Shown piece after piece: positions 1-64,000 of a stretch of DNA of 64,000 nucleotides. Source of the stretch: Spartobacteria bacterium LR76. Lineage in GTDB: Bacteria > Verrucomicrobiota > Verrucomicrobiia > Chthoniobacterales > Terrimicrobiaceae. Position 1 is the first letter of the stretch, and every line of letters starts with the position of its first letter. The stretch is taken from positions 1,364,001 to 1,428,000 of the forward strand of contig QAYZ01000016.1 of assembly GCA_003054655.1 (NCBI GenBank), in the 5' to 3' direction. The position numbers and the translations under genes were made by a program. The notes below the pieces were generated by a model. It searched no databases, was not told where the DNA came from, and worked only from the letters and a program-made list of their open reading frames with translations.

Positions 1-432
1 ATCGCGATCACCACGGACATCATCGTCGGATTCCCCGGAGAGACCGAGGAGGACTATCAGCAGACTCGCCAGCTCACCGAAACCGTCGGTTTCGACCATG
101 GGTTTATTTTCCGCTACTCGCCCCGCCGAGACACGCCGGCAGCCACGATGGGCGACCAGCTTCCCGAGGAGGTGAAAGAAGCCCGCAACCAGGATCTGCT
201 CTCGGTCATCAGCAAGTCGTCGCGGGAAATCCTGGAGGCTCATGTGGGCCAGCGCGTGGAGATCCTCTGCGAAGGCCCGAGCAAAACGAATGCGGAACGC
301 CTCACTGGCCGCACCCGCACGAACAAGGTGGTCGTCTTCGAGGGCGCTCCCCGGCACATCGGCCAGGTCTTCGATGTGCAGATCGTCTCCGCCTCGACAT
401 CCACCCTGTATGGCGATCCCGCCCTGCTGTAA
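1..432 (+). CDS. miaB: tRNA-2-methylthio-N6-dimethylallyladenosine synthase MiaB, C-terminal part (5' truncated by window)
   Basis: The frame is open from base 1 to the TAA at 430-432 and gives 143 residues without a start, so the N-terminal UPF0004 domain and the radical-SAM CxxxCxxC cluster lie outside the window. The visible part begins with the end of the radical SAM core (TTDIIVGFPGETEEDY). It continues through the family hallmark FRYSPRRDTPAA and ends in a TRAM domain containing EGPSKTN and GRTRTNKVVVF, characteristic of MiaB rather than MtaB or RimO. The family adds a methylthio group to i6A37 of tRNAs reading UNN codons, using SAM and two 4Fe-4S clusters. The next gene starts inside its last codons. 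Arginine in SPRRDTPA, where many MiaBs have TPA after another residue, looks like ordinary variation. Confidence 0.93.
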   Translation: MAITTDIIVGFPGETEEDYQQTRQLTETVGFDHGFIFRYSPRRDTPAATMGDQLPEEVKEARNQDLLSVISKSSREILEAHVGQRVEILCEGPSKTNAERLTGRTRTNKVVVFEGAPRHIGQVFDVQIVSASTSTLYGDPALL

Positions 433-1249
433 GGTCCGGGCCTACGAATTCGATCTGAAGCGAACGCTGGAAAGCGGTCAGGTCTTTCATGCCATGCCGG
501 TCGGAAAGGGCTGGCAGGTGCTGGCGGATCGCACGCCGTTTTACATTGAGCAGGATGGCGAGTGGCTTCTCGTGGAAGAGGGCCGGGAGGAGCTGGTGGC
601 GAGGTACTTCTCCTTCGATCATCCGCTGGAGGCCATCTACGAGGAATTTCCCAGGGACCCTTTCAGCACAGCGGCTCTGCACTCGTGCCGGGGGTTGCGC
701 ATCATCCGACAGCCTCGCTGGGAGTGCGTCGGCACCTTTATCACCTCGCCCATGAAGCAGGTGAGCCACATCCGGCAGATCTCCCTCACCCTGCGGGGGC
801 GGTATGGAAAAAAAGTCCCGGGGTCCCTGATCAATGCGTATCCCGATCCGAGCGCGCTTGCCGCCTTGCAGGAGGAGGATTTGCGGGATTGTAAACTGGG
901 TTTCCGTGCCAAGGGACTCCTCGGCACCGCTCGCACTGTGGCGGAAGGCCGCGTCGATCTGGATGCCATCGCTGCACTGCCCACCCCGGAAGCCAGGAAG
1001 GCGCTTTGCACCCTGCCCGGGGTCGGGCGCAAGGTGGCAAATTGCATCCTGCTTTTCGCCTACGAGCGCCTCGATGCCGTGCCGGTGGATGTCTGGATCG
1101 GCCGCATCCTCCTCGCCATGCGCAAGCGCAAAGGGTCCAATCTCACCCTGGAGAAGTATTCCGCCCGGAAATTCGGCGTCTACGCGGGATATGTGCAGCA
1201 ATATCTTTTCCACCACGCCCGAATCACCAAGACTCTGCCCGCAGCATGA
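410..1249 (+). CDS. 8-oxoguanine DNA glycosylase, OGG1-type (HhH-GPD superfamily)
   Basis: This 279-residue protein has an OGG1-like N-terminal beta domain (LESGQVF near residue 20, like the LxxGQxF of OGG1) followed by the alpha-helical HhH-GPD domain. The helix-hairpin-helix reads LPGVGRKVANC with K208 in the position of the Schiff-base lysine. VPVDVW carries D227, the catalytic aspartate. TFITSPMKQVSHIRQ matches the substrate-side helix. The role is bifunctional base excision of 8-oxoG. The ATG at 410 overlaps the end of miaB by 23 bases; the open frame extends further upstream but only over miaB coding sequence, so 410 is preferred. Its stop overlaps the next ATG (ATGA at 1246), indicating translational coupling with the TonB gene. 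Most bacteria use MutM (Fpg) for this job, so an OGG1 type is worth noting. Confidence 0.85.
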   Translation: MAIPPCCKVRAYEFDLKRTLESGQVFHAMPVGKGWQVLADRTPFYIEQDGEWLLVEEGREELVARYFSFDHPLEAIYEEFPRDPFSTAALHSCRGLRIIRQPRWECVGTFITSPMKQVSHIRQISLTLRGRYGKKVPGSLINAYPDPSALAALQEEDLRDCKLGFRAKGLLGTARTVAEGRVDLDAIAALPTPEARKALCTLPGVGRKVANCILLFAYERLDAVPVDVWIGRILLAMRKRKGSNLTLEKYSARKFGVYAGYVQQYLFHHARITKTLPAA

Positions 1250-2316
1250 AGTGGTTGTACGGAGAAAATACGCCGGAACGGCGCAAGGTCGCGATTGCCC
1301 TCGCGATCTCCATCCTCCTGCACCTGCTGCTCATCCTCGTCGTCGCAGCAGTAATCATGTACCGGCCCGTCCCGCCGCCGGAAGACCAGACAGTCGAGCT
1401 GACCATCGTCGAACCGCCCCCGCCGACTCCGCCGCCACAGGTCACGAAACCCATCTTCGTCGATAGTACGGACTCCCAACCGGCGGAAACTCCTCCCAAG
1501 AACTCCCCGTTTGAGTCGGACCGCGATACCAAGGGGGCATCGGAGCAAACCAGTTCCGTCCAGGCTCCAGTGCCCACCCAGGATGGAGAGAACTCCCCCG
1601 GCATGGAACTGCGCAACCGCGAGTACACGGACAGCCCGCGCCCCGGCCAGCCGGCTCCGCCTCCTTCTCAGCAACAGCAAGCCCAACAGGCGCAGCAAAC
1701 TCAGCAGCAGGCGCAGCAACAGCCGACGCCTCAACCCACAGCGACACCCACTCCGCGACCGGTGATGACTCCGCGGCAAACCACGCCTCTTGCCCTGCTG
1801 GAACCCACCCCTACGGCCACCCCAACACCCCGCCCCACGCCTCCCGAGCCGCAGCAACCGCAGCAGCCAAACCAACAGACTGCCCAGCAGCCACCTCAGC
1901 CGCAGCAGCCTCCGCAGCCCCCGGGCGCTCCGGGGTATCAGCCCCAGACACGCATCACCCGGCTGAAAGGAAACATCTCAAATCGCGGTCGGGCCTCCCT
2001 GGAGGCAACAGGCACTCCATTGGGCAGGTACAAAAAGATGATTTCGGACGCCATCGGCTCCCGCTGGTACTACTACGTGAGGCAGGACATGAGCCTGCTC
2101 AACGTAGGAACTTTACGGGTCAGCTTCGTCGTCCGGCAGGACGGAAAAATCGAGCAGTTAAAGGTGCTGGAAAACACCTCCAATGAAAGCTTTGCGTCTT
2201 GCAGTGTGCGGGCAATCAGTGATGCTGAGATCCCGCGCATCCCGCCGGAACTCGTCCCCTTGCTCGAGGGCGGGCGCATTGAAATCGAATACTCGTTCAC
2301 TATTCTCGGAAATTGA
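1246..2316 (+). CDS. TonB/TolA-like energy transducer with long Pro/Gln-rich linker
   Basis: The product is 356 residues. A short cytoplasmic N-terminus is followed by one transmembrane helix (about residues 18-40). Next comes a very long periplasmic spacer rich in Pro, Gln and Thr (about residues 45-235), with runs such as QQQQAQQAQQTQQQAQQQ and PTPTATPTPRPTP. A TonB/TolA-type C-terminal domain follows (about 245-356, with SRWYYYV and LRVSFVVRQDGKIEQLKVL). It would transmit proton-motive energy from the ExbB/ExbD pair encoded immediately downstream to outer-membrane receptors (TonB) or to Pal (TolA). SRWYYYV resembles TolA, so the sequence alone does not decide between the two. The start overlaps the glycosylase stop, and exbB follows after 2 bases. 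Confidence 0.82.
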   Translation: MKWLYGENTPERRKVAIALAISILLHLLLILVVAAVIMYRPVPPPEDQTVELTIVEPPPPTPPPQVTKPIFVDSTDSQPAETPPKNSPFESDRDTKGASEQTSSVQAPVPTQDGENSPGMELRNREYTDSPRPGQPAPPPSQQQQAQQAQQTQQQAQQQPTPQPTATPTPRPVMTPRQTTPLALLEPTPTATPTPRPTPPEPQQPQQPNQQTAQQPPQPQQPPQPPGAPGYQPQTRITRLKGNISNRGRASLEATGTPLGRYKKMISDAIGSRWYYYVRQDMSLLNVGTLRVSFVVRQDGKIEQLKVLENTSNESFASCSVRAISDAEIPRIPPELVPLLEGGRIEIEYSFTILGN

Positions 2317-2318
2317 CC

Positions 2319-2954
2319 ATGGAACTACTTCCGCTCGCCTCGATCATACAAGGAGCTCTGGATTTCTTCATCAAAGGAGGCTTCTTCATGCTCCTCCTGC
2401 TGATCCTCTCTGTGATCTCAGTCACGGTGATGATCCTGCGAGGCACAGCCATTCGCCGAAACGCGGTCCTTCCCCCGGCAATCAGCGCGGAAATCGAGCG
2501 TCTGCAACCCGGCGACAGCCTTGAGCCGCTCCAGAAGCTCATCAAACAGAATCCCTCCGCCCTCGGTCGTATCGTGAACACGGTGATCAGCCATCTTGCC
2601 TGGCCGCGAGGCGAGACGATCGAGGCCGTCCAGACCCGGGCTCGCCACGAGGTGGCCCGGCTGGAGAGCGGACTGGTCGTCCTGGAAATCGCCACCGGCA
2701 TCGCTCCGCTGCTCGGGCTGCTCGGCACGCTCTCCGGCCTGGTGGGCATCTTTGCCTCCATCGGTTCCGACCCCGTGCTGGTCGCTCGCGGCATCGCGGA
2801 AGCGCTGAACACCACGATCGCAGGCCTCGGGGTGGCAGTTCCCTGCCTGATCACCTACAATCATTTTCAACGCCGTATCGAAGTCATGAGCGTGGAGATG
2901 GAGTCGATGGTTTCCGACCTCGTCGCCAAGTGCTACCCTCAGCACGGCGCATAA
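2319..2954 (+). CDS. exbB: MotA/TolQ/ExbB proton channel family protein
   Basis: A 211-residue inner-membrane protein with the ExbB/TolQ layout. One N-terminal transmembrane helix (about residues 15-38) is followed by a cytoplasmic loop. Two further helices surround the conserved channel core, which reads VLEIATGIAPLLGLLGTLSGLVG and later ALNTTIAGLGVAVPCLI. With ExbD it forms the proton-conducting motor that drives TonB or TolA. The ATG at 2319 is 2 bases after the stop of the TonB-like gene; a TTG at 2313 is also in frame but overlaps that stop. The ExbD gene follows 18 bases later. The gene set is consistent with either an Exb-Ton or a Tol system; no tolB or pal is nearby. Confidence 0.9.
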   Translation: MELLPLASIIQGALDFFIKGGFFMLLLLILSVISVTVMILRGTAIRRNAVLPPAISAEIERLQPGDSLEPLQKLIKQNPSALGRIVNTVISHLAWPRGETIEAVQTRARHEVARLESGLVVLEIATGIAPLLGLLGTLSGLVGIFASIGSDPVLVARGIAEALNTTIAGLGVAVPCLITYNHFQRRIEVMSVEMESMVSDLVAKCYPQHGA

Positions 2955-2972
2955 TCCCAGGAAGGCTGGTCC

Positions 2973-3392
2973 ATGCGGTTCTATACCCGAAAGAAAAAGG
3001 CTCCCTCGGTCATCATCGTCTCGCTGATCGACATCCTGGCCATCCTGCTCATCTTTTTTATCGTCACGACGACGTTTCAAAAGAACCAGCCGACCATGAA
3101 GATCAACCTGCCCGACTCGAAAACCGCCGAAGCAGGTCCCGCCGAGAAAAACGCACCTGTCCTCCTGGAGGTAAAAAACGCCGAGGCCATCACACTCGAT
3201 GGCAAGCCGGTCGCGCTCGCTTCGCTGGCCGATACATTGAAACAGACCCGCCAGCAGAACCCGGAGCGATCCATCGCCATGAAGGCCGACCGTGAAGCGC
3301 CCTTCGGCGTGGTCGTGCAAGTCCTCGATGCCCTCAAGGAAGCAGGCATCAGCAACATTCCCGCTTTCACCCAACCGCCAAACACTCCCTGA
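2973..3392 (+). CDS. exbD: Biopolymer transport protein ExbD/TolR
   Basis: A 139-residue protein with a basic N-terminus, one transmembrane helix containing the proton-pathway aspartate (VSLIDILAILLIFFIV, about residues 16-31) and a small periplasmic domain. Length and topology are typical of ExbD/TolR. It completes the motor with the ExbB protein encoded 18 bases upstream. A purine-rich stretch (aggaagg) lies before the ATG at 2973. Peptide deformylase starts 2 bases after its stop, so all five genes from the glycosylase to def are probably co-transcribed. Confidence 0.9.
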   Translation: MRFYTRKKKAPSVIIVSLIDILAILLIFFIVTTTFQKNQPTMKINLPDSKTAEAGPAEKNAPVLLEVKNAEAITLDGKPVALASLADTLKQTRQQNPERSIAMKADREAPFGVVVQVLDALKEAGISNIPAFTQPPNTP

Positions 3393-3394
3393 CC

Positions 3395-3916
3395 ATGATC
3401 CTTGAGATAGTCGAATACGGGCACCCCGCGCTACGCGCCAAGGGCCGGAAAATCGAAAAGATCGATCAAGACCTCCTGCAGTTGATTTCCGACATGCTCG
3501 AAACCATGTACGAAGCCGATGGGGTCGGCCTCGCCGCCCAGCAGGTCGGGCGTCCCCTCCAGCTTTGCGTGATCGACGTTGAAGGCATTAAAGACCGTCC
3601 CAGCAACATGTGGGTGGACGGAAAAAAGGTCGATCTGGAGGACCACATGCCAATGGTCCTCATCAACCCGGAGCTCGAACTCATCGGCAAGCCCAAGGCC
3701 GGTGTGGAAGGCTGCCTGAGCTTTCCCGGAATACGCGCCGACATCGACCGCCCGCCGAGGGTTAAGGTCAAGGCTATCGACGCCGAGGGCCAGCCCCTGA
3801 GCTTCGAAGCCGACGGCCTCCTCGCTCGCGCCGTCCAGCATGAGTACGACCACCTCCAGGGAGTACTTTTCATCGACCGCATGTCGGACAAGGACCGCAG
3901 GGCGCTGGATTTGTAG
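3395..3916 (+). CDS. def: Peptide deformylase
   Basis: A 173-residue metalloenzyme that removes the N-formyl group from nascent proteins. All three family motifs are present. Motif 1 is GVGLAAQQVG (residues 43-52). Motif 2 is EGCLSFPG with the metal ligand C107. Motif 3 is QHEYDHLQG with H149 and H153 as ligands and E150 as the catalytic base. The EGCLS type with an insertion before it is usual for type I enzymes. It follows exbD with a 2-base gap; fmt, the usual partner, is not adjacent. Downstream the membrane-protein run begins after 9 bases. Confidence 0.96.
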   Translation: MILEIVEYGHPALRAKGRKIEKIDQDLLQLISDMLETMYEADGVGLAAQQVGRPLQLCVIDVEGIKDRPSNMWVDGKKVDLEDHMPMVLINPELELIGKPKAGVEGCLSFPGIRADIDRPPRVKVKAIDAEGQPLSFEADGLLARAVQHEYDHLQGVLFIDRMSDKDRRALDL

Positions 3917-3925
3917 GCCTCAGGA

Positions 3926-5236
3926 ATGATTCCCCTCTTTTACACGCTTGTACTAGGCATCGTGCTGTGGGTTTCGCTCGGCATGTATCACGCGACTGCG
4001 ATTCTCGTCCTGTCGCTTGCGACGGTTCTCTTTTTCTTCAGTAATCGACTCGCCGCATATCGTGAGGGGACAGTGCCAAAGATAATCGCCGGAGCGACTC
4101 TGCTTTTCATCGCTTTGGCCATGCTGCAGCCAAGAATCTTGTACGTGCCGATTGCGATGCCCATGCTTGCCAGTTATTTCGCGATCAAACTGACCTTGCT
4201 CATCGCACTGGTCGCGTACGCCGTCGGCCTAGCCCTCTCCGAGAGGCGTCGATACTGGGCGTTCGTCGCGGTGATCATCTTGCTGTTCTACACGCAGTTT
4301 CTCACCCTCATGGCCTCGCCTGATCCTCAGATCGATGTCTTCATGATCGACCGGGATGCTGTCGGATATCTTTTCGCCGGGAAGAACCCTTACTCGATCG
4401 AGTTTCCGGATATGTACTCTGGAGCTTACGACTACGTGCCTCGCTTCACCTACTGGCCTGGGCTGCTGCTCTTCACCATCCCGACATGGCTGATGGGTGA
4501 TATCCGCTATGCGACGGTGATCTGTACCGCTCTCGCATCTGTCTGCTTTTACTGGCTCAACCGCAACGCGGGTCGCAATGTCACGGAAAGCCAGCAAGGC
4601 GCTCTGCTCTTTCTCAGCTTCCCTGTCGGCCTGTTTATGCTGGAACAGGCTTGGGTGGACTCCATTCCTGCCGCCCTAACAGTGCTGACTGCTGTCCTCT
4701 TCATCAAAAAGCGCTGGCTCATCGCCTGTGCCGTACTCGGAGTGATCATCACGACCAAACAATACGGCTTCCTCGTGGCCGTGCCCTCTCTAGTCTATAT
4801 CCTGCGCACCGTCGGATGGAAGAAAGCCGCGCAAGGCTTCGGGGTAATGGCACTCGTATGCACAATCATTGTCGGTCCGTTCCTCCTCTGGGACATAAAA
4901 GGCTTCCACACCAGCACGATCGACCTTCTGATTGGAATGCCATTCCGGGATGATGCCTTGTCCCTCGTTGCGCTTTGCAAAAGGATGCTCCACTTTTGGC
5001 CGCCAGGGCTTCTGCTGCTTGCGCTCTATTTCGCCACTCTCGGTGCGGGTGCCCTCTTCCTCTTGCTGAAGCGCTCCTGCACGTTGCGCGACTGGGCATT
5101 TACCTTGGTCGCGATTCACTCGGTGATGTTCCTCTTCGGCAAACAGGCCTTCTGCAACTACTATTACATGCTGGCGGTATTCACCATGATCATGGTGGCG
5201 CTCCGACCCAAGCCCGGTTCTCCTTCGCATGTCTAG
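3926..5236 (+). CDS. Polytopic membrane protein, probable GT-C fold glycosyltransferase (GT87/GT39-like)
   Basis: This is a 436-residue, very hydrophobic protein with about ten to twelve predicted membrane segments. The first extracytoplasmic loop has DPQIDVFMIDRDAVGYLFAGKNPY. An acidic loop followed by a G-NPY motif is typical of GT-C enzymes that use polyprenyl-phosphate sugars (GT87 and GT39 groups). A later loop holds WPGLLLF and further helices follow. No cytoplasmic nucleotide-sugar domain is seen. It starts 9 bases after def and is followed after 33 bases by the membrane-DPM fusion, whose product could supply a polyprenyl-phosphate sugar. The exact sugar and acceptor cannot be read from the sequence. 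Confidence 0.62.
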   Translation: MIPLFYTLVLGIVLWVSLGMYHATAILVLSLATVLFFFSNRLAAYREGTVPKIIAGATLLFIALAMLQPRILYVPIAMPMLASYFAIKLTLLIALVAYAVGLALSERRRYWAFVAVIILLFYTQFLTLMASPDPQIDVFMIDRDAVGYLFAGKNPYSIEFPDMYSGAYDYVPRFTYWPGLLLFTIPTWLMGDIRYATVICTALASVCFYWLNRNAGRNVTESQQGALLFLSFPVGLFMLEQAWVDSIPAALTVLTAVLFIKKRWLIACAVLGVIITTKQYGFLVAVPSLVYILRTVGWKKAAQGFGVMALVCTIIVGPFLLWDIKGFHTSTIDLLIGMPFRDDALSLVALCKRMLHFWPPGLLLLALYFATLGAGALFLLLKRSCTLRDWAFTLVAIHSVMFLFGKQAFCNYYYMLAVFTMIMVALRPKPGSPSHV

Positions 5237-5269
5237 CGCGACACCTTCAAACAATATCAGGAGTTCCTT

Positions 5270-8200
5270 ATGAAGCTTGACTGGCTGAAATGGCTTTTCC
5301 CAGTCGTTCTCTTGAGCATCCTGGGAATATTCTGGATAGCTCAACCGCCGTCCAATCAGGAGATGTTGGCAAATGTTGCCCGTGCTCTCGACATTCAGAA
5401 GGGCTGGAGCGAAGGCGGCGGGCCGGCCTGGTGGACGCCGAATTTCCTGCAAGGCAGCTCTCTTGCCCCGTTGATCAGCCATACGGTCACGAGTCTCTGG
5501 CTCCTGGCCGCGTCGGCCATCGGCGGCATCTTTTCAGGACCCAAGGTGGGAGGAATGATCTGCCTGTTCGTGGCGGTGCTCGGCGTCGGCGGCTGGATTC
5601 GGCGCCTGACGGGGAATCCGCTGGCGGGAACGATCTCCGCCCTGGCGTTTCTCCTCACCGCATCGATCTATGTCCGACTCGGCGGGGTCGAGCATATGGT
5701 GTTTGTCACGGCATTCGCGGTGATTCCCTATGTGATGTGGAGTGCCACGGCGATGGCGGAACGCTCGACCTTTCTCAACGCCCTGCTTTTCAGCGGAGCA
5801 CTTTCCCTCCTCCTGCTCACGTATGGAAAGGCCGCAGCCCTGCTCGCTCCCGCTCTGTTTTTCTATCTCGCCATCGTCATCCTCTGGAAGCAGCGCACGT
5901 GGCACGTCGCAGCAGCGCCGTGGCTGCTGGCGATCATCGTCGTCTCGGTCCTCGGGATCCTGCCCAACCTGCCAGCGGTACGAGAGATGCGCTTCGTCAC
6001 GCTTTTCGAAATCGCCCCATTCCAAGGCTGGTTGCGCGCATTCTCCCTGAAGTCCAATCTGCTTTGGCTGGACCGGGATGGCTTGCTGTCCTCGGGCATG
6101 AATGCGGTCTTTGCGCCTACGACCGCGCAGGGGGGCAACTATCTCGGCATCATGCCGGCGATCATCCTGGGAGCCGTCCTGTTGCTCAAGCCAGCAGCGC
6201 TCTACGAGAGCGTGGCAGGGAAGGCCTGCCGGCTTTGCATCGCCCTTTTCCTCTTTCTGCATTGGCTGTCCTTCGGCCCCTTCTCGATCCTCACCGGTCA
6301 GTTGGAGTTTCTGAAGCTTGCCGTAATGGCCAACGATCTCGCCGTTCCGATTTCATGGGTGCTCTTCCTCATTCAGCCATGGATCATCTTTTCCCTCCTG
6401 CCCAGGGACCTCGCCGGGCGTACCGGCATAAGTGCCGTCCTGTGCGCGCTCTATCTCCTCGTGCCGGGATTTCGCCTGATCGGCTGGCTGCCCTTTTACG
6501 CCGACCTGAGAGCTCCGCATGATTTTTCGCAAATCATCGGCATCTTCTTCCTGGCGGGTGCAACCGGCACGGCGGGATATCTGATTTTCCTGATCCTTCC
6601 CTCACGGTTTCCCAAGTGGGCGGTGGCCACTGCGGCCCTCGCCCTGGCGGTTGCCGACACGTCGGCCTACTTCAAGCCGTTCTTCCAGAGTCCGCTTGAT
6701 CGCCAGACGTTTACAGATTTCCAGGCGGCCCAGGACTTCCTCAAGAAAGCTCCCCGAGCCGGCTGGGTCTATCCCATGTCGGGCCGGTACTTCTATCTCC
6801 TTACGCCGCATCTTTCCGGTCGAGGCCTGAACAATGAGGCCTTCAACTCCTACCTGATGCAGCGCGGGATCAGCTATCTCCAGTCCGTCGCGTGGATCTC
6901 GCCCGACTATCTGCAGGCCTATCTCAAGATCGGCGGCATCGCCTACATCCTCATCGACAAAAAGGACCCGGATCTCGATGCGGAAACGCAAGCGAAGTTC
7001 TCTAGGCTGTTGCCGACCGCGTTCGAAAACGATCATTTCCTCGTGCTGGAAAATCCGGCGGCGCTCTTCCCCGCCTTCATGGCTCACGAATATGTCGACG
7101 GCGACGTACAGATGGCCGAGTTTGCCCAGGCCTCCCTGCGGCTGGCCAAGGTGGGCTCGATCGCCGTCCTGCCCCAGGATGAGCCAATACCCGGCAGGAT
7201 CGGCCGCCTGGAGAGCGACGGCTACGTGCTGAACGACAAGGCCAGCCCCTCCATCACCAGCCTCAGCGCGGTTTCCCCGGAGACCCGCTATGGATACCGC
7301 TCGATCTCGCTGCCCAAGGTCTCCTCCCCTGGCTGGCTGGTATTGCCTCTGGCCTTCCATCCGGACTGGCGGGCAGCCATCGACGGCCGCCCGGCCGGCA
7401 CGGATGAGGTCGATGGCGCTTTCCTCGGAGTCTACGTTCCGCAGGATGGCGGAAGCGTGGAATTCCGTTTTGTCCCGCCCTGGTGGTATGGGGCGAGTCT
7501 GGCGCTCAGCGCCCTGGGCTGGCTCGGCTGGCTCGGGGTTGTGGCCGTGGGCCTTTTGCCCAAATCCCCGGCACCCCGGCTCAAGGCGTTTCTCGCAACC
7601 GACGGAACACCCACGATGGCCGCAACCAACGCAGTGCCAGTGGAGAGGCTTCCGATCCAGCGGGCGGTCGTGATCATTCCGACCTACAACGAAATCCGGA
7701 GTCTCCCAGGCACGCTGGCAAAGGTCCTGGCGGCGGACTCCCGGGTCGATGTCCTTATCGTCGATGACAACTCCCCCGATGGCACCGGGGACTGGGTGAA
7801 AACGCACGAGCTTTTTGGCCGGCGCATCCACCTCCTGGCCCGGTCGGGCAAGCTCGGGTTGGGCAGCGCCTATCGCGACGGCTTTCGCTGGGGCATCGCG
7901 CAAGGCTACGAGGCTTGTCTCGAAATGGACGCCGACCTTTCCCACGATCCGGCCGATGTGCCGCACCTGATCGATGCGCTGGATGGCGGAGCGGATGTCG
8001 CCATCGGTTCCCGCTATCTCCATGGAGTGCGCGTAATGAACTGGCCGGAGCATCGACTGCTCCTGAGCACGACGGCATCGCGCTATGTCCGTGCGGTCAC
8101 CGGGCTGCCATTGACTGACGCGACCAGCGGCTTCAAAGCCATCCGCACTGCCGTGCTTCGCCCGCTGGACTGGCAGAGGTTCAAGACCGAGGGTTATGGT

Positions 8201-8398
8201 TTCCAGGTTGAGCTCCACTATTTCCTCTGGCAGGCCGGAGCCAGGCTCGTCGAGGTGCCGATCGTCTTTACCGAGCGGCGGGATGGAGAGACAAAGATGA
8301 CCATAGGTATCGCGATCGAGGCGGCTCTGCGCACCCTCCAACTGGGTCTGGCGACCAAGAGCGCGGCCCTGGCCCCGAAGGAATCGAATCATGAATAA
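5270..8398 (+). CDS. Fusion: multi-pass membrane protein with C-terminal dolichol-phosphate mannosyltransferase-like GT2 domain
   Basis: The 1042-residue product has two parts. Residues 1 to about 480 are a GT-C/YfhO-like membrane region with a dozen hydrophobic segments. They are followed by a soluble extracytoplasmic region (about 480-740) and one more helix (about 745-765). Residues about 798-1030 are a GT2 domain of the DPM1/polyprenyl-phosphate sugar synthase type: IIPTYNE, IVDDNSPDGTGDW (near 828), the metal-binding MDADLSHDP (near 885), IGSRY and ATSGFKA. Family knowledge indicates that the GT2 part loads a sugar on a polyprenyl phosphate. The membrane part would then be the transferase using it, which is an inference. 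The start is the ATG at 5270 after ggagttcctt. Its stop lies inside the start region of the next gene (8-base overlap), indicating coupling. Confidence 0.82.
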   Translation: MKLDWLKWLFPVVLLSILGIFWIAQPPSNQEMLANVARALDIQKGWSEGGGPAWWTPNFLQGSSLAPLISHTVTSLWLLAASAIGGIFSGPKVGGMICLFVAVLGVGGWIRRLTGNPLAGTISALAFLLTASIYVRLGGVEHMVFVTAFAVIPYVMWSATAMAERSTFLNALLFSGALSLLLLTYGKAAALLAPALFFYLAIVILWKQRTWHVAAAPWLLAIIVVSVLGILPNLPAVREMRFVTLFEIAPFQGWLRAFSLKSNLLWLDRDGLLSSGMNAVFAPTTAQGGNYLGIMPAIILGAVLLLKPAALYESVAGKACRLCIALFLFLHWLSFGPFSILTGQLEFLKLAVMANDLAVPISWVLFLIQPWIIFSLLPRDLAGRTGISAVLCALYLLVPGFRLIGWLPFYADLRAPHDFSQIIGIFFLAGATGTAGYLIFLILPSRFPKWAVATAALALAVADTSAYFKPFFQSPLDRQTFTDFQAAQDFLKKAPRAGWVYPMSGRYFYLLTPHLSGRGLNNEAFNSYLMQRGISYLQSVAWISPDYLQAYLKIGGIAYILIDKKDPDLDAETQAKFSRLLPTAFENDHFLVLENPAALFPAFMAHEYVDGDVQMAEFAQASLRLAKVGSIAVLPQDEPIPGRIGRLESDGYVLNDKASPSITSLSAVSPETRYGYRSISLPKVSSPGWLVLPLAFHPDWRAAIDGRPAGTDEVDGAFLGVYVPQDGGSVEFRFVPPWWYGASLALSALGWLGWLGVVAVGLLPKSPAPRLKAFLATDGTPTMAATNAVPVERLPIQRAVVIIPTYNEIRSLPGTLAKVLAADSRVDVLIVDDNSPDGTGDWVKTHELFGRRIHLLARSGKLGLGSAYRDGFRWGIAQGYEACLEMDADLSHDPADVPHLIDALDGGADVAIGSRYLHGVRVMNWPEHRLLLSTTASRYVRAVTGLPLTDATSGFKAIRTAVLRPLDWQRFKTEGYGFQVELHYFLWQAGARLVEVPIVFTERRDGETKMTIGIAIEAALRTLQLGLATKSAALAPKESNHE

Positions 8399-11224
8399 GC
8401 GTCGAATCTTCTCCCGCGCCGACTGGCTCTGCGGACTGGGGGCATTCCTCGTCTCCCTGGCGGTGTACGTCTACACGGCGGCCCCCAATGTCACCTTGCT
8501 CGACTCCGGAGAGTTCCTGGTCGCGGCGGGGCATTTCGGCGTACCCCATCCCACCGGATACCCGCTCTGGACGCTGACCTCGTGGCTTTTCCAGCTCCTG
8601 CCTCTCGGCAACATGGCCTGGGAGGTCGCCGTGTGGAGCGGAGTCTGCACGGCGGGAGCAGTAGGCATCGCCGCGATGATGGGCAACAACATCCTGCGCT
8701 GGATGGGTTTCTTCGGCGAACCTCGCCAGCGGTGGGCCAACATCGTCATATCCTGCTCGTTCGCGCTCACTCTCGCCTTCAGCTTCTCCGTCTGGTCGCA
8801 GGCGGTAATCGCTGAGGTCTACGGGCTGCACGCCCTGATGACGGCGGTCTTCCTTCTGCTGCTCTACCGCTGGGTGCATGGGCCGCAGCGGGACAGCCTC
8901 ATGATCGGAGCCTTCTTTGTATTGGCTCTTTCTTTTGGCAATCACCATCTGACGCTGGTTCTTTCCCCTCTGCCGTTTCTCCTCATCCTTCTGCTGCGGC
9001 GCCGGGCGTTCTGGGACTGGTTGCTCGCCGCCATGGTGACTGCGCTTCTCGTCTATCTCGGGTTTGCCATTCTCTCCGGCGACGTCCTGGTGCTCAAAAC
9101 CGCCATTCGCCTGGCTTATTGTGTCGCGTTCGGCGGAGCCTTCCTGCTCTGGAAGCGACGGCTGCGCATCCGCATCAAGCTGATAGCCTTCCTTCCCTTC
9201 GCTGTGATCGCCGGGCTGCTTTCCTATGCGTACATGCCCCTGGCATCGTCCACGAACCCGCCGATGAACTGGAGCTACGCTCGAGAGCCTCAGGGATTTT
9301 TCTATTCCGTCAACCGTTCGCAATACCAGGGGCCGCTGACAGAACAGAGCATCAAGACGCTCGGCCGCTTCATGGGAACCTATCCCGGCGGACCATCGAA
9401 GCCCAGGGCGGCTGAGGGGGAGCGCAGCAAGCGGGAAGTGCTCGTGGAGTGGGCCGGTTTTTTCTGGCTGCAACTCAATCGTTCCTTCACGCCGTTCAGC
9501 ATCATCTTTTACTTTTGCTCCATCCTGGCGGCGCTCCGCCTGTCGCTGAATCGCCGCACCTGGATCTATCTGCTGCACATCGCCTTTGTGCTCGCCGCGT
9601 TCCTCCAGCCCATCCTGGACGGGGCCGTGATCGACGCTGCCGGGTGGTGGCTGCAAATGCCCTATCACACCTATACCAACCTCATCTTCGCGCTGCTGTG
9701 TGTGATGGGCGGCGGCTACCTGCTCGATGCCCTGACGCGAAAACGGGCGAAGCTCCTCTGGATCACCGCTCTCCTTCCGCTGATGCCACTCTACGGTTTC
9801 GTCGTGAATTTCTCCGAGGCCAGCCAGAGGAATCACTGGTTCGGCTGGATGTTTGGCTACGACATGCTGAAGGATCTGCCCAAGGGATCGATCGTCATCG
9901 GAGGTTCGGACCCGGGCCGCTTTGTCCCGACTTACATGATTTTCGGGGAAAGTCCGCAGCCAGCCGCGCTGAAGCGAGATCCAGGTTTTGACCGACGCGA
10001 CCTTTATATCATCACGCAGAACGCCCTCGGCGAATCCAACTATATGAAGTATCTGCGGGATCACTACACGACCGCACGACCGAAGCCAAAGAACGCCTTT
10101 GAAAAGTGGCTGGGCCGGGAAAACACCTACCCGCAAACGCCGATCATCCTCCCGTCGCCTGAGGAGTGCGATGTCATCACCAAGGAAACAGCGAAGGATG
10201 CCCCCGAGGAAAGCAAGGCGGACTACGCCTTCGAAGTGGGTGCGGTCCTGAAGTGGATCTGGGAGAAGAACAAGGACAAGCACGACTTCTTCATCGAGGA
10301 GAGCTTCCCCATCACGTGGACCTACGACTACGCCATCCCGCATGGCCTTGTGTACCAGCTAAGCAAGACCAAGCTGGATCGCATCCCGCCCGAGGCGGTC
10401 ACCAGGGATTTTGCCTTTTGGAAGGACTACAAAGCCAAGCTCCTCAACGATCCCGCGTACGCCAGCGACTACGACGCCCAGCGTTCCTTCTCCAAGCTGC
10501 GACAGACGATGGGAAACATCTACAAGTATCGCAAGATGAACGACGAGGCGATACGTGCGTATTTCGAAGCGCTTGAGCTTTGGCCGGAAAACATCGAGGT
10601 CATCGCCACGCTGACCCGTCTGTTGTGGGATAAGGGAGACTTTGACACCAGCATCCCGCTCTTCCAGAAGGCGCTGGAAAAAGACTACAATAATCTCCCG
10701 CTCTGGCGTCTCGCCATCATGGCGGAGGAACGCAAGAAGACGGAAGGCGAGATACAAGGCCTCAAGGACACCCTCTCACAACAACCCCGGAACCGCGAAA
10801 TCATCGACAAGCTGATCGAACTCTATTCCCGCGTCGGCGAATCAGAGAAAGCCGAGGCCATCGTAAAGAAGGGCACGAATGATCTCGCTGATGATCCCGC
10901 CATGCTTCGCATCGCAGTCACTTACTACGGCGTAAATGACAAGTGGCAGGACGCGCTCGCACCAGCGGAACGTTTGATCAAGGTCGAGCCGACCAATGCG
11001 CAGAACTGGCTCCTGCTTGCTCGGGTGTACTACTCGCTGAACAAGAAGAAGGAGTTCTACGAAACCGCACGCAAAGCCATCGAGATCGGCGGGGTGAGCA
11101 TGCGTGAGCAAATCCTCAACGACGACTTCTTCAAGTCATGGAGGGACGAGCCGGAGTTTCAAAACCTCGCCCAGCCCGGAGGGAACATCTCGCCGGGCGG
11201 CGGAGTTCCCCCGAGCAGCAAGGA

Positions 11225-14043
<2,819 letters not shown>

Positions 14044-14047
<4 letters not shown>

Positions 14048-14424
14048 TTCGCGATCAGCTCACGATAAGCAGCAGCGTCGAGAAGCGCGTCGAGTTCGGA
14101 CGGGTTGGCGAGCTTGATCTTGAAGATCCATCCCTCGCCATGCGGGTCGGTGTTGAGGAGAGCCGGATTGTCGACGATGGCGGGATTGATTTCCACGATC
14201 TCGCCGGAAACCGGAGTGTAAATATCGCTGGCCGCCTTGACGGATTCCACCACAGCCGCAGCCGCCTTCACGCCAAAGGTCTCACCGACCTTCGGAGGCT
14301 CGGCAAAGACGATGTCGGTCAGCTCTTCCTGCGCATGATCCGTGATTCCCACCGTGCCGATGTCTCCTTCGACTCGGATCCATTCGTGGCTTTCGGCATA
14401 TTTCAAATCATCGGGAACATTCAT
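14044..14424 (-). CDS. gcvH: Glycine cleavage system H protein
   Basis: A 126-residue lipoyl carrier. The lipoylation site is visible as [10 protein letters not shown] with K63 the modified lysine. [10 protein letters not shown] near the N-terminus and [14 protein letters not shown] are family signatures. Length is normal. It shuttles the aminomethyl group from GcvP to GcvT. Both ends overlap neighbours by four bases (gcvT stop and gcvP start), so the three proteins should be made in step. Confidence 0.97.
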
Positions 14425-15488
14425 GGTTTGGGCTGGTAAAATGGTTTCTTCACTACGACGGCGCTGTAAGCTTTTCCGCGAACTTCAATTTCAAGTTCCT
14501 GCCCGATCTTGGCAAGCTCGATTGGCAGGTACGCGAGGGCGATTCCCTTCTGGAGACTGGGCGAAAGTGCGCCGCTGGTCGTCTCGGCCACCTTTTTGCC
14601 GAAGGCGAGCACCGGATAGTGGGAACGAATCGGCGGACACTTGCCGATCACCTCAATGGCGGAGAGGCGCTGCGTTAGTCCCTTGGACTTCTGCTCGAGC
14701 AGACGTTCGCGCCCGATGAAGTCTCCCTTGAGGACATCCACGAAGAAGCCGAGACCAGCCTCCAGCGGCGTGTGCTCCGGCGAAAGGTCGGAGCCATTGA
14801 GCGGATAGCACATTTCCAGACGCAGGGTATCTCGCGCTCCGAGGCCCGCGGGAACAGCTCCGGCAGCGAGCACCTTGTCCCAATACTCGGCGGCCTTGGC
14901 TGCGGGAACCACGATCTCAAATCCCACCTCACCCGTGTAGCCCGTGATCACGGCGTAAATGTCGCCATGCACCACAATGCGGTTGCGCTGCTCGGGAAGG
15001 GGCTGGCCGAAAAGAGCCTCGTAGACCGCTCCGGACTTCGGTCCCTGGACAGCCAGAGCGGCGTAGTCGTCGCTCTTGTTGGCAAACTCGATGCCCGGCG
15101 CGAGATGCTTGCGCATCCAGGCCTCGTCCTCGTCGATCTTGGCCGCGTTGACGATGATGAGGAAACTCTCCTCGCCCATGCGATAGACGATCAGGTCGTC
15201 GATCACCCCGCCCTGCTCGTTGAGCATGAGCGAATATTGCGCCCGCCCGATCTCAAGCGCCGCCACCTTGTTGGTCAGCAGTCCGTCGAGCCAGGCGACG
15301 CAACCCGCCCCCGAGACGAAAAACTCGCCCATGTGGGAGATGTCGAAAACTCCGCAAGCGGTTCGCACCGTGGAATGTTCCTGGAGGATTCCGGTGTATT
15401 GAACCGGCATCTCCCAACCGGCAAAGTCCACCATCCGGCCGCCTGCGGCGAGATGGCTATCGTATAATGGGGTGCGGCGTGCGCTCAC
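14421..15488 (-). CDS. gcvT: Glycine cleavage system aminomethyltransferase (T protein)
   Basis: A 355-residue tetrahydrofolate-dependent aminomethyltransferase. N-terminal [20 protein letters not shown] and FDISHMGEF are the usual GcvT signatures. The folate-binding [12 protein letters not shown] and the aspartate-containing DLIVYRM region are intact, followed by the C-terminal barrel domain. It releases ammonia and forms 5,10-methylene-THF. The ATG overlaps the speA stop by four bases and its own stop overlaps gcvH. Confidence 0.97.
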
Positions 15489-17410
15489 TTGGTGTTCTGG
15501 TCGTCGAAATTCAGGTAGGTGTAGGTATTCAAACTCTTTTCGTAGTCGTCGAGAAGCTTCATCGCTTCGTTCGGCTTGAGCCGGTCACTCTTGATGGCGG
15601 CGTCGACCTGGGCCTTGATGCGGCGAGCCAGTTCGTTGGTGTCCCACTGCGTGAGGGTCAACACCTGCCCGATCGTGCTGCCGGGAAGCACCTCCTCGAC
15701 ATAGTAGCCTGCGTCCTCATCCTCATCGAGATAGATATGCATCTCGTTGACGCGGCCAAAGAGGTTGTGCATGTCGCCCATGATGTCCTGGTAGGCACCC
15801 ACGAGGAAGAAGCCCATATAATAGGGCTCGCCGGGAACCCAGCGATGAACCGGCAGGGTTTCCTTCACGTCCTGGAGATCGACGAATTTGCTCACCTTGC
15901 CATCCGAGTCGCAGGTGATGTCGACCATTGTGGCGTTGCGATCAGGAAGTTCGTTGAGCCGTGAAATCGGCATCACCGGGAAAAGCTGGCCTAGCGCCCA
16001 GTGGTCGAGCAGCGACTGGAAGACGCTGAAGTTGCAGAGGAACTGGTCGCCAAGCGCCACCTCCATTTCCTTCACTTCCTCGGGGATGTAACGCATCCCA
16101 CGGAACATCGCGACGACCTCCTCGGCGATCTGCCAGTAGACTGTCTCGATGCGGGCCTTGGCCCGGAGGTCGAGCATGCCGAGATCAAACATGGACTGCG
16201 CCCGCTCGCGGATTTCCTGCGCATCGTGGAGGCTCTCCAGGCGGTTCTTTTTCCCGATATTCTCGGAGAGTTCGATGATGTCCTGGACCAGCGGCGGGTC
16301 GCCGACCTCGGCGGTCACCGTATCGGTGCTGATGGAGTTTTTCTCGATCGAGCCAAAGGTCTCAACGATCAGCACCGAGTGGTGCGCGACGATGGCGCGT
16401 CCGCTCTCGCTCACGATAGTGGGATGCGCGACGTGCTCGGCATTGCACACCTCCATGACACTGTAAACAATGTCGCGGGCGTATTCGTTCAGCGAGTAGT
16501 TGGTCGAGCTGTCGAAAGTCGTGCGCGAGCCGTCATAGTCCACGCCCAAGCCGCCGCCAACATCGAGGTACTCGATCTGGTGGCCCATCTTGGAGAGCTT
16601 GGCGTAAAAGCGAGAGGCTTCCTTCACCGCACGCTTGATCGTGCCGATGTCGGGCACCTGGGAGCCGACGTGGAAGTGGACAAGTTTGAGAGCCTGGGAA
16701 AGCCCGTTCTCGGCCAGCATGTCGCTGGCGCGCACGAGGTCGGCGGTCGACAGGCCGAACTTGGCATTCTCGCCGCCGCTGGTCGCCCATTTGCCCGCGC
16801 CCTTGGAGAGCAGGCGCACTCGCAGGCCGATCATCGGCTCGACATTCATCTCGGCAGCGACCTTGAGGATGTGCTTCAGTTCCTCGAGCTTCTCAACCAC
16901 GAGAATGACGATCTTGCCCAGCTTGCGGGCGACGAGGGCGTTGCGGATGAAAGACGTGTCCTTGTAGCCGTTGCAGATGATGAGGCTCTCCGGGTCGCTG
17001 TGCAGCGCCATGGCGGCAATGAGTTCCGGCTTGCTGCCGGCCTCGATGCCGAAATGCCATGGCTTGCCCGCGTCCAGGATCTCCTCCACCACTTCGCGAA
17101 GCTGGTTCACCTTGATGGGAAATACGCCGCGGTAGACATTCTGGTAACCGGATTCCGCAATGGCGTCGGCAAAGGCGCGGTTGATCGTCTCGACCCGGTC
17201 GCGCAGGAGATCGTGGAAACGGACGGTCAGCGGGAAACTCAGGTTCCGAGCTTTGGCTTCGCGGATGATTTCGGTGAGATCGACTTTCTGGTCGCTCGAT
17301 CCATTCGGCATCACGGTGACGTCGCCGCGTTTATTAACGGTAAAGTACCCTCCGCCCCAACGATCCACGTTGTAGAGAGCAATGGCGTCTTCTCGACCAA
17401 AATCAGACAT
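15485..17410 (-). CDS. speA: Biosynthetic arginine decarboxylase (SpeA)
   Basis: A PLP-dependent group IV decarboxylase of 641 residues from the ATG at 17410. A TTG 39 bases upstream would give 654 residues, but the conserved sequence begins only at SDFGREDAIALYNVDRWGGGYF. The PLP lysine is in GVFPIKVNQ, glycine-rich binding is in LDVGGGLGVDYDG, and GNGYKDTSFI-like text (ICNGYKDTSFI) marks the substrate side. It converts arginine to agmatine for polyamine synthesis. It is the first gene of an operon with gcvT, gcvH and gcvP. Polyamine uptake genes (potC-potD-potB) lie at 42.5-45.4 kb. Confidence 0.95.
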   Translation of the reverse strand: MSDFGREDAIALYNVDRWGGGYFTVNKRGDVTVMPNGSSDQKVDLTEIIREAKARNLSFPLTVRFHDLLRDRVETINRAFADAIAESGYQNVYRGVFPIKVNQLREVVEEILDAGKPWHFGIEAGSKPELIAAMALHSDPESLIICNGYKDTSFIRNALVARKLGKIVILVVEKLEELKHILKVAAEMNVEPMIGLRVRLLSKGAGKWATSGGENAKFGLSTADLVRASDMLAENGLSQALKLVHFHVGSQVPDIGTIKRAVKEASRFYAKLSKMGHQIEYLDVGGGLGVDYDGSRTTFDSSTNYSLNEYARDIVYSVMEVCNAEHVAHPTIVSESGRAIVAHHSVLIVETFGSIEKNSISTDTVTAEVGDPPLVQDIIELSENIGKKNRLESLHDAQEIRERAQSMFDLGMLDLRAKARIETVYWQIAEEVVAMFRGMRYIPEEVKEMEVALGDQFLCNFSVFQSLLDHWALGQLFPVMPISRLNELPDRNATMVDITCDSDGKVSKFVDLQDVKETLPVHRWVPGEPYYMGFFLVGAYQDIMGDMHNLFGRVNEMHIYLDEDEDAGYYVEEVLPGSTIGQVLTLTQWDTNELARRIKAQVDAAIKSDRLKPNEAMKLLDDYEKSLNTYTYLNFDDQNTK

Positions 17411-17524
17411 GGTCGGGCGCACATAACAGGCTCCGGGCCTACATTTCAATGCATCTTATCGGCTCGCCTCTCGATTTTTTTCCTTTAGGCCAAATCTGGT
17501 ACAAAATCTGCGTCTAGGGAGGGG

Positions 17525-17599
17525 ATGAAAATCGCTGTATCGAAGCTTGTTTTGAGGGGCAGGCGGCAGAAAATGCCTCTTGGTTCGCCCCTGATCTAG
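17525..17599 (+). CDS. Possible 24-codon leader ORF abutting the CorC-like gene
   Basis: An ATG at 17525 stands directly behind the strong purine stretch agggagggg. It opens a 24-codon frame (MKIAVSKLVLRGRRQK...) that ends in TAG at 17597-17599. The next base starts the ATG of the CorC-like gene, in the same frame. The CorC-like gene itself has no recognisable ribosome site, since the bases before it are gatctag. Ribosomes terminating on this short frame could therefore reinitiate. Whether it is translated cannot be told from sequence. Confidence 0.3.
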   Translation: MKIAVSKLVLRGRRQKMPLGSPLI

Positions 17600-18910
17600 A
17601 TGACCTTACTCACTCTCGGCTGGCAGTTGCTGGTCATCCTCCTCCTCGTATTCGCCAATGGCTTTTTCGTGGCGGCGGAGTTTGCCATCGTCAAGATCCG
17701 GGCCAGTCAGCTCAAGCCGATGCTCCGAGGGGGCGACTGGCGGGTGCCCATGGCGCTGAAAGCCGTCAACAATCTCGACGCCTGCCTCTCTGCCACCCAG
17801 CTCGGCATCACACTTTCCAGTCTCGGCCTCGGCTGGCTGGGCGAACCCTTCCTCGCGCATTGGCTCACGCCGATTTTTCACTGGCTCGGCATTCCAGCCA
17901 GCTTTCACCACACGCTCGCCTTCACGCTGGCGTTTGCGACGATCACGTTCCTGCATATCGTCCTGGGCGAACTCGCTCCCAAGTCGCTCGCCATCCAGCG
18001 TCCGCGCGAGGTGTCGCTCGGCGTGGCCGCGCCGCTGCTGGTCTTTCACTATATATTCTACCCGTTCATCTATGTCCTGAACGGGACGGCCAACACCTTC
18101 CTGCGCTGGGCCGGGCTTCAACCGGCGTCCGAGGGAGAGCATGGTTTCTCCGCCGACGAACTGGAATACGTCCTGAGCCACTCCCGCCACGTCCATCGGT
18201 CGGATGCCCTGATCAACAAGATCATGGTGCGTTCCCTGCGCCTCCGCGATGTGACCGCCCAGCAGGTCATGCTACCGCGTGACCAAGTCATCGCTCTGTG
18301 GGCCGACAAGCCCATGGAGGAAAACCTGCGCATCGCCCAAGCCAGCGGTCATAGTCGCTATCCGGTCTGCCAGGGCAGCGTTGATGACGTGCTGGGGATG
18401 GTCCTGGTGAAGGAATGGCTCTGGCAGATCCAGGCCCTAGGCTCCGAGGCCTCCTTCCAGCCCCTGATCCGCCCGGTGCTAACCTTCACCCCTCGCACCC
18501 CACTGCCCACGTTGCTCGAGCTTTTCCGAAGCTCCCGCAGCCACCTTGCCGTCGTGCTCGATGCGGATGAGAAAATGGCAGGCATCATCACCTTTGAGGA
18601 CGCGCTGGAGGAAATCGTCGGTGAAATCCGCGATGAACTCGATATCGAGCGCGGTCCCATCTACGAGCAGACCGAGAACTCGATCCTCGTCGACGGCAGC
18701 CTGTCCATGCGCGAACTCCGCGCCGAAACCGGCTGGAACTTTGAATACCAGCCCCGGGAGACCGTCGAGACCTGGATCAAACGGCAGTTTCCCGACTCGA
18801 TCAGCCGGGACGCCGAACTGGAACTCGAGGAGTTTCGTATCGAAATCGTTGTCGCCCAAGCCAGCGGCATCCGCCGCGTCCGCATCACGCGCGTCAGCGA
18901 GCAGGATTAA
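17600..18910 (+). CDS. HlyC/CorC (CNNM) family membrane protein with CBS pair
   Basis: A 436-residue protein in the usual three-domain order. A CNNM transmembrane domain (about residues 1-190) starts LLVILLLVFANGFFVAAEFAIVKIR and contains the conserved LDACLSATQLGITLSSLGLGWLGEP. It is followed by two CBS domains (about 210-335, with RSHLAVVLD and GIITFEDALEEIVGEI) and a CorC/HlyC C-terminal domain (about 350-436). The family is linked to magnesium or other cation export; the older hemolysin label is not supported by function. The ATG follows a stop codon directly and lacks a clear ribosome site. The NADAR gene starts 3 bases after its stop. Confidence 0.92.
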   Translation: MTLLTLGWQLLVILLLVFANGFFVAAEFAIVKIRASQLKPMLRGGDWRVPMALKAVNNLDACLSATQLGITLSSLGLGWLGEPFLAHWLTPIFHWLGIPASFHHTLAFTLAFATITFLHIVLGELAPKSLAIQRPREVSLGVAAPLLVFHYIFYPFIYVLNGTANTFLRWAGLQPASEGEHGFSADELEYVLSHSRHVHRSDALINKIMVRSLRLRDVTAQQVMLPRDQVIALWADKPMEENLRIAQASGHSRYPVCQGSVDDVLGMVLVKEWLWQIQALGSEASFQPLIRPVLTFTPRTPLPTLLELFRSSRSHLAVVLDADEKMAGIITFEDALEEIVGEIRDELDIERGPIYEQTENSILVDGSLSMRELRAETGWNFEYQPRETVETWIKRQFPDSISRDAELELEEFRIEIVVAQASGIRRVRITRVSEQD

Positions 18911-18913
18911 ATC

Positions 18914-19366
18914 ATGGAAGCCGCCACCGTCTGTTTCTACAAGCCGAACGAAGCGTTTGGACTCCTGACCAACTTTGCCCGACTCCCGATCGAGGTGGAT
19001 GGAAAGGTCTGGCCGACAACCGAACACTATTTCCAGGCGCAGAAGTTCCACGATGAGGCCTACCGGGAACGCATCCGCACCGCGGAAACGCCTCGAGAAG
19101 CCGCCGACCTCGGCCGCAGTCGGAATGTCCCGCTCCGCCCTGACTGGGAGGCGATCAAAGACGATGTCATGCGCCGCGCCATCGCAGAAAAGGTCCGGCA
19201 GCATCAGGCCGTTCAGGATGTCCTTCTCTCCACGGGAGACAGTCTGCTCGTCGAGCACACGCCCCGGGATAGCTACTGGGGCGATGGCGGCGACGGCAGC
19301 GGAAAGAACATGCTGGGCAAGATCCTGATGGAAGTTCGCCGCAAACTGCGATCAGGCGAGTTGTAA
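18914..19366 (+). CDS. NADAR family protein (YbiA-like N-glycosidase)
   Basis: A 150-residue protein whose sequence matches the NADAR/YbiA family: FGLLTNFARLPIEVDGKVWPTTEHYFQAQKF at the N-terminal half, ADLGRSR in the middle and DSYWGDGGDGSGKNMLGKILM at the C-terminus. Characterised members hydrolyse the N-glycosidic bond of unstable riboflavin-pathway intermediates, and others act on ADP-ribose-type nucleotides. The acidic and histidine residues of the active-site region (TEHYF, W-GDG) are present. It sits 3 bases behind the CorC-like gene and is probably co-transcribed, but no functional link is evident. A 616-base gap without clear genes follows. Confidence 0.88.
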   Translation: MEAATVCFYKPNEAFGLLTNFARLPIEVDGKVWPTTEHYFQAQKFHDEAYRERIRTAETPREAADLGRSRNVPLRPDWEAIKDDVMRRAIAEKVRQHQAVQDVLLSTGDSLLVEHTPRDSYWGDGGDGSGKNMLGKILMEVRRKLRSGEL

Positions 19367-19982
19367 TCGAGACCAAGTCGTCTGGCATAGCCGGGAAACA
19401 GGTTACTTAAGGGCTGGAGACCAACAGCGTCTCCCCGTAGCCCATCGTCGATAACAACCGAAGCCGCGCTGGAAGAAAGCCGTTCCCTCCTTCGCCGCCG
19501 CATAGCCCCCACGCCTCCGGGTCCTCTCCGGCTCCCCTCAAGCAAACCCGAGTGCTCGCTTTATTGAACGCTTATATGCGAACGCGCCTTAATGCGTTTT
19601 TAATAGAAAGGTGTTTCAACCGAGATTCCTTCGTTCGCTCGAGGGCGAATGCGCTTTTCGGCACGACTCGATATTTGACGATTTTACATGCTGCATATGT
19701 GCAAAAATGCAGACGGGTATGTCTGCGTATACGCAGACGAGAATATTTAAATTCCGATGGTAGAAATTCACGCAAGTCGTTCAATAAGAACGCGAAAGAA
19801 AATAGCGCCAGCCACATTCGGGCCTGTATATCGAAGCCAATGTACCCGATAGATGAGCGCGTGGCCCCGGAGAGAAGGAAATCAATGCCACTCATAGGCT
19901 TTTCCAGCGAAGTGACATCACTCAGAGGGATGCCACCGCCAACCCGACTGAATTCGTGAGGAACAGAAATACGAGACCGGCT
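19367..19982. other. Long gap with AT-richer composition and structured repeats; no convincing gene
   Basis: This 616-base stretch between the NADAR gene and the NmrA-like gene differs from its surroundings. From about 19550 to 19950 it is visibly richer in A and T than the flanking genes. Open frames on both strands (19552-19959 plus, 19572-19895 minus) have unbalanced compositions full of Arg, Ser, Lys and Asn and resemble no family I know. It contains the perfect 18-base palindrome at 19721-19738 and a third copy of one arm. It could be a decayed acquired segment or an untranslated RNA. I do not call a protein here. Confidence 0.5.
19709..19738. repeat. Three-copy complementary hexamer: mutually exclusive hairpins and an 18-base palindrome
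   Basis: GCAGAC (19709-19714), GTCTGC (19721-19726) and GCAGAC (19733-19738) are spaced by 6 bases each. The middle copy can pair with either neighbour. The right half extends to the perfect palindrome GTCTGCGTATACGCAGAC (19721-19738). Such an arrangement can be a protein-binding dyad or a switch between two hairpins. Confidence 0.6.
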
Positions 19983-20732
19983 CTAGAACCGCCGGTTGTC
20001 CAACCAGTTCTGATAGCGGATCGACCCCAAAATGGCGGCACCTTGAGGAACCAGACTCGCATCATCGATGGACGCTCCGAAGTAGGTCGCCGCCGGATCA
20101 ATCTCGATCTCATGACCCCCACCCGCCACCGTCAAATAGCGGCCAACGAATTTATCGAGCCGGATCTTCTCGGGTCCGCCGAGTTCCACGATTTCGCGCC
20201 GAGGCGCAGCGGAAACCACTCTGGCCAGGCAATCCGCCACATCATCTGCCGCCACGGGCTGCATCGTCGCGGCAGGCAGACGACACCTGCCGTCGACCAT
20301 CGAAAACTGGGCAATCCCGGGAGCGAATTCGAAGAATTGAGTGGCACGCACAATGGTAAAGGGAACGCCTGCTGCTTGGATGAGATTTTCTTGAGCCACC
20401 TTGGCTCGCAGGTATCCCGAATCCGGCACCCGGTCACTTCCCACGACGGAGAGCGCCACGTGATGTTTCACGCCCGCAGCAGTCTCTACCCTGAGCAGAT
20501 TGGTCGATGTCGCCTGGAAGAACTCAAGGACCGCCTGATCCTCAAAGGAAGGCGAGTTCAGCACATCGACAACGGCTTCGATGCCTTGGATCGCTTCCTC
20601 AAGCCCCTCCCCTGTCACCAGATCGACGCCAGAGGATCGCGATGCGGACACGATCTGGTGTCCTGATTTTTCGAGAAGGGCAGCCAGTTTCTTTCCGATC
20701 AGCCCGTTTCCGCCTGCAATGAGGATTTTCAT
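19983..20732 (-). CDS. NmrA/atypical SDR family NAD(P)-binding protein
   Basis: A 249-residue Rossmann-fold protein starting MKILIAGGNGLIGKKLAALL (glycine motif GGNGLIG at residues 7-13). VDVLNSPSFED and HVALSVVGSDRVP follow the pattern of NmrA-like or NAD(P)H-binding atypical SDRs, with SGYLRAKVAQE in place of the classical YxxxK. It is probably a reductase or redox sensor acting on an unidentified substrate. The start at 20732 has the ribosome site aggaaa; the frame is open a further 30 codons upstream but that covers the end of the preceding gene. It lies 13 bases after the AhpD-like gene and is likely co-transcribed with it. A MocR regulator is transcribed divergently. Confidence 0.85.
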   Translation of the reverse strand: MKILIAGGNGLIGKKLAALLEKSGHQIVSASRSSGVDLVTGEGLEEAIQGIEAVVDVLNSPSFEDQAVLEFFQATSTNLLRVETAAGVKHHVALSVVGSDRVPDSGYLRAKVAQENLIQAAGVPFTIVRATQFFEFAPGIAQFSMVDGRCRLPAATMQPVAADDVADCLARVVSAAPRREIVELGGPEKIRLDKFVGRYLTVAGGGHEIEIDPAATYFGASIDDASLVPQGAAILGSIRYQNWLDNRRF

Positions 20733-20745
20733 ATTCGTTTCCTGG

Positions 20746-21213
20746 TTAGTGGGTGGCATTGCCGGAAAAGCTCTTGAGAGCCGGAGGGACGTGGAAGGCG
20801 ATGGAAAAACGGTTCCATCCATTGATCGCCACGACGGCGAGGTGGAGATTCACCAGTTCCTCTTCGGTGAAGTGCTGGAGCGCGCGTTCGTAGACGGCAT
20901 CCGAGGGACCGCCCTCTGAGATTCGAGTCACGGCCTCAGTCCATTCCAATGCCGCCTGTTCGCGATCACTGAAAAGCGGCGTTTCCCTCCAGACGGAGAG
21001 CAAATGAAGCCGGGTGGGATTTTCCCCATCCGTGATGGCCTCCTCCACGTGCATGTCGATGCAGAAGGCGCATCCATTGATCTGGGAAGCCCGCAGGAAG
21101 ACGAGATGCAGCAGACGAGGCTCGAGGCCGCATTGTTGAATGAACTGGGAGACGCCCCACATCGCCTTTACCGCGCCGGGCCCGTGTTTTCTGTAATTGA
21201 GTCGGGTATTCAT
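20746..21213 (-). CDS. Carboxymuconolactone decarboxylase/AhpD-like family protein
   Basis: A 155-residue all-helical protein with the AhpD-type redox centre GCAFCIDMH (two cysteines two residues apart, then a histidine). ETPLFSDREQAALEWTEAVT is the usual second half of the family. Members act as alkylhydroperoxidase partners, and many in this subgroup (YcdI/MSMEG-like) are of unknown function. It is the first gene of a two-gene minus operon with the NmrA-like gene. A MocR regulator starts 77 bases away on the other strand, so both are likely controlled from the shared intergenic region. Confidence 0.88.
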   Translation of the reverse strand: MNTRLNYRKHGPGAVKAMWGVSQFIQQCGLEPRLLHLVFLRASQINGCAFCIDMHVEEAITDGENPTRLHLLSVWRETPLFSDREQAALEWTEAVTRISEGGPSDAVYERALQHFTEEELVNLHLAVVAINGWNRFSIAFHVPPALKSFSGNATH

Positions 21214-21220
21214 AGTTGCT

Positions 21221-21286
21221 GGTCCGACTCTCCGCGAATATTGGTCTCTCCGTAAGATCCAGTTTCCACTTATGAACTAGACCACT
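21221..21286. promoter_or_regulatory. Candidate MocR operator region between divergent genes
   Basis: The 77-base divergent gap holds GGTCcgaCTCTCCG (21221-21234) and TTGGTCTCTCCG (21241-21252) as approximate direct repeats. TAGACCACT (21278-21286) is the complement of AGTGGTCTA. Repeated GGTC/TGGTCT half-sites of this sort are known for PdxR-type MocR regulators. Assignment is by resemblance only. Confidence 0.4.
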
Positions 21287-21290
21287 ATCC

Positions 21291-22766
21291 ATGAGCCGCA
21301 CCCCTCGCCCGCAGTCCCTTCCCCTTCGGCCGCCGAAAGCGAATGAAAAGCTAGGCGACTGGCTGTATCGGGAATTGCGGAGCGCAATCCTGGAAGGCCG
21401 GCTTCGACCAGGAACCCTCCTACCACCGACCCGCACACTTGCCCGGGACTCCGGCGTATCGCGCGGCACCGTCGTCGGGGTATTTGAGCAAATGATCGCC
21501 GAGGGCTATCTGGAGAGTCGCCCCGGTTCGGGAACCTCGGTGCATCGCCATCTCCCAGATCGCTTCTTTGAAGCGCCAAAAACGACTGCCTTCAGCGAGA
21601 AATTCGTCCCGGGCAGGCTTTCTCAACGGAGCCGCCTGCTGATGGAATCCCCATTTCCAAAAACGCCGGAGGCGTTACGCGAAGTCCGCGCCTTCACGGC
21701 GAATCGTCCTTCCGTACGCCACTTTCCCGCCGATCTCTGGAGCCGCCTGATCTCCCGGCGGATGCGTCTGGCCACCCGGGAGATCCTCCAGGCCGGCGAC
21801 GTCGCTGGCCTGCGTTCGTTGCGAGAAGGAATCGCAGATCATCTCGCAGCGACCCGGGGCGTCGTCAGCGATCCGGCGCAAATCTTCATCTTCTCGGGCA
21901 TCCAGCCCGCGCTGGACCTGATCGCCCGGCTCACGTTGGACCCGGGAGACGAAGCCTGGATGGAAGACCCTGGGTACCCTGGCGCCGCGAAAATCCTCCG
22001 CGCTGCGGAGGCTCGCGTCATCCCGGTACCAGTAGATCAGTGTGGCCTTCAGGTGGAGGAAGGCGTCTTGCGCGCCCCTCGGGCAAGGTTTGCCTACGTG
22101 ACTCCGGCCAATCAGTTCCCCCTCTGTGTAACTTTGCCTCTCAACCGGCGGTTACAGTTGATCGAGTGGTCTCGCTCCACCGGCGCATGGATCTTTGAGG
22201 ATGACTATGACAGCGAATTCCGCTTTGACGGCCGCCCGCTCGCCGCGATGCAGAGCCTCGCGCAGGATGGCAATGTGATTTTCTCCGGCAGTTTCAGCAA
22301 GATGCTCTTCCCCTCCCTGCGCATGGCCTATGTCGTGGTGCCGCCGCATCTCGTCGACGCGATGACCGAGGCGAGATCACTCCTCGACCGCTTCACCGCG
22401 CCCCTCGCGCAAGCCGTGCTCGCAGATTTCATCGGAGAGGGACATTTCGACCGCCACCTGCGCCGGATGCGGCAGATTTATGCCGAGCATCTCTCCGCCT
22501 TAACGAGCGCAGCGGAAGCAGAATGGGGCAACCGCCTGAAAATCCAGCCCGCCCGCTGCGGCCTGCAAACCGTAGGTTGGCTGGCCAAAGGTTTTGATGA
22601 CGAGAAGTTCTGTCGGGCCGCGCGTGGTGCCGGTGTTGCGCTCATGCCTCTCTCTCGATGGTCGATGAACTGGAAGAAGCGTAACGGTGTGCAAATCGGC
22701 TTCGCCGCTGCGGAGCCTGAAGAGTTACGCCGGGGTGTGCGTGCCGTGACGAAACTCTTGGATTAA
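21291..22766 (+). CDS. MocR-family (GntR-HTH plus aminotransferase fold) transcriptional regulator
   Basis: The 491-residue product joins a GntR-type winged helix (about residues 22-90: LYRELRSAILEGRLRPGTLLPPTRTLA, SRGTVVGVFEQMIAEGYLESR) to a class I aminotransferase-like domain (about 130-491). The PLP-binding lysine is in GSFSKMLFPSLRMAY (near residue 337). FEDDYDSEFRF and IFSGIQPALDLI are also present. MocR proteins sense PLP or an amino-compound/PLP adduct and often control the neighbouring divergent genes. The target here is most likely the AhpD-like/NmrA-like pair. PdxR is a possible identity, but no pyridoxal synthase genes are adjacent. Confidence 0.92.
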   Translation: MSRTPRPQSLPLRPPKANEKLGDWLYRELRSAILEGRLRPGTLLPPTRTLARDSGVSRGTVVGVFEQMIAEGYLESRPGSGTSVHRHLPDRFFEAPKTTAFSEKFVPGRLSQRSRLLMESPFPKTPEALREVRAFTANRPSVRHFPADLWSRLISRRMRLATREILQAGDVAGLRSLREGIADHLAATRGVVSDPAQIFIFSGIQPALDLIARLTLDPGDEAWMEDPGYPGAAKILRAAEARVIPVPVDQCGLQVEEGVLRAPRARFAYVTPANQFPLCVTLPLNRRLQLIEWSRSTGAWIFEDDYDSEFRFDGRPLAAMQSLAQDGNVIFSGSFSKMLFPSLRMAYVVVPPHLVDAMTEARSLLDRFTAPLAQAVLADFIGEGHFDRHLRRMRQIYAEHLSALTSAAEAEWGNRLKIQPARCGLQTVGWLAKGFDDEKFCRAARGAGVALMPLSRWSMNWKKRNGVQIGFAAAEPEELRRGVRAVTKLLD

Positions 22767-22846
22767 GCAAGCGAATCGACCCGATAGGCCAGTCAGCATT
22801 TCCCCCACTGGATAAAAGCCGGAAACGGCCTTTGGTTAGAAGTGCT

Positions 22847-23005
22847 ATGAAAGCAGACTTCGTCAATATCCCCGAGAAGGACCTGCATGGCCCTGAAACC
22901 GAATCCCAGGAGTTCTACGAAGAGGTCCGCCGCGAGGTGGAATCCCCGAAGGACGAACGGAAAGATAAAAAACAGGAGAGGGAAGCCGCGCAGCCCGTCG
23001 GCTGA
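22847..23005 (+). CDS. Small highly charged hypothetical protein (52 aa)
   Basis: The 52-codon frame begins MKADFVNIPEKDLHGPE and continues with a strongly charged helix-prone tail (EEVRREVE, KDERKDKKQERE). It ends in TGA at 23003-23005. No domain is recognisable. It lies 80 bases after the MocR gene and ends just before the convergent Gfo/Idh gene. Third positions of its codons look like those of neighbouring genes, which favours it being real, but the ribosome site is weak. Confidence 0.42.
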   Translation: MKADFVNIPEKDLHGPETESQEFYEEVRREVESPKDERKDKKQEREAAQPVG

Positions 23006-23048
23006 CGCGGCCCACTCCACAAAACGATAAACCCGGTATGGGCGGTGC

Positions 23049-24200
23049 CTAGGCGGAGAGCTTGGGCACGTCCAGCCAGGCGCGTTTGGCCCAGCTTTCC
23101 AGACCGAGTTCGGCCATCTGCACGCCTTTCGCGCCTTCGAGCAGCGTCCAGCGGAACGGCTCGTCGAGCACGATGTGGCGGAGGAAAAGCTCCCACTGCA
23201 CCTTGAAGGCGTTGTCGTAGTTTTCCTGCTCCGGCACCTTGGACCATCCGCCGTAGAAGTCGATCGGCTGGGCGATGTCGGGATTCCACACCGGCTTCGG
23301 CGTGTTGCCGTAGTGCTGAATCCACACCTCGCGGAGACCCGCGACGGCGGAACCATGCGTTCCGTCGATCTGCAGGGTCAGGAGGTCATCGCGGCGCACC
23401 CGGACGTTCCAGCTCGAGTTGAAATGGGCGACCACGCCGTTCGCGAGTTCGAAGGTCGCATAGGCAGAGTCGTCGGCCGTGCACTTGTAGGGCTTGCCCT
23501 GCTCGTCCACGCGCTCCGGAATGTGGGTCGCGCCGAGGCAGGTCAGCGATTTCACCTCACCGAAGAGGTTGTCGATGACGTAGCGCCAGTGGCAGAGCAT
23601 GTCGACGATGATGCCGCCGTCGTCTTCCTTGCGGTAGTTCCAGCTCGGGCGCTGGGCGGGAATGTTGTGGCCCTCGAAAACCCAGTAGCCGAACTCACCA
23701 CGCACGCTGAGAATCTTGCCAAAGAAACCCTGCTCCTGCAGGCGCTTGACCTTGAGAAGGCCGGGCAGCCAGAGCTTGTCCTGGACGACGCCGTTCTTCA
23801 CGCCTGCCTTGGTGGCAACGCGGTAGAGATCGAGGGCGGCCTCGGTCGAAACGGCGGTCGGCTTTTCGCAATAGACATGCTTGCCGGCGGCGATGGCTTT
23901 CTTCACCGCGTCAGCGCGGCGGCCCGTCGTCTGGGCGTCGAAGTAAATGATGTTCTCGGGCTTGGCGAGTTCGGCATCAAGGTCGGTGGTATAACGCACC
24001 CCGCTGTCCATGGCGGCGAGCGCCTGGAGCTTGGCCACGCTGCGTCCGACGAGGACGGGCTCAGGCCAGATCACTTCGTCGTCGCTGATTTTCACGCCGC
24101 CCTGTTTGCGGATGGCGAGGATCGACCGGATGTAGTGCTGGTTCGTGCCCATGCGTCCGGTGACGCCGTTCATAATGATGCCGATGGAATGTTTTTTCAT
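23049..24200 (-). CDS. Gfo/Idh/MocA family oxidoreductase
   Basis: A 383-residue NAD(P)-dependent sugar dehydrogenase-like protein. The N-terminal Rossmann part reads [18 protein letters not shown]. The conserved EKP motif is in [13 protein letters not shown], and [12 protein letters not shown] occupies the GGG..D..H-type catalytic region. The C-terminal domain is of the usual length. Substrate cannot be read off. It is the last gene of the minus operon SDR, GH88, cupin, Gfo/Idh, where it may oxidise or reduce a sugar acid derived from unsaturated uronates. A 31-base gap separates it from the cupin gene. Confidence 0.9.
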
Positions 24201-24231
24201 AGAAAGTTTAAGGGTTGGATTTCTGTAAGGT

Positions 24232-24687
24232 TCAGGCGGTGGGTTTGTCGGTGCACTGCGGCCATGCGCCCTCGGGAAGCGGCGGAGCCTCCACGCCCGC
24301 CTTGGGAAGGGTGCCGTCGAGTTCCTGACGCCAGTGAGCCACGTCTCCGGCGGGGCCGTAGCAGTAGATCATGCGCAGCGGGGTGTCGCCAATGTTGGTG
24401 AGCTGGTGAAACACGCCGGACGGGATGTAAACCATCTGGCCGGTCGTCACGACCTGGCGCTCCGTGCCGAGGCAGAACTCGCCGGTGCCCTCGACGATGA
24501 AGTAGGTTTCTTCCTGTTCCTGGTTGTGCCACGGCACCTGACCGCCCTTGGGGTCGAGGGTGACGTTGCCCATGCTGAAGTTCGTCGCCTTGATCGGGGC
24601 CACGCCATTCACGAGATTCTGCGTGCGGCGGCGGGCCGGGAAGCGGCGACCTTCGATCTGTGCGAGATCCGATACAATGATGCTCAT
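24232..24687 (-). CDS. Cupin domain protein, possible KdgF-like role
   Basis: A 151-residue single cupin. Cupin motif 1 is in [20 protein letters not shown] (histidine, glutamates) and motif 2 in [19 protein letters not shown] metal site of His/Glu residues is therefore plausible. It overlaps the start of the GH88 gene stop by four bases. KdgF, a cupin, converts unsaturated uronates to linear keto sugars right after GH88/GH105 release. Its place here suggests such a function, but the protein is longer than KdgF and the similarity is only general. Confidence 0.78.
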
Positions 24688-26060
24688 AGGGAGAAGAAGG
24701 TGTAGTAGGGTTTGTTTTCGATGATGCGCTGGAGATAGATCGCGAGCTCGCGGGCGTGGTAGTCACCCCACATGGAGGACTCGCCGAGCGGGATCTTGCT
24801 GCCTTCCGGAATGTAATCCCAACCGTTCGGGCGGTGGTAGATCGAGTGCAGGATGAGGCCCTGATGTTCCGCGTCGGTGGAAAGGTACGGCTCAGCCAAT
24901 ACCGTATCGGCCACCGTAAGGCCCGCCTGCCAGTAGCGATCGCCACGGGCGTCGCCCTTCTGCTGGAGATAGCGGCCAAGACGGAGTAGGCCCTGCGCAG
25001 CGATGGCGGCGGCGGAACTGTCGACCGGCTCCCAGTCATTGTGAATCTGAGCCGGCTGGTTCATGTAGTCGCCGAGCTTGTGCAGGAACGGCGCGCCGGT
25101 ATCCCAGTACGGAATGCCGTCGGTCGGCGTGTTCTCGATGTAGTGGTCGCAGCTCGCGAGCGCGGTCTTGAGGAAAAGCTCCTCCACCGCGGAGCGACCG
25201 CCGAAGGCCTCAAACTCCGCATCCGGACGGGTGGCGAGCCACTCAAGCTGCTCGGGATACCCGGCGATGATCCAGGCCTGACCGCGAGTCCAGGTGGTGA
25301 AGGGCGAGAAGCCCTGTTGGGAGTTCGGGCAGCGGTAGTTGCCGTCGTTCAGGTTGAACACGCTCTCGTGGGCCACGCGTCCGCGCTCGTCGTAGTAGTC
25401 GCGGCCTTCGCCGAAGAACACGGCAAACTGCGAGGTGGTGCGGGCGTGCTGAATGAGACGCTCGAGAAGCGAAATGCGGGCATCGCGCTCACCCATGAGG
25501 ACATGGCCGAGCTGGTGGGAAACGGCCAGGGCGCGCAGCGAACGGATCGTGTCGGCAAAGAGCGAGTGCGGGCCATTGAACGAATAGATGTAACCCTCGC
25601 CATTGGAGATGCGGCTCCAGCGGGCGGCCTGCACAGCGCCGGTGCACTTGAGCGCCAACTCATAGAAATCCTTCTCCTGCTGGTTAAAGGCAATACGGCC
25701 CTCCACCATGAGTCGAAGCAGGTTGCCGTAGGTCGACACGTTGTTAAACCCATGGTCATGCACGCCGATGTGCGTGATGTGATGGGCCATGCGCTCGCGA
25801 GTGCGGTCGCGGCCCAGGGTCAGAAACGACTCATCGCCTGTGGCGTCGTACTGGAGAATGGCGGAGCCGTAGACAAAGCCCTGCGTCCACTCGGTCCAGC
25901 CGCGGGCGGTGTACTTGCCCTGGACGGTGAACACGGGAGTCGCGGCGCCGGGTTTCTCCGCGGCGTCGATTGAGAGGATCTTGGGAGCGGAGGCGTCCCA
26001 GAGTTTCTTGATCTTCGGCGCCAGCGAGGCGGTCGTGAGGTCTTGGCGAATGGTAATCAT
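24684..26060 (-). CDS. Glycoside hydrolase family 88 (unsaturated glucuronyl hydrolase)
   Basis: A 458-residue (alpha/alpha)6-barrel protein. GH88-type features are TARGWTEWTQGFVYGSAILQYDATGDESFL, HDHGFNNVSTYGNLLRL, and the aspartates in NLNDGNYRCPNSQQGFSPFTTWTRGQAW and DWEPVDSSAAAIAAQGLL. These enzymes cleave 4,5-unsaturated uronic acid from the non-reducing end of oligosaccharides made by polysaccharide lyases. No signal peptide is seen, so it acts in the cytoplasm. It overlaps the cupin gene by four bases and starts 6 bases after the SDR stop. Confidence 0.88.
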   Translation of the reverse strand: MITIRQDLTTASLAPKIKKLWDASAPKILSIDAAEKPGAATPVFTVQGKYTARGWTEWTQGFVYGSAILQYDATGDESFLTLGRDRTRERMAHHITHIGVHDHGFNNVSTYGNLLRLMVEGRIAFNQQEKDFYELALKCTGAVQAARWSRISNGEGYIYSFNGPHSLFADTIRSLRALAVSHQLGHVLMGERDARISLLERLIQHARTTSQFAVFFGEGRDYYDERGRVAHESVFNLNDGNYRCPNSQQGFSPFTTWTRGQAWIIAGYPEQLEWLATRPDAEFEAFGGRSAVEELFLKTALASCDHYIENTPTDGIPYWDTGAPFLHKLGDYMNQPAQIHNDWEPVDSSAAAIAAQGLLRLGRYLQQKGDARGDRYWQAGLTVADTVLAEPYLSTDAEHQGLILHSIYHRPNGWDYIPEGSKIPLGESSMWGDYHARELAIYLQRIIENKPYYTFFSL

Positions 26061-26066
26061 GCGAGA

Positions 26067-26858
26067 TTAAAGTCTGCGAAGGTGGAAGCCTCCATCGATG
26101 TTGATGACATCCCCGCAGGAGAACGGGAAATGCCCGCCCAGGATCGACTCAACCGCGCGGCCGACGTCATCCGGGTTACCCCAGCGCATTTGCGGCACGA
26201 GGCCGTCGGCGAGGAGCTTGTCATACTTTTCCTTCACGCCGGAGGTCATGTCCGTGGCCATGATGCCCGGGCGAAGCTCCAGCACCTGGATGCCCTCGGC
26301 GGCAAGACGCACGGCCCAAAGCTGCGAGGCCATCGAGAGGCCGGCCTTGGAGATGCAGTATTCGCCGCGATTGACCGAGGCGGTATTGGCGGAAAGCGAG
26401 CTGACGAAGACGAGCTTGTAGCCGGTCGAGAGGCGGGATTTGCCCGGGTTCTTCAGCCAATACTGGACGGCGAGCTGGGAGAGGAAATACGGCCCCTTGA
26501 GGTTGACCGCGATGACCTCGTCAAAAATCTCCTCCGTCGCCTCGACAATGTCGGCGCGAACGCGCGGGGCGATCCCGGCGTTGTTGATGAGCGCGTCGAG
26601 ATGGCCAAAGGCGGCAAGCGTTTCATCAAGAATTCGCTGGCGATCTGCCGCCACGCCGACGTTGCCGCCGACGATGGCAAACTGCTGCTCGGGATTCGGC
26701 GCAAGCTTGCGGCAGGCCTCCGCGGTTTCCTCCGCGGCCTGCTTGTTATTGGCGTAATGGATCGCCACGCTGTAGCCGGAGGCGGCGAGCTTTTCCGCCA
26801 CTCCACGGCCCAGTCCACGGCTGGAACCTGTAACGAGGACAACTGCGGGGGTTGACAT
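26067..26858 (-). CDS. Short-chain dehydrogenase/reductase (FabG-like), probable sugar dehydrogenase
   Basis: A 263-residue classical SDR from the ATG at 26858. It has the cofactor motif TGSSRGLGRG, NNAG (INNAGIAP), the catalytic serine in VFVSSLS and YxxxK in YCISKAG, and the C-terminal GDVINIDGGFHL. Placement as first gene of a GH88 operon suggests it reduces or oxidises a product of unsaturated uronate breakdown (a role like KduD or DhuD), which is inference. An AraC regulator is divergent. Confidence 0.88.
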   Translation of the reverse strand: MSTPAVVLVTGSSRGLGRGVAEKLAASGYSVAIHYANNKQAAEETAEACRKLAPNPEQQFAIVGGNVGVAADRQRILDETLAAFGHLDALINNAGIAPRVRADIVEATEEIFDEVIAVNLKGPYFLSQLAVQYWLKNPGKSRLSTGYKLVFVSSLSANTASVNRGEYCISKAGLSMASQLWAVRLAAEGIQVLELRPGIMATDMTSGVKEKYDKLLADGLVPQMRWGNPDDVGRAVESILGGHFPFSCGDVINIDGGFHLRRL

Positions 26859-26917
26859 GCTGGCGACCTTACACGCGCTTCTGATCCTGCGCCATGGCCC
26901 CAGCCGCGCCATTTAGC

Positions 26918-26939
26918 ACAAAAACGACTTTCTTTTTGT
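26918..26939. promoter_or_regulatory. Inverted repeat between the SDR operon and the AraC gene
   Basis: ACAAAAA (26918-26924) and TTTTTGT (26933-26939) form perfect 7-base arms around an 8-base centre. They lie in the only intergenic space between the divergent SDR operon and the AraC regulator. It is a candidate binding site for that regulator. Confidence 0.4.
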
Positions 26940-26945
26940 CTCCTT

Positions 26946-27785
26946 TTGAATTTCTTCTGGTTGCCGGTGAAAACGTACCGTCCCCTCCTCTTCCAGGAAC
27001 TCGACGTTCGCCTGCCGGGCGCACGTATTCGCCGCCTGCGGCTGAACCGCCACCTGCCCGAGGTGGACCAGCTCGCCCGGCACTCGCATTCCTTCTCGCA
27101 GGTGCTCTGCTACCTGAGCGGACGCGGCGTCATGACGGCCGACGGGGCCAATCTGGAAATCGGTCCCGCCAGCGTGATTTTCCTCCCGGCACGTAGCGAG
27201 CACTCGTTCCGCGAATCCACAGGGCGGCGGCCTCTCTGTCTCGTTCTCGACGTGGATTGGCGGGGATCGGTCAAACACGGCGTCTCTCTCGCGAGGCTGA
27301 CGCAATCCGAGGCAGGCGCGGTGCGGCGCGAGCTTTCTGAACTCACCCGTTTGAGCGATCCGCACGCGCCCGCTCATCGGCTGATCGTGGCCGCCTCGGT
27401 GCTGCGCATCCTCGATACGCTGTTTCGCTGCGTGGGAATCCTGCCGGTGCGTACAGGAGAATTTCCGGGATACGTCAGGCGCTTTGACAAACTCCTGCGC
27501 GGCGCGGACAAGCCGTTACCCGAGGTCGCGGCGTTGGCTGGAACCATGGGCTACCAGCCGGACCACCTGAACCGCCTCTTCAAAGCGGCCACGGGCCGTA
27601 CCCTGCGTGAGTACCGCGACGCCGTGGCCATGGAGCGCGCCCAGCGTGCGCTGCAAGCCCATCCCAAAATCAAACAAGCTTGCGACGCGCTCGGATTCAC
27701 CGACCAGAACTACTTTGCCCGCTGGTTCCGCAAGCAGGCGGGAATGAGTCCCCGCGCCTACCAGCGTGCGGCGCTGCCGCGTTAA
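26946..27785 (+). CDS. AraC-family transcriptional regulator
   Basis: A protein of 279 residues from TTG 26946, or 272 from GTG 26967; neither start has a convincing ribosome site. The N-terminal cupin-like sensor domain contains LARHSHSFSQVLCYLSGRGVM and IGPASVIFLPARSEHSF. The C-terminal pair of helix-turn-helix motifs (about residues 175-275) includes LAGTMGYQPDHLNRLFKAATGRTLREY and ACDALGFTDQNYFARWFRKQAGMSP. Transcribed away from the SDR-GH88-cupin-Gfo operon, it probably activates that operon in response to a sugar. Confidence 0.9.
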   Translation: MNFFWLPVKTYRPLLFQELDVRLPGARIRRLRLNRHLPEVDQLARHSHSFSQVLCYLSGRGVMTADGANLEIGPASVIFLPARSEHSFRESTGRRPLCLVLDVDWRGSVKHGVSLARLTQSEAGAVRRELSELTRLSDPHAPAHRLIVAASVLRILDTLFRCVGILPVRTGEFPGYVRRFDKLLRGADKPLPEVAALAGTMGYQPDHLNRLFKAATGRTLREYRDAVAMERAQRALQAHPKIKQACDALGFTDQNYFARWFRKQAGMSPRAYQRAALPR

Positions 27786-27791
27786 GCTTAT

Positions 27792-28796
27792 TTAGCGAAT
27801 CGTGACCGGCACGTTCTTCTGCACGAGCGTGTAGAAGGTCGCCGCGTCCCAGTTCGACAGGCGGATACAGCCATGGCTGCCAGCGCGGCCAATCGTATCC
27901 GGCGAAGTCGTGCCATGGATTCCGATGCCGGGACGGTTCAGACCCGTCCAAAGAATGCCGACCGGGCTGTTGGGGCCCGGAGGCAGCATGTAGTAAACCT
28001 TGGTGCGCTCGCCGCGCTCCAGCACGCCCTCGTCATAGCGATACCAGGGCCACGGCACGGCCTTGACGACCTTCCACTCGCCCAAGGGAGCCGGGTGCTC
28101 CTCGGAGCCGGGGGTGATCGGGAAAGCCGCGATTAGCTTGCCGCCGTCACGCACCTCCAGCATCCGTGTCTTCGTATCTACGTAAACGTGCCGGGTCAAA
28201 GCGATCGACTTCGGCGGTGCCGGGTACGCTGACGGGTAATCCCCCACCCGGAACGGACGATGCACGTTCGTCACCTTGACGACCGAACCGACCGGCAGGG
28301 CCTCGATGTTGACGCCAGGATTCAGCTCGGCCAGGAAGCCCGGCGTGGTGTGAAAGCGCTCTCCGAGAAGCTCGGCCATGGAGACGTACGGGAGGCGCTT
28401 CTGCTTGGCGAGTTCCTCGGGTTTCTCGGCCATGGTGCCGATCATGGCCTTATCCTCCGCCGTGATCGCGTAGGTCGTGTAGGGTTGGATGTTCGATGTG
28501 TCGGGCAGGTAGCCCTTTGGCAGGCCCTTGGCCTCGCGGTAGAACTCCAGGGCCTTGTCCGTAAACTCGCCACGATGGCCGTCCACCACGCCCGGGCCGA
28601 ATTTCCACGCATCGAGCACGATCTGGAGCTTCACCGTTTCGTCCCGCGCTGTCTTCCCATCGCCCGGACGATCGGATACCGTGGCGCAGCCGCCGAGCCA
28701 GACCATGGCAGCCAGTCCGCTCAGGATCGCACCGGAAACCCGGATTCGCCGAAAACCGGCCTCAGGGGCCGAAAACACACGCGTGGAGAAAAGCAT
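27792..28796 (-). CDS. L,D-transpeptidase (YkuD/ErfK family) lipoprotein
   Basis: A 334-residue protein. An N-terminal hydrophobic stretch ends in the lipobox VWLGGC (cysteine 37), so it is probably a lipoprotein. A linker with a LysM-like region (MAELLGERFHTTPGFLAELNPGVN) follows. The YkuD domain carries GIGIHGTTSPDTIGRAGSHG and CIRLSN with the catalytic cysteine near residue 310. It makes 3-3 crosslinks in peptidoglycan or anchors proteins to it. The stop is only 6 bases from the convergent AraC stop. Confidence 0.93.
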   Translation of the reverse strand: MLFSTRVFSAPEAGFRRIRVSGAILSGLAAMVWLGGCATVSDRPGDGKTARDETVKLQIVLDAWKFGPGVVDGHRGEFTDKALEFYREAKGLPKGYLPDTSNIQPYTTYAITAEDKAMIGTMAEKPEELAKQKRLPYVSMAELLGERFHTTPGFLAELNPGVNIEALPVGSVVKVTNVHRPFRVGDYPSAYPAPPKSIALTRHVYVDTKTRMLEVRDGGKLIAAFPITPGSEEHPAPLGEWKVVKAVPWPWYRYDEGVLERGERTKVYYMLPPGPNSPVGILWTGLNRPGIGIHGTTSPDTIGRAGSHGCIRLSNWDAATFYTLVQKNVPVTIR

Positions 28797-28873
28797 CGCG
28801 GTAATGCAGCACAGCCGGAGACGGTCGGCAAATACCCAGAGAGGAAATTTTCACCCCTGCCGGAAACGCGAAA

Positions 28874-28892
28874 GGCGGGCAAACCGCCCGCC
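28874..28892 (-). terminator. Rho-independent terminator after galE
   Basis: GGCGGGC AAACC GCCCGCC forms a 7-base-pair stem, followed on the minus strand by TTTCGCGTTT. It lies 32 bases beyond the galE stop. Confidence 0.6.
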
Positions 28893-28924
28893 TTCCGATG
28901 AGATAAGTGACCGATCAGGCGATT

Positions 28925-29899
28925 TTAGTCGCCGTAGCCGCCGGGGTTCTTGACGTGCCAGGCCCAGGCGTCTTTGACGATCTGGCGGATGTCCTGGTAC
29001 TTCGGAGCCCAGCCAAGCTCGGTGCGGATCTTGTCCGAGGCAGCCACGAGTCGCGGCGGGTCGCCTGCACGGCGGGGCTTTTCGATGGCCGTGATCTTCT
29101 TGCCCGAGATCTCACTACAGGCGTCGATGACCTCGCGTACGGAAGTTCCTCCACCAGTGCCGAGGTTGTAGAAGTCGGACTTCTCGGACTTCAGCGCGAG
29201 GATGTGCGCCTGGGCGAGGTCGAGGATATGGATGTAATCACGGATGCAGGTGCCGTCCGGCGTCGGGTAGTCCGTGCCGAAGATGTCGACGGATTCCTTC
29301 TGGCCGAGGGCGACCTTGAGCACGTTGGGGATCAGGTGCGTCTCGATGCGATGATCTTCACCGAATTTCTCCGTCGCGCCCGCGGCATTGAAGTAACGCA
29401 GGGCGGTGAAGTTCAGGTTATGAATCTGCCCGTACCAGCGGAGGATCTTTTCGAAAAGGAGCTTCGATTCTCCATAAGGGTTGATCGGCTGCTGCGGGAG
29501 CGTCTCGTCGAGCGGCACGCGCTCTGGGATGCCGAAGGTCGCGCAGGTGGAGGAGAAGACGAACTTCTTCACCCCGGCCTCTACAGCGACATCGAGGAGA
29601 TTGATGCCGTTGGCGACATTGTTGCGGAAGTACTTCGACGGATTCGACATCGACTCGCCCACCAGCGCGCTGGCGGCGAAGTGCATCACGGCATCCGGCT
29701 TCGCCTCGTCAAAGGCATGACGGAGGACCGTGCGGTCGGAGAGGTCTCCCTGGAAGAAATCCGCCCGGGTGTCGACGGCTTTGCGATGGCCTTCGGTGAG
29801 GTTGTCGAAGACGGCCACGCGATAGCCTTCGTTGAGCAACTGCTCGACGCAGATGCTGCCGATGTAACCGGCACCGCCGGTGACGAAAATGGTACTCAT
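28925..29899 (-). CDS. galE: UDP-glucose 4-epimerase
   Basis: A 324-residue extended SDR that interconverts UDP-glucose and UDP-galactose. It has GGAGYIGS (residues 8-15) for NAD, the catalytic serine in FVFSSTCATFG and YxxxK in NPYGESK. The GalE-specific LRYFNAAGA and IPNVLKVA motifs are also present. Length is normal. It sits 52 bases downstream of dnaE on the same strand, has its own terminator, and could supply UDP-galactose for surface glycans. Confidence 0.95.
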   Translation of the reverse strand: MSTIFVTGGAGYIGSICVEQLLNEGYRVAVFDNLTEGHRKAVDTRADFFQGDLSDRTVLRHAFDEAKPDAVMHFAASALVGESMSNPSKYFRNNVANGINLLDVAVEAGVKKFVFSSTCATFGIPERVPLDETLPQQPINPYGESKLLFEKILRWYGQIHNLNFTALRYFNAAGATEKFGEDHRIETHLIPNVLKVALGQKESVDIFGTDYPTPDGTCIRDYIHILDLAQAHILALKSEKSDFYNLGTGGGTSVREVIDACSEISGKKITAIEKPRRAGDPPRLVAASDKIRTELGWAPKYQDIRQIVKDAWAWHVKNPGGYGD

Positions 29900-29951
29900 G
29901 CGCTGAAAAACCTAGCTGGTCCGGCGGGCGCGAGGCAATTCCGAACTCCCC

Positions 29952-32900
29952 TCAGGCCGCAAAGATCGCCAGTTCCCGCTGCAGAGCGCCCTCGTCACCC
30001 ACGGAAAAATCCTCATCGGCCTCGATCACCACCGGCGGACCGTCCTTGCGAACGAACTCCAGGAGCAGCGGACGCTTGCCGGGATGCCGCTTCACGGCAT
30101 CCAGAACGGAGGCCAGACTCGACTCGCTCAGTTTTTCATGGGCCAGGCGCAGACAGACCGGGCGTGCAGAGGCCTTGGGCTTGAGCGGTTTGAAGGAATT
30201 TGCCGTGGCCCGGATGGCTTCATCCCGGCGCGTCAGCCGGGCCGACACCGCCACCACCGTACCCGCGACGAGCAGTTCCGCATTCTCGGAATACGCTTCA
30301 TCCCAGGCTGTAAGCTCGATCTGGCCGGTAAAATCCTCCAGTGCGATGATGGCGAAGGGGCGTCCGTCCTTTTTTGTGAACTTGCGCTCCACCGAGGAGA
30401 TGAGTCCGGCCAGCTTGAAAGTCGTGGGTTCCTCGACCTGCATGGCATCAGCGATCTTGCTCACCTTCCCGCTGTCAAAATGCCCCGCGTAGGCCTCGAG
30501 AGGATGCCCGGTAATATAGTACCCGAGCAGCTCCTTCTCGTGAGCCAGGATTTCATTCTGTGGCCACGGCTCCACCTTCCGGGCCGCACCCTTGGATTTT
30601 TGCGGCGCGGTGTCCATCGCATCGAAAAGCGAAACCTGCCCAGACGCCCGATCACGCTGCACGGCGGCAGCGGCAGCCATCGCCTGCTCGATATCCTCGA
30701 AGAGCTCGGCGCGATGCTTCTTGAAGCCGTCGAAGGCTCCGCACTTCACGAGGCTTTCCAAAATCTTGCGATTCACCGTACGGGAATCGAGTCGCGAGCA
30801 AAAATCCTCCAGCGAGGTGAATGGCCCGTTCTTCTCCCGATCCTCCAGCACCGCCTGCATCGCGCCCGCGCCGACGTTCTTGATGGAGGCGAGACCGAAT
30901 CGAATGGCGCGCTGGTCGCCAAACAGCTCAGGCGTGAAAAACAGGAAGCTGCTGTTCACATCGGGCGGCAGCACCTTGATGCCCATGCGGGTGCATTCCG
31001 CGATGACAACGGCGAGTCGATCCGTGGTCGAGGCATCATGCGTGAGCAAGGCTGCCATGAACTCCACCGGGTAGTGCGCCTTGACGTAGGCCGTCTGGTA
31101 GGAGACCCAGCCGTAAGCGGCACTATGACTTTTGTTGAAGCCGTATTCCGCGAACTTCGCGATAAAGTCGAAGATCGCGTCTGCCGTTCCGGGCGGGATG
31201 TTATTGACCTTTCCGCAGCCCTCGACGAAGCGCACGCGCTCCTTGGCCATCTTCTCCTTGTCCTTCTTACCCATCGCCCGGCGGAGCAGGTCAGCGTCGC
31301 CGAGGGAGTAGCCGGCCAGGATGTTGGCCGCCTTCTGCACCTGTTCCTGATAAACGATGATGCCGTAGGTATCGGCGCAGACCTGGGCCAGAAGCGGGTG
31401 CGCGTACTCGATCTTGTTGAGGCCTTTTTTGCGCGCGATGTAGTCGTCGATGAACTGCATCGGACCCGGACGATAGAGCGCGCCGATGGCGATGATGTCG
31501 TCGATCTTGTCGACGTCAAAGCGTTTGCAGCAGTTGGTGATGCCGCCGCTTTCCATCTGGAACACGCCGAGAGTTTCGCCCCGGTTATAAATGTCGAAGG
31601 TCTCCTTGTCCTCGGTCGGGATCGCCGCGAGGTCGAAGGTCGGGTTCTTCTCGTGAATCAGCCGTACGGCATGCTGGAGGATGGTCAGCGTCTTCAGGCC
31701 GAGAAAGTCCATCTTCAGCATGCCCAGCTCGGTCAGGGCGTTCATCTCATACTGCGAGATGACTTCATTGTCCTTGCCCCGGCAGAGGGGGATGTACTCG
31801 TCCAAAGGACGGTCGCCGATCACGACGCCTGCCGCGTGGATGCCGGTATTGCGGCAAAGACCCTCCAGCACGGACGCGTGGTCCCAGAGCTGGCGCGTGG
31901 CGGGTTCGGTTTCGAGCGCAGCCTTCAGCTCCGGACTCTTTTCCGCCGCGCTGGACAAGGTAATATTCAGCTCGTTCGGGATCATCTTGGCGAGCCGGTC
32001 GGCGTCGCCATAGCTCCAGCCCAGCACGCGGCCCACGTCGCGCACCACGCTCTTCGCCCCGAGCGTACCGAAGGTCACGATCTGCGAGACGCAACGCTCG
32101 CCGTACTTGCGGCGTACGTAGTCGATGACCTCGCCACGGCGTTCCATGCAGAAGTCCACGTCGATATCCGGCGGGCTGATACGTTCCGGGTTGAGGAATC
32201 GTTCGAAGATCAGTCCATACCGCAGCGGATCGATATCCGTGATGCGCAGCACATAGGCGATGAGCGAACCTGCCGCCGAGCCACGGCCAGGACCGACCGG
32301 AATGTCGTTCTCCTTGCCGTAGTTGATGAAGTCCCAGACGATGAGGAAGTAGCTGACGAAGCCCGTCTTCTCGATGACGCCGAGTTCGTACTCCAGGCGC
32401 TTGCGCAGCTCCTCATCTTTCTCGGCCCGTTCATTGCCGTAACGCTCGCGCAATCCCTGCCAGCAGAGATCACGCAGATACTGCTCGCGGGTGATCCCAG
32501 CGGGCGGCTCAAAGGCGGGATACTTCGGCTTGCCGAACTCCATCTGGAAGTCGCATAACTCCGCCACCTTCAGCGTGTTGTCGAGGGCCTCGGGAATGTC
32601 GCCGAAAAGCTGCTCCATTTCCTCGCGGCTCTTGAAATACAACTCCGTCGCATAGCGCATGCGCTTCTCATCGAGCACCATCGAACCCGTGCCGATGCAA
32701 AGCATCACGTCGTGCGACTCGTGGTGGGCGCGATCCAGGAAGTGCACGTCATTGGCCGCCACGAGATCGAGGTTCATTTCCCGGGCGATCTTGATCAGTT
32801 CCGGATTACAGCGGCGCTGGGCGTCGATGCCGTGGTCGTGGAGTTCGATGAAATAGCGCTCCGGTCCGAAGATATCGCGGTATAGCCCGGCGATCTCACG

Positions 32901-33374
32901 AGCTTTGCCACCATCGCCCGCAAGGATGTGATGATTCACCTCGCCCTTGAGACACCCGCTGAGGGCGATGAGGCCATTCGAGTGCTTGGCCAGCAACTCC
33001 CGGTCGATGCGCGGCTTGTAGTAAAAACCCTCGAGGTGGGCGGCACTGATGAGTTTGACGAGATTGCTGTACCCCTCGGCATTCTGTACGAGGAGCGTCA
33101 GGTGATAGGCGGCGTCACGAGCCGACCCTGCCGCCTTGTCGAGCATGGACCCCGGGGCCACGTACGCCTCGCAGCCCACGATCGGCTTCACCCCGGCCTT
33201 CTGCGCCGCCTGGAAAAACTCGACTGTCCCAAACATGTTGCCGTGGTCGGTCATGGCGACGGCGGGCATTCCGAGGGAGGCGGCCTTTTTGACCAGATCC
33301 TTGGTCCGGATCGCACCGTCGAGCAGCGAGTATTCGGTGTGACAATGCAGGTGAACAAACGACTTTCCGGACAT
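29952..33374 (-). CDS. dnaE: DNA polymerase III subunit alpha
   Basis: A 1140-residue replicative polymerase of the DnaE1 type, from the ATG at 33374; an upstream in-frame start at 33446 would add 24 residues not typical of the family. Domains run from the PHP domain (FVHLHCHTEYSLLDGA) to the polymerase core (GPGRGSAAGSLIAYVL and PPDIDVDFCMERR with the catalytic aspartates) and tandem HhH. Next is the clamp-binding motif in SGQVSLFDAMD, then an OB domain (LAGLISSVERKFTKKDGRPF). No intein or C-terminal exonuclease is present, so proofreading is by a separate protein. galE follows. Confidence 0.97.
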   Translation of the reverse strand: MSGKSFVHLHCHTEYSLLDGAIRTKDLVKKAASLGMPAVAMTDHGNMFGTVEFFQAAQKAGVKPIVGCEAYVAPGSMLDKAAGSARDAAYHLTLLVQNAEGYSNLVKLISAAHLEGFYYKPRIDRELLAKHSNGLIALSGCLKGEVNHHILAGDGGKAREIAGLYRDIFGPERYFIELHDHGIDAQRRCNPELIKIAREMNLDLVAANDVHFLDRAHHESHDVMLCIGTGSMVLDEKRMRYATELYFKSREEMEQLFGDIPEALDNTLKVAELCDFQMEFGKPKYPAFEPPAGITREQYLRDLCWQGLRERYGNERAEKDEELRKRLEYELGVIEKTGFVSYFLIVWDFINYGKENDIPVGPGRGSAAGSLIAYVLRITDIDPLRYGLIFERFLNPERISPPDIDVDFCMERRGEVIDYVRRKYGERCVSQIVTFGTLGAKSVVRDVGRVLGWSYGDADRLAKMIPNELNITLSSAAEKSPELKAALETEPATRQLWDHASVLEGLCRNTGIHAAGVVIGDRPLDEYIPLCRGKDNEVISQYEMNALTELGMLKMDFLGLKTLTILQHAVRLIHEKNPTFDLAAIPTEDKETFDIYNRGETLGVFQMESGGITNCCKRFDVDKIDDIIAIGALYRPGPMQFIDDYIARKKGLNKIEYAHPLLAQVCADTYGIIVYQEQVQKAANILAGYSLGDADLLRRAMGKKDKEKMAKERVRFVEGCGKVNNIPPGTADAIFDFIAKFAEYGFNKSHSAAYGWVSYQTAYVKAHYPVEFMAALLTHDASTTDRLAVVIAECTRMGIKVLPPDVNSSFLFFTPELFGDQRAIRFGLASIKNVGAGAMQAVLEDREKNGPFTSLEDFCSRLDSRTVNRKILESLVKCGAFDGFKKHRAELFEDIEQAMAAAAAVQRDRASGQVSLFDAMDTAPQKSKGAARKVEPWPQNEILAHEKELLGYYITGHPLEAYAGHFDSGKVSKIADAMQVEEPTTFKLAGLISSVERKFTKKDGRPFAIIALEDFTGQIELTAWDEAYSENAELLVAGTVVAVSARLTRRDEAIRATANSFKPLKPKASARPVCLRLAHEKLSESSLASVLDAVKRHPGKRPLLLEFVRKDGPPVVIEADEDFSVGDEGALQRELAIFAA

Positions 33375-33614
33375 CCCTGTAAAGTAATGGCCAAAGCCTC
33401 GGGTGGCAAGGTGTCGGACAGCCAAACCTAAAGAAACCGATTGCATGGAGAATCCACGAAAAACCCGCGAGAAATCCGGCGATCAGGAGCCGATTTTTAT
33501 TACGTTTCCAGTCCTTCTCCGCTAGATCTTTTTAAGATGGAATCGGAATAACCTGCGCCCAAATAGGGCAAACAGGCGTAAACATTCCAGACCGCATCCG
33601 AGATCCGATTTCCC

Positions 33615-36600
33615 ATGCCAAACGATCTCCCACCGGAAAGCCAAAACCGGACACTGCCCGGCGAGGTCCTGGACCTCATTCTCGCCGGCTACTGGGATTG
33701 GTGCATTCCCGAAAACACCGAGTATCTCAGCCCGGAGTTCAAGAGGATGTTTGGCTATGAGGACCATGAGCTTCCAAATTGCCCGGAAACCTGGCAAAGG
33801 CTGATCTTTCCGGAGGATCTGCCGCGGATATTTGAGCTGTTCCAGCGCCATGTCGAGAGCCAGGCGAAAGTGCCGTTTGACCTCGAGGTCCGCTACCGGC
33901 ACCGCGACGGCTCGACGGTCTGGGTCATGTGCAAGGGCAAGGTGATCGAATGGAGCGATACGGGTGCCCCGCTCCGCATGGTCGGCTGCCACATCGACAT
34001 CACCCATCTGAAGCGACAGGAGGCAGCGCTGAGAGAGAGCGAGACTCGGTGGAAGTTCGCGCTGGAGGGAGCGGGCGATGGCGTCTGGGACTGGGATGCG
34101 GTGAAAAACACAGTCTTCTACTCTCCGCAGTGGAAGGCCATGCTCGGCTACGACGACGAGGACATCGGGGATTCCCTGGACGAATGGTCGACACGAGTTC
34201 ATCCCGACGACATGCCGCGAGTCCTCGAAGAAATTGACCGCCATATCTCTGGCAAGACACCGGTGTACTCGAGCGAGCACCGCGTGCGGTGCAAGGACGG
34301 CTCCTACAAATGGGTGCTGGACCGGGGGCAGGTGATCAGCCGGGCTCCGGACGGCTCTGCGCTCAGGATCATCGGCACCCACAGCGACATCTCCGAACGC
34401 AAGGCCCAGGCTGCTGTCATGGAACAGCTTTCCCTGGTGGCAGCCAATACCGTCGACGGCGTCATTATCACCGACCTGGAAGGGCGCGTGGAATGGGTGA
34501 ACGAGAGCTTCTGCCGCATGAGCGGGTACAGCCTTCACGAAACCCTCGGGAAAAAACCGGGCGACTTTCTGCAGGGTTCCGGAACAGACCCGGCAGCCGT
34601 TTCCCGGATCGGGCAAGCATTGCGACACGGGGAGAAGGTGGAGGAAACCCTCCTCAACTATGCAAAGAGCGGCCGCCCCTACTACGTCCACCTCAGGATC
34701 GATCCCGTGCGGGACATCGACGGCAGGCTGTCCAAATTCATCGCACTGCAGACGGATGTCACTGACCAGATGCTCCAGGAGAAAGCCTTGCGCGAGAGCC
34801 GGGAAAGCCTCCGTCTCGCACTCGAGGCGTCAGGAGACGGAATATGGGACTACGACCCGACGACCAAGGCGCTCTACCTTTCCCTCCGTTGCAAAGCGAT
34901 GCTGGGCTACGCCGACGACGAGATTGGCAATACACTCTCCGCGTGGGAGTCGCTCGTCCACCCCGACGACCTTGCTGCTGTGCGCGAGGAGTTTCAACTA
35001 CACGTCAGCGGCGAGGTTCCGATCTATTCCGCCGAGTATCGGATGCGCTGCAAGGATGGCAGCTACAAGTGGGTTCTCGACCGGGGCCGCGTCCTTGACT
35101 GGAGCAGGGATCATCGGCCCCTGAGAGTCATCGGAACACATTCCGACGTTTCAAAAGTCAAACGGATCGAGCAGGAGCTGCGCGACGCCATATCGGCTCA
35201 GCAGGCGGCATTTTCCCTTCTGGAGGCAGCGGGACGCATTGCCCGGGTCGGTCACTGGGAGCTGAAGATGGGAGACAATCAGCCGATCTGGTCCGACGTC
35301 ACCTGCGATATTCATGAGGTTGCTCACGGCACCCGGGTCGACCTGGAAACCGCCCTGGACTTTTACCTCCCGGAAGACCGGCAAATGGTAGCGGAGCGCA
35401 TTCGCCTCGCCGTCGCGAACGGGGAACCATTCGAGTTCGAAGCCCGCATTCGCACGGCGAAGGGAAATCTCCGCTGGATACAGACTCGCGGTGAGCCGGT
35501 CACAGACCCGGCGGGGATCGTAATCGCGTTGCGAGGAGTTTTCCAGGATATCGATGACCGCCATCGGGCGGCGGAACTCCTGGAGAAGCGCAACCGCGAG
35601 CTGGAGGCGGCAACCGAACGGGCGCAGGCCAATGCCAAGGCCAAGGCGGAGTTTCTGGCCAACATGAGCCACGAAATCCGGACTCCCCTGAATGCGGTGA
35701 TCGGCATGTCGGAATTGCTCTCCATGGAGAGCCTTGACCCCCATCAACGGGAGTTCGTCGATACTATTCACAATAGCGGCGACATGCTGCTGGCGATCAT
35801 CAACGACATCCTCGATTTCTCAAAGATCGAATCAGGTCAGTTTGAACTGGAGAGCATCCCCATGGACATCCGGGAATGCATCGAGTCCGCCATCGACATC
35901 GTCTCTCCTCAGGCAGCTCGAAAAGAGCTTGAGATCCTTTGCTGGATCGATCCGGCGCTTCCCTCAGCCATGATTGGCGATCCGGTGCGGCTGCGTCAGA
36001 TCTTCGTCAACCTCTTGACCAACGCAGTCAAGTTCACCCCTCAAGGCGAGGTGCGAATCAAGCTGACGAAACGATCCTCCGGCGGAGCGCTAGTGCTCCG
36101 CGGAGAGGTCAAGGACTCCGGCATCGGCATTCCGACCGATCGAGCCAGCAAACTTTTTCAGGCTTTTAGCCAGATCGACTCCTCGACCACCCGGAGATTC
36201 GGAGGCACGGGACTCGGGCTGGTGATCACCCAGAGGCTGCTGCAGATGATGGATGGTCGGATCTGGGTGGAATCCGAGATGGGAAAGGGTTCGGTGTTCC
36301 GCTTTGAGATTCCGATCCAGGCCACGAATATCGAGACTGCCGCCCCATCGGCGTCGAGCGCCGAAGACCTCGCCGGACTGCGCGTTTTGATTGTCGATGA
36401 CAATCCGACCAATCTCGGAATCCTGAAAATGCAGGTCCGCTCCTGGGGAATGTCCGCCACCCTCTGCAAGTCTGCCCAGGCAGCGCTGGAGATCGTCCGC
36501 AACAAGGCCGGATTTGATCTGGCGATCTTCGATTTCGTCATGCCGGAAATGGACGGATATCAGCTTTCGCAGGAAGTTCGAAAACTCCGCCCGTCCCTGC

Positions 36601-37169
36601 CCATCCTGCTCCTGACCTCGATCGGACTCGGCAAAAGAACATCCGCCGAATCGCTGGGCGTCTCCGTTGTCCTCTCCAAACCCATCAAGATCCGCCCCCT
36701 ACAGAACGCGATCCGGGCTGCTTTAAGGATTGGCGTTGCGGAATCTTCTCCCCCATCGGCATTGATATCGGAGAATCTGGCGGAGGATTGTCCTCTGAGA
36801 ATCCTTGTCGCAGAGGATAATGCCATCAATCAGCGGGTGGCAGACCTGCTCCTTCGCCGCCTGGGATATTCGGCCACGTTTGTCACGGATGGCCTGCTTG
36901 CTTTGGACGCCCTCGCGCGATCTGCTTATGACGTCGTGCTGCTCGACATTCAGATGCCCGAAATGGACGGGCTGGAAGCGACTCGTGAAATCTGCCGCCG
37001 GTTCGCACCCGAGGACCGCCCGTGGCTCGTTGCCTTGACCGCCCATGCCACCGATGGGGATCGCGATGAATGTCTGGCCATCGGGATGAATGATTACCTG
37101 AGCAAGCCAGTTCGCAGGGAGGCTTTGTCCAAGACACTGCGGCGCGCCTATCTTCACAAGGCGCAATAA
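33615..37169 (+). CDS. Cytoplasmic hybrid sensor histidine kinase with five PAS domains and two receiver domains
   Basis: An 1184-residue protein without membrane segments. Five PAS/PAC units occupy about residues 20-650; repeats of WDW/WDYDP and YKWVLDRGxV show that units 2 and 4 are close duplicates. The HisKA domain has NMSHEIRTPLNAVIG with H near 686. The HATPase_c domain follows (NLLTNAVKFTP, GTGLGLVITQRLL). Receiver 1 (about 921-1035) has D near 971 in IFDFVMPEMDG. Receiver 2 (about 1060-1180) has D near 1110 in LLDIQMPEMDG. There is no Hpt domain, so phosphate must go to an outside Hpt protein. PAS3 resembles a LOV core (GKKPGDFLQG) but lacks the flavin-binding cysteine. No cognate regulator is adjacent. 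Confidence 0.94.
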   Translation: MPNDLPPESQNRTLPGEVLDLILAGYWDWCIPENTEYLSPEFKRMFGYEDHELPNCPETWQRLIFPEDLPRIFELFQRHVESQAKVPFDLEVRYRHRDGSTVWVMCKGKVIEWSDTGAPLRMVGCHIDITHLKRQEAALRESETRWKFALEGAGDGVWDWDAVKNTVFYSPQWKAMLGYDDEDIGDSLDEWSTRVHPDDMPRVLEEIDRHISGKTPVYSSEHRVRCKDGSYKWVLDRGQVISRAPDGSALRIIGTHSDISERKAQAAVMEQLSLVAANTVDGVIITDLEGRVEWVNESFCRMSGYSLHETLGKKPGDFLQGSGTDPAAVSRIGQALRHGEKVEETLLNYAKSGRPYYVHLRIDPVRDIDGRLSKFIALQTDVTDQMLQEKALRESRESLRLALEASGDGIWDYDPTTKALYLSLRCKAMLGYADDEIGNTLSAWESLVHPDDLAAVREEFQLHVSGEVPIYSAEYRMRCKDGSYKWVLDRGRVLDWSRDHRPLRVIGTHSDVSKVKRIEQELRDAISAQQAAFSLLEAAGRIARVGHWELKMGDNQPIWSDVTCDIHEVAHGTRVDLETALDFYLPEDRQMVAERIRLAVANGEPFEFEARIRTAKGNLRWIQTRGEPVTDPAGIVIALRGVFQDIDDRHRAAELLEKRNRELEAATERAQANAKAKAEFLANMSHEIRTPLNAVIGMSELLSMESLDPHQREFVDTIHNSGDMLLAIINDILDFSKIESGQFELESIPMDIRECIESAIDIVSPQAARKELEILCWIDPALPSAMIGDPVRLRQIFVNLLTNAVKFTPQGEVRIKLTKRSSGGALVLRGEVKDSGIGIPTDRASKLFQAFSQIDSSTTRRFGGTGLGLVITQRLLQMMDGRIWVESEMGKGSVFRFEIPIQATNIETAAPSASSAEDLAGLRVLIVDDNPTNLGILKMQVRSWGMSATLCKSAQAALEIVRNKAGFDLAIFDFVMPEMDGYQLSQEVRKLRPSLPILLLTSIGLGKRTSAESLGVSVVLSKPIKIRPLQNAIRAALRIGVAESSPPSALISENLAEDCPLRILVAEDNAINQRVADLLLRRLGYSATFVTDGLLALDALARSAYDVVLLDIQMPEMDGLEATREICRRFAPEDRPWLVALTAHATDGDRDECLAIGMNDYLSKPVRREALSKTLRRAYLHKAQ

Positions 37170-37172
37170 AAA

Positions 37173-37202
37173 GCCGCATACGAGACAGAGCCCGTATGCG
37201 GC
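37173..37202. terminator. Bidirectional terminator between the histidine kinase and ftsH
   Basis: GCCGCATACG (37173-37182) and CGTATGCGGC (37193-37202) form a perfect 10-base-pair stem with a 10-base loop between the two convergent genes. On the minus strand it is followed by CTTTTTATT, so it is strongest as the ftsH terminator. Confidence 0.8.
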
Positions 37203-37220
37203 AGGAAAGTTGAACAGGCG

Positions 37221-39266
37221 CTAGGCCGGAGCCGGGGCCGGGAATCCGCCCGGAGGCAGGTCTTCCTGAGTCGGCTCGGCAGTGCCGCCCGGGGTATCGG
37301 TCGGCTCGGGCGGGAGCGGCGGCGGAGCCTTGTACTTCCGCGGCGGATTGCGCAGTTCTCCAAACTCCATGATTTCCTTGATGTGGATGCCGTCGAGGGT
37401 CTCGTACTCGAGCAGCGCCTTTGCGATGGCTTCAAGGCGGTCGCGATGCTTGATCAGCAGTTCCTTGGCGCGAGCGTAGGCGTCGTCGCAAAGCTTGCGC
37501 ACCTCGCGGTCGATCTCCTGGGCGGTGGCTTCACTGTAGCCACGGGAGCGGCCCAGGTCGCGACCGAGGAACACGTAGTCATCGTGCTCGCCATACTCGA
37601 CCATGCCCATCTTCTCACTCATGCCCCATTCGCAAACCATCTTGCGGGCAATCGCCGTAGCCTGACCGATGTCGCCGCGAGCGCCGCTGGTCACGTCGCC
37701 AAAGACGATCTCCTCGGCCACGCGTCCGCCCATCGTCACCACGAGTTGATCGAGCAGTTCGTTTTTGCGGGTCGTATACTTGTCCTCCTCGGGCAGCCAC
37801 ATGGTGGAACCAAGCGACGGGCCTCGAGGAATAATGGTCACCTTGTGGAGAGGCTCGGTGTGCTCCAGAAGCTCCAGCAGGATCGCGTGGCCGGCTTCGT
37901 GGTAGGCGGTGTTTTCCTTCTCCTTTTCGGAGAGAGCGAGACTGCGGCGTTCCTTGCCCCAGCGCACCTTGTCCCGAGCTTCTTCCATCTCGATCATGGT
38001 GATGGCTTTGAGTCCCTTGCGGGCGGCAAGGAGAGCCGCTTCGTTGATCACGTTGGCGAGTTCCGCACCGGAGTACCCGGGCGTACCGCGAGCCACGACG
38101 GAGAGATCGACATCGGCCGAGATCTTCACGCGGCGGGCGTGGACCTTGAGAATTTCCTCGCGACCCTTCACATCCGGCAGGCTTACCGTCACCTGACGAT
38201 CGAAGCGACCGGGACGCAGGAGCGCCGGGTCGAGCACGTCGGGGCGGTTCGTGGCGGCGATGATGATCACGCCGTCCTGGGTGTCAAAGCCATCCATCTC
38301 CACGAGGAGTTGGTTGAGCGTCTGCTCGCGCTCGTCGTGTCCGCCGCCGAGGCCATGGCCGCGGTGACGACCGACGGCGTCGATTTCGTCGATGAAAATC
38401 AGGCACGGGGCGCTCTTCTTGCCCTGCTCAAACATGTCGCGAACACGCGAAGCGCCCACGCCAACGAACATCTCCACGAAGTCCGAACCGCTGATCGAGA
38501 AGAACGGCACGTCTGCCTCACCCGCAATGGCACGAGCGAGCATCGTCTTGCCGGTGCCCGGAGGGCCAACCATCAGCACGCCCTTCGGGATGCGACCGCC
38601 GAGGCGCTGAAATTTCTTCGGGTCCTTGAGGAAGTCGACGAGCTCGGAAACCTCTTCCTTCGCCTCCTCGACACCGGCGACGTCCTTGAACGTCACGCGG
38701 TTCTTTTCCTTGGAAAGCATACGCGCCTTGCTCTTGCCAAAGTTCATCGCGCTGCGGCCCGCCATCTTGATCTGCGAGCGGAAGAAGAAATACAGGATCA
38801 CGAGGAAGAGCGCGATCGGCAGAAAGCTCAGGATCGCGGAGGCGAGGAGGTTCGACTCCGGCTTCACATTGTAAGTAAGGCCCGCGGTGTTGAGCGCATC
38901 ACGAATCTCAGCGCCATTCATCGGCGCAAACATCGGCGTGCGGAACGGCACCTCGACTTCTTCGCCATTCGTCGCAGACTTCTGCTTGAAAAATCCGGTG
39001 ATCGTCTCGGTCTTGCGGCCTTCCTCCACCACGATCTCGATCGGCTTCTGGTCCGTCGAGACGACCTGCCCATCTTTGATGAGCTGGAGAAATTTGCTCG
39101 TCGTGATGACCTCGGTTTGATTGAAATTGCCGTTCCGGAAAAGGAACGCGCCACCGATCAAAGCCAGCGCGATAGCGAAGAGGACGAGGCCTCTCCAGTT
39201 CAGTTGCGGGTCATTCCCGCCGGGCGGACGCTGCTCTCGTTGTGGATTTTTGTTGTCTTCGGCCAT
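37221..39266 (-). CDS. ftsH: ATP-dependent zinc metalloprotease FtsH
   Basis: A 681-residue membrane AAA+ protease. Two N-terminal helices (about 24-44 and 141-162) flank the periplasmic domain. The AAA module has Walker A GPPGTGKT (234-241), Walker B IFIDEIDA (about 289-296) and the second region of homology. The zinc site is HEAGH (456-460). A proline-rich tail ends the protein. It degrades membrane proteins and some cytosolic regulators. It stands alone on the minus strand, with a good terminator behind it. Confidence 0.97.
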
Positions 39267-39302
39267 CGGTAAACATCATCCCGTACCATACGCTTCTCGC
39301 AA

Positions 39303-40052
39303 ATGCAAACGCCGCGCCAGAGTCTTGTCGTTTCAATTCACGATGTGAGTCCGCTCACGCAGACCGTCGTGCACACCATGCTGGCCGATCTCGCCGATGC
39401 GGGAGTATCCCGGACGTCTCTCCTGGTGGTGCCCGATCATCATAAAAAAGCACCCATCGCAAAGGATACGTCTTTTTGCCGGGAAATGCGCAATCTCGTT
39501 TCCTGCGGCCACGAGGTCGTCCTTCACGGCTACTACCATCTGCGTCCGCCAAAGCAGACAACGTTGCTCAAATCCCTCATCACCGAGCACTACACGGCAG
39601 GAGAGGGAGAGTTTTTTGACCTTTCGCGGGAGGAAGCTACGGAGCGCCTGGCCGCGGCGAAGAAGGAATTCGCCGAACATGGCCTTCATCCGGTCGGATT
39701 CATCGCTCCCGCGTGGCTGCTGGGCGCTGAAGCAGAGAGCGCAGTCAAAAACGCGGGATTTCAATACACCACCCGTCTCCAAACCTTCAAAGATCTCGCG
39801 AACGGGAGGGAGGACGCCAGCCAGAGCCTCGTCTGGAGCGTACGGGCCGCCTGGCGACGCGTGATCAGCCTCGGCTGGAACGCCTATCTTTTGAAGCGTC
39901 TGGGCGAAAACCCGCTCGTTCGCATCGGCCTGCATCCGCCGGACTGGTCGCATCCCGCGATTCGCCATCAGGTGCTCAGGATTGTGCGAGCAACGCTTGC
40001 CGCACGCGAGCCGATCACCTATGAGGGTTGGCTCCACCGGGCGCGCGTATGA
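39303..40052 (+). CDS. DUF2334/polysaccharide deacetylase-like protein
   Basis: The 249-residue protein has the NodB-like deacetylase fold pattern of DUF2334: SLVVSIHDVSPLT (motif 1 with HD), GHEVVLHGYYHL (metal histidines), and GFIAPAWLLG and LHPPDW later on. Such enzymes remove acetyl groups from sugar polymers; substrates of the DUF2334 branch are mostly unknown. No signal peptide is seen. Its stop overlaps the start of the PHP-glycosyltransferase gene (ATGA at 40049), so the two proteins probably act together on a glycan or glycolipid. Confidence 0.84.
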   Translation: MQTPRQSLVVSIHDVSPLTQTVVHTMLADLADAGVSRTSLLVVPDHHKKAPIAKDTSFCREMRNLVSCGHEVVLHGYYHLRPPKQTTLLKSLITEHYTAGEGEFFDLSREEATERLAAAKKEFAEHGLHPVGFIAPAWLLGAEAESAVKNAGFQYTTRLQTFKDLANGREDASQSLVWSVRAAWRRVISLGWNAYLLKRLGENPLVRIGLHPPDWSHPAIRHQVLRIVRATLAAREPITYEGWLHRARV

Positions 40053-42460
40053 ACCAACCGATTTCCAAGGCCGACCTCCACATCCACTCCCGGTTCAGCA
40101 CCCGGGCCGCAGACTGGGTGCTCCGCAGGTTTGACTTTCCGGCCAGCTACTCCGACCCCCTCCAAAACTACCAACGGCTGCGAGATGCCGGGATGCAGTA
40201 CGTAACGCTCACGGATCACAACACGATCGCGGGCTGCCTGGAGATCGCCCACCTGCCCGGAGTCATCTTCGGCGAGGAGGTGACCGTGCATTTCCCGGAT
40301 GAAGAGTGTCGCGTCCACATCCTCGTCTGGGGCCTCACCGAGACCCAGCATCGGGAGATGCAGGTGCTGCGGGAAAATATCTTCGAGTTTCAGAAGTATC
40401 TCGCCGCCGCCAATCTCGCCCACGCCGTCGCCCACCCGTTTCAGAGTCCCAACGACAAGCTCACCCCCCTCCACTTCCAGAAGCTCATCCTGCTTTTCCG
40501 CCACTTCGAGGGCATCAATGGGCGCTATCTTGCGCGCTGGAGCGAGGCCACCCAGTTCAGCCTCAACGCGCTCACCCCGCGCACGATCGAAACCTTCGTC
40601 GCCCGCACCGGAATCGAGCCGACGCATGCGGAGCCTTGGAAAAAAGTTTTTGTCGGAGGTTCCGATGATCACGGCGGGGTCTATCCTGCCCGGGCCTGGA
40701 CGGAAACGCCGTATTGCGACACGGCTGTGGATTTCCTCAAAAACATTCGCGACGGCCAGTGTACGCCGTCCGGCGAAGGCGGCACCCCCCTCGCCCTCGC
40801 GCACGGCACGTACAATACCGCCTTCCAGTTCCTGAAAGCCAAGTTTGCCCTCAAGCCCGGCGACCCTGCGGCAGGGTTGATCGAAAAGGGCTTCTCCCGA
40901 TTCATGGAGGGCAAGGACCCGACGGAATTCACCCTCGCGGAAAAGCTCGGCTTCCTCGCCCAGGGTATCGCCTCGGGCAAGGTTTTCGAGCTCGCGATGG
41001 CAGGCAATACCTCGCTCTGGAAGGAGCTTTCCAGCTACTTTTCCAAGCCCGAGGTGAAAGCTGCCATGGCCCGCGAGACGGCGGGCGTGGTCGAGCCGGA
41101 GCGTCGCGCATTTCTCATGGCCAACCTCGTGGCCAATCAGCTCGGCTACCGCTTCTTCACCCAGTTCATCGCGCAGATCTCGGGCGGAAAATTCATCGAG
41201 AGCATCCAGACGATCAGCCCGCTCGTGCCGATCGCCGGGCTGCTCAGCCCGTATCTGCATGCCCTGCGCCAGCCTCGTCGTGAGACCGTCCGCGAGCTCA
41301 CCCGTACGGCGGCGGGCACGATCCCTCCCTTCCTGCAAAATCGCAAACGAGCCTGGTTCACCGATACGCTGGAAGACGTCAACGGCGTCGCCACGACCAT
41401 CCGCAAAATGATCGCTGCGGGCGTGGCCTCCGGCTACGATGTCAAGGTGATGACCTGCCGCTCGGAGGTGGGCGACCACGGCATCCCGCTCAAGAACTTC
41501 ACCCCGGTGGGCGAGTTTGAGCTGCCCGAGTATGAGCTCCAGCGCCTCAGTTTTCCTCCGGTCCTGGCGGTTCTTGAGCACCTGATCCGCGAGAACTACT
41601 CGGAGCTGATCATCAGCACGCCCGGTCCGCTCGGCCTGGCCGCACTGCTCGCGGCCAAGACCCTCGGCATTCGCGCCGTCGGCATTTATCACACGGATTT
41701 TCCGCAATACGTCCGCATCCTCACCGACGACTCCTTCATGGAGACGCTCACGTGGGATTTCATGCACTGGTTCTACAGCCAGCTCGACATCGTCTACGTC
41801 AACTCGGAGGACTACCGCAAATGCTGGGTCGACCGCGGTATTCCTGCCGAGAAACTCAAGATCCTTCCCCGCGGACTCGATACGAAGCTCTTCAGCCGCT
41901 CGCGACGTGAGGCAGACTTCTGGCGGTCGCGCGGACTGCGTGATGGAGAGGTCGCAATGCTCTTTGTCGGCCGCATCTCCAAAGAAAAGAACCTCGACAC
42001 ATTGGTGGCGGCGACTCGCCGCCTCGCCGAATGGCAGATCCCGGTACGGCCTGTTTTCGTCGGCGACGGCCCGTATCTCGCCGAGATGAAGAAACTGCTG
42101 CCCGATGCGATATTCACCGGGTATCTGAAGGGTGAAGATCTCGCCAAAGCCTACGCCTCCGCCGATTTCTTCGTATTTCCGAGCACGACCGATACCTTCG
42201 GCAACGTGGTGATCGAGGCGCAGGCCTGCGGGCTACCCGTGATCGTCTCCGATGTCGGCGGTCCCCGCGACCTCGTGAGCCACGGCAAGGATGGCTTCGT
42301 CACCAAGGCGCTCGACTCGGTCGAACTCTCCGAGGCGATCCGCCGCCTGAGCGAAGACCCGGGCTTGCGGGAGCGGCTCGGCGCAGCGGCTCGGGCCAAG
42401 GTCGAGAACCGCGACTGGACGGAAGCTTTTCAGAAGTTCTGGACGAACTCCCCGGAATAA
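40049..42460 (+). CDS. PHP-domain/GT4 glycosyltransferase fusion protein
   Basis: An 803-residue protein with two clear modules. Residues 1 to about 250 are a PHP phosphoesterase domain (ADLHIHSRFS, TLTDHNTIAG, HAVAHPFQ and GGSDDHGG carry metal-ligand residues). A helical link (about 270-430) follows. Residues about 435-803 form a GT-B, family 4 glycosyltransferase (VGRISKEKNLDTLVAA, FPSTTDTFGNVVIEAQACGLPV, SDVGGPRDLV). In the GT4 N-terminal half the phosphate-site GVATTIRKMI is visible. Nothing like a signal peptide is present. It is translationally coupled to the DUF2334 deacetylase. One guess is that the PHP part removes a phosphate from the lipid or sugar on which the GT acts. Confidence 0.87.
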   Translation: MNQPISKADLHIHSRFSTRAADWVLRRFDFPASYSDPLQNYQRLRDAGMQYVTLTDHNTIAGCLEIAHLPGVIFGEEVTVHFPDEECRVHILVWGLTETQHREMQVLRENIFEFQKYLAAANLAHAVAHPFQSPNDKLTPLHFQKLILLFRHFEGINGRYLARWSEATQFSLNALTPRTIETFVARTGIEPTHAEPWKKVFVGGSDDHGGVYPARAWTETPYCDTAVDFLKNIRDGQCTPSGEGGTPLALAHGTYNTAFQFLKAKFALKPGDPAAGLIEKGFSRFMEGKDPTEFTLAEKLGFLAQGIASGKVFELAMAGNTSLWKELSSYFSKPEVKAAMARETAGVVEPERRAFLMANLVANQLGYRFFTQFIAQISGGKFIESIQTISPLVPIAGLLSPYLHALRQPRRETVRELTRTAAGTIPPFLQNRKRAWFTDTLEDVNGVATTIRKMIAAGVASGYDVKVMTCRSEVGDHGIPLKNFTPVGEFELPEYELQRLSFPPVLAVLEHLIRENYSELIISTPGPLGLAALLAAKTLGIRAVGIYHTDFPQYVRILTDDSFMETLTWDFMHWFYSQLDIVYVNSEDYRKCWVDRGIPAEKLKILPRGLDTKLFSRSRREADFWRSRGLRDGEVAMLFVGRISKEKNLDTLVAATRRLAEWQIPVRPVFVGDGPYLAEMKKLLPDAIFTGYLKGEDLAKAYASADFFVFPSTTDTFGNVVIEAQACGLPVIVSDVGGPRDLVSHGKDGFVTKALDSVELSEAIRRLSEDPGLRERLGAAARAKVENRDWTEAFQKFWTNSPE

Positions 42461-42523
42461 ACCGGCCCGGACCCCGCGCCCCAAAAACTGGACGCTCGGC
42501 GCGGAACTTGCTTACATTGAGGC

Positions 42524-43369
42524 ATGTCCGCAGCAGATCCCGGAATGGCGGCCTCCTCCTTTCCGGCCTTCTTCCGTAAAATCCACGGCCCGGTGGTACA
42601 GCGCTGGCTCTTCGGAGCCTGGACGATTGGCGTTTTCGCGTTCCTGTACATTCCGATCCTGCTGCTGATCATCTACTCTTTCAACGATTCCAAGCTGAAC
42701 ATCCGCTGGGAGGGCTTCACCTGGAAGTGGTACGGCGAGCTCTTTACCAACGCCCCCATCCTCCATGCCTTCCAGAACAGCCTCATCGTGGCCACATCGA
42801 CCATGGTGATCTCGACGGCGCTGGGAACGATCGGAGCCTGGATGCTCTACCGCTACCGCTTCCCGTTCCAACGCGCCATCGGCCTGCTCATTTTTATCCC
42901 GATGGTGATCCCGGAGGTGCTCATGGGCGTGAGCATGCGGGCGGAATTTGTCCACCTGCTCAAATTGCCGCTGGGCCATGTCGCGATGATCATCGCTCAT
43001 ACGACGTTCTGCTTCCCATTCGTGCTCGTGGGAGTGCAGGCGCGGCTTCAAGGACTCGACCCCTTCCTGGAGGAAGCCGCCCAGGATCTCGGCGCCACTC
43101 CGGGGCAGGCCTTTTGGAAAGTCATTGTCCCCTACCTTTTCCCCGCCATCGTTTCCGGTGCGCTGATGTCGTTCACTCTGTCGCTCGACGAGTACATCGT
43201 CTCGATCTTCACCACCAACGCGCAGTCCCAGACGCTGCCCCTCAAGGTCTACGGCATGGCCAAGGTGGGGCTGAATCCGCAGCTCAACGCGCTCAGCACT
43301 CTTTTTGTCATCGGCACGGTCGTGCTGGTGATCGCCAGCGAACTACTAACCCGTAGAAAAAGCACATGA
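42524..43369 (+). CDS. potC: Spermidine/putrescine ABC transporter permease PotC
   Basis: A 281-residue permease with six membrane segments and the EAA loop (LEEAAQDLGATPGQAFWKVIVP) that contacts the ATPase. SLDEYIVSIFTT is the PotC signature. It begins a potC-potD-potB operon: its stop overlaps potD by four bases. The usual ATPase PotA is not in this cluster or window. Confidence 0.92.
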   Translation: MSAADPGMAASSFPAFFRKIHGPVVQRWLFGAWTIGVFAFLYIPILLLIIYSFNDSKLNIRWEGFTWKWYGELFTNAPILHAFQNSLIVATSTMVISTALGTIGAWMLYRYRFPFQRAIGLLIFIPMVIPEVLMGVSMRAEFVHLLKLPLGHVAMIIAHTTFCFPFVLVGVQARLQGLDPFLEEAAQDLGATPGQAFWKVIVPYLFPAIVSGALMSFTLSLDEYIVSIFTTNAQSQTLPLKVYGMAKVGLNPQLNALSTLFVIGTVVLVIASELLTRRKST

Positions 43370-44481
43370 AAAACAACGCACGCCACCTGATGCTGTCCGC
43401 ATTGGCAATGCTCTCGCTTGCCGGATGTGGAAAACCGCCGGAGCCCAGCGCCTCAACGCCCACACCCGCCTCCTCTCCAGGTTCGTCGCCAGCGGCGGCC
43501 GCCGCCGCGCCCGCGGAGGAGAAGAAGCTCAATATCTTCTGCTGGTCCGAGTATATCCCGCAGGATGTCATCGATGCCTTCACCAAGGAGACCGGCATCC
43601 AGGTCTCGGTGGAAAACTACGCATCCAATGAGGAGATGCTGGCCAAGCTCCTCGCCGGAGGCGGCAGCTATGACCTGATCCAGCCGAGCGAATACGCCAT
43701 CGAGGGCCTGATCGCAGAGAATCTCCTGATCCCGATCGACCACGCGCTCATCCCCAACATCAAGAACATCGCTCCCGAGTTCCTCAACATGTCGTTTGAC
43801 CCGGGCAACAAGTACACCGTCCCGTATATGGCGGGCACGGTCGGCATCGTCGTCAATACCGACCTCGTGAAAGACGAGATCACGAGCTTCAATGATGTCT
43901 TCCAGGACAAGTACAAGAAGAACATCGTGGTCCTCGATGACGCTCGCGAGATCGTCACCTGGGCGATGCTGAGCCAGGGCATCCCGGTCAATGAGGTGAG
44001 CGACGCCAATCTCGAAAAGGTCAAGCCGACCGTGGCCAAGTGGGTGCAGCTCGTGAAGGTCTACGACTCCGACAGCCCAAAGACCGCGCTGCTCAACGGC
44101 GATGTCGCCCTCGGCGTCGTATGGGGCGGCGAAGGCGCTCTCCTGCTGAATGCCGACAAGAAGTTCAAGTGGGTCATGCCCAAGGAAGGCACGCATCTCT
44201 TTATCGACAGCCTCGCGATTCCCAAAATCGCCAAGCACCCGACGAATGCGCAGCAGTTCATGAATTTCATCCTGCGCCCGGACATCAGCGTGAAAATGTC
44301 GGATGCATTTCCGTATCTGAACCCGAACGCCGCCGCCCGTCCGCTGCTCACCAAGGAACAGCAGGAGAACCCCGCCAGCTTCCCGAGCGCCGAGGAAATC
44401 GCGAAGATGCAAACCTTCAAGGATATCGGTGGGCAGGCCACCAAGGTGGACGAACTCGTTACCTCGCTGAAAGCCCAGTAA
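43366..44481 (+). CDS. potD: Spermidine/putrescine-binding lipoprotein PotD
   Basis: A 371-residue substrate-binding protein. The signal peptide ends in the lipobox SLAGC (cysteine 21), then a Ser/Pro/Ala linker. LNIFCWSEYIPQDVIDAF and GSYDLIQPSEYAIEGLI are family typical, as are VPYMAGTVGIVVNT and WGGEGALLLNADK. It delivers polyamines (or a related amine) to PotB/PotC. Gene order C-D-B is not the common A-B-C-D. It starts with a four-base overlap with potC, and potB begins 3 bases after. Confidence 0.92.
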   Translation: MKNNARHLMLSALAMLSLAGCGKPPEPSASTPTPASSPGSSPAAAAAAPAEEKKLNIFCWSEYIPQDVIDAFTKETGIQVSVENYASNEEMLAKLLAGGGSYDLIQPSEYAIEGLIAENLLIPIDHALIPNIKNIAPEFLNMSFDPGNKYTVPYMAGTVGIVVNTDLVKDEITSFNDVFQDKYKKNIVVLDDAREIVTWAMLSQGIPVNEVSDANLEKVKPTVAKWVQLVKVYDSDSPKTALLNGDVALGVVWGGEGALLLNADKKFKWVMPKEGTHLFIDSLAIPKIAKHPTNAQQFMNFILRPDISVKMSDAFPYLNPNAAARPLLTKEQQENPASFPSAEEIAKMQTFKDIGGQATKVDELVTSLKAQ

Positions 44482-44484
44482 CCG

Positions 44485-45369
44485 ATGGCCGGAATCACCG
44501 CCGCCACTGCGGATAACCTCGGAGCATCCGCCTACAAACGGCGGCCCAGTTGGGTCGCTTGGCTGGTCTTTGCCCCGCTGGCGGCGTGGCTGATTCTGTT
44601 TGTCATCGTACCGACTCTGACCCTGGTCGCGCTGAGCTTCGGCGAACAGCGCGGCCTGGGCACGGTCGAGTTCACCTTCACGCTGGAGAACTACCAGCGC
44701 GCCTTTAACTGGACCTGGTTGAAGGTCTTCTGGACCTCGATCTGGTACGCCCTGCTCACGACCGGCATCTGCATGGTCATCGGCTATCCGGTCGCCTACT
44801 ACATCGGGCGCTCGCCAGAGAACATGAGGAACATGCTCCTCACCCTGGTGATGATCCCTTTCTGGACGAGCTTCCTCATCCGCACATACGCGTGGATCAC
44901 CATCCTGAGCAAGGAAGGCCTGATCAACAGCTTCCTCGTAGCCGCCAGGATCGTGCCTGAGCCGATCACTATCCTCTACACTCCTTTTGCCGCAGTGTTA
45001 GGACTCGTTTACAACTACCTGCCCTTTATGATCCTGCCGATCTATACGAGCGTGGAGCGGCTGGATAATGCCATGATCGAGGCCGCCTATGATCTCGGGG
45101 CGCGCCCGGTTCGTGCCTTTTCCCAAATCATCATTCCCCTTACCAGCCCCGGCATCGTCGCTGGAGCGCTGCTTGTCTTTGTTCCCTCCATAGCAATGTT
45201 TGCGATCACCAACCTCATGGGAGGCGGAGATCCGCCGACCATCGGCGAGGTGATTTACAAACAATTCACCTCCGGCCGTGCCCAACCCTTTGGCGCCGCC
45301 CTGGGAACGCTGCTGCTGCTGATCTTTATTATTACCCTATGGATCGGGCGGAGGCGGAGCGAGGAATAG
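44485..45369 (+). CDS. potB: Spermidine/putrescine ABC transporter permease PotB
   Basis: A 294-residue permease with six membrane segments. The EAA motif reads MIEAAYDLGARPVRAFSQIIIP. FWTSFLIRTYAWITILSKEGLIN is the PotB/PotH hallmark. It completes the membrane part of the transporter encoded with potC and potD. An ATPase must come from elsewhere. Pyruvate kinase follows after 77 bases. Confidence 0.92.
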   Translation: MAGITAATADNLGASAYKRRPSWVAWLVFAPLAAWLILFVIVPTLTLVALSFGEQRGLGTVEFTFTLENYQRAFNWTWLKVFWTSIWYALLTTGICMVIGYPVAYYIGRSPENMRNMLLTLVMIPFWTSFLIRTYAWITILSKEGLINSFLVAARIVPEPITILYTPFAAVLGLVYNYLPFMILPIYTSVERLDNAMIEAAYDLGARPVRAFSQIIIPLTSPGIVAGALLVFVPSIAMFAITNLMGGGDPPTIGEVIYKQFTSGRAQPFGAALGTLLLLIFIITLWIGRRRSEE

Positions 45370-45446
45370 AACTTGCTTCCCGAAGGCAAACACGTCAGGT
45401 GAGACGGCGCCCGGCACCGGGCAACCACTCCACACACGATTCATTA

Positions 45447-46850
45447 ATGCGAAAAACGAAAATTATCTGTACCCTCGGTCCCGCGACGGACTCGCCGGAG
45501 AAGCTCCGTGCGCTGATCCTCGCCGGAGCGAATGTCTTCCGACTGAACATGAGCCACGCTCCGCACGACTGGGTGCGGGAGGTTGTGAAGCGCATTCGCG
45601 CCATCTCGGCCGAGCTCGGAGTCATCACCGGCATCCTCATGGATACGCAGGGTCCCGCCATCCGTACAGGCGACCTGCCGGCCAAGCTCAACCTCACGCC
45701 GGGCGACATCTTTGAGTTCACCGTCCGCGGTGAAAAAAGCGAGGATTGCCATTCGGTGGACGTCAATTACGAAGGCCTCGTGAATGACATCTCGGTCGGC
45801 GACGTCGTTCTCGTCGACAACGGCGTGATCCATATGAAGGTGCTCGAAAAAGACCACCATCGCATCCGCTGTGAAGTTCTGACTCAGGGCGTGCTCGGCT
45901 CCCGCCGCCACATCAACCTGCCCGGCGTCAAGGTCAACCTCCCTCCCCTCACGGAGAAGGACCTCAAGGACATCGAAGTCGGCGTCGAGGTCGGCGTGGA
46001 TTACGTCGCCCTCAGTTTTTGTCGTGAAGCCGCCGACATCGAGGCCCTTAAGCGCGTTCTCGCCGAGTCGGGCAGCCAGGCCCGCGCCATCGCCAAGATC
46101 GAGGACCAGCATGCCGTCACGGTCATCGATGACATCATCCGCAGCGCCGACGTCGTGATGGTCGCCCGAGGCGACCTCGGCATCGAGTGCCCGATGGAGG
46201 AACTTCCGATCATTCAACGCCGCATCGTGAAACGTTGCATCACTCTGGGACGCCAGGTGATCGTAGCCACCCACATGCTCGAGTCGATGATCGAGAACCC
46301 CCTCCCGACGCGCGCCGAGATCACCGACATTGCGAATGCTGTCTTTGAACAGGCCGATGCCATCATGCTCAGCGGTGAAACCACCGTGGGCAAGTACCCG
46401 GTCGAGTGCGTCCAGGTGTTTGACCGCGTGGCGCGCCGTATCGAGCGCAGCGGAGGGGCGGAGTTCGCCGAGTTTGCCGAGATCAACGACGTACGGCAGA
46501 AGGCGGTCAAATCAGCCGTCTCGCTCGCCAACAGCATCCCGGGATCAAAGATCGTCGTCTTCACCAAGCGCGGCTACATGGCCGATCACTTCAGCCAGCT
46601 ACGCCCAGCGGAGGCACCCATCTTCGCCTTCACGCCGAGCGCTCACGTCGCACGCCGTCTCACGCTCAACTGGGCCACGCTGCCCATCGTGATGCCGTTT
46701 GACCTGAATCCCGAGTACACCATTGCCGAAGCCGAGAAAGTCCTTCTCCGTCTCGGTCTGGTCGAGGTCGGCACCCAGCTCGTCGTCCTCACAGACGTCA
46801 TGACGGGCAAGGACCGCTTCGACTCGATCCAGGTGCGCCGCGTCGCCTAG
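45447..46850 (+). CDS. pyk: Pyruvate kinase
   Basis: A 467-residue glycolytic enzyme, from the ATG at 45447; the frame stays open 36 codons further upstream, but the conserved start is MRKTKIICTLGPATDSPEKL. It has the barrel domain (VFRLNMSH, MDTQGPAIRTG), the B domain and the active-site region (AKIEDQHAV, VARGDLGIECPMEELP). ADAIMLSGETTVGKYPVE follows, then the C-terminal allosteric domain. It converts phosphoenolpyruvate and ADP to pyruvate and ATP. A strong terminator ends the transcript. Confidence 0.97.
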   Translation: MRKTKIICTLGPATDSPEKLRALILAGANVFRLNMSHAPHDWVREVVKRIRAISAELGVITGILMDTQGPAIRTGDLPAKLNLTPGDIFEFTVRGEKSEDCHSVDVNYEGLVNDISVGDVVLVDNGVIHMKVLEKDHHRIRCEVLTQGVLGSRRHINLPGVKVNLPPLTEKDLKDIEVGVEVGVDYVALSFCREAADIEALKRVLAESGSQARAIAKIEDQHAVTVIDDIIRSADVVMVARGDLGIECPMEELPIIQRRIVKRCITLGRQVIVATHMLESMIENPLPTRAEITDIANAVFEQADAIMLSGETTVGKYPVECVQVFDRVARRIERSGGAEFAEFAEINDVRQKAVKSAVSLANSIPGSKIVVFTKRGYMADHFSQLRPAEAPIFAFTPSAHVARRLTLNWATLPIVMPFDLNPEYTIAEAEKVLLRLGLVEVGTQLVVLTDVMTGKDRFDSIQVRRVA

Positions 46851-46867
46851 CAAAAGCCAATCCTATC

Positions 46868-46905
46868 AGCCCTCTGCGGGAATATCTCGCAGGGGGCTTT
46901 TTTTT
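46868..46905 (+). terminator. Rho-independent terminator after pyruvate kinase
   Basis: AGCCCTCTGCG pairs with CGCAGGGGGCT (one G-T pair, loop of nine bases), followed by a run of eight T. It lies 17 bases after the pyk stop and also separates it from the convergent gene at 46921. Confidence 0.88.
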
Positions 46906-46920
46906 GCAGAACCGCCACGC

Positions 46921-48162
46921 CTACTTTGCTGGCTCGCGGTAGCTGATGGGGATGATACCCATCTTGCGAGCCTCTGCGATGTCGATGATCTGGTAGTCGA
47001 TCTCCTTCGGGTCCTCAAGCTTCTTCCAGGCGTCGTTGAGCTCTTCGTTGCCGGTCTGTACGGCTGCCTCGAAGGCAAACCACCCCGGCGCTTTCCTCCG
47101 CACCTTCAGCTCTTTTTTCGGCAGCCAGTCGACGTCTTCCGACGCCTCATCGGCCTTGTCCCCCATCATGGTCGTCTCGATGGCAATCGTCTTCTCCCCT
47201 TCCTCATCGAGATCAACCGCGAGGAACATGTGGCCGGGAATGCTGACGAGATAGGGATTGAGGCCGATCTTTCTGAGGATCGACGCCATGAGCACACTGC
47301 CATCGACGCAATTGGCCTGACGGGCCTTGATGGCGTCATCAAAAAGCCGGACGTGCTGGCGAGCGACATCATCGGAATCCGTCGCCGTGGTCGTGATGTC
47401 GCTATACCGGAATCCCCGCTCCTGCAACACGTGCCAGATGGCGAACACCTGATCCGCCACCACTGCGGGATCGCCGCTCTGATAGCCATCGAAGGAGCTC
47501 GCAATCCCCGTATCCAGAGCCTCCCGGAGGATACCATCAATCCACGGATGGTTTTCGTTCACGTAAGCAGCAAACAGCCAACTGTAGTCCGAAACATCCC
47601 CCTCCTCGTCCGACTCGGATACCGCAAACATGCAATCGTTGATGGTTTGCAAGGTGACATCTTGCGTCTGTTCGCCGAGTTCCTTGTCGTTGACCGACAC
47701 CTTGAAAGTCACGCTCAACGGCGTGGCCTGCTTCGTGGACAACAAGGCATCGAAGCGAAACCTGGGGTTAGGAAAGATCTTCCACGTATCCGCCCGTTTT
47801 GGGATTTTCCCCTCGAAGACTCCCCCTTCCATCACCGCATTGGGCTTCACCTCGACGCGCACCGTGTCGCCGCCTTTCAGGCCATCGATGCTGACTCCCA
47901 CGACGCCGTTTTCCTGGCCGAGCACATGCCCCGCCCACTTGGCAAAGACGTCTTCCCCCGGCTTGAGCGTCGCCGTGCTGAAGATCATGGACGGATAGAG
48001 TTCGTCCTTGGGATACACCACGGGTTCCCATTCGATCTCCGCCCAGACAGAGGAGGTTGCGATGACGGCAGCAGCGAGCAAAGAAAAGTTCCGAAGGTTC
48101 ACGGCAAAAGGGACTCTGCGAGTCCAATAAGGGAAACCATCGCCCTTGTAAAGAGGGCGCAT
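46921..48162 (-). CDS. Secreted transglutaminase-like protein
   Basis: The 413-residue product (from the ATG at 48162; a GTG at 48102 gives a tighter signal peptide) has a signal sequence, LLAAAVIATSSVWA, cut before EIEWEP. A beta-rich region follows. The C-terminal half has a transglutaminase-like core with a cysteine in QANCVDGSVLMASILRKIGL and a histidine in SIPGHMFLAVDLD, which together fit the Cys-His-Asp triad of that superfamily. Whether it acts as a protease, transglutaminase or structural protein is open. It is convergent with pyk and upstream of nothing obviously related. Confidence 0.68.
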   Translation of the reverse strand: MRPLYKGDGFPYWTRRVPFAVNLRNFSLLAAAVIATSSVWAEIEWEPVVYPKDELYPSMIFSTATLKPGEDVFAKWAGHVLGQENGVVGVSIDGLKGGDTVRVEVKPNAVMEGGVFEGKIPKRADTWKIFPNPRFRFDALLSTKQATPLSVTFKVSVNDKELGEQTQDVTLQTINDCMFAVSESDEEGDVSDYSWLFAAYVNENHPWIDGILREALDTGIASSFDGYQSGDPAVVADQVFAIWHVLQERGFRYSDITTTATDSDDVARQHVRLFDDAIKARQANCVDGSVLMASILRKIGLNPYLVSIPGHMFLAVDLDEEGEKTIAIETTMMGDKADEASEDVDWLPKKELKVRRKAPGWFAFEAAVQTGNEELNDAWKKLEDPKEIDYQIIDIAEARKMGIIPISYREPAK

Positions 48163-48216
48163 TAGCAAGACTGCAGCCACCGGGAAATTAGCTAACCCGC
48201 CATATCGGGCATCCCG

Positions 48217-49002
48217 TCACCGCTTGAGCGGAAGCCATTGCAGGACTCTCTGGATTTGCTGATCCCAGTAGTCCCAACTGTGGCCAAAACCCTCGTGTTC
48301 CTCGTAGGTGAATGGAAGCTGGAGCTTCTTTGCGTGGGTGGCAAATCGCCGATTTCCCGGCAACAAGTGATCCTCGGTGCCACAGCAGGAATAGATCGCC
48401 GGGACTTTCGCTCCCGTGCGAACCAATTTGCGGGCAATAGCAAACAGATCGGACGGACCGCCGCCAATCTTCGTGAAATCTCCGAAGCTCGACCGCATCA
48501 CGGCACGCCAATGATCATCGCGTCCGTCCGCGATATTGGCCACATCCACCGCTCCCGAGAAGCTTGCCGCCGCCGCGTACTTCTCCGGCTGGGTCAGAGC
48601 GAGATAAAGCGCTCCGTATCCACCCATGGAAAGCCCGGCGATAAAGTTATCCTGCCTTTTCTCGGAAAGCGGAAAGAAACCCCGCGCCGTCTCCAGCAGT
48701 TCCTCCCGGAAAAAAGTGGCATATTTCGGGCCCGACGCCATGTCCTGATACCAGCTCAGATTGCCAGCAGGCATGATGACAGCCAGCCCGAGATCGGCGG
48801 CATAGCGCTCGATCGAGGTGCGTCGCGCCCAGATCGTGTGGTCGTCGCTCATGCCATGCAGAAGCACGAGCACGGGATGTTTTTTCCCGCGCACCCGCCC
48901 CTTCATTCCGATCTGGCCGCGCGTCTCCTGCGGAAGGATGACATTCATTGAGCAAGACAAGCCGAGCGACTCGGAGAAAAAGCGACATTCCAGAAAAGCC
49001 AT
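48217..49002 (-). CDS. Alpha/beta-hydrolase esterase (tributyrin/acetyl esterase type)
   Basis: A 261-residue esterase D-like hydrolase. The start at 49002 is chosen because MAFLECRFFSESLGLSCSMNVILPQ is the canonical beginning of this family; 57 codons upstream are open but unlike it. The oxyanion part is LVLLHGMSDD, the nucleophile motif GLSMGGYGALYL and the histidine in EGFGHSWDYWDQQIQ. No signal peptide is evident. Likely substrates are short-chain acyl esters, including acetyl groups of sugars. The heparinase-like gene is upstream on the same strand. Confidence 0.88.
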   Translation of the reverse strand: MAFLECRFFSESLGLSCSMNVILPQETRGQIGMKGRVRGKKHPVLVLLHGMSDDHTIWARRTSIERYAADLGLAVIMPAGNLSWYQDMASGPKYATFFREELLETARGFFPLSEKRQDNFIAGLSMGGYGALYLALTQPEKYAAAASFSGAVDVANIADGRDDHWRAVMRSSFGDFTKIGGGPSDLFAIARKLVRTGAKVPAIYSCCGTEDHLLPGNRRFATHAKKLQLPFTYEEHEGFGHSWDYWDQQIQRVLQWLPLKR

Positions 49003-49109
49003 GGAAACATCGTAGCAAAAGCGCTCCAGGAAGCGATCTTCTTTCCGGTCTCTCAATAGCCTGGAGATGCCATGCGCCCAGATGCGGCGCATGACCTGGA
49101 CCCGATCGG

Positions 49110-52100
49110 CTAGTAACTTCCGGAGGGGACAAAGGAAGTGTCTTCGGTGACCAAAAACTGGTCGATCTTGCAAAGAGCCTGCCGGTACCGAATGGCGAGA
49201 ATGTTATTTCCCGCATTGAGTGCAGCCACTCCACCAAGCTTCAGCCAGACCCAGCTTCCGTAAGTGGGGTAGGTCGATTTGAGTGTGTAGGCGGTGCCCG
49301 CTACGGGATTCAGCGCAAAGTAAAAGGAATGGCTCCCGCCATCCGCCGCCTTCACCCGCGCCCATACCGCGTAGTTCCCGGCGGCGAGAACGTTGAAGGT
49401 ATATTGCGCGCTCGGTGTTGTGAGTGCATCCGGGTTGTTGGTGATCGTTCCTGCCTTGGCAGCCACATACTGGCCGCCGCCCGCTTGCGACTCGTCGCCA
49501 TAAATCTCCATCGGCGCGTTCAGTGCGCCGGTCTCGGCCTCCAGGCAGGTGAAGAGGCGGACGCTATCATCATTTCGATTCAGCACGACCGTCTGATCTC
49601 CAGCCTTGAATTTCCATACCGAGCCATCCGGTTCCGCCACGAAGGTCACCGCTCGGGGATTGCCGGCATTGGGCGACCAGGAAAAGGCCACCGCCGAAGA
49701 CATGCTCGCAAGATTGCTGGTGGTTGCCAGGCTGTACGCGATGCGATTGGAAGTGCCTCCAGTATTGAGCGTGACCGGAACTGTCTTCGTCGAAGCCTGC
49801 ACCTGCGCCGGGATTTGCAGGACGGTGAAATCGAGTCTGGCCTTCGGCCCCTGGGTCTTGAAGACGTTTCCCTGCTGGAGGATCGTCTGCTGCTTTGGGA
49901 AAAACCGGAGTTCCAGCGGCTTGGGAGCGGACAAGGCAACATCATCCACCACCACCAGTACATCCGGTTTGAGAAACAGCAGATGCCTCCGAAACTTGGT
50001 CAACCCTGTTGAGACCGGGTAGCATGCCGTGGCGTTGCCAACCACGTAGTCCAGCCGAGGACTCGTAAAGCTCAGGTCAGCATCAATGGCCGGGTTGAGC
50101 ATCCCGTTCGGATCCGCCGCACTGGCAGGTTTGGAGTTAAACGTGAAGGCCCCCTCGCCCAACTGGCCCGCGCCGCTGATCAGCAGCGAATTCGTATACG
50201 CCGTCATCTTGTAGGTATAACCCGCATTTTGCAGGAGCCATTCTCCGCCGCCGAAGATGCAGAAATTACTCGCAGCCGGGTGGACATGATTGCCGCCCCA
50301 GTTCACGTAATTCGTGGTATTCTTCGCCTCGACACCGTGCCCCAGGAAGGGGCCGCATTGATAGGCGACTATCGATTCGTCGCCATCCCATCCCGTTCGC
50401 ATCACGGCGAAGTCGAGATCATCGAAATAGCCGAACGTTGGCAGCCCCTCAGCCGTCGGCGAATTCTCGGGAATGGCCGGATTGTACCATACGAGATTGA
50501 GCCAGGGAGACGTCCCGGTATTGTAGGTGACGTTGTTCGAGTAATTGATCTTCTTCGCATCGTACTCGGCGGCCTGCCACTGTGCGGTGGGGATGTCATA
50601 TTCCGCCGCCAGTTTCCTCAGGATGTAGTTGGGTCCGGCCCAATCATACCCGAGGCTGTCTGCAAAATTGATGTGAGTCTGCGATCCTGTCTGCCCGTTT
50701 CGCGGCAGATCGAAGTAGAGCCGGTAATCCGCCGTTTCTCCGAACCACGGAGTGTCGAAAAAATCAACGCCGAGGATCTTTCTCGAGACGTCCATGTACT
50801 TCAGCAGATGATCCACCGCGCACCAATAGCCTGCCCCCTCGTGGTCCGCCCCATCGGAGCCGAGGCAATACATCGTCATGCCGAGCTTGTCCATGGCGGC
50901 CTGCAACCATGGCAGCGTATCGGGAGCGCCAGACTCGCCATGAATCGCCACGCCGGCAAATGTGAGCGCGTTCATATCGGTCCAGAGATGATTCTGGAGA
51001 AAGTTATCGCGCCACCATGCGGTGGGGATGCCGTTGTACATACCCGCCCCGCGCGTGCTGAGCGTGTTCCTTAGCATCAGCCGATCCATACCGCCGAGGA
51101 CATTGGCGCACCAGTCATAGAGCAGACTAAGGCCGACCAACTGATGCGCCGCCGCGAGACCGTCTCCGCCATAGTCGCCCGTTCCCCAGGTCGGGTAATT
51201 GCAGGAGCTTCTGGCCCACTGCTGAGCCGCCGCCAGGTATTTATTCGGTTCCGGAGGCATCGCATTGCCAGCGGGGGCGACGAGGATGCGATCAATGGCG
51301 GGATTGGCTCCGCCGCTTGAGTTGCGATTGGATATCTTGAAGGTATGGTCTCCTGCCGCGAGAGAGTAATTCGATACAACCTTGCGCCAGACCCACTCCC
51401 GGTACGCATAACCGTTATTCGGCGCGGCGAGTGTCTTGTTGTAGGGAAGCAGGGTGACAGGAACGAGTGAGTTGTAAGGAAATACGCTCGTTCCATCCAG
51501 GGCCACCTGGCTGTACCCAAAGGTATCGACTCCAAAGTAAAAACTGTCATGCCCTTTGTACGGAGCCTTGAAGCGCACCCACACATCATACGATCCCCCC
51601 GTAAGGGTGAGTGTCTTTTGTGCGTCGGGAACATCTGTCGCGGCGGGCAAAGCGTTATTCGCCGGAATACCAGACCAGCTTTCCAGCCACTGCCGCCCAT
51701 GCGCGAGGGAATCACCGAAAGGTATGAGACCGCTGGTCGTCTTCACGATCAGATTATTCGGATTCGAGGCGGTTCCCGTGTTGTTGAGTTGAAAATCCTC
51801 CGCTTCCACCCAGCGCTGCTCAATCCCGAGTCCGGAGGGGGCGAGGTTGGGATCGGAAGAGAAGACCAGCTTGTCGATACAGAGGCCCTGCTTCTGATAA
51901 GTCAGGCCAAAAGCGTGGTTGCCGGGGGAAAGGTTCCAGCTTCCGCAGTACACCCACTTCCAACTGCCGTGCGGAGCCGAGCTGGTAAAGCTGAGCTGGG
52001 AGCCATTAATGGCCAGCCAAGCCGTGTTGGAATTCGCATCAGGAGAATAAACCCGAAGCCACAGGTGATAATTCGCCGTCCGCACGGTGGAGAATGCGTA

Positions 52101-52622
52101 GGTGGCGCTCGGCGGCTGGGTGTTCGGGTTGTTTAGCGCTCCGCCGATTGGCGTGGCGATATATTTCCCGCCGGAGACAGTCGGGTCCGAATAAACGGCC
52201 ATGGGAGACCTCACCGGAACATCCTCGGCTTCCATCCATATCGTATCGACTGCAAGCGGTGTCGTCTTGGTCAGCACATATGCCATGGCGAGTATGCCCA
52301 GGGTATCCCCCACCTCGCGTTGCCAGAGCTGCTCATCGCTAGCGCCCGGCGTCGTGTACTCCGGCGGCAACTTTGCCGCAGCAGCATCGGCCGCCGCCTT
52401 GAAATCCAGCCACATGTCCGCCCACCGTGTCCCAGCCGGGGGGCTTAAGATTGCACTCCGGATGGTGTTGAACTTCGTCGTATCAAGCAACAGCTTGGGA
52501 TGCACATTGTCATACGAAGCCAGCGTCGTCGCGTTGACCGTATTCGCAGTCTGAGCACCGACAGAGAACATGCCGAAAAACGCCGCCAGAAGGCAGCCCG
52601 ACAGGAGAGGAACGATTTTCAT
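49110..52622 (-). CDS. Large secreted heparinase II/III-like protein with three carbohydrate-binding-type modules
   Basis: A 1170-residue exported protein (signal peptide residues 1-24, LLAAFFGMFSVGAQ). The catalytic-like core (about residues 455-1010) has an alpha-barrel part (NHLWTDMNALTFAGVAIHG, DGADHEGAGYW) and a beta-sandwich part (GGNHVHPAASNFCIFGGGEWLLQNAGYTY), as in heparinase II/III-type lyases. Three beta-sandwich modules of CBM6/CBM35-like look occur at about 127-275, 278-445 and 1025-1168. The first and third are recognisable repeats (EAE, PMxVY/PMEIY, SGGKYIA/GGGQYVA, NNPxxxTxP). It is likely a polysaccharide lyase or related enzyme for uronic-acid glycans; substrate unknown. Confidence 0.72.
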   Translation of the reverse strand: MKIVPLLSGCLLAAFFGMFSVGAQTANTVNATTLASYDNVHPKLLLDTTKFNTIRSAILSPPAGTRWADMWLDFKAAADAAAAKLPPEYTTPGASDEQLWQREVGDTLGILAMAYVLTKTTPLAVDTIWMEAEDVPVRSPMAVYSDPTVSGGKYIATPIGGALNNPNTQPPSATYAFSTVRTANYHLWLRVYSPDANSNTAWLAINGSQLSFTSSAPHGSWKWVYCGSWNLSPGNHAFGLTYQKQGLCIDKLVFSSDPNLAPSGLGIEQRWVEAEDFQLNNTGTASNPNNLIVKTTSGLIPFGDSLAHGRQWLESWSGIPANNALPAATDVPDAQKTLTLTGGSYDVWVRFKAPYKGHDSFYFGVDTFGYSQVALDGTSVFPYNSLVPVTLLPYNKTLAAPNNGYAYREWVWRKVVSNYSLAAGDHTFKISNRNSSGGANPAIDRILVAPAGNAMPPEPNKYLAAAQQWARSSCNYPTWGTGDYGGDGLAAAHQLVGLSLLYDWCANVLGGMDRLMLRNTLSTRGAGMYNGIPTAWWRDNFLQNHLWTDMNALTFAGVAIHGESGAPDTLPWLQAAMDKLGMTMYCLGSDGADHEGAGYWCAVDHLLKYMDVSRKILGVDFFDTPWFGETADYRLYFDLPRNGQTGSQTHINFADSLGYDWAGPNYILRKLAAEYDIPTAQWQAAEYDAKKINYSNNVTYNTGTSPWLNLVWYNPAIPENSPTAEGLPTFGYFDDLDFAVMRTGWDGDESIVAYQCGPFLGHGVEAKNTTNYVNWGGNHVHPAASNFCIFGGGEWLLQNAGYTYKMTAYTNSLLISGAGQLGEGAFTFNSKPASAADPNGMLNPAIDADLSFTSPRLDYVVGNATACYPVSTGLTKFRRHLLFLKPDVLVVVDDVALSAPKPLELRFFPKQQTILQQGNVFKTQGPKARLDFTVLQIPAQVQASTKTVPVTLNTGGTSNRIAYSLATTSNLASMSSAVAFSWSPNAGNPRAVTFVAEPDGSVWKFKAGDQTVVLNRNDDSVRLFTCLEAETGALNAPMEIYGDESQAGGGQYVAAKAGTITNNPDALTTPSAQYTFNVLAAGNYAVWARVKAADGGSHSFYFALNPVAGTAYTLKSTYPTYGSWVWLKLGGVAALNAGNNILAIRYRQALCKIDQFLVTEDTSFVPSGSY

Positions 52623-52707
52623 GATTGAGGGGAAATCCCTCCGCTGCATCGATCAGTTCGCTGGTGATCGCCGCCTTGCAAAAGGATGGAAATCGTATAA
52701 TCGCGAC

Positions 52708-52724
52708 GTTGCAAAATCTGCAAC
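52708..52724. repeat. Inverted repeat upstream of the heparinase-like gene
   Basis: GTTGCA (52708-52713) and TGCAAC (52719-52724) are perfect arms around aaatc, 86 bases ahead of the heparinase-like start. They could be an operator; no regulator is adjacent. The rest of 52623-52839 shows nothing else I recognise. Confidence 0.3.
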
Positions 52725-52839
52725 GGGGCCGATGGTCAAACCTTTGAGCCGCCTACGGCTTCAAAAACTTCCACAACTACCGCTTGCGCGTCATCGCCCA
52801 ATGCGGATAACACAACATCAACAATTGACCTCGTCCCCA

Positions 52840-52886
52840 TTTTTTGGCGGAGAGCCGCGGAGAGCCCTTTTTTGGCGGAGAGCCGC
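52840..52886. repeat. Direct repeat of a 19-base hairpin unit beside tRNA-Val
   Basis: TTTTTTGGCGGAGAGCCGC occurs at 52840-52858 and again at 52868-52886, 9 bases apart. GGCGG-AGAG-CCGCC in the second copy forms a small stem. In the minus direction the stems are followed by A, not T, so they are not terminators for the tRNA. Confidence 0.6.
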
Positions 52887-52914
52887 CAGTCGTCCGAGGT
52901 GGACCGGCGAAAGA

Positions 52915-52989
52915 TGGTGCGCGATGCAGGGTTCGAACCTGCGACTTCCTGCGTGTGAAGCAGGCGCTCTACCACTGAGCTAATCGCGC
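52915..52989 (-). tRNA. tRNA-Val (CAC)
   Basis: A complete cloverleaf of 75 bases can be folded on the minus strand. The acceptor stem is GCGCGAT/ATCGCGC, the D arm GCTC/GAGC, and the anticodon stem CCTGC/GCAGG with loop TTCACAC (anticodon CAC, valine). The T arm is GCAGG-TTCGAAC-CCTGC. The discriminator is A and the CCA end is encoded (52915-52917). Confidence 0.95.
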
Positions 52990-53075
52990 GGAAGGGAGGA
53001 TGATTAAAGCAGACCGGAAACGGATTTCAAGCGCGGGTTTCGCATTTCCTGCAAGCCCCCTGCGCCGTCCCGTGA

Positions 53076-54302
53076 CTAGCGCCGCTTGCGGGAAGCGCCG
53101 AAACGCACCCCCTTGTGCGTGCGTACGCCCTTGGCTCCCTTGAGCGCGGCGGCGACGGAGTCTTCGTTGAAAATCGCCGAAAAGACGTAATCGAAATCCT
53201 CCAACTTCTGGCGGGTAATCTTCTGGTCGATGAATCGCTCGATGTCCTTCACGTGCGGCAGTTCCTCCGCCGTCATGATGGTAAATGCGTCGCCAATGCT
53301 CTGGGCGCGCCCGGTGCGGCCGATGCGGTGAACGTAATCCTCCGGATGCTGCGGCACGTCGTAGTTGATGACGTGGGAAACACCGGCGATGTCGATACCA
53401 CGGGCGGCGATATCCGTCGCGACCATCACCTCGTAGCGGCCATCCTTGAATCCTTCCAGAGCGTCGATGCGCTCCTGCTGGGTGCGATTGGAGTGGAGGA
53501 CGGCCACGGAATGATTCTCCGCCTTGAGCTTGCGCGCGATGCGGTCTGCGCCTTCTTTCGTGCGGCTGAAAATGAGTACGCTCTCAAACTCCGTGCGCTT
53601 GAGGAGGGCGATGAGGAGGTCAAATTTCTGGCTGGCCGCGACCGGGTACAGGGCGTGAGTCACCGTTTCGGCGGGGGAGCGGCGGGCTCCGATCTCGATC
53701 TTCGCGGGATCACGCAGGCACCATGAGGCCAGGCGGCCGATTTCCTCTGGCACGGTGGCGGAGAAGAGCAGCGTCTGGCGATCCTTGGGGCACTTTTCCA
53801 CGATGCGGCGCACATCGGGCAGGAAGCCCATGTCGAGCATGCGGTCGACCTCGTCGAGCACGAGGATCTCAAGCTTGGAAAGGTTGATGGTTTTTTGCTC
53901 GATGTGATCGAGCAGGCGGCCCGGCGTGGCGGCGACAACATCGCACCCCTTGAGGAGTGTGTCCTTCTGCTTCCCATAGCCCACGCCGCCGAAGAGCAGC
54001 GCGATCTCAAGATGCATGAAACGGGAGAAGTCGCGGAATGCCGTCTCGACCTGCATGGCGAGCTCGCGGGTCGGCTCAAGGATGAGGCAGCGCGGAAACT
54101 CCTGCGGCGAATCAAGCTTGGAGAGAATCGGCAGGCCAAAGGCTGCCGTCTTGCCGGTGCCGGTCTGTGCGGAAGCGATCAGGTCCTTTCCAGAAAGAAT
54201 GACAGGGATGGCTTGGAGCTGGATGGGTGAGGGATCAACATATCCCATGCGCTGTACGCCGTGGACAACAGCATCGGAGAGTCCCAAATCTTGGAAAGAC
54301 AT
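53076..54302 (-). CDS. DEAD-box-family RNA helicase with DEVD motif II (RhlE-like)
   Basis: The 408-residue protein has all helicase motifs: Q motif (PSPIQLQAIP), I AQTGTGKT (45-52), Ia PTREL, Ib TPGRL, II DEVD (150-153) in place of DEAD, III SAT (181-183), IV IFSRTKEGADR, V ATDIAARGIDI and VI HRIGRTGRA. The C-terminal tail is short and basic (RFGASRKRR), as in RhlE-type proteins. It probably unwinds structured RNA in ribosome assembly or decay. The alanine-to-valine change in motif II is conservative; catalytic D, E and D remain. Confidence 0.93.
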   Translation of the reverse strand: MSFQDLGLSDAVVHGVQRMGYVDPSPIQLQAIPVILSGKDLIASAQTGTGKTAAFGLPILSKLDSPQEFPRCLILEPTRELAMQVETAFRDFSRFMHLEIALLFGGVGYGKQKDTLLKGCDVVAATPGRLLDHIEQKTINLSKLEILVLDEVDRMLDMGFLPDVRRIVEKCPKDRQTLLFSATVPEEIGRLASWCLRDPAKIEIGARRSPAETVTHALYPVAASQKFDLLIALLKRTEFESVLIFSRTKEGADRIARKLKAENHSVAVLHSNRTQQERIDALEGFKDGRYEVMVATDIAARGIDIAGVSHVINYDVPQHPEDYVHRIGRTGRAQSIGDAFTIMTAEELPHVKDIERFIDQKITRQKLEDFDYVFSAIFNEDSVAAALKGAKGVRTHKGVRFGASRKRR

Positions 54303-54396
54303 GATCCGAACAACCTAGCGCCTTCCCACCCCCCTAGGCAAGAACCTCGCTCAATATAACGCCCCGGCCGCCCCAGTAAGAACAATTTCCTTGTCA

Positions 54397-54418
54397 TTAT
54401 CGTGATTTTACACGATAA
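54397..54418. promoter_or_regulatory. Operator-like dyad upstream of the small QLDLF protein gene
   Basis: TTATCGTG (54397-54404) and CACGATAA (54411-54418) are perfect 8-base arms around ATTTTA. They lie 9 bases ahead of the GTG at 54428 and in the gap shared with the divergent helicase gene. This could be a repressor site or an RNA hairpin over the start. Confidence 0.45.
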
Positions 54419-54427
54419 ATCTTTTCC

Positions 54428-54751
54428 GTGGTAGCGACAAGCATCTCCATCCTCGCCGACCCGGCTCAGTCCGAGGCCTCCCGCGCCAGTTGCGCGATGG
54501 CCAGACGGAACTCGCGGTCCGCACGTCATCCGGCTTTATTATCCGTGAATACCGACGAAAAAACTTCGCGCGCACCGAGCAAAGGCGTCCGCTCGGTGCT
54601 CCAAAACCTGGCCTGTCTGACCCGGCAGAGCTTTGCCGCTCTCAAGGAGAAGCCTCCAGAACCGAAAAGCAAACCGGCCCGGCAAGCTCCCCTCTCCCGT
54701 CCGGTCCAACTCGATCTCTTCGCAAATCCCCCCTCCATCTCCCAAGGATAG
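54428..54751 (+). CDS. Small basic protein ending in a clamp-binding-like QLDLF motif
   Basis: The open frame of 107 codons starts at GTG 54428 (ATG 54497 would give 84 residues). The protein is rich in Ser, Arg, Ala, Lys and Pro, with one helix-like stretch (VRSVLQNLACLTRQSFAALKE) and a probably disordered tail. The tail carries SRPVQLDLFANPPS; QLDLF matches the consensus by which proteins bind the DNA polymerase III sliding clamp. No enzyme domain is recognisable. Several other frames are open here, so the call is uncertain. An inverted repeat precedes the start and a terminator of the opposite strand follows. Confidence 0.45.
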   Translation: MVATSISILADPAQSEASRASCAMARRNSRSARHPALLSVNTDEKTSRAPSKGVRSVLQNLACLTRQSFAALKEKPPEPKSKPARQAPLSRPVQLDLFANPPSISQG

Positions 54752-54758
54752 CCTGGGC

Positions 54759-54795
54759 AAAAAACAGGCTGCGCAACTCTCGGTCACGCAGCCTG
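54759..54795 (-). terminator. Rho-independent terminator after dps
   Basis: Minus-strand CAGGCTGCG pairs with CGCAGCCTG (9 base pairs) and is followed by TTTTTT (the six A at 54759-54764). It lies 25 bases behind the dps stop. Confidence 0.8.
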
Positions 54796-54819
54796 TCGAG
54801 AATTCAGGGGATCAGTTGA

Positions 54820-55293
54820 TTACAGATTCTTGAGGAAGCTCTTGAGCATCCACAGAGTCTTCTCGTGGGTCTGGATGCGACCGATGGCGAGATCCTGAGT
54901 CTCGAGATCCTCCACAGCGCCAGCGCTGTCGCGCACCGCCCTGGCGGCACTCACCACGATCTCATGGGATTCAATGAGATGGGCCACGTAATCCTTGGCC
55001 GGGATCTGCTCGATGCCGATCTCCGAAATGCTGGAGAGGCCGGCCAGCGTGCGCAGTCCGCCCGGAGACAGCACATCGAGAGCACGCAGGCGCTCCGCGA
55101 TCTCATCCACGGCCTCAAAGAGTTCCTCGTACTGAGTCTGGAACGCCGTGTGCAGTTGGAAGAAGGCCGGTCCCTCAACATTCCAATGGGCCACGTGAGT
55201 TTGTCCCATCAGCGCGTAGCTGTCCGCGAGAAGGGTTTTCAGGTTATTGGCGACCGCAGTCGACTCCGATTTTGAGATGGTTTCCGTACTCAT
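54820..55293 (-). CDS. dps: Dps family DNA-protecting ferritin-like protein
   Basis: A 157-residue ferritin-like protein. ALMGQTHVAHWNVEGPAFFQLH and YEELFEAVDEIAERLRAL contain the histidine, aspartate and glutamate ligands of the inter-subunit ferroxidase site. The start is the ATG at 55293; the frame is open far upstream but the conserved part begins here. Dps shells store iron and shield DNA during stress. The small zinc-ribbon-like gene is divergent. Confidence 0.92.
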   Translation of the reverse strand: MSTETISKSESTAVANNLKTLLADSYALMGQTHVAHWNVEGPAFFQLHTAFQTQYEELFEAVDEIAERLRALDVLSPGGLRTLAGLSSISEIGIEQIPAKDYVAHLIESHEIVVSAARAVRDSAGAVEDLETQDLAIGRIQTHEKTLWMLKSFLKNL

Positions 55294-55379
55294 GATGTGT
55301 GTGTTACCTCGGTATACGAAACTAAGACAAGATGCGCGCTTGCGCAAGAGACGAGCCATGCCAGTGTAGACGCAAACCC

Positions 55380-55583
55380 ATGAGCAAAACCCTCTGCGAC
55401 TGGTCCAAGCACGACATCGAGCGACACCCGGAAAAGCTCGCCGAGCTTGTACTGGAGCCGAGATACTACTGCCGCAAATGCGCGAGAGCGGCCAATACAT
55501 CCAAGGTGCTCTGCAAGGCACGCAAGTTGCCGGGAAAGGACGAGTCGGCGACATCTTCTGTCGAAAATGATGTCGCGAAATAG
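55380..55583 (+). CDS. Small conserved-looking protein with a cysteine-pair motif (67 aa)
   Basis: A 67-residue protein, MSKTLCDWSKHDIERHPEKLAELV..., with YYCRKCARAAN and a further cysteine (KVLCKA). CxxC plus Cys/His suggests a small metal-binding ribbon. The function is not known to me. It is divergent from dps (86 bases between) and 33 bases ahead of the next membrane-protein gene. The gap toward dps has the palindrome CTTGCGCAAG. Confidence 0.6.
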   Translation: MSKTLCDWSKHDIERHPEKLAELVLEPRYYCRKCARAANTSKVLCKARKLPGKDESATSSVENDVAK

Positions 55584-55616
55584 CCCGGGGCACGTATATC
55601 ACATGCCACCGCCGCT

Positions 55617-56096
55617 ATGACTCCTGACATTTTCCTCAAAGACACGCATAACATTCTCCGCTGGGTCGTTCTCCTCACCTGTGCCTGGGCGCTTCTCCGC
55701 TTGTGGAGCGGGGTCAGGGGAAACAGCGAGTGGACAAAGTCGGATCGTATGTGCGGTCTGGTCTTCACCAGCTTCCTCAATCTCCAGGTTCTCCTCGGCA
55801 TCGTCCTGTACGCCATCAGCCCCGTAACCAAGGCGGCGATGGCCAACTTTGGCGCGGCGATGAAAGATCCGTACCTCCGCTTCTTCGCAGTAGAGCACCC
55901 GACAGCGATGCTCCTGGCCGCGATCATCGCCCAGGTCGGGTATTCCCGGGCCAAGCGGGCGGAAACCGACCGCTCGCGGTTCCTGAACTCCGCCATCGCG
56001 TACACGATCTCAGCCGTGCTCATCGTCCTCTCGATTCCGTGGCCGTTTTCCTTCCTGAAATACGCCCGCCCGCTCTTTCCCTCCCTGGGAAACTAG
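55617..56096 (+). CDS. Four-helix membrane protein, cytochrome-b-like hypothetical
   Basis: A 159-residue inner-membrane protein with four hydrophobic segments. Histidines at the start of two of them (KDTHNILRWVVLL and FFAVEHPTAMLLA) could ligate haem. This arrangement is seen in a small family labelled cytochrome B in Bacteroidota and relatives. The biochemical role is unproven. It may be co-transcribed with the 67-residue protein upstream. Confidence 0.65.
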   Translation: MTPDIFLKDTHNILRWVVLLTCAWALLRLWSGVRGNSEWTKSDRMCGLVFTSFLNLQVLLGIVLYAISPVTKAAMANFGAAMKDPYLRFFAVEHPTAMLLAAIIAQVGYSRAKRAETDRSRFLNSAIAYTISAVLIVLSIPWPFSFLKYARPLFPSLGN

Positions 56097-56169
56097 CGCC
56101 TGCTCGAGATTTTCGTTGCCGCCACTTGATTTCATGCCGGGTCGTCGTACGTTCGACCCTGCAATATCC

Positions 56170-56625
56170 ATGAAAACACGTTCACTCCTTGCAGTGGCAC
56201 TGGTCGGTTTGGCAATCTCTGCCGGAACATCACTGGCCGGGAATGGATGGAATCAGGGATATTGTCCGCCACCGCCGCCGAACTGCGGCCCGCGCTGGGG
56301 CGGCTCCACCGCCTCGTTTGGCGTCACTTTTGGGGCACCCATCACGCCGGTATACCGCCGCGTGTACTACCAGCCCGCGCCGGTCGTTTACCAGCCGGCT
56401 CCGGTCATTGTCACCCCAGCTCCGGCCTACTACGGAGCCAACTACGGCCCCAACACCCTCATCGCGGCTCAATCCTGCCTGTATCGCCTCGGCTATTACC
56501 GGGGAGCAGTCGACGGGGAGTTTGGTCCGCAGACCAGCCGTGCCATCCAGCACTATCAGGTCGACAACGGTCTGCCTGTCACCGGTCGTCTGGATCGGCG
56601 CACGCTGGCCAGTCTCGGGATCTAG
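56170..56625 (+). CDS. Exported peptidoglycan-binding domain protein
   Basis: A 151-residue protein with a signal peptide (MKTRSLLAVALVGLAISAGTSLAG, cleaved near 24). A Pro/Tyr-rich middle follows (VYRRVYYQPAPVVYQPAPV, APAYYGANYGP). It ends in a PG_binding_1 module (IAAQSCLYRLGYYRGAVDGEFG... TGRLDRRTLASLG). It probably binds peptidoglycan in the periplasm. The tmRNA gene follows. Confidence 0.85.
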   Translation: MKTRSLLAVALVGLAISAGTSLAGNGWNQGYCPPPPPNCGPRWGGSTASFGVTFGAPITPVYRRVYYQPAPVVYQPAPVIVTPAPAYYGANYGPNTLIAAQSCLYRLGYYRGAVDGEFGPQTSRAIQHYQVDNGLPVTGRLDRRTLASLGI

Positions 56626-56673
56626 AGTCCCGGAGGGGAGATTTCGCCTGCGGAGACCGGTGAAAGCAATAAC

Positions 56674-56703
56674 TTGAAACTCCGTGAGACCATGCCATAT
56701 TAC
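56674..56703 (+). promoter_or_regulatory. Sigma-70-type promoter for tmRNA
   Basis: TTGAAA (56674-56679) and TATTAC (56698-56703) are separated by 18 bases. They lie 9 bases before the first base of the tmRNA. Confidence 0.6.
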
Positions 56704-56712
56704 TCTCAACAC

Positions 56713-57066
56713 GGGGGCGTATTGGTTTCGACGTGAAGTTTGATGCCCGGCCCGCATGCCGAGGATGATTCGTTGGCCTCGTTAAAAATCGGATCAAACA
56801 AATAAACGCAGATTACGAAGATCTCGCTCTCGCGGCCTAACGTGCCGTGACGTGTTTCCGGTGACGCCTGCTAGGCGGAAATACGACGACAGCAGGCTAG
56901 CTCAAGGCTGGGGCGACCGCGGCCAAGAGCGAATTCGATTTCGTGGACGCTCAGGAGCGGGTAGCGCGACGACCCGTAGCATCGCTCCAAAACCTTTGGT
57001 CGTCTAAGCATGTAGAAAGTCGCGCTGAACGCTTCAGGGACAGGGGTTCGACTCCCCTCGCCTCCA
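56713..57066 (+). ncRNA. ssrA: Transfer-messenger RNA (tmRNA)
   Basis: The one-piece tmRNA has the diagnostic 5' end GGGGGCGTATTGGTTTCGACG. The 3' end has the T arm (AGGGG-TTCGACT-CCCCT) and the acceptor strand CGCCTCC pairing with the first seven bases, one pair being G-U. The discriminator is A, and CCA is not encoded. The tag frame ends at TAA 56838-56840. With GCA at 56808 as resume codon (preceded by TAAAC), the peptide is ADYEDLALAA, which ends in the LAA degradation signal read by ClpXP. It rescues stalled ribosomes with SmpB; smpB is not in the window. Confidence 0.95.
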
Positions 57067-57074
57067 CTTTTTTT
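57042..57074 (+). terminator. tmRNA 3' end terminator
   Basis: The T-arm stem of the tmRNA is followed two bases after the discriminator by a run of seven T (57068-57074), enough to stop transcription. Confidence 0.45.
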
Positions 57075-57229
57075 CAACAAAATCCCCTCCCCGGTCGGGG
57101 TAGGATGTTCCAGAGATGCCCGCTCGGGGAATTCTTCGGCTAGAGTTGATCCGCCCTGTTGCAGAGCGGTTGCCAGACACATCCGAGAAACCTTGCTTCC
57201 CGGCAGCAGGATTCGGGTATCATGAGGTC

Positions 57230-58570
57230 ATGTCGGGTTCTTACCAAAAAGTTCGCTTTGAACGGGGCGGTCTCGTTGCAGAGGAACCGACAGGAGACTC
57301 CAAACTCTGGAAGCCGCTGCGCGGCACATCATCGTGGGTCACCAATGCCTCAAACAATGCGGCGCTCGGCCTGCCCTTGCACGATGGAAACGCAGGTTGG
57401 GAGCGAATCCCGCTCCAGAGTAAAAATCTGAACCCCCTGCGCCCCGACCAGATGCGGGCGGTGGAAGCCTGGGAAACCACCCGTTCAGGAATACTGGTGA
57501 TGCCAACCGGCACCGGCAAGACCGAGGTCGCCATGCACATCACCCAGAGAGTCGGCTTTCACACGCTCTTCATCGCTCCGACACGTGCGCTCTCCTACCA
57601 ACTGGCCTATCGCCTGGAGCAGGGATTTGGCATGCGCGTGGGGTTCATCGGGGACAACACGTTTCAGTTGGAACCGATCTCGGTCGCGACCTACAAAAGC
57701 GCCGCCCTGAAAATGGAGCACATCGGCAGCTACTTCAAGCTGCTGGTCTTTGATGAGTGTCACCACCTGGGCGGCGACATGATTCTTGACTCGGCGAGAA
57801 TGTCCGCAGCGCCATATCGGCTGGGGTTGACCGCGACACCCAGCCGGACGCGCACCGGAGCCCCGAGCGCGGCCGAGCAACTCATCGGCCCCATCTGCTT
57901 TGAAATCCCGATCTCGTCGGCACAAGGCAGTATCCTGGCTCGTTACGGTCTCGTCCGCGTGCCCGTTTTCCTGACCGATGAGGAGAAGAAGGAATATGAC
58001 GCTCTGGGTGCCATCGTGCGCAATCACATGGCGGAACGCCGCAAAGAGTCTCCCGATTACTCCTGGGAGGATGTGGCCCGAGCCGCCTCGCGAGATGCCG
58101 AGGCTCGCCATGCCTTCCGGGCGCGGCTGAAGAGGCGGTCGATCGAGGATCACGCCTCCGAAAAGCTCAATGTCATTGAAGACCTGATCCAGGAGCACAC
58201 CCAGCAGGTCATTATCTTCACGGGCTCCAACAAAATGGCGCGCGCGGTTTCCTGCCGGTTTCTGATTCCGTGCCTGCTGGCCTCCACGATGAAATGGGAG
58301 CGAGAGCGCATCCTGGCGGGCTATGGCGCTGGCGACTTTCAGGCGATTGTCGCCAACAAGATTCTCAACGAGGGCATCGACGTGCCCAAGGCAAAAGTCG
58401 GCATCGTGGTTGGCGGAACCGGATCGCCCAAGGACGCGACCCAGCGCCTGGGCCGCATCCTGCGGAAAAACGGCGAGGAAACCGCCCGGCTTTACGAGGT
58501 GGTCTGCAAGGAAACGGGCGAGGAACAGCGTTCACGAAAGAGAAGGCAGGGCGATGCTTACAAAAGATGA
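57230..58570 (+). CDS. XPB/RAD25-like superfamily II DNA helicase
   Basis: A 446-residue SF2 helicase. Motifs are Walker A PTGTGKT (92-98), Ia FIAPTRALSYQ, II DECHH (175-179), III LTATPSRTR, IV IIFTGSNKMA, V ILNEGIDVPKA and VI QRLGRILRKNG. In archaeal and eukaryotic XPB motif II is DEVHH or DECHH, and the overall size and layout fit a minimal XPB. The start at 57230 avoids 38 upstream codons that run back towards the tmRNA. Its last 17 bases overlap the DUF790/Bax1-like gene, so the two are made together. In archaea Bax1 is the nuclease partner of XPB. Confidence 0.82.
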   Translation: MSGSYQKVRFERGGLVAEEPTGDSKLWKPLRGTSSWVTNASNNAALGLPLHDGNAGWERIPLQSKNLNPLRPDQMRAVEAWETTRSGILVMPTGTGKTEVAMHITQRVGFHTLFIAPTRALSYQLAYRLEQGFGMRVGFIGDNTFQLEPISVATYKSAALKMEHIGSYFKLLVFDECHHLGGDMILDSARMSAAPYRLGLTATPSRTRTGAPSAAEQLIGPICFEIPISSAQGSILARYGLVRVPVFLTDEEKKEYDALGAIVRNHMAERRKESPDYSWEDVARAASRDAEARHAFRARLKRRSIEDHASEKLNVIEDLIQEHTQQVIIFTGSNKMARAVSCRFLIPCLLASTMKWERERILAGYGAGDFQAIVANKILNEGIDVPKAKVGIVVGGTGSPKDATQRLGRILRKNGEETARLYEVVCKETGEEQRSRKRRQGDAYKR

Positions 58571-59765
58571 GGCCATTTTTTACTGGCAGGGCGACCGGAT
58601 AGAACCCGACCGGCTGAAGACCCAGACGCATGCCCACTACCCTTTTCTGGCCGCCCAGATGCTGGATATCTATCAGACTGGAGCAGGAAAGATGCGGTCG
58701 GAATTATGGGAGGCAGTCCGAAGCGTGTTTCATGGCGAGGTCGACTGCCCGTCCCGCCGAATTCAGGCATTTTGCTCCCTTTTGGACGAGAAGTCCGATT
58801 TCGGGGGTCGCGGGGGATCGGATGCGGCGCGAAAACGCATGCGTGTTTTTGAACTCGCCGCCGCTCGTCACCCGCTGGTCCGGGTTTCCTCATCCCTTCT
58901 CTCTCATGATGAAAACACGGTAAAGGCGGAGATCTCCAGGCAGATGGGCGAGGCTTGGGAGGATATCGAAAGGGAGCTCTTTTCGGATGTCTTTGAACTC
59001 CGGCGACTCAGAAAATTCGCAGGCTATGCCTCTCCCGAGGCTCTTCTGACCCGATACAACGAGGCTCAGTTGCAGGCCTGCCTGTATAGCGCCACCGAGG
59101 TCAAAATCAGAACCGCGCGCGACTATCGGGCGATCGTGATGGCCGCAAAGCGGGCCATGCTCATGCACGAAACCCGGAAGATGCCGGACGGGCGCATGGA
59201 ATTCACTTTCTACGGACCCGCCGCCTCCCTTCGCGTGACCCGGCGCTACGGTGTGGACATCGCGAGGATTATCCCAACCCTGCTGGCCTGCTCGGAATGG
59301 GAGATGGAGGCGCCGATACAAATCCGAAAATGGGAACGCCTGCCGGTCCTGAAAGTCTCAAGCAGTCACCGCTATCAAAGCTCTCGCGAGCTCCAACCCG
59401 CGTTCGACTCAAAGCTCGAGGAGGACTTCTCGGCTGCCTGGGCAAAGGCCGGACAGCACAAATGGCGGCTGGAGCGGGAGTCCGACGTGCTCTTTCGCGG
59501 TCAGAAAGCCTTCTTCCCGGATTTCACCCTCGTCCATAACACAGGCAGGCGGGTGTATCTGGAAATCGCGGGGTTTTGGACACCAGAATATCTGGATGCA
59601 AAATGCGCCACGCTCAAGGATTTCTCCGGAGAAAGCATCCTGCTCGCGGTAAGGGGAAACGCGCACGAGCGATTCAATGGCCTCGGGTTTCCGGTCGTGA
59701 CATTCCGAAAGAGCCTGTCCCCTGACGCGTTGATCCCGGCTCTTGCCGCTTTTGAGCAAGCGTGA
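58554..59765 (+). CDS. DUF790/Bax1-like nuclease
   Basis: A 403-residue protein matching the DUF790 pattern. The N-terminal half has a helical region (residues 1-150) and YNEAQLQACLYSATEV (about 168-183). The C-terminal half has a PD-(D/E)XK-like nuclease core with SKLEEDFSAAW (E289/E290), FFPDF (D323) and VYLEIAGFWTPEYLDAK (E337, K350), which is the most conserved stretch of Bax1. The canonical ExK lysine is replaced by alanine (EIA), as is usual in this family, and K350 may stand in. Start at ATG 58554 with aggcaggg ahead; it overlaps the helicase gene by 17 bases. Confidence 0.82.
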   Translation: MLTKDEAIFYWQGDRIEPDRLKTQTHAHYPFLAAQMLDIYQTGAGKMRSELWEAVRSVFHGEVDCPSRRIQAFCSLLDEKSDFGGRGGSDAARKRMRVFELAAARHPLVRVSSSLLSHDENTVKAEISRQMGEAWEDIERELFSDVFELRRLRKFAGYASPEALLTRYNEAQLQACLYSATEVKIRTARDYRAIVMAAKRAMLMHETRKMPDGRMEFTFYGPAASLRVTRRYGVDIARIIPTLLACSEWEMEAPIQIRKWERLPVLKVSSSHRYQSSRELQPAFDSKLEEDFSAAWAKAGQHKWRLERESDVLFRGQKAFFPDFTLVHNTGRRVYLEIAGFWTPEYLDAKCATLKDFSGESILLAVRGNAHERFNGLGFPVVTFRKSLSPDALIPALAAFEQA

Positions 59766-59912
59766 GGAGCGGGATAACCGCCTCCCGCTGCGCCCCTTCA
59801 TCTCTCCGGGTGATCACGTTTCCCATGGTTCAGGGCGGCTCGGAGCTTTTTTTCGGACTCGGCGGACCAGTAGGCGCAGTCGAGTTGAATGAATAGCGAA
59901 GTGTAGGGCAGC

Positions 59913-60305
59913 GTGAAGGTCGTCTTGAGAACGATCACCAGGAAGTCCGTCGCCGCCTGGAGCACATCGAGCAGCGAGAGATTCACCCGCTGCCGGGAGT
60001 ACATCGACGCGCATTTCCTCCGGCTGCGGAGTGCGGAGGAGGTTTCCGCCGAGCTGCACCTTCGCCCCGCCCAGCTTTGTCGTCTCTTCCAGCGATTCAA
60101 TCACTCCAGCCCCTTCCAATATCTCACGCATAAAAAGATGATGCGGGCGGTGGAGTTGCTCGTCGCCGAAAGGATGTCGGTCAAGCAGACCGCCCTGGAG
60201 CTGGGCTACGAGGACCAGTACCATTTCTCCCGGCTCTTCAAGAAGCGCTTCGGCCACTCTCCGCAAAACTTCGCCCAGCTCTCGTGGCGCGAGATGCCAG
60301 CCTAG
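59913..60305 (+). pseudogene. AraC-type DNA-binding domain without sensor domain (probable remnant)
   Basis: The frame encodes 130 residues. From residue about 22 on it is a complete AraC double helix-turn-helix (RCREYIDAHFLRLRSAEEVSAELHL, FQRFNHSSPFQYLTHKKM, QTALELGYEDQYHFSRLFKKRFGHSPQNF). The cupin sensor half is missing, and stops close the frame upstream. In the next frame RRLEHIEQ looks like more natural coding just before, so a frameshift near 59965 is possible. It is either a decayed regulator or a short stand-alone DNA-binding protein. Confidence 0.55.
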
Positions 60306-60308
60306 CCA

Positions 60309-61268
60309 TCAGACCACCAGCTTTCCCTGCAAAGAGAGCGTCTTGCTTTCCGCGGGCAAGCCGAGTTCTCCCGCCAAAAGCTGGTGATGAACGAGCCGCA
60401 CCCCCTCGCCGCCAATGTCGGACGGGGCGGAGGTAATACGCGGCACTCCCGGCGGACACTCGTAGGCGTTCAGAAAGGCAAAGCCCGGGACATCGCCACT
60501 CAAGGCCCGCCATGCGTCCGCATGAATGGTCAGCACCCCATCGATCTGGTGCCGCCTTTGCCAGCGCCGCAAGGCCGCAGAGTCATCCACCCTCCCCTCA
60601 TAGGGAGGGATACCGGCTCTCCCGGCGGCCGACGCAGCGTAGGCGCCGCGCCAGCGATGCCCGGTGCGCGACTCCAGCGCGGAATCCACGGCAAACCCGA
60701 TCCGCTGCGATCCACGTCTCGCCAGCCAGTCCGCCGACTTCATCACTCCGTCAAAGTAATCCATCGCCACGCTGTTCATCGCAGGGTGATGAGCGAGAGC
60801 GCCCAGCGAGACCGGGGCAAAGGATGTCCACTCCCATCCCTCCAGATCCAACGGTGCCTGGGAAGACCCCAGCAATACGCCCTGTACTCCGCGATGAAAC
60901 CATATACGGGCGAGACGCCGCCTGCCTGCGGCCTGACCCGGGAGCTTTTGCGCCTCGATGGAGTAGCCCAGCCGCTCCGCCTCCGCGCGCGCTCCTGCGA
61001 GCACGGCCAGCCCGTACTCATCTGTATCGCACAGGAGATAGCCCAGCACACTGCCATGACGTCGGGCTCTCCGCTCCCGATAGGCGGCGAGAGCGGAGAG
61101 CGCCGGATCTGGCCGATAGCCGAGAGATCGGATCGCCTCCTCCACCCGCTCTTTCGTGCCGGATGACACCCTCAACCCTCCCCGCACCACGCGCGAAACG
61201 GTCATGTGGCTCACACCCGCCAGCCGGGCTACATCGTAAAGGGTCGGGCGTTTTTGTTCCCCCATCAT
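60309..61268 (-). CDS. LacI-family transcriptional regulator
   Basis: A 319-residue protein with the LacI helix-turn-helix (TLYDVARLAGVSHMTVSRVVRGG) and hinge (RVEEAIRSLGYRPDPALSALA). A periplasmic-binding-protein-like effector domain follows. Two ATG codons stand side by side at 61268 and 61265, and a GTG at 61286 is also in frame. It is divergent from an unrecognised 460-residue protein, which it probably controls. Confidence 0.9.
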   Translation of the reverse strand: MMGEQKRPTLYDVARLAGVSHMTVSRVVRGGLRVSSGTKERVEEAIRSLGYRPDPALSALAAYRERRARRHGSVLGYLLCDTDEYGLAVLAGARAEAERLGYSIEAQKLPGQAAGRRRLARIWFHRGVQGVLLGSSQAPLDLEGWEWTSFAPVSLGALAHHPAMNSVAMDYFDGVMKSADWLARRGSQRIGFAVDSALESRTGHRWRGAYAASAAGRAGIPPYEGRVDDSAALRRWQRRHQIDGVLTIHADAWRALSGDVPGFAFLNAYECPPGVPRITSAPSDIGGEGVRLVHHQLLAGELGLPAESKTLSLQGKLVV

Positions 61269-61274
61269 GTTACT

Positions 61275-61286
61275 GTGAACATTCAC
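61275..61286. promoter_or_regulatory. Dyad in the LacI/460-aa gene intergenic region
   Basis: GTGAACATTCAC consists of GTGAA and TTCAC around two bases. It lies in the 59-base gap between divergent starts and is a candidate LacI-family operator. Confidence 0.4.
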
Positions 61287-61327
61287 GCGCCATTGCGCAA
61301 CTCCGGCCTTGGGGGAATCCTGCCGTC

Positions 61328-62710
61328 ATGAACAAGCCTCCCTTCAGTGTCTCCGGCGTCATCCCGTCCCTCGCGCAGATTGCAGACTTCGGCCCGCCCC
61401 GCAGCGAGATCGGCATCGGATGCCTCATGCCATGGCTCGGCAAGCTTTACGTGCTCAACTACGTTTCGCACCGCCGCCACACCGGCACCGGCGCGGGCCT
61501 ACGCGTGATCGAGGACGATTTCTCCATGACAGTGCATCCCGAGGCAGTCGACGGCACGTACGCCAACCGCTTCGTCCACGCGCCGTCGAGCCAGTTGATC
61601 ATCGGCCCGCACGTGATCGACACCCGCCACACTGTGCGCACCGTGCGCGAGCTTATCGACATCCGCCTGTGCGGCACGGCCACGCATCTGACTGATCCCG
61701 AGAACCTCGTCTACATGCTCGGCATGGAGGGCGAGCTCTTCGAACTCAACGTCCGCACCCTCGAGGTGAAGCCTCTCTTTGACCTTACGGCAGAGCTATC
61801 CACTCCCGGCGAATACTCCTGCCACTACAAGGACTGCTACACCGAGGGCGGCCGCCTCGTCGTGGTCAACAACGACTACAGCGAGGCTGACTTCCTCGGC
61901 AAACAAAGCGAGGGAACGCTGGCCGAGTACGATGGCGAAAAATGGACCGTCATCGAGCGCAAGCCCTACGTGGGTCTCGGCGGCCTCGGACCCTACGGCG
62001 GTAATGTCTTTGCCACGGGGTGGGATCGCGCCTCGGCGATTCTCAAGGTCTTCACCGGAGCCGACCGGACCTGGCGCACCTACCGCCTGCCCAAGGCCTC
62101 GCACTGCTGGGATCACAAGTGGCAGACCGAGTGGCCGCGCATTCGCTCCGTCGATCACGAGCGCCTGCTCATGGACCACCATGGCATGTTTTACGAGCTC
62201 TCGCCCTGGGCCTATGGCAATCGCGTGTGGGGCATCCGCCCGATTTCAACCCACCTCTGGGTGCACGGAGACTTCTGCTCCTGGAAAGGCATGCTCATCA
62301 TCGGCGCAGACAACACCAGCCACGAGGGCGGCGGCAACCTCCAGTGCGCCGAGCCGCAGTCCGGCCTCTGGTTTGGCCGCACCGATGATCTCTGGAATCT
62401 CGGCAAGCCCAAGGGCTGGGGCGGTCCCTGGTGGGAGGATGCAGTAATGTCAGGCGAACCCTCCGATCCTTACCTGATGACCGGCTTTGACAAGAAGGCC
62501 CTCCATCTTTCCCATGACAGCACCCAGGCGGTGACCTTCAACGTCGAGGTCGATTTCCTCGGCTGCGGGGTGTGGAAATCCTATGCCCGCATCGAGGTGC
62601 CAGCCGAGGGATATGTCCCGCACGTCTTCCCGGACGGCTTTTCCGCCCACTGGGTCCGCGTCACGGCCTCAGCCGACTGCCGCGCCACGGCGCAGCTTCA
62701 CTACACGTAA
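61328..62710 (+). CDS. Conserved-looking cytoplasmic protein of unknown function (460 aa)
   Basis: A 460-residue protein without signal peptide or membrane helices. It is rich in Trp, Gly and His, with many short beta-strand-like stretches (MPWLGKLYVLNYVSHRR, GPHVIDTRHTVRTV, SVDHERLLMDHHGMFYELSPWAYGN, CSWKGMLIIGADNTSHEGGGN). Such spacing suggests a beta-propeller. No enzyme motif is recognisable to me. It is divergent from a LacI regulator, so it may act in the breakdown of some sugar. The start is the ATG at 61328; the frame is open far upstream but on top of the LacI gene. Confidence 0.7.
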   Translation: MNKPPFSVSGVIPSLAQIADFGPPRSEIGIGCLMPWLGKLYVLNYVSHRRHTGTGAGLRVIEDDFSMTVHPEAVDGTYANRFVHAPSSQLIIGPHVIDTRHTVRTVRELIDIRLCGTATHLTDPENLVYMLGMEGELFELNVRTLEVKPLFDLTAELSTPGEYSCHYKDCYTEGGRLVVVNNDYSEADFLGKQSEGTLAEYDGEKWTVIERKPYVGLGGLGPYGGNVFATGWDRASAILKVFTGADRTWRTYRLPKASHCWDHKWQTEWPRIRSVDHERLLMDHHGMFYELSPWAYGNRVWGIRPISTHLWVHGDFCSWKGMLIIGADNTSHEGGGNLQCAEPQSGLWFGRTDDLWNLGKPKGWGGPWWEDAVMSGEPSDPYLMTGFDKKALHLSHDSTQAVTFNVEVDFLGCGVWKSYARIEVPAEGYVPHVFPDGFSAHWVRVTASADCRATAQLHYT

Positions 62711-62715
62711 GGGCT

Positions 62716-63336
62716 TTACTGCACCTGTACCGAGGACGTCGCCGCTTTGTTCTCGGTCAGTTGCTGGCGTTTATCGAAGAATGCGAGTGCCATGCGCTTG
62801 CGTTCCTCGAGGACGGCAGCGACCTGCTGATCGACAGGCGGCAATGGGGCAAGAATCGAACCTCCCGGAGGCATCCAGGCGCGCCTGGTGAAATTATCGA
62901 AAACCGAGCCGCCCGGCAGGGGGCGCGGACAGTCGGAGACATAAAGGCGCTGGCCGCTGGGCGCGAGCGCGACCATTTCCACATGGCCGTAGGAGCCGCC
63001 GGGCGTGCCGCGATTGCGCTTCCCCATGCGGGCATCTCCGAGGTAGACGAGCACGCTTCCGAGAGGTGCCTTGAACGGTGAGGCGCAGGCCACCGGTTTC
63101 CACCCGGCATCGGCGAGGATCTTCTCCCAGTCCTGGCCATTACCTTGCTTGAGCCCGGTACCGAGGCCGGATTTGTTCAGGATCGAATAAATGCCGCGAC
63201 CGCACCATCCCGAGGAGATGTTATCATTCGCGCTCTCGACGGCGGCGGCGACGAGCTTCGTGCGGGAAAGCTGGCCCGCCTGCACCGTGGCGGCGAGGGC
63301 GATCATTGCGATGAGGGCCAGACTCCGGAGAAGCAT
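62716..63336 (-). CDS. Secreted putative peptidase/amidase with a CHAP/NlpC-like Cys-His arrangement
   Basis: A 206-residue protein starting with a signal peptide (MLLRSLALIAMIALAATVQAG). A cysteine in NISSGWCGRGIYSILN and a histidine in GGSYGHVEMVALA occur about 75 residues apart, the order found in CHAP/NlpC/P60 peptidoglycan amidases. APLGSVLVYLGDARMGK lies between them. Family assignment is tentative. It overlaps no neighbour; the start at 63336 sits 54 bases from the end of the epimerase-family gene on the same strand. Confidence 0.62.
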   Translation of the reverse strand: MLLRSLALIAMIALAATVQAGQLSRTKLVAAAVESANDNISSGWCGRGIYSILNKSGLGTGLKQGNGQDWEKILADAGWKPVACASPFKAPLGSVLVYLGDARMGKRNRGTPGGSYGHVEMVALAPSGQRLYVSDCPRPLPGGSVFDNFTRRAWMPPGGSILAPLPPVDQQVAAVLEERKRMALAFFDKRQQLTENKAATSSVQVQ

Positions 63337-63389
63337 CGGGGAGACTTTATTCAGAGAGCCGGGTGCGCCAAGGGTTTTTTCGCCGAAAA

Positions 63390-64000
63390 TCACTCCTCGG
63401 CCCGCACCAGTTCCGGCAGCGCCTCGCGATAGGACGGAAACACCGGCAGCCATCCCGTGGCTTTGAGCTTTGCATTGGAGATGCGCTTGTTGCTGGCTCC
63501 TCGTCGGCGAACCACCTCGCCCTGGGCCTGACCCGGCAGATCTCCACCCAGAAAGTCGGCGATCCACTGGTAAACCTCGCGCTGGGTGGCGGGGTGATCG
63601 TCTGCCACGTTGTAAACGCCCGGAGCGCAACGATGCGTATAGAGATGAAAAAGCGCCCGGGCCGCGTCGTCACGGTGGATCTGATTGATCCAGCGGCTCC
63701 CTTCGCCGTCGAGGGCAGCCTCTTTTCCAAGGTAGCGTTTGAGCAAAACCGAGCGTTTCGGTCCGTAAAGGCCGGCCAGCCTCGCTGCGTAGCCACCCGA
63801 TGCCAGAGCGACACCCTCGGCATCGCGCAGGATGAGGCCGGTATCCCGGGGCGGATCAGCCGGGCTATCCTCCGTCACCCATTCGCCGTCCTTCTGGGCA
63901 TAAACCGAGGTGCTGCTGACAAAAAGCGAGCGTCGGGGTTTTGCGGCGGCGAGGGCGTTGAGGAATCCATCCAGATAGGCCGAGCGATACGCTTCAGCAT
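63390..64000 (-). CDS. NAD-dependent epimerase/dehydratase family protein, 3' part (5' end outside window)
   Basis: The minus-strand frame is open to the window edge. The visible 202 residues contain the catalytic serine and tyrosine region FVSSTSVYAQKDGEWV, then LRLAGLYGP-like ARLAGLYGPKRSVL. NQIHRDDAARALFHLY, GVYNVADDHP and SNKRISNAKLKATGW follow. This is the pattern of the YeeZ-type SDR group, which includes sugar-nucleotide and uncharacterised reductases. The NAD-binding GxxGxxG lies outside. The amidase-like gene follows on the same strand. Confidence 0.85.
   Translation of the reverse strand, partial: AEAYRSAYLDGFLNALAAAKPRRSLFVSSTSVYAQKDGEWVTEDSPADPPRDTGLILRDAEGVALASGGYAARLAGLYGPKRSVLLKRYLGKEAALDGEGSRWINQIHRDDAARALFHLYTHRCAPGVYNVADDHPATQREVYQWIADFLGGDLPGQAQGEVVRRRGASNKRISNAKLKATGWLPVFPSYREALPELVRAEE

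Follow-up and report, generated by a model that had tools for sequence, protein, structure and literature searches.

The window analysed here is the whole stretch of 64,000 nucleotides from Spartobacteria bacterium LR76 (genome G000). On its forward strand, a DUF2334 gene runs from an ATG at 39303 to a TGA at 40050-40052, and the next gene runs from an ATG at 40049 to a stop codon at 42458-42460. An earlier note had described a deacetylase-like gene whose stop overlaps the ATG of a PHP-GT4 fusion, and this description was exact in its coordinates, with an ATGA overlap at 40049-40052 and a match of the upstream product to PF10096 (E 3e-27). The downstream product (P0002) is a fusion protein with no second full-length copy in the LR76 genome. 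The features are as follows:

39303..40052, + strand: DUF2334 gene, putative GpgD-family N-acetylglucosaminyl-lipid deacetylase, 249 aa (PF10096, NF053788, conserved residues)
40049..40052, + strand: ATGA overlap of the DUF2334 stop and the PHP-GT4 start (sequence)
40049..42460, + strand: PHP-linker-GT4 fusion, 803 aa (ORF, Pfam, predicted model)
40049..40783, + strand: PHP phosphoesterase domain, residues 1-245 (VIA-align on the predicted model; PF02811 in homologues)
40784..41353, + strand: all-helical linker, residues 246-435 (two predicted models)
41354..42457, + strand: GT4 (GT-B) glycosyltransferase domain, residues 436-803 (Pfam, trees, conserved residues)

The neighbourhood analysis with DUF2334 that the earlier note had proposed revealed a DUF2334 gene upstream of the fusion in 35 of 51 homologous loci, and 32 of these 35 pairs are spaced by 21 nt or less, with a 4-nt overlap in 12. 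This conserved coupling rules out an orphan pair or a chance overlap. Beyond the phylum, homologues were sought with short exact patterns, which pick up close relatives. In locus L044, one of the 16 loci without an upstream DUF2334 gene, the contig starts inside the gene. When the 64-kb window was scanned for Pho boxes, none was found near the two genes, and the single site with three mismatches (at 8094) compares with 3.2 expected by chance; phosphate control via a Pho box was thus rejected. In the phylum survey the fusion was present in 32 of 288 sampled Verrucomicrobiota genomes, methanotrophs among them.

Pfam identified a full GT4 in P0002 (PF13439 at 444-613 and PF00534 at 628-783). PHP was not reported in the same search at E<=0.1, PF02811 reaching E 0.14 at best; among the PHP-GT4 homologues, 15 of 40 rows matched PF02811 and 29 of 40 matched PHP_C at E<=1. 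We then compared residues 1-243 of the predicted model of the fusion (pLDDT 86, pTM 0.83) with known structures using VIA-align, and obtained Z 19.1 with 3e38 (2.9 A over 195 residues) and Z 15.9 with both 2yb1 and RNase AM. On the predicted model, the N-terminal domain has a PHP fold, so that the fusion of a PHP domain to a full GT4, as read earlier from the letters, is borne out. The linker, for which structure prediction had been suggested, is all-helical, with helices spanning residues 247-422 in both predicted models, and it is the least conserved third of the fusion (mean modal identity 0.51). The structure comparison matches were filled by PHP, so that the fold of the linker was barely probed by them. 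A sequence search of the PDB with a PHP-linker profile gave nothing at E<=0.1, and a plasmid search with residues 1-437 gave nothing at E<=0.01.

In two trees, 19 PHP-GT4 rows grouped with six rows of PHP-less 'long' GT4s, with support of 100/99 and 97/96, and the GpgS rows formed a separate group (100/100); the fused GT4 therefore lies outside the GpgS clade, and its sister is the 'long' GT4s. A long-branch row (L098) was present in the first tree and left out of the second and third, and sucrose-phosphate synthases were absent from the trees. The branching order of the PHP-GT4, Agt and GpgS groups was not settled, the root with an outgroup being weak (58/83). An AU test rejected a union of PHP-GT4 with Agt (p 0.022) as much as one with GpgS (p 0.021, and 0.025 in an earlier such test), and since both constraints break the union with the 'long' GT4s, the test supports only that union. 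In pairwise comparison, the GT domain of the window scored 191 bits against the Pseudomonas aeruginosa glycosyltransferase read as Agt2, 114 bits against Agt1 and 84.7 bits against the GpgS of its own genome. The best NCBIfam model for the fused GT4 is that of a GlcNAc-PG synthase; its match to NF053787, however, is partial (128.7 bits over 67-352 of 361, and 130.9 bits in a second scoring), whereas a separate GpgS gene of LR76 (C12:19397-20551) reaches 288.5 bits over 1-360. Together with the position outside the GpgS clade, this led us to reject the identity of the fused GT4 with GpgS, which is thereby set apart from a look-alike.

The best PDB sequence match of the fusion was 6kih, a sucrose-phosphate synthase. 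Pairs of a phosphatase and a GT4 of the SPS/SPP type exist, and by the same logic the GT4 domain might glycosylate a phosphorylated acceptor, for example phosphatidylglycerophosphate or the phosphate of a soluble sugar or of glycerol, from which the PHP domain would then remove the phosphate. We consider this improbable: the match to 6kih may be generic, as none of the PDB matches was seen to be an Agt, and it is a PlcP-family enzyme that partners the PHP-less relatives. In 15 loci with PHP-less GT4s, a selection from the better-scoring matches of the phylum survey, a PlcP-family phosphoesterase accompanied the GT4 in 11 (adjacent in nine, fused in two), and such a partner was found for five of the six sister 'long' GT4s. 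Loci L161, L162, L165 and L172 have no adjacent PlcP-family gene, and their genomes carry one elsewhere. Four of these partners were compared with what we read as P. aeruginosa PlcP, itself encoded ahead of a glycosyltransferase at locus L202, and showed 42-45% identity to it. A PlcP-family gene was present in 16 of 16 genomes with the PHP-less GT4 versus five of 32 with PHP-GT4. The phylum survey of the GT4s themselves scored three candidates per genome and does not prove that the two GT4 forms exclude each other. No PlcP homologue flanked PHP-GT4 at any locus searched.

The nine canonical PHP metal-ligand positions were placed by motif rather than by superposition of structures. On this motif map, P0002 keeps eight of the nine, with T18 replacing D; all nine are complete in 13 of 62 rows, and 49, including P0002, have lost at least one. 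By motif, the metal ligands claimed for this domain are present at eight positions, and ligand loss, which the earlier note had looked for, affects most homologues and a single position in the LR76 protein. In much of the order to which the window belongs, the ligands are eroded, down to two of nine, while of seven GT4 residues examined six do not vary across the 62 rows (H548, R642, K647, D715 and E723 are each kept in 62/62), which suggests that PHP catalysis is dispensable there. The order mostly holds a separate PlcP homologue. One occurs in 30 of 41 tested genomes with homologues of the fusion, and LR76 itself has one away from the locus, 51% identical to P. aeruginosa PlcP. The domain could then be a scaffold or relic that serves folding or regulation in a plain lipid glycosyltransferase, whose diacylglycerol would come from the separate PlcP or from normal metabolism. 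Such a role appears rather unlikely, given the eight ligands kept in P0002, the identity of D9, D56, E154, K199, S205 and D207 of the PHP domain in 62/62 rows, and the state of the rows from outside the order, all 19 of which keep eight or nine ligands (three with N at 206, scored as a kept ligand).

These 19 rows come from genomes without PlcP. The nine ligands were complete in 13 genomes without PlcP and in none with it; the core eight positions were intact in 19 genomes without PlcP and three with it, and eroded in ten and 28, respectively. The association has a Fisher p of 9e-6 over 60 genomes and is not significant after phylogenetic pairing, in which the PHP state differed in about two of eight pairs. 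At 1.2-1.8 Mb, several of the genomes in which PlcP or GpgS is missing are small and possibly incomplete.

The DUF2334 protein matches NF053788 (GlcNAc-PG deacetylase) over its full length (E 8.6e-58, 195.6 bits), below a cut-off of 280 bits that was passed by none of the 288 sampled Verrucomicrobiota genomes. At its D14, H75, H79 and H211, no more than one of 36 rows deviates. As judged from its sequence, the protein belongs to the GpgD family and scores under the NCBIfam cut-off. GpgS is co-resident with GpgD in LR76, and in the phylum sample 16 of the 17 genomes with GpgD have it too; at locus L106 a GpgF-like flippase adjoins gpgD and gpgS. In the accessible text on the GpgSDF system the deacetylase acts on the product of its own glycosyltransferase, as in HexSDF of Clostridioides difficile (PMC12713373). 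By analogy, the fused GT4 might transfer GlcNAc to DAG or PG as its lipid acceptor, and the DUF2334 enzyme might deacetylate that product to a glucosaminyl lipid. The tight coupling in 35/51 loci and the presence of PHP-GT4 in 16 of the 17 GpgD genomes speak for such a direct two-step unit, as do G280 (97% complete) and G301, G306 and G316 (1.4-1.8 Mb, completeness not known), which carry GpgD and PHP-GT4 and no GpgS over 200 bits. It is nevertheless unlikely, because GpgS accompanies GpgD in nearly all of these 17 genomes, a strong GpgD match is missing in 16 of 32 fusion genomes, and the fused GT4 is not of the GpgS clade. GpgD and GpgS are both missing from three fusion genomes (G297-G299). 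The 16 fusion genomes without a strong GpgD match indicate that the activities of the deacetylase and of the fusion are separable, and with one GpgD genome lacking the fusion, an obligate three-activity unit was rejected. What survives of the earlier proposal of a unit that deacetylates, dephosphorylates and glycosylates is that domains of three types occur together in a context of lipid glycosylation; a single pathway is not upheld, GpgS being encoded separately.

Our preferred reading, to which we assign a probability of about 0.42, is that the two genes encode enzymes of membrane-lipid modification and that PHP-GT4 constitutes a phospholipid-to-glycolipid unit of the PlcP-Agt type, in which PHP replaces PlcP, co-expressed with GpgD. 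The PHP domain would release diacylglycerol by hydrolysis of a phospholipid, with phosphatidylglycerol or phosphatidate as the likeliest substrate, and the GT4 domain would glycosylate this diacylglycerol with a UDP-sugar donor. The fusion would thereby do in a single chain what PlcP and Agt do as a pair, its PHP domain taking the role of the PlcP metallophosphoesterase. The DUF2334 enzyme would convert GlcNAc-PG, made by the GpgS encoded elsewhere, to GlcN-PG, and translational coupling might give the cell a means to set two routes, each of which consumes phosphatidylglycerol. The genes, their coupling, the fold, the relatives of the GT, the exchange of phosphoesterase partners and the co-occurrences are observed; we infer the lipid substrate, the sugar, the PHP activity in LR76 and the reason for the coupling. 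It is somewhat doubtful that PHP is itself a phospholipase C-type enzyme passing diacylglycerol to the fused glycosyltransferase, which replaced PlcP in Verrucomicrobiota, methanotrophs included, and decays in lineages with a separate PlcP. We know of no PHP enzyme that cleaves phospholipids, and this one would be, to our knowledge, the first of its superfamily. If the preferred reading is true, two unrelated phosphoesterases have been recruited to convert membrane phospholipids to glycolipids, an architecture spread over many families of Verrucomicrobiota gains a testable function, and the newly described GlcN-PG pathway is linked to a second lipid pathway. It would also offer a candidate route in the verrucomicrobial methanotrophs, for which the available text of PMC9239053 reports the absence of PlcP.

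Among the literature matches listed, no PHP-GT4 lipid enzyme is described, and the product of the fusion remains, as the earlier note had it, without a description; that of GpgD, GlcN-PG, is already described in the accessible text of PMC12713373. The DUF2334 gene matches the GpgD family of this GpgSDF glucosaminyl-phosphatidylglycerol system and a GpgS-like gene is also present in LR76, whereas the fused GT4 differs from GpgS, and PHP goes unmentioned in that text. The PlcP-Agt systems (P. aeruginosa PA3219/PA3218/PA0842 and SAR11 GTcp), whose chemistry is phospholipid-to-glycolipid remodelling (available text of PMC8528852 and PMC8231724), likewise join a GT4 to a phosphoesterase; their catalytic His is kept in PHP-GT4, and PHP-less relatives of the fusion carry a PlcP-family partner. 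The first position of the EX7E motif is Asp in PHP-GT4, as in GTcp (available text of PMC8231724) and the Agt1 row, and Glu in the Agt2, GT4solo and GT4-metallophosphoesterase rows and in GpgS, so that Asp is not a universal mark of Agt. Unlike the calcineurin-like PlcP, the phosphoesterase of the fusion is a PHP domain of putative activity with often eroded ligands; unlike PlcP-Agt, PHP-GT4 is a single polypeptide containing a helical linker of 190 aa, its gene is coupled to DUF2334, and no Pho box was found. The verrucomicrobial GT4-metallophosphoesterase fusions (L166 and L167; 676 and 705 aa) have the order GT4 then Metallophos and no PHP, and they share with PHP-GT4 the union of a GT4 and a phosphoesterase in a single chain.

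Gene 1 (DUF2334) and gene 2 (the PHP-linker-GT4 fusion) lie in the following arrangement.
37221-39266, divergent from gene 1: ftsH-like gene; the start of gene 1 is 36 nt away
39303-40052, + strand: gene 1, DUF2334 (Pfam-type domain match)
40049-42460, + strand: gene 2, PHP-linker-GT4 (GT4 match at residues 444-783)

The stop of gene 1 and the start of gene 2 share a common ATGA, and the earlier note, which had proposed that a deacetylase-like gene overlaps a PHP-GT4 fusion, was borne out in both positions and overlap. ABC-transporter genes 3′ of the pair (42524-45369; permease, solute-binding protein, permease) are outside the unit. Gene 1 matched NCBIfam NF053788 (N-acetylglucosaminyl-phosphatidylglycerol deacetylase) with an E-value of 8.6e-58 and 195.6 bits, below the 280-bit cut-off; by this score it was assigned to the GpgD family, and its product is a predicted deacetylase. 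In the AlphaFold models of the gene 2 product, P0002 (pLDDT 86 for the whole protein, 82 for residues 1-437), residues 1-243 adopt a PHP fold (Z 19.1 against 3e38, 15.9 against 2yb1 and RNase AM), residues 247-422 are helical, and the part that follows is a GT-B domain whose top matches include BshA, MshA and PimB'.

A genome scan with the fusion yielded 51 homologous loci (L006-L056; a 57-residue match, L057, was left out), verrucomicrobial by name almost throughout. DUF2334 was located upstream of the fusion in 35 of them, with a 4-nt overlap in 12/35 pairs and a spacing of ≤21 nt in 32/35, so that at sequence level the gene overlap and its conservation are established. Among 288 sampled Verrucomicrobiota genomes the fusion was detected in 32, a count that takes in a frameshifted copy, a copy truncated at a contig end and two copies whose linker diverges. 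A methanotroph copy (L105, G152:C1:336584-338967) is in two reading frames, with the break, real or a sequencing error, between PHP and linker.

In a tree of 47 GT domains, 19 PHP-GT4 and six PHP-less "long" GT4 rows formed one group (100/99), nine GpgS rows clustered separately (100/100), and a third group held P. aeruginosa Agt1 and Agt2 together with the remaining PHP-less GT4s (88/86). A second tree, with an outgroup added and one long-branch row dropped, kept the PHP-GT4/"long" group (97/96) and left the branching order of the three groups undecided; AU tests on a third tree (PHP-GT4 next to Agt, p 0.022; next to GpgS, p 0.021) gave no choice between them. In pairwise comparisons the GT domain of P0002 was closest to the "long" GT4s (228-254 bits), followed by Agt2 (191 bits, 34.6% over 364), and the GpgS of the same genome scored far below Agt2 (84.7 bits). 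The best NCBIfam model of the fused GT4 was NF053787 (GlcNAc-PG synthase). The fused GT4 is nevertheless ruled out as GpgS, since this match is only local (128.7 bits), whereas a separate gene on another contig (C12:19397-20551) gives a full-length match of 288.5 bits. From neighbouring genes, we take the GT after plcR (L096) to be Agt2/PA0842, and the phosphoesterase-GT pair of L202 to be PlcP-Agt1/PA3219-PA3218, in agreement with PMC8528852. L202 is on a 96-kb P. aeruginosa plasmid record (pHPA0698-2, 23891-31580) that carries the apparently chromosomal plcP-agt1 and its neighbours, and the phosphoesterase is also present on two more P. aeruginosa plasmid records.

A calcineurin-like phosphoesterase adjoins the GT in 9/15 inspected PHP-less GT4 loci, among them five of the six of the "long" sister group, and is fused to it in 2/15. 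These fusions (L166:5254-7284, 676 aa; L167:5673-7790, 705 aa), of another family of the class, would by domain content be natural one-chain versions of PlcP-Agt. Four of the partners in these loci, when compared, were 42-45% identical to P. aeruginosa PlcP over ~250 residues. A pairing of such a GT with such a phosphoesterase is also found on a Sphingomonas plasmid. No PlcP-type phosphoesterase was found in the flanks of any PHP-GT4 locus searched. Genome-wide, a PlcP-family gene was present in 16/16 PHP-less GT4 genomes versus 5/32 fusion genomes. All five are of the window's order, its own genome included; their homologues are 47-51% identical to P. aeruginosa PlcP, and within the stretch covered none of their neighbours is related to these GTs. 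In a second set, PlcP was present in 30/41 genome-scan homologue genomes, in 4/4 when the window's genome and three order-mates are considered, and in 0/20 others, one of which (G280) belongs to the order. The occurrence of PlcP in the phylum is already known, because PMC4796936 reports a homologue in a marine verrucomicrobium.

The PHP metal ligands, which we take from the motif to be H11, H13, D18, H57, E77, H90, H129, D206 (N allowed) and H208, are kept at 8/9 positions in P0002 on this motif-based map. Across 62 rows, nine are kept in 13, eight in 11, seven in 24 and six or fewer in 14, whereas GT residues H548, D550, R642, K647, D715 and E723 are identical in 62/62; all 19 rows from outside the order keep eight or nine. 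Nine-ligand rows come from 13 genomes without PlcP and none with it, eight-ligand rows from 7 without and 4 with, and rows with seven or fewer from 9 without and 27 with. The trend is in the expected direction, with few events behind it: in phylogenetic pairing the PHP state differs in ~2/8 independent pairs (p 0.5). We therefore hold that the ancestral PHP domain did the task of PlcP, and that it may be redundant or a relic in the window's order, although the PHP of P0002 may still be functional. A 740-aa protein (L176:2071-4293, G086) has a PHP-like N-terminus with 9/9 ligand positions and no Pfam match over its whole length at E≤0.01.

The main rival explanation of the GpgD-fusion link is a direct GlcNAc-lipid route. 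In P. aeruginosa, GpgSDF is an established pathway (PMC12713373). GpgD (>150 bits) was found in 17/288 genomes, 16 with the fusion and one without (G143), and in 29/32 of the genome-scan homologue genomes plus the window's; 16 fusion genomes of the 288 lack it. GpgS (>200 bits) accompanies GpgD, not the fusion, because it is present in 16/17 GpgD genomes and in 1/16 GpgD-less fusion genomes, there as a partial match; it is also present in 8/12 homologue genomes and 21/24 further ones. Exceptions, in which GpgD and the fusion occur without GpgS, are G280 and three small genomes (G301, G306, G316). Each of the six family f8 genomes, methanotrophs by their pmoA (6/6), has the same-strand order gpgS, a ~240-aa gene (acetyltransferase-like by direct comparison in three), gpgD and PHP-GT4; in family f24, L106 packs gpgD, gpgS, PHP-GT4 and a GpgF-like flippase into 6 kb, and L108 a similar set, its flippase assigned from the look of the sequence only, into 8 kb. 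A ~230-aa GNAT-like family adjoins gpgS or gpgD in several Verrucomicrobiota, the window's genome included (L180:7276-7983, L100:7339-8061, L188, L184, L108, L107, L181, L099, L210). The window genome's member scores 17.4 bits against a Pfam threshold of 20.7, and a 9-row profile matches the solved acetyltransferase 4bmh (E 7.6e-22); the family is perhaps an unlisted component of the GlcN-PG pathway in these Verrucomicrobiota.

In the PlcP-like reading that we prefer, the fused GT4 would, judging from its relatives and their partners, glycosylate diacylglycerol, which the PHP domain, solely on the swap of partners, would release from a phospholipid; GpgD might be coupled to the fusion because both routes draw on phosphatidylglycerol. 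The fusion is also a candidate answer in verrucomicrobial methanotrophs, for which PMC9239053 reports PlcP as absent. No description of a PHP-GT4 lipid enzyme was found in the literature searched, and we rate PHP-GT4 as a new form of the known phosphoesterase-glycosyltransferase type of lipid remodelling.
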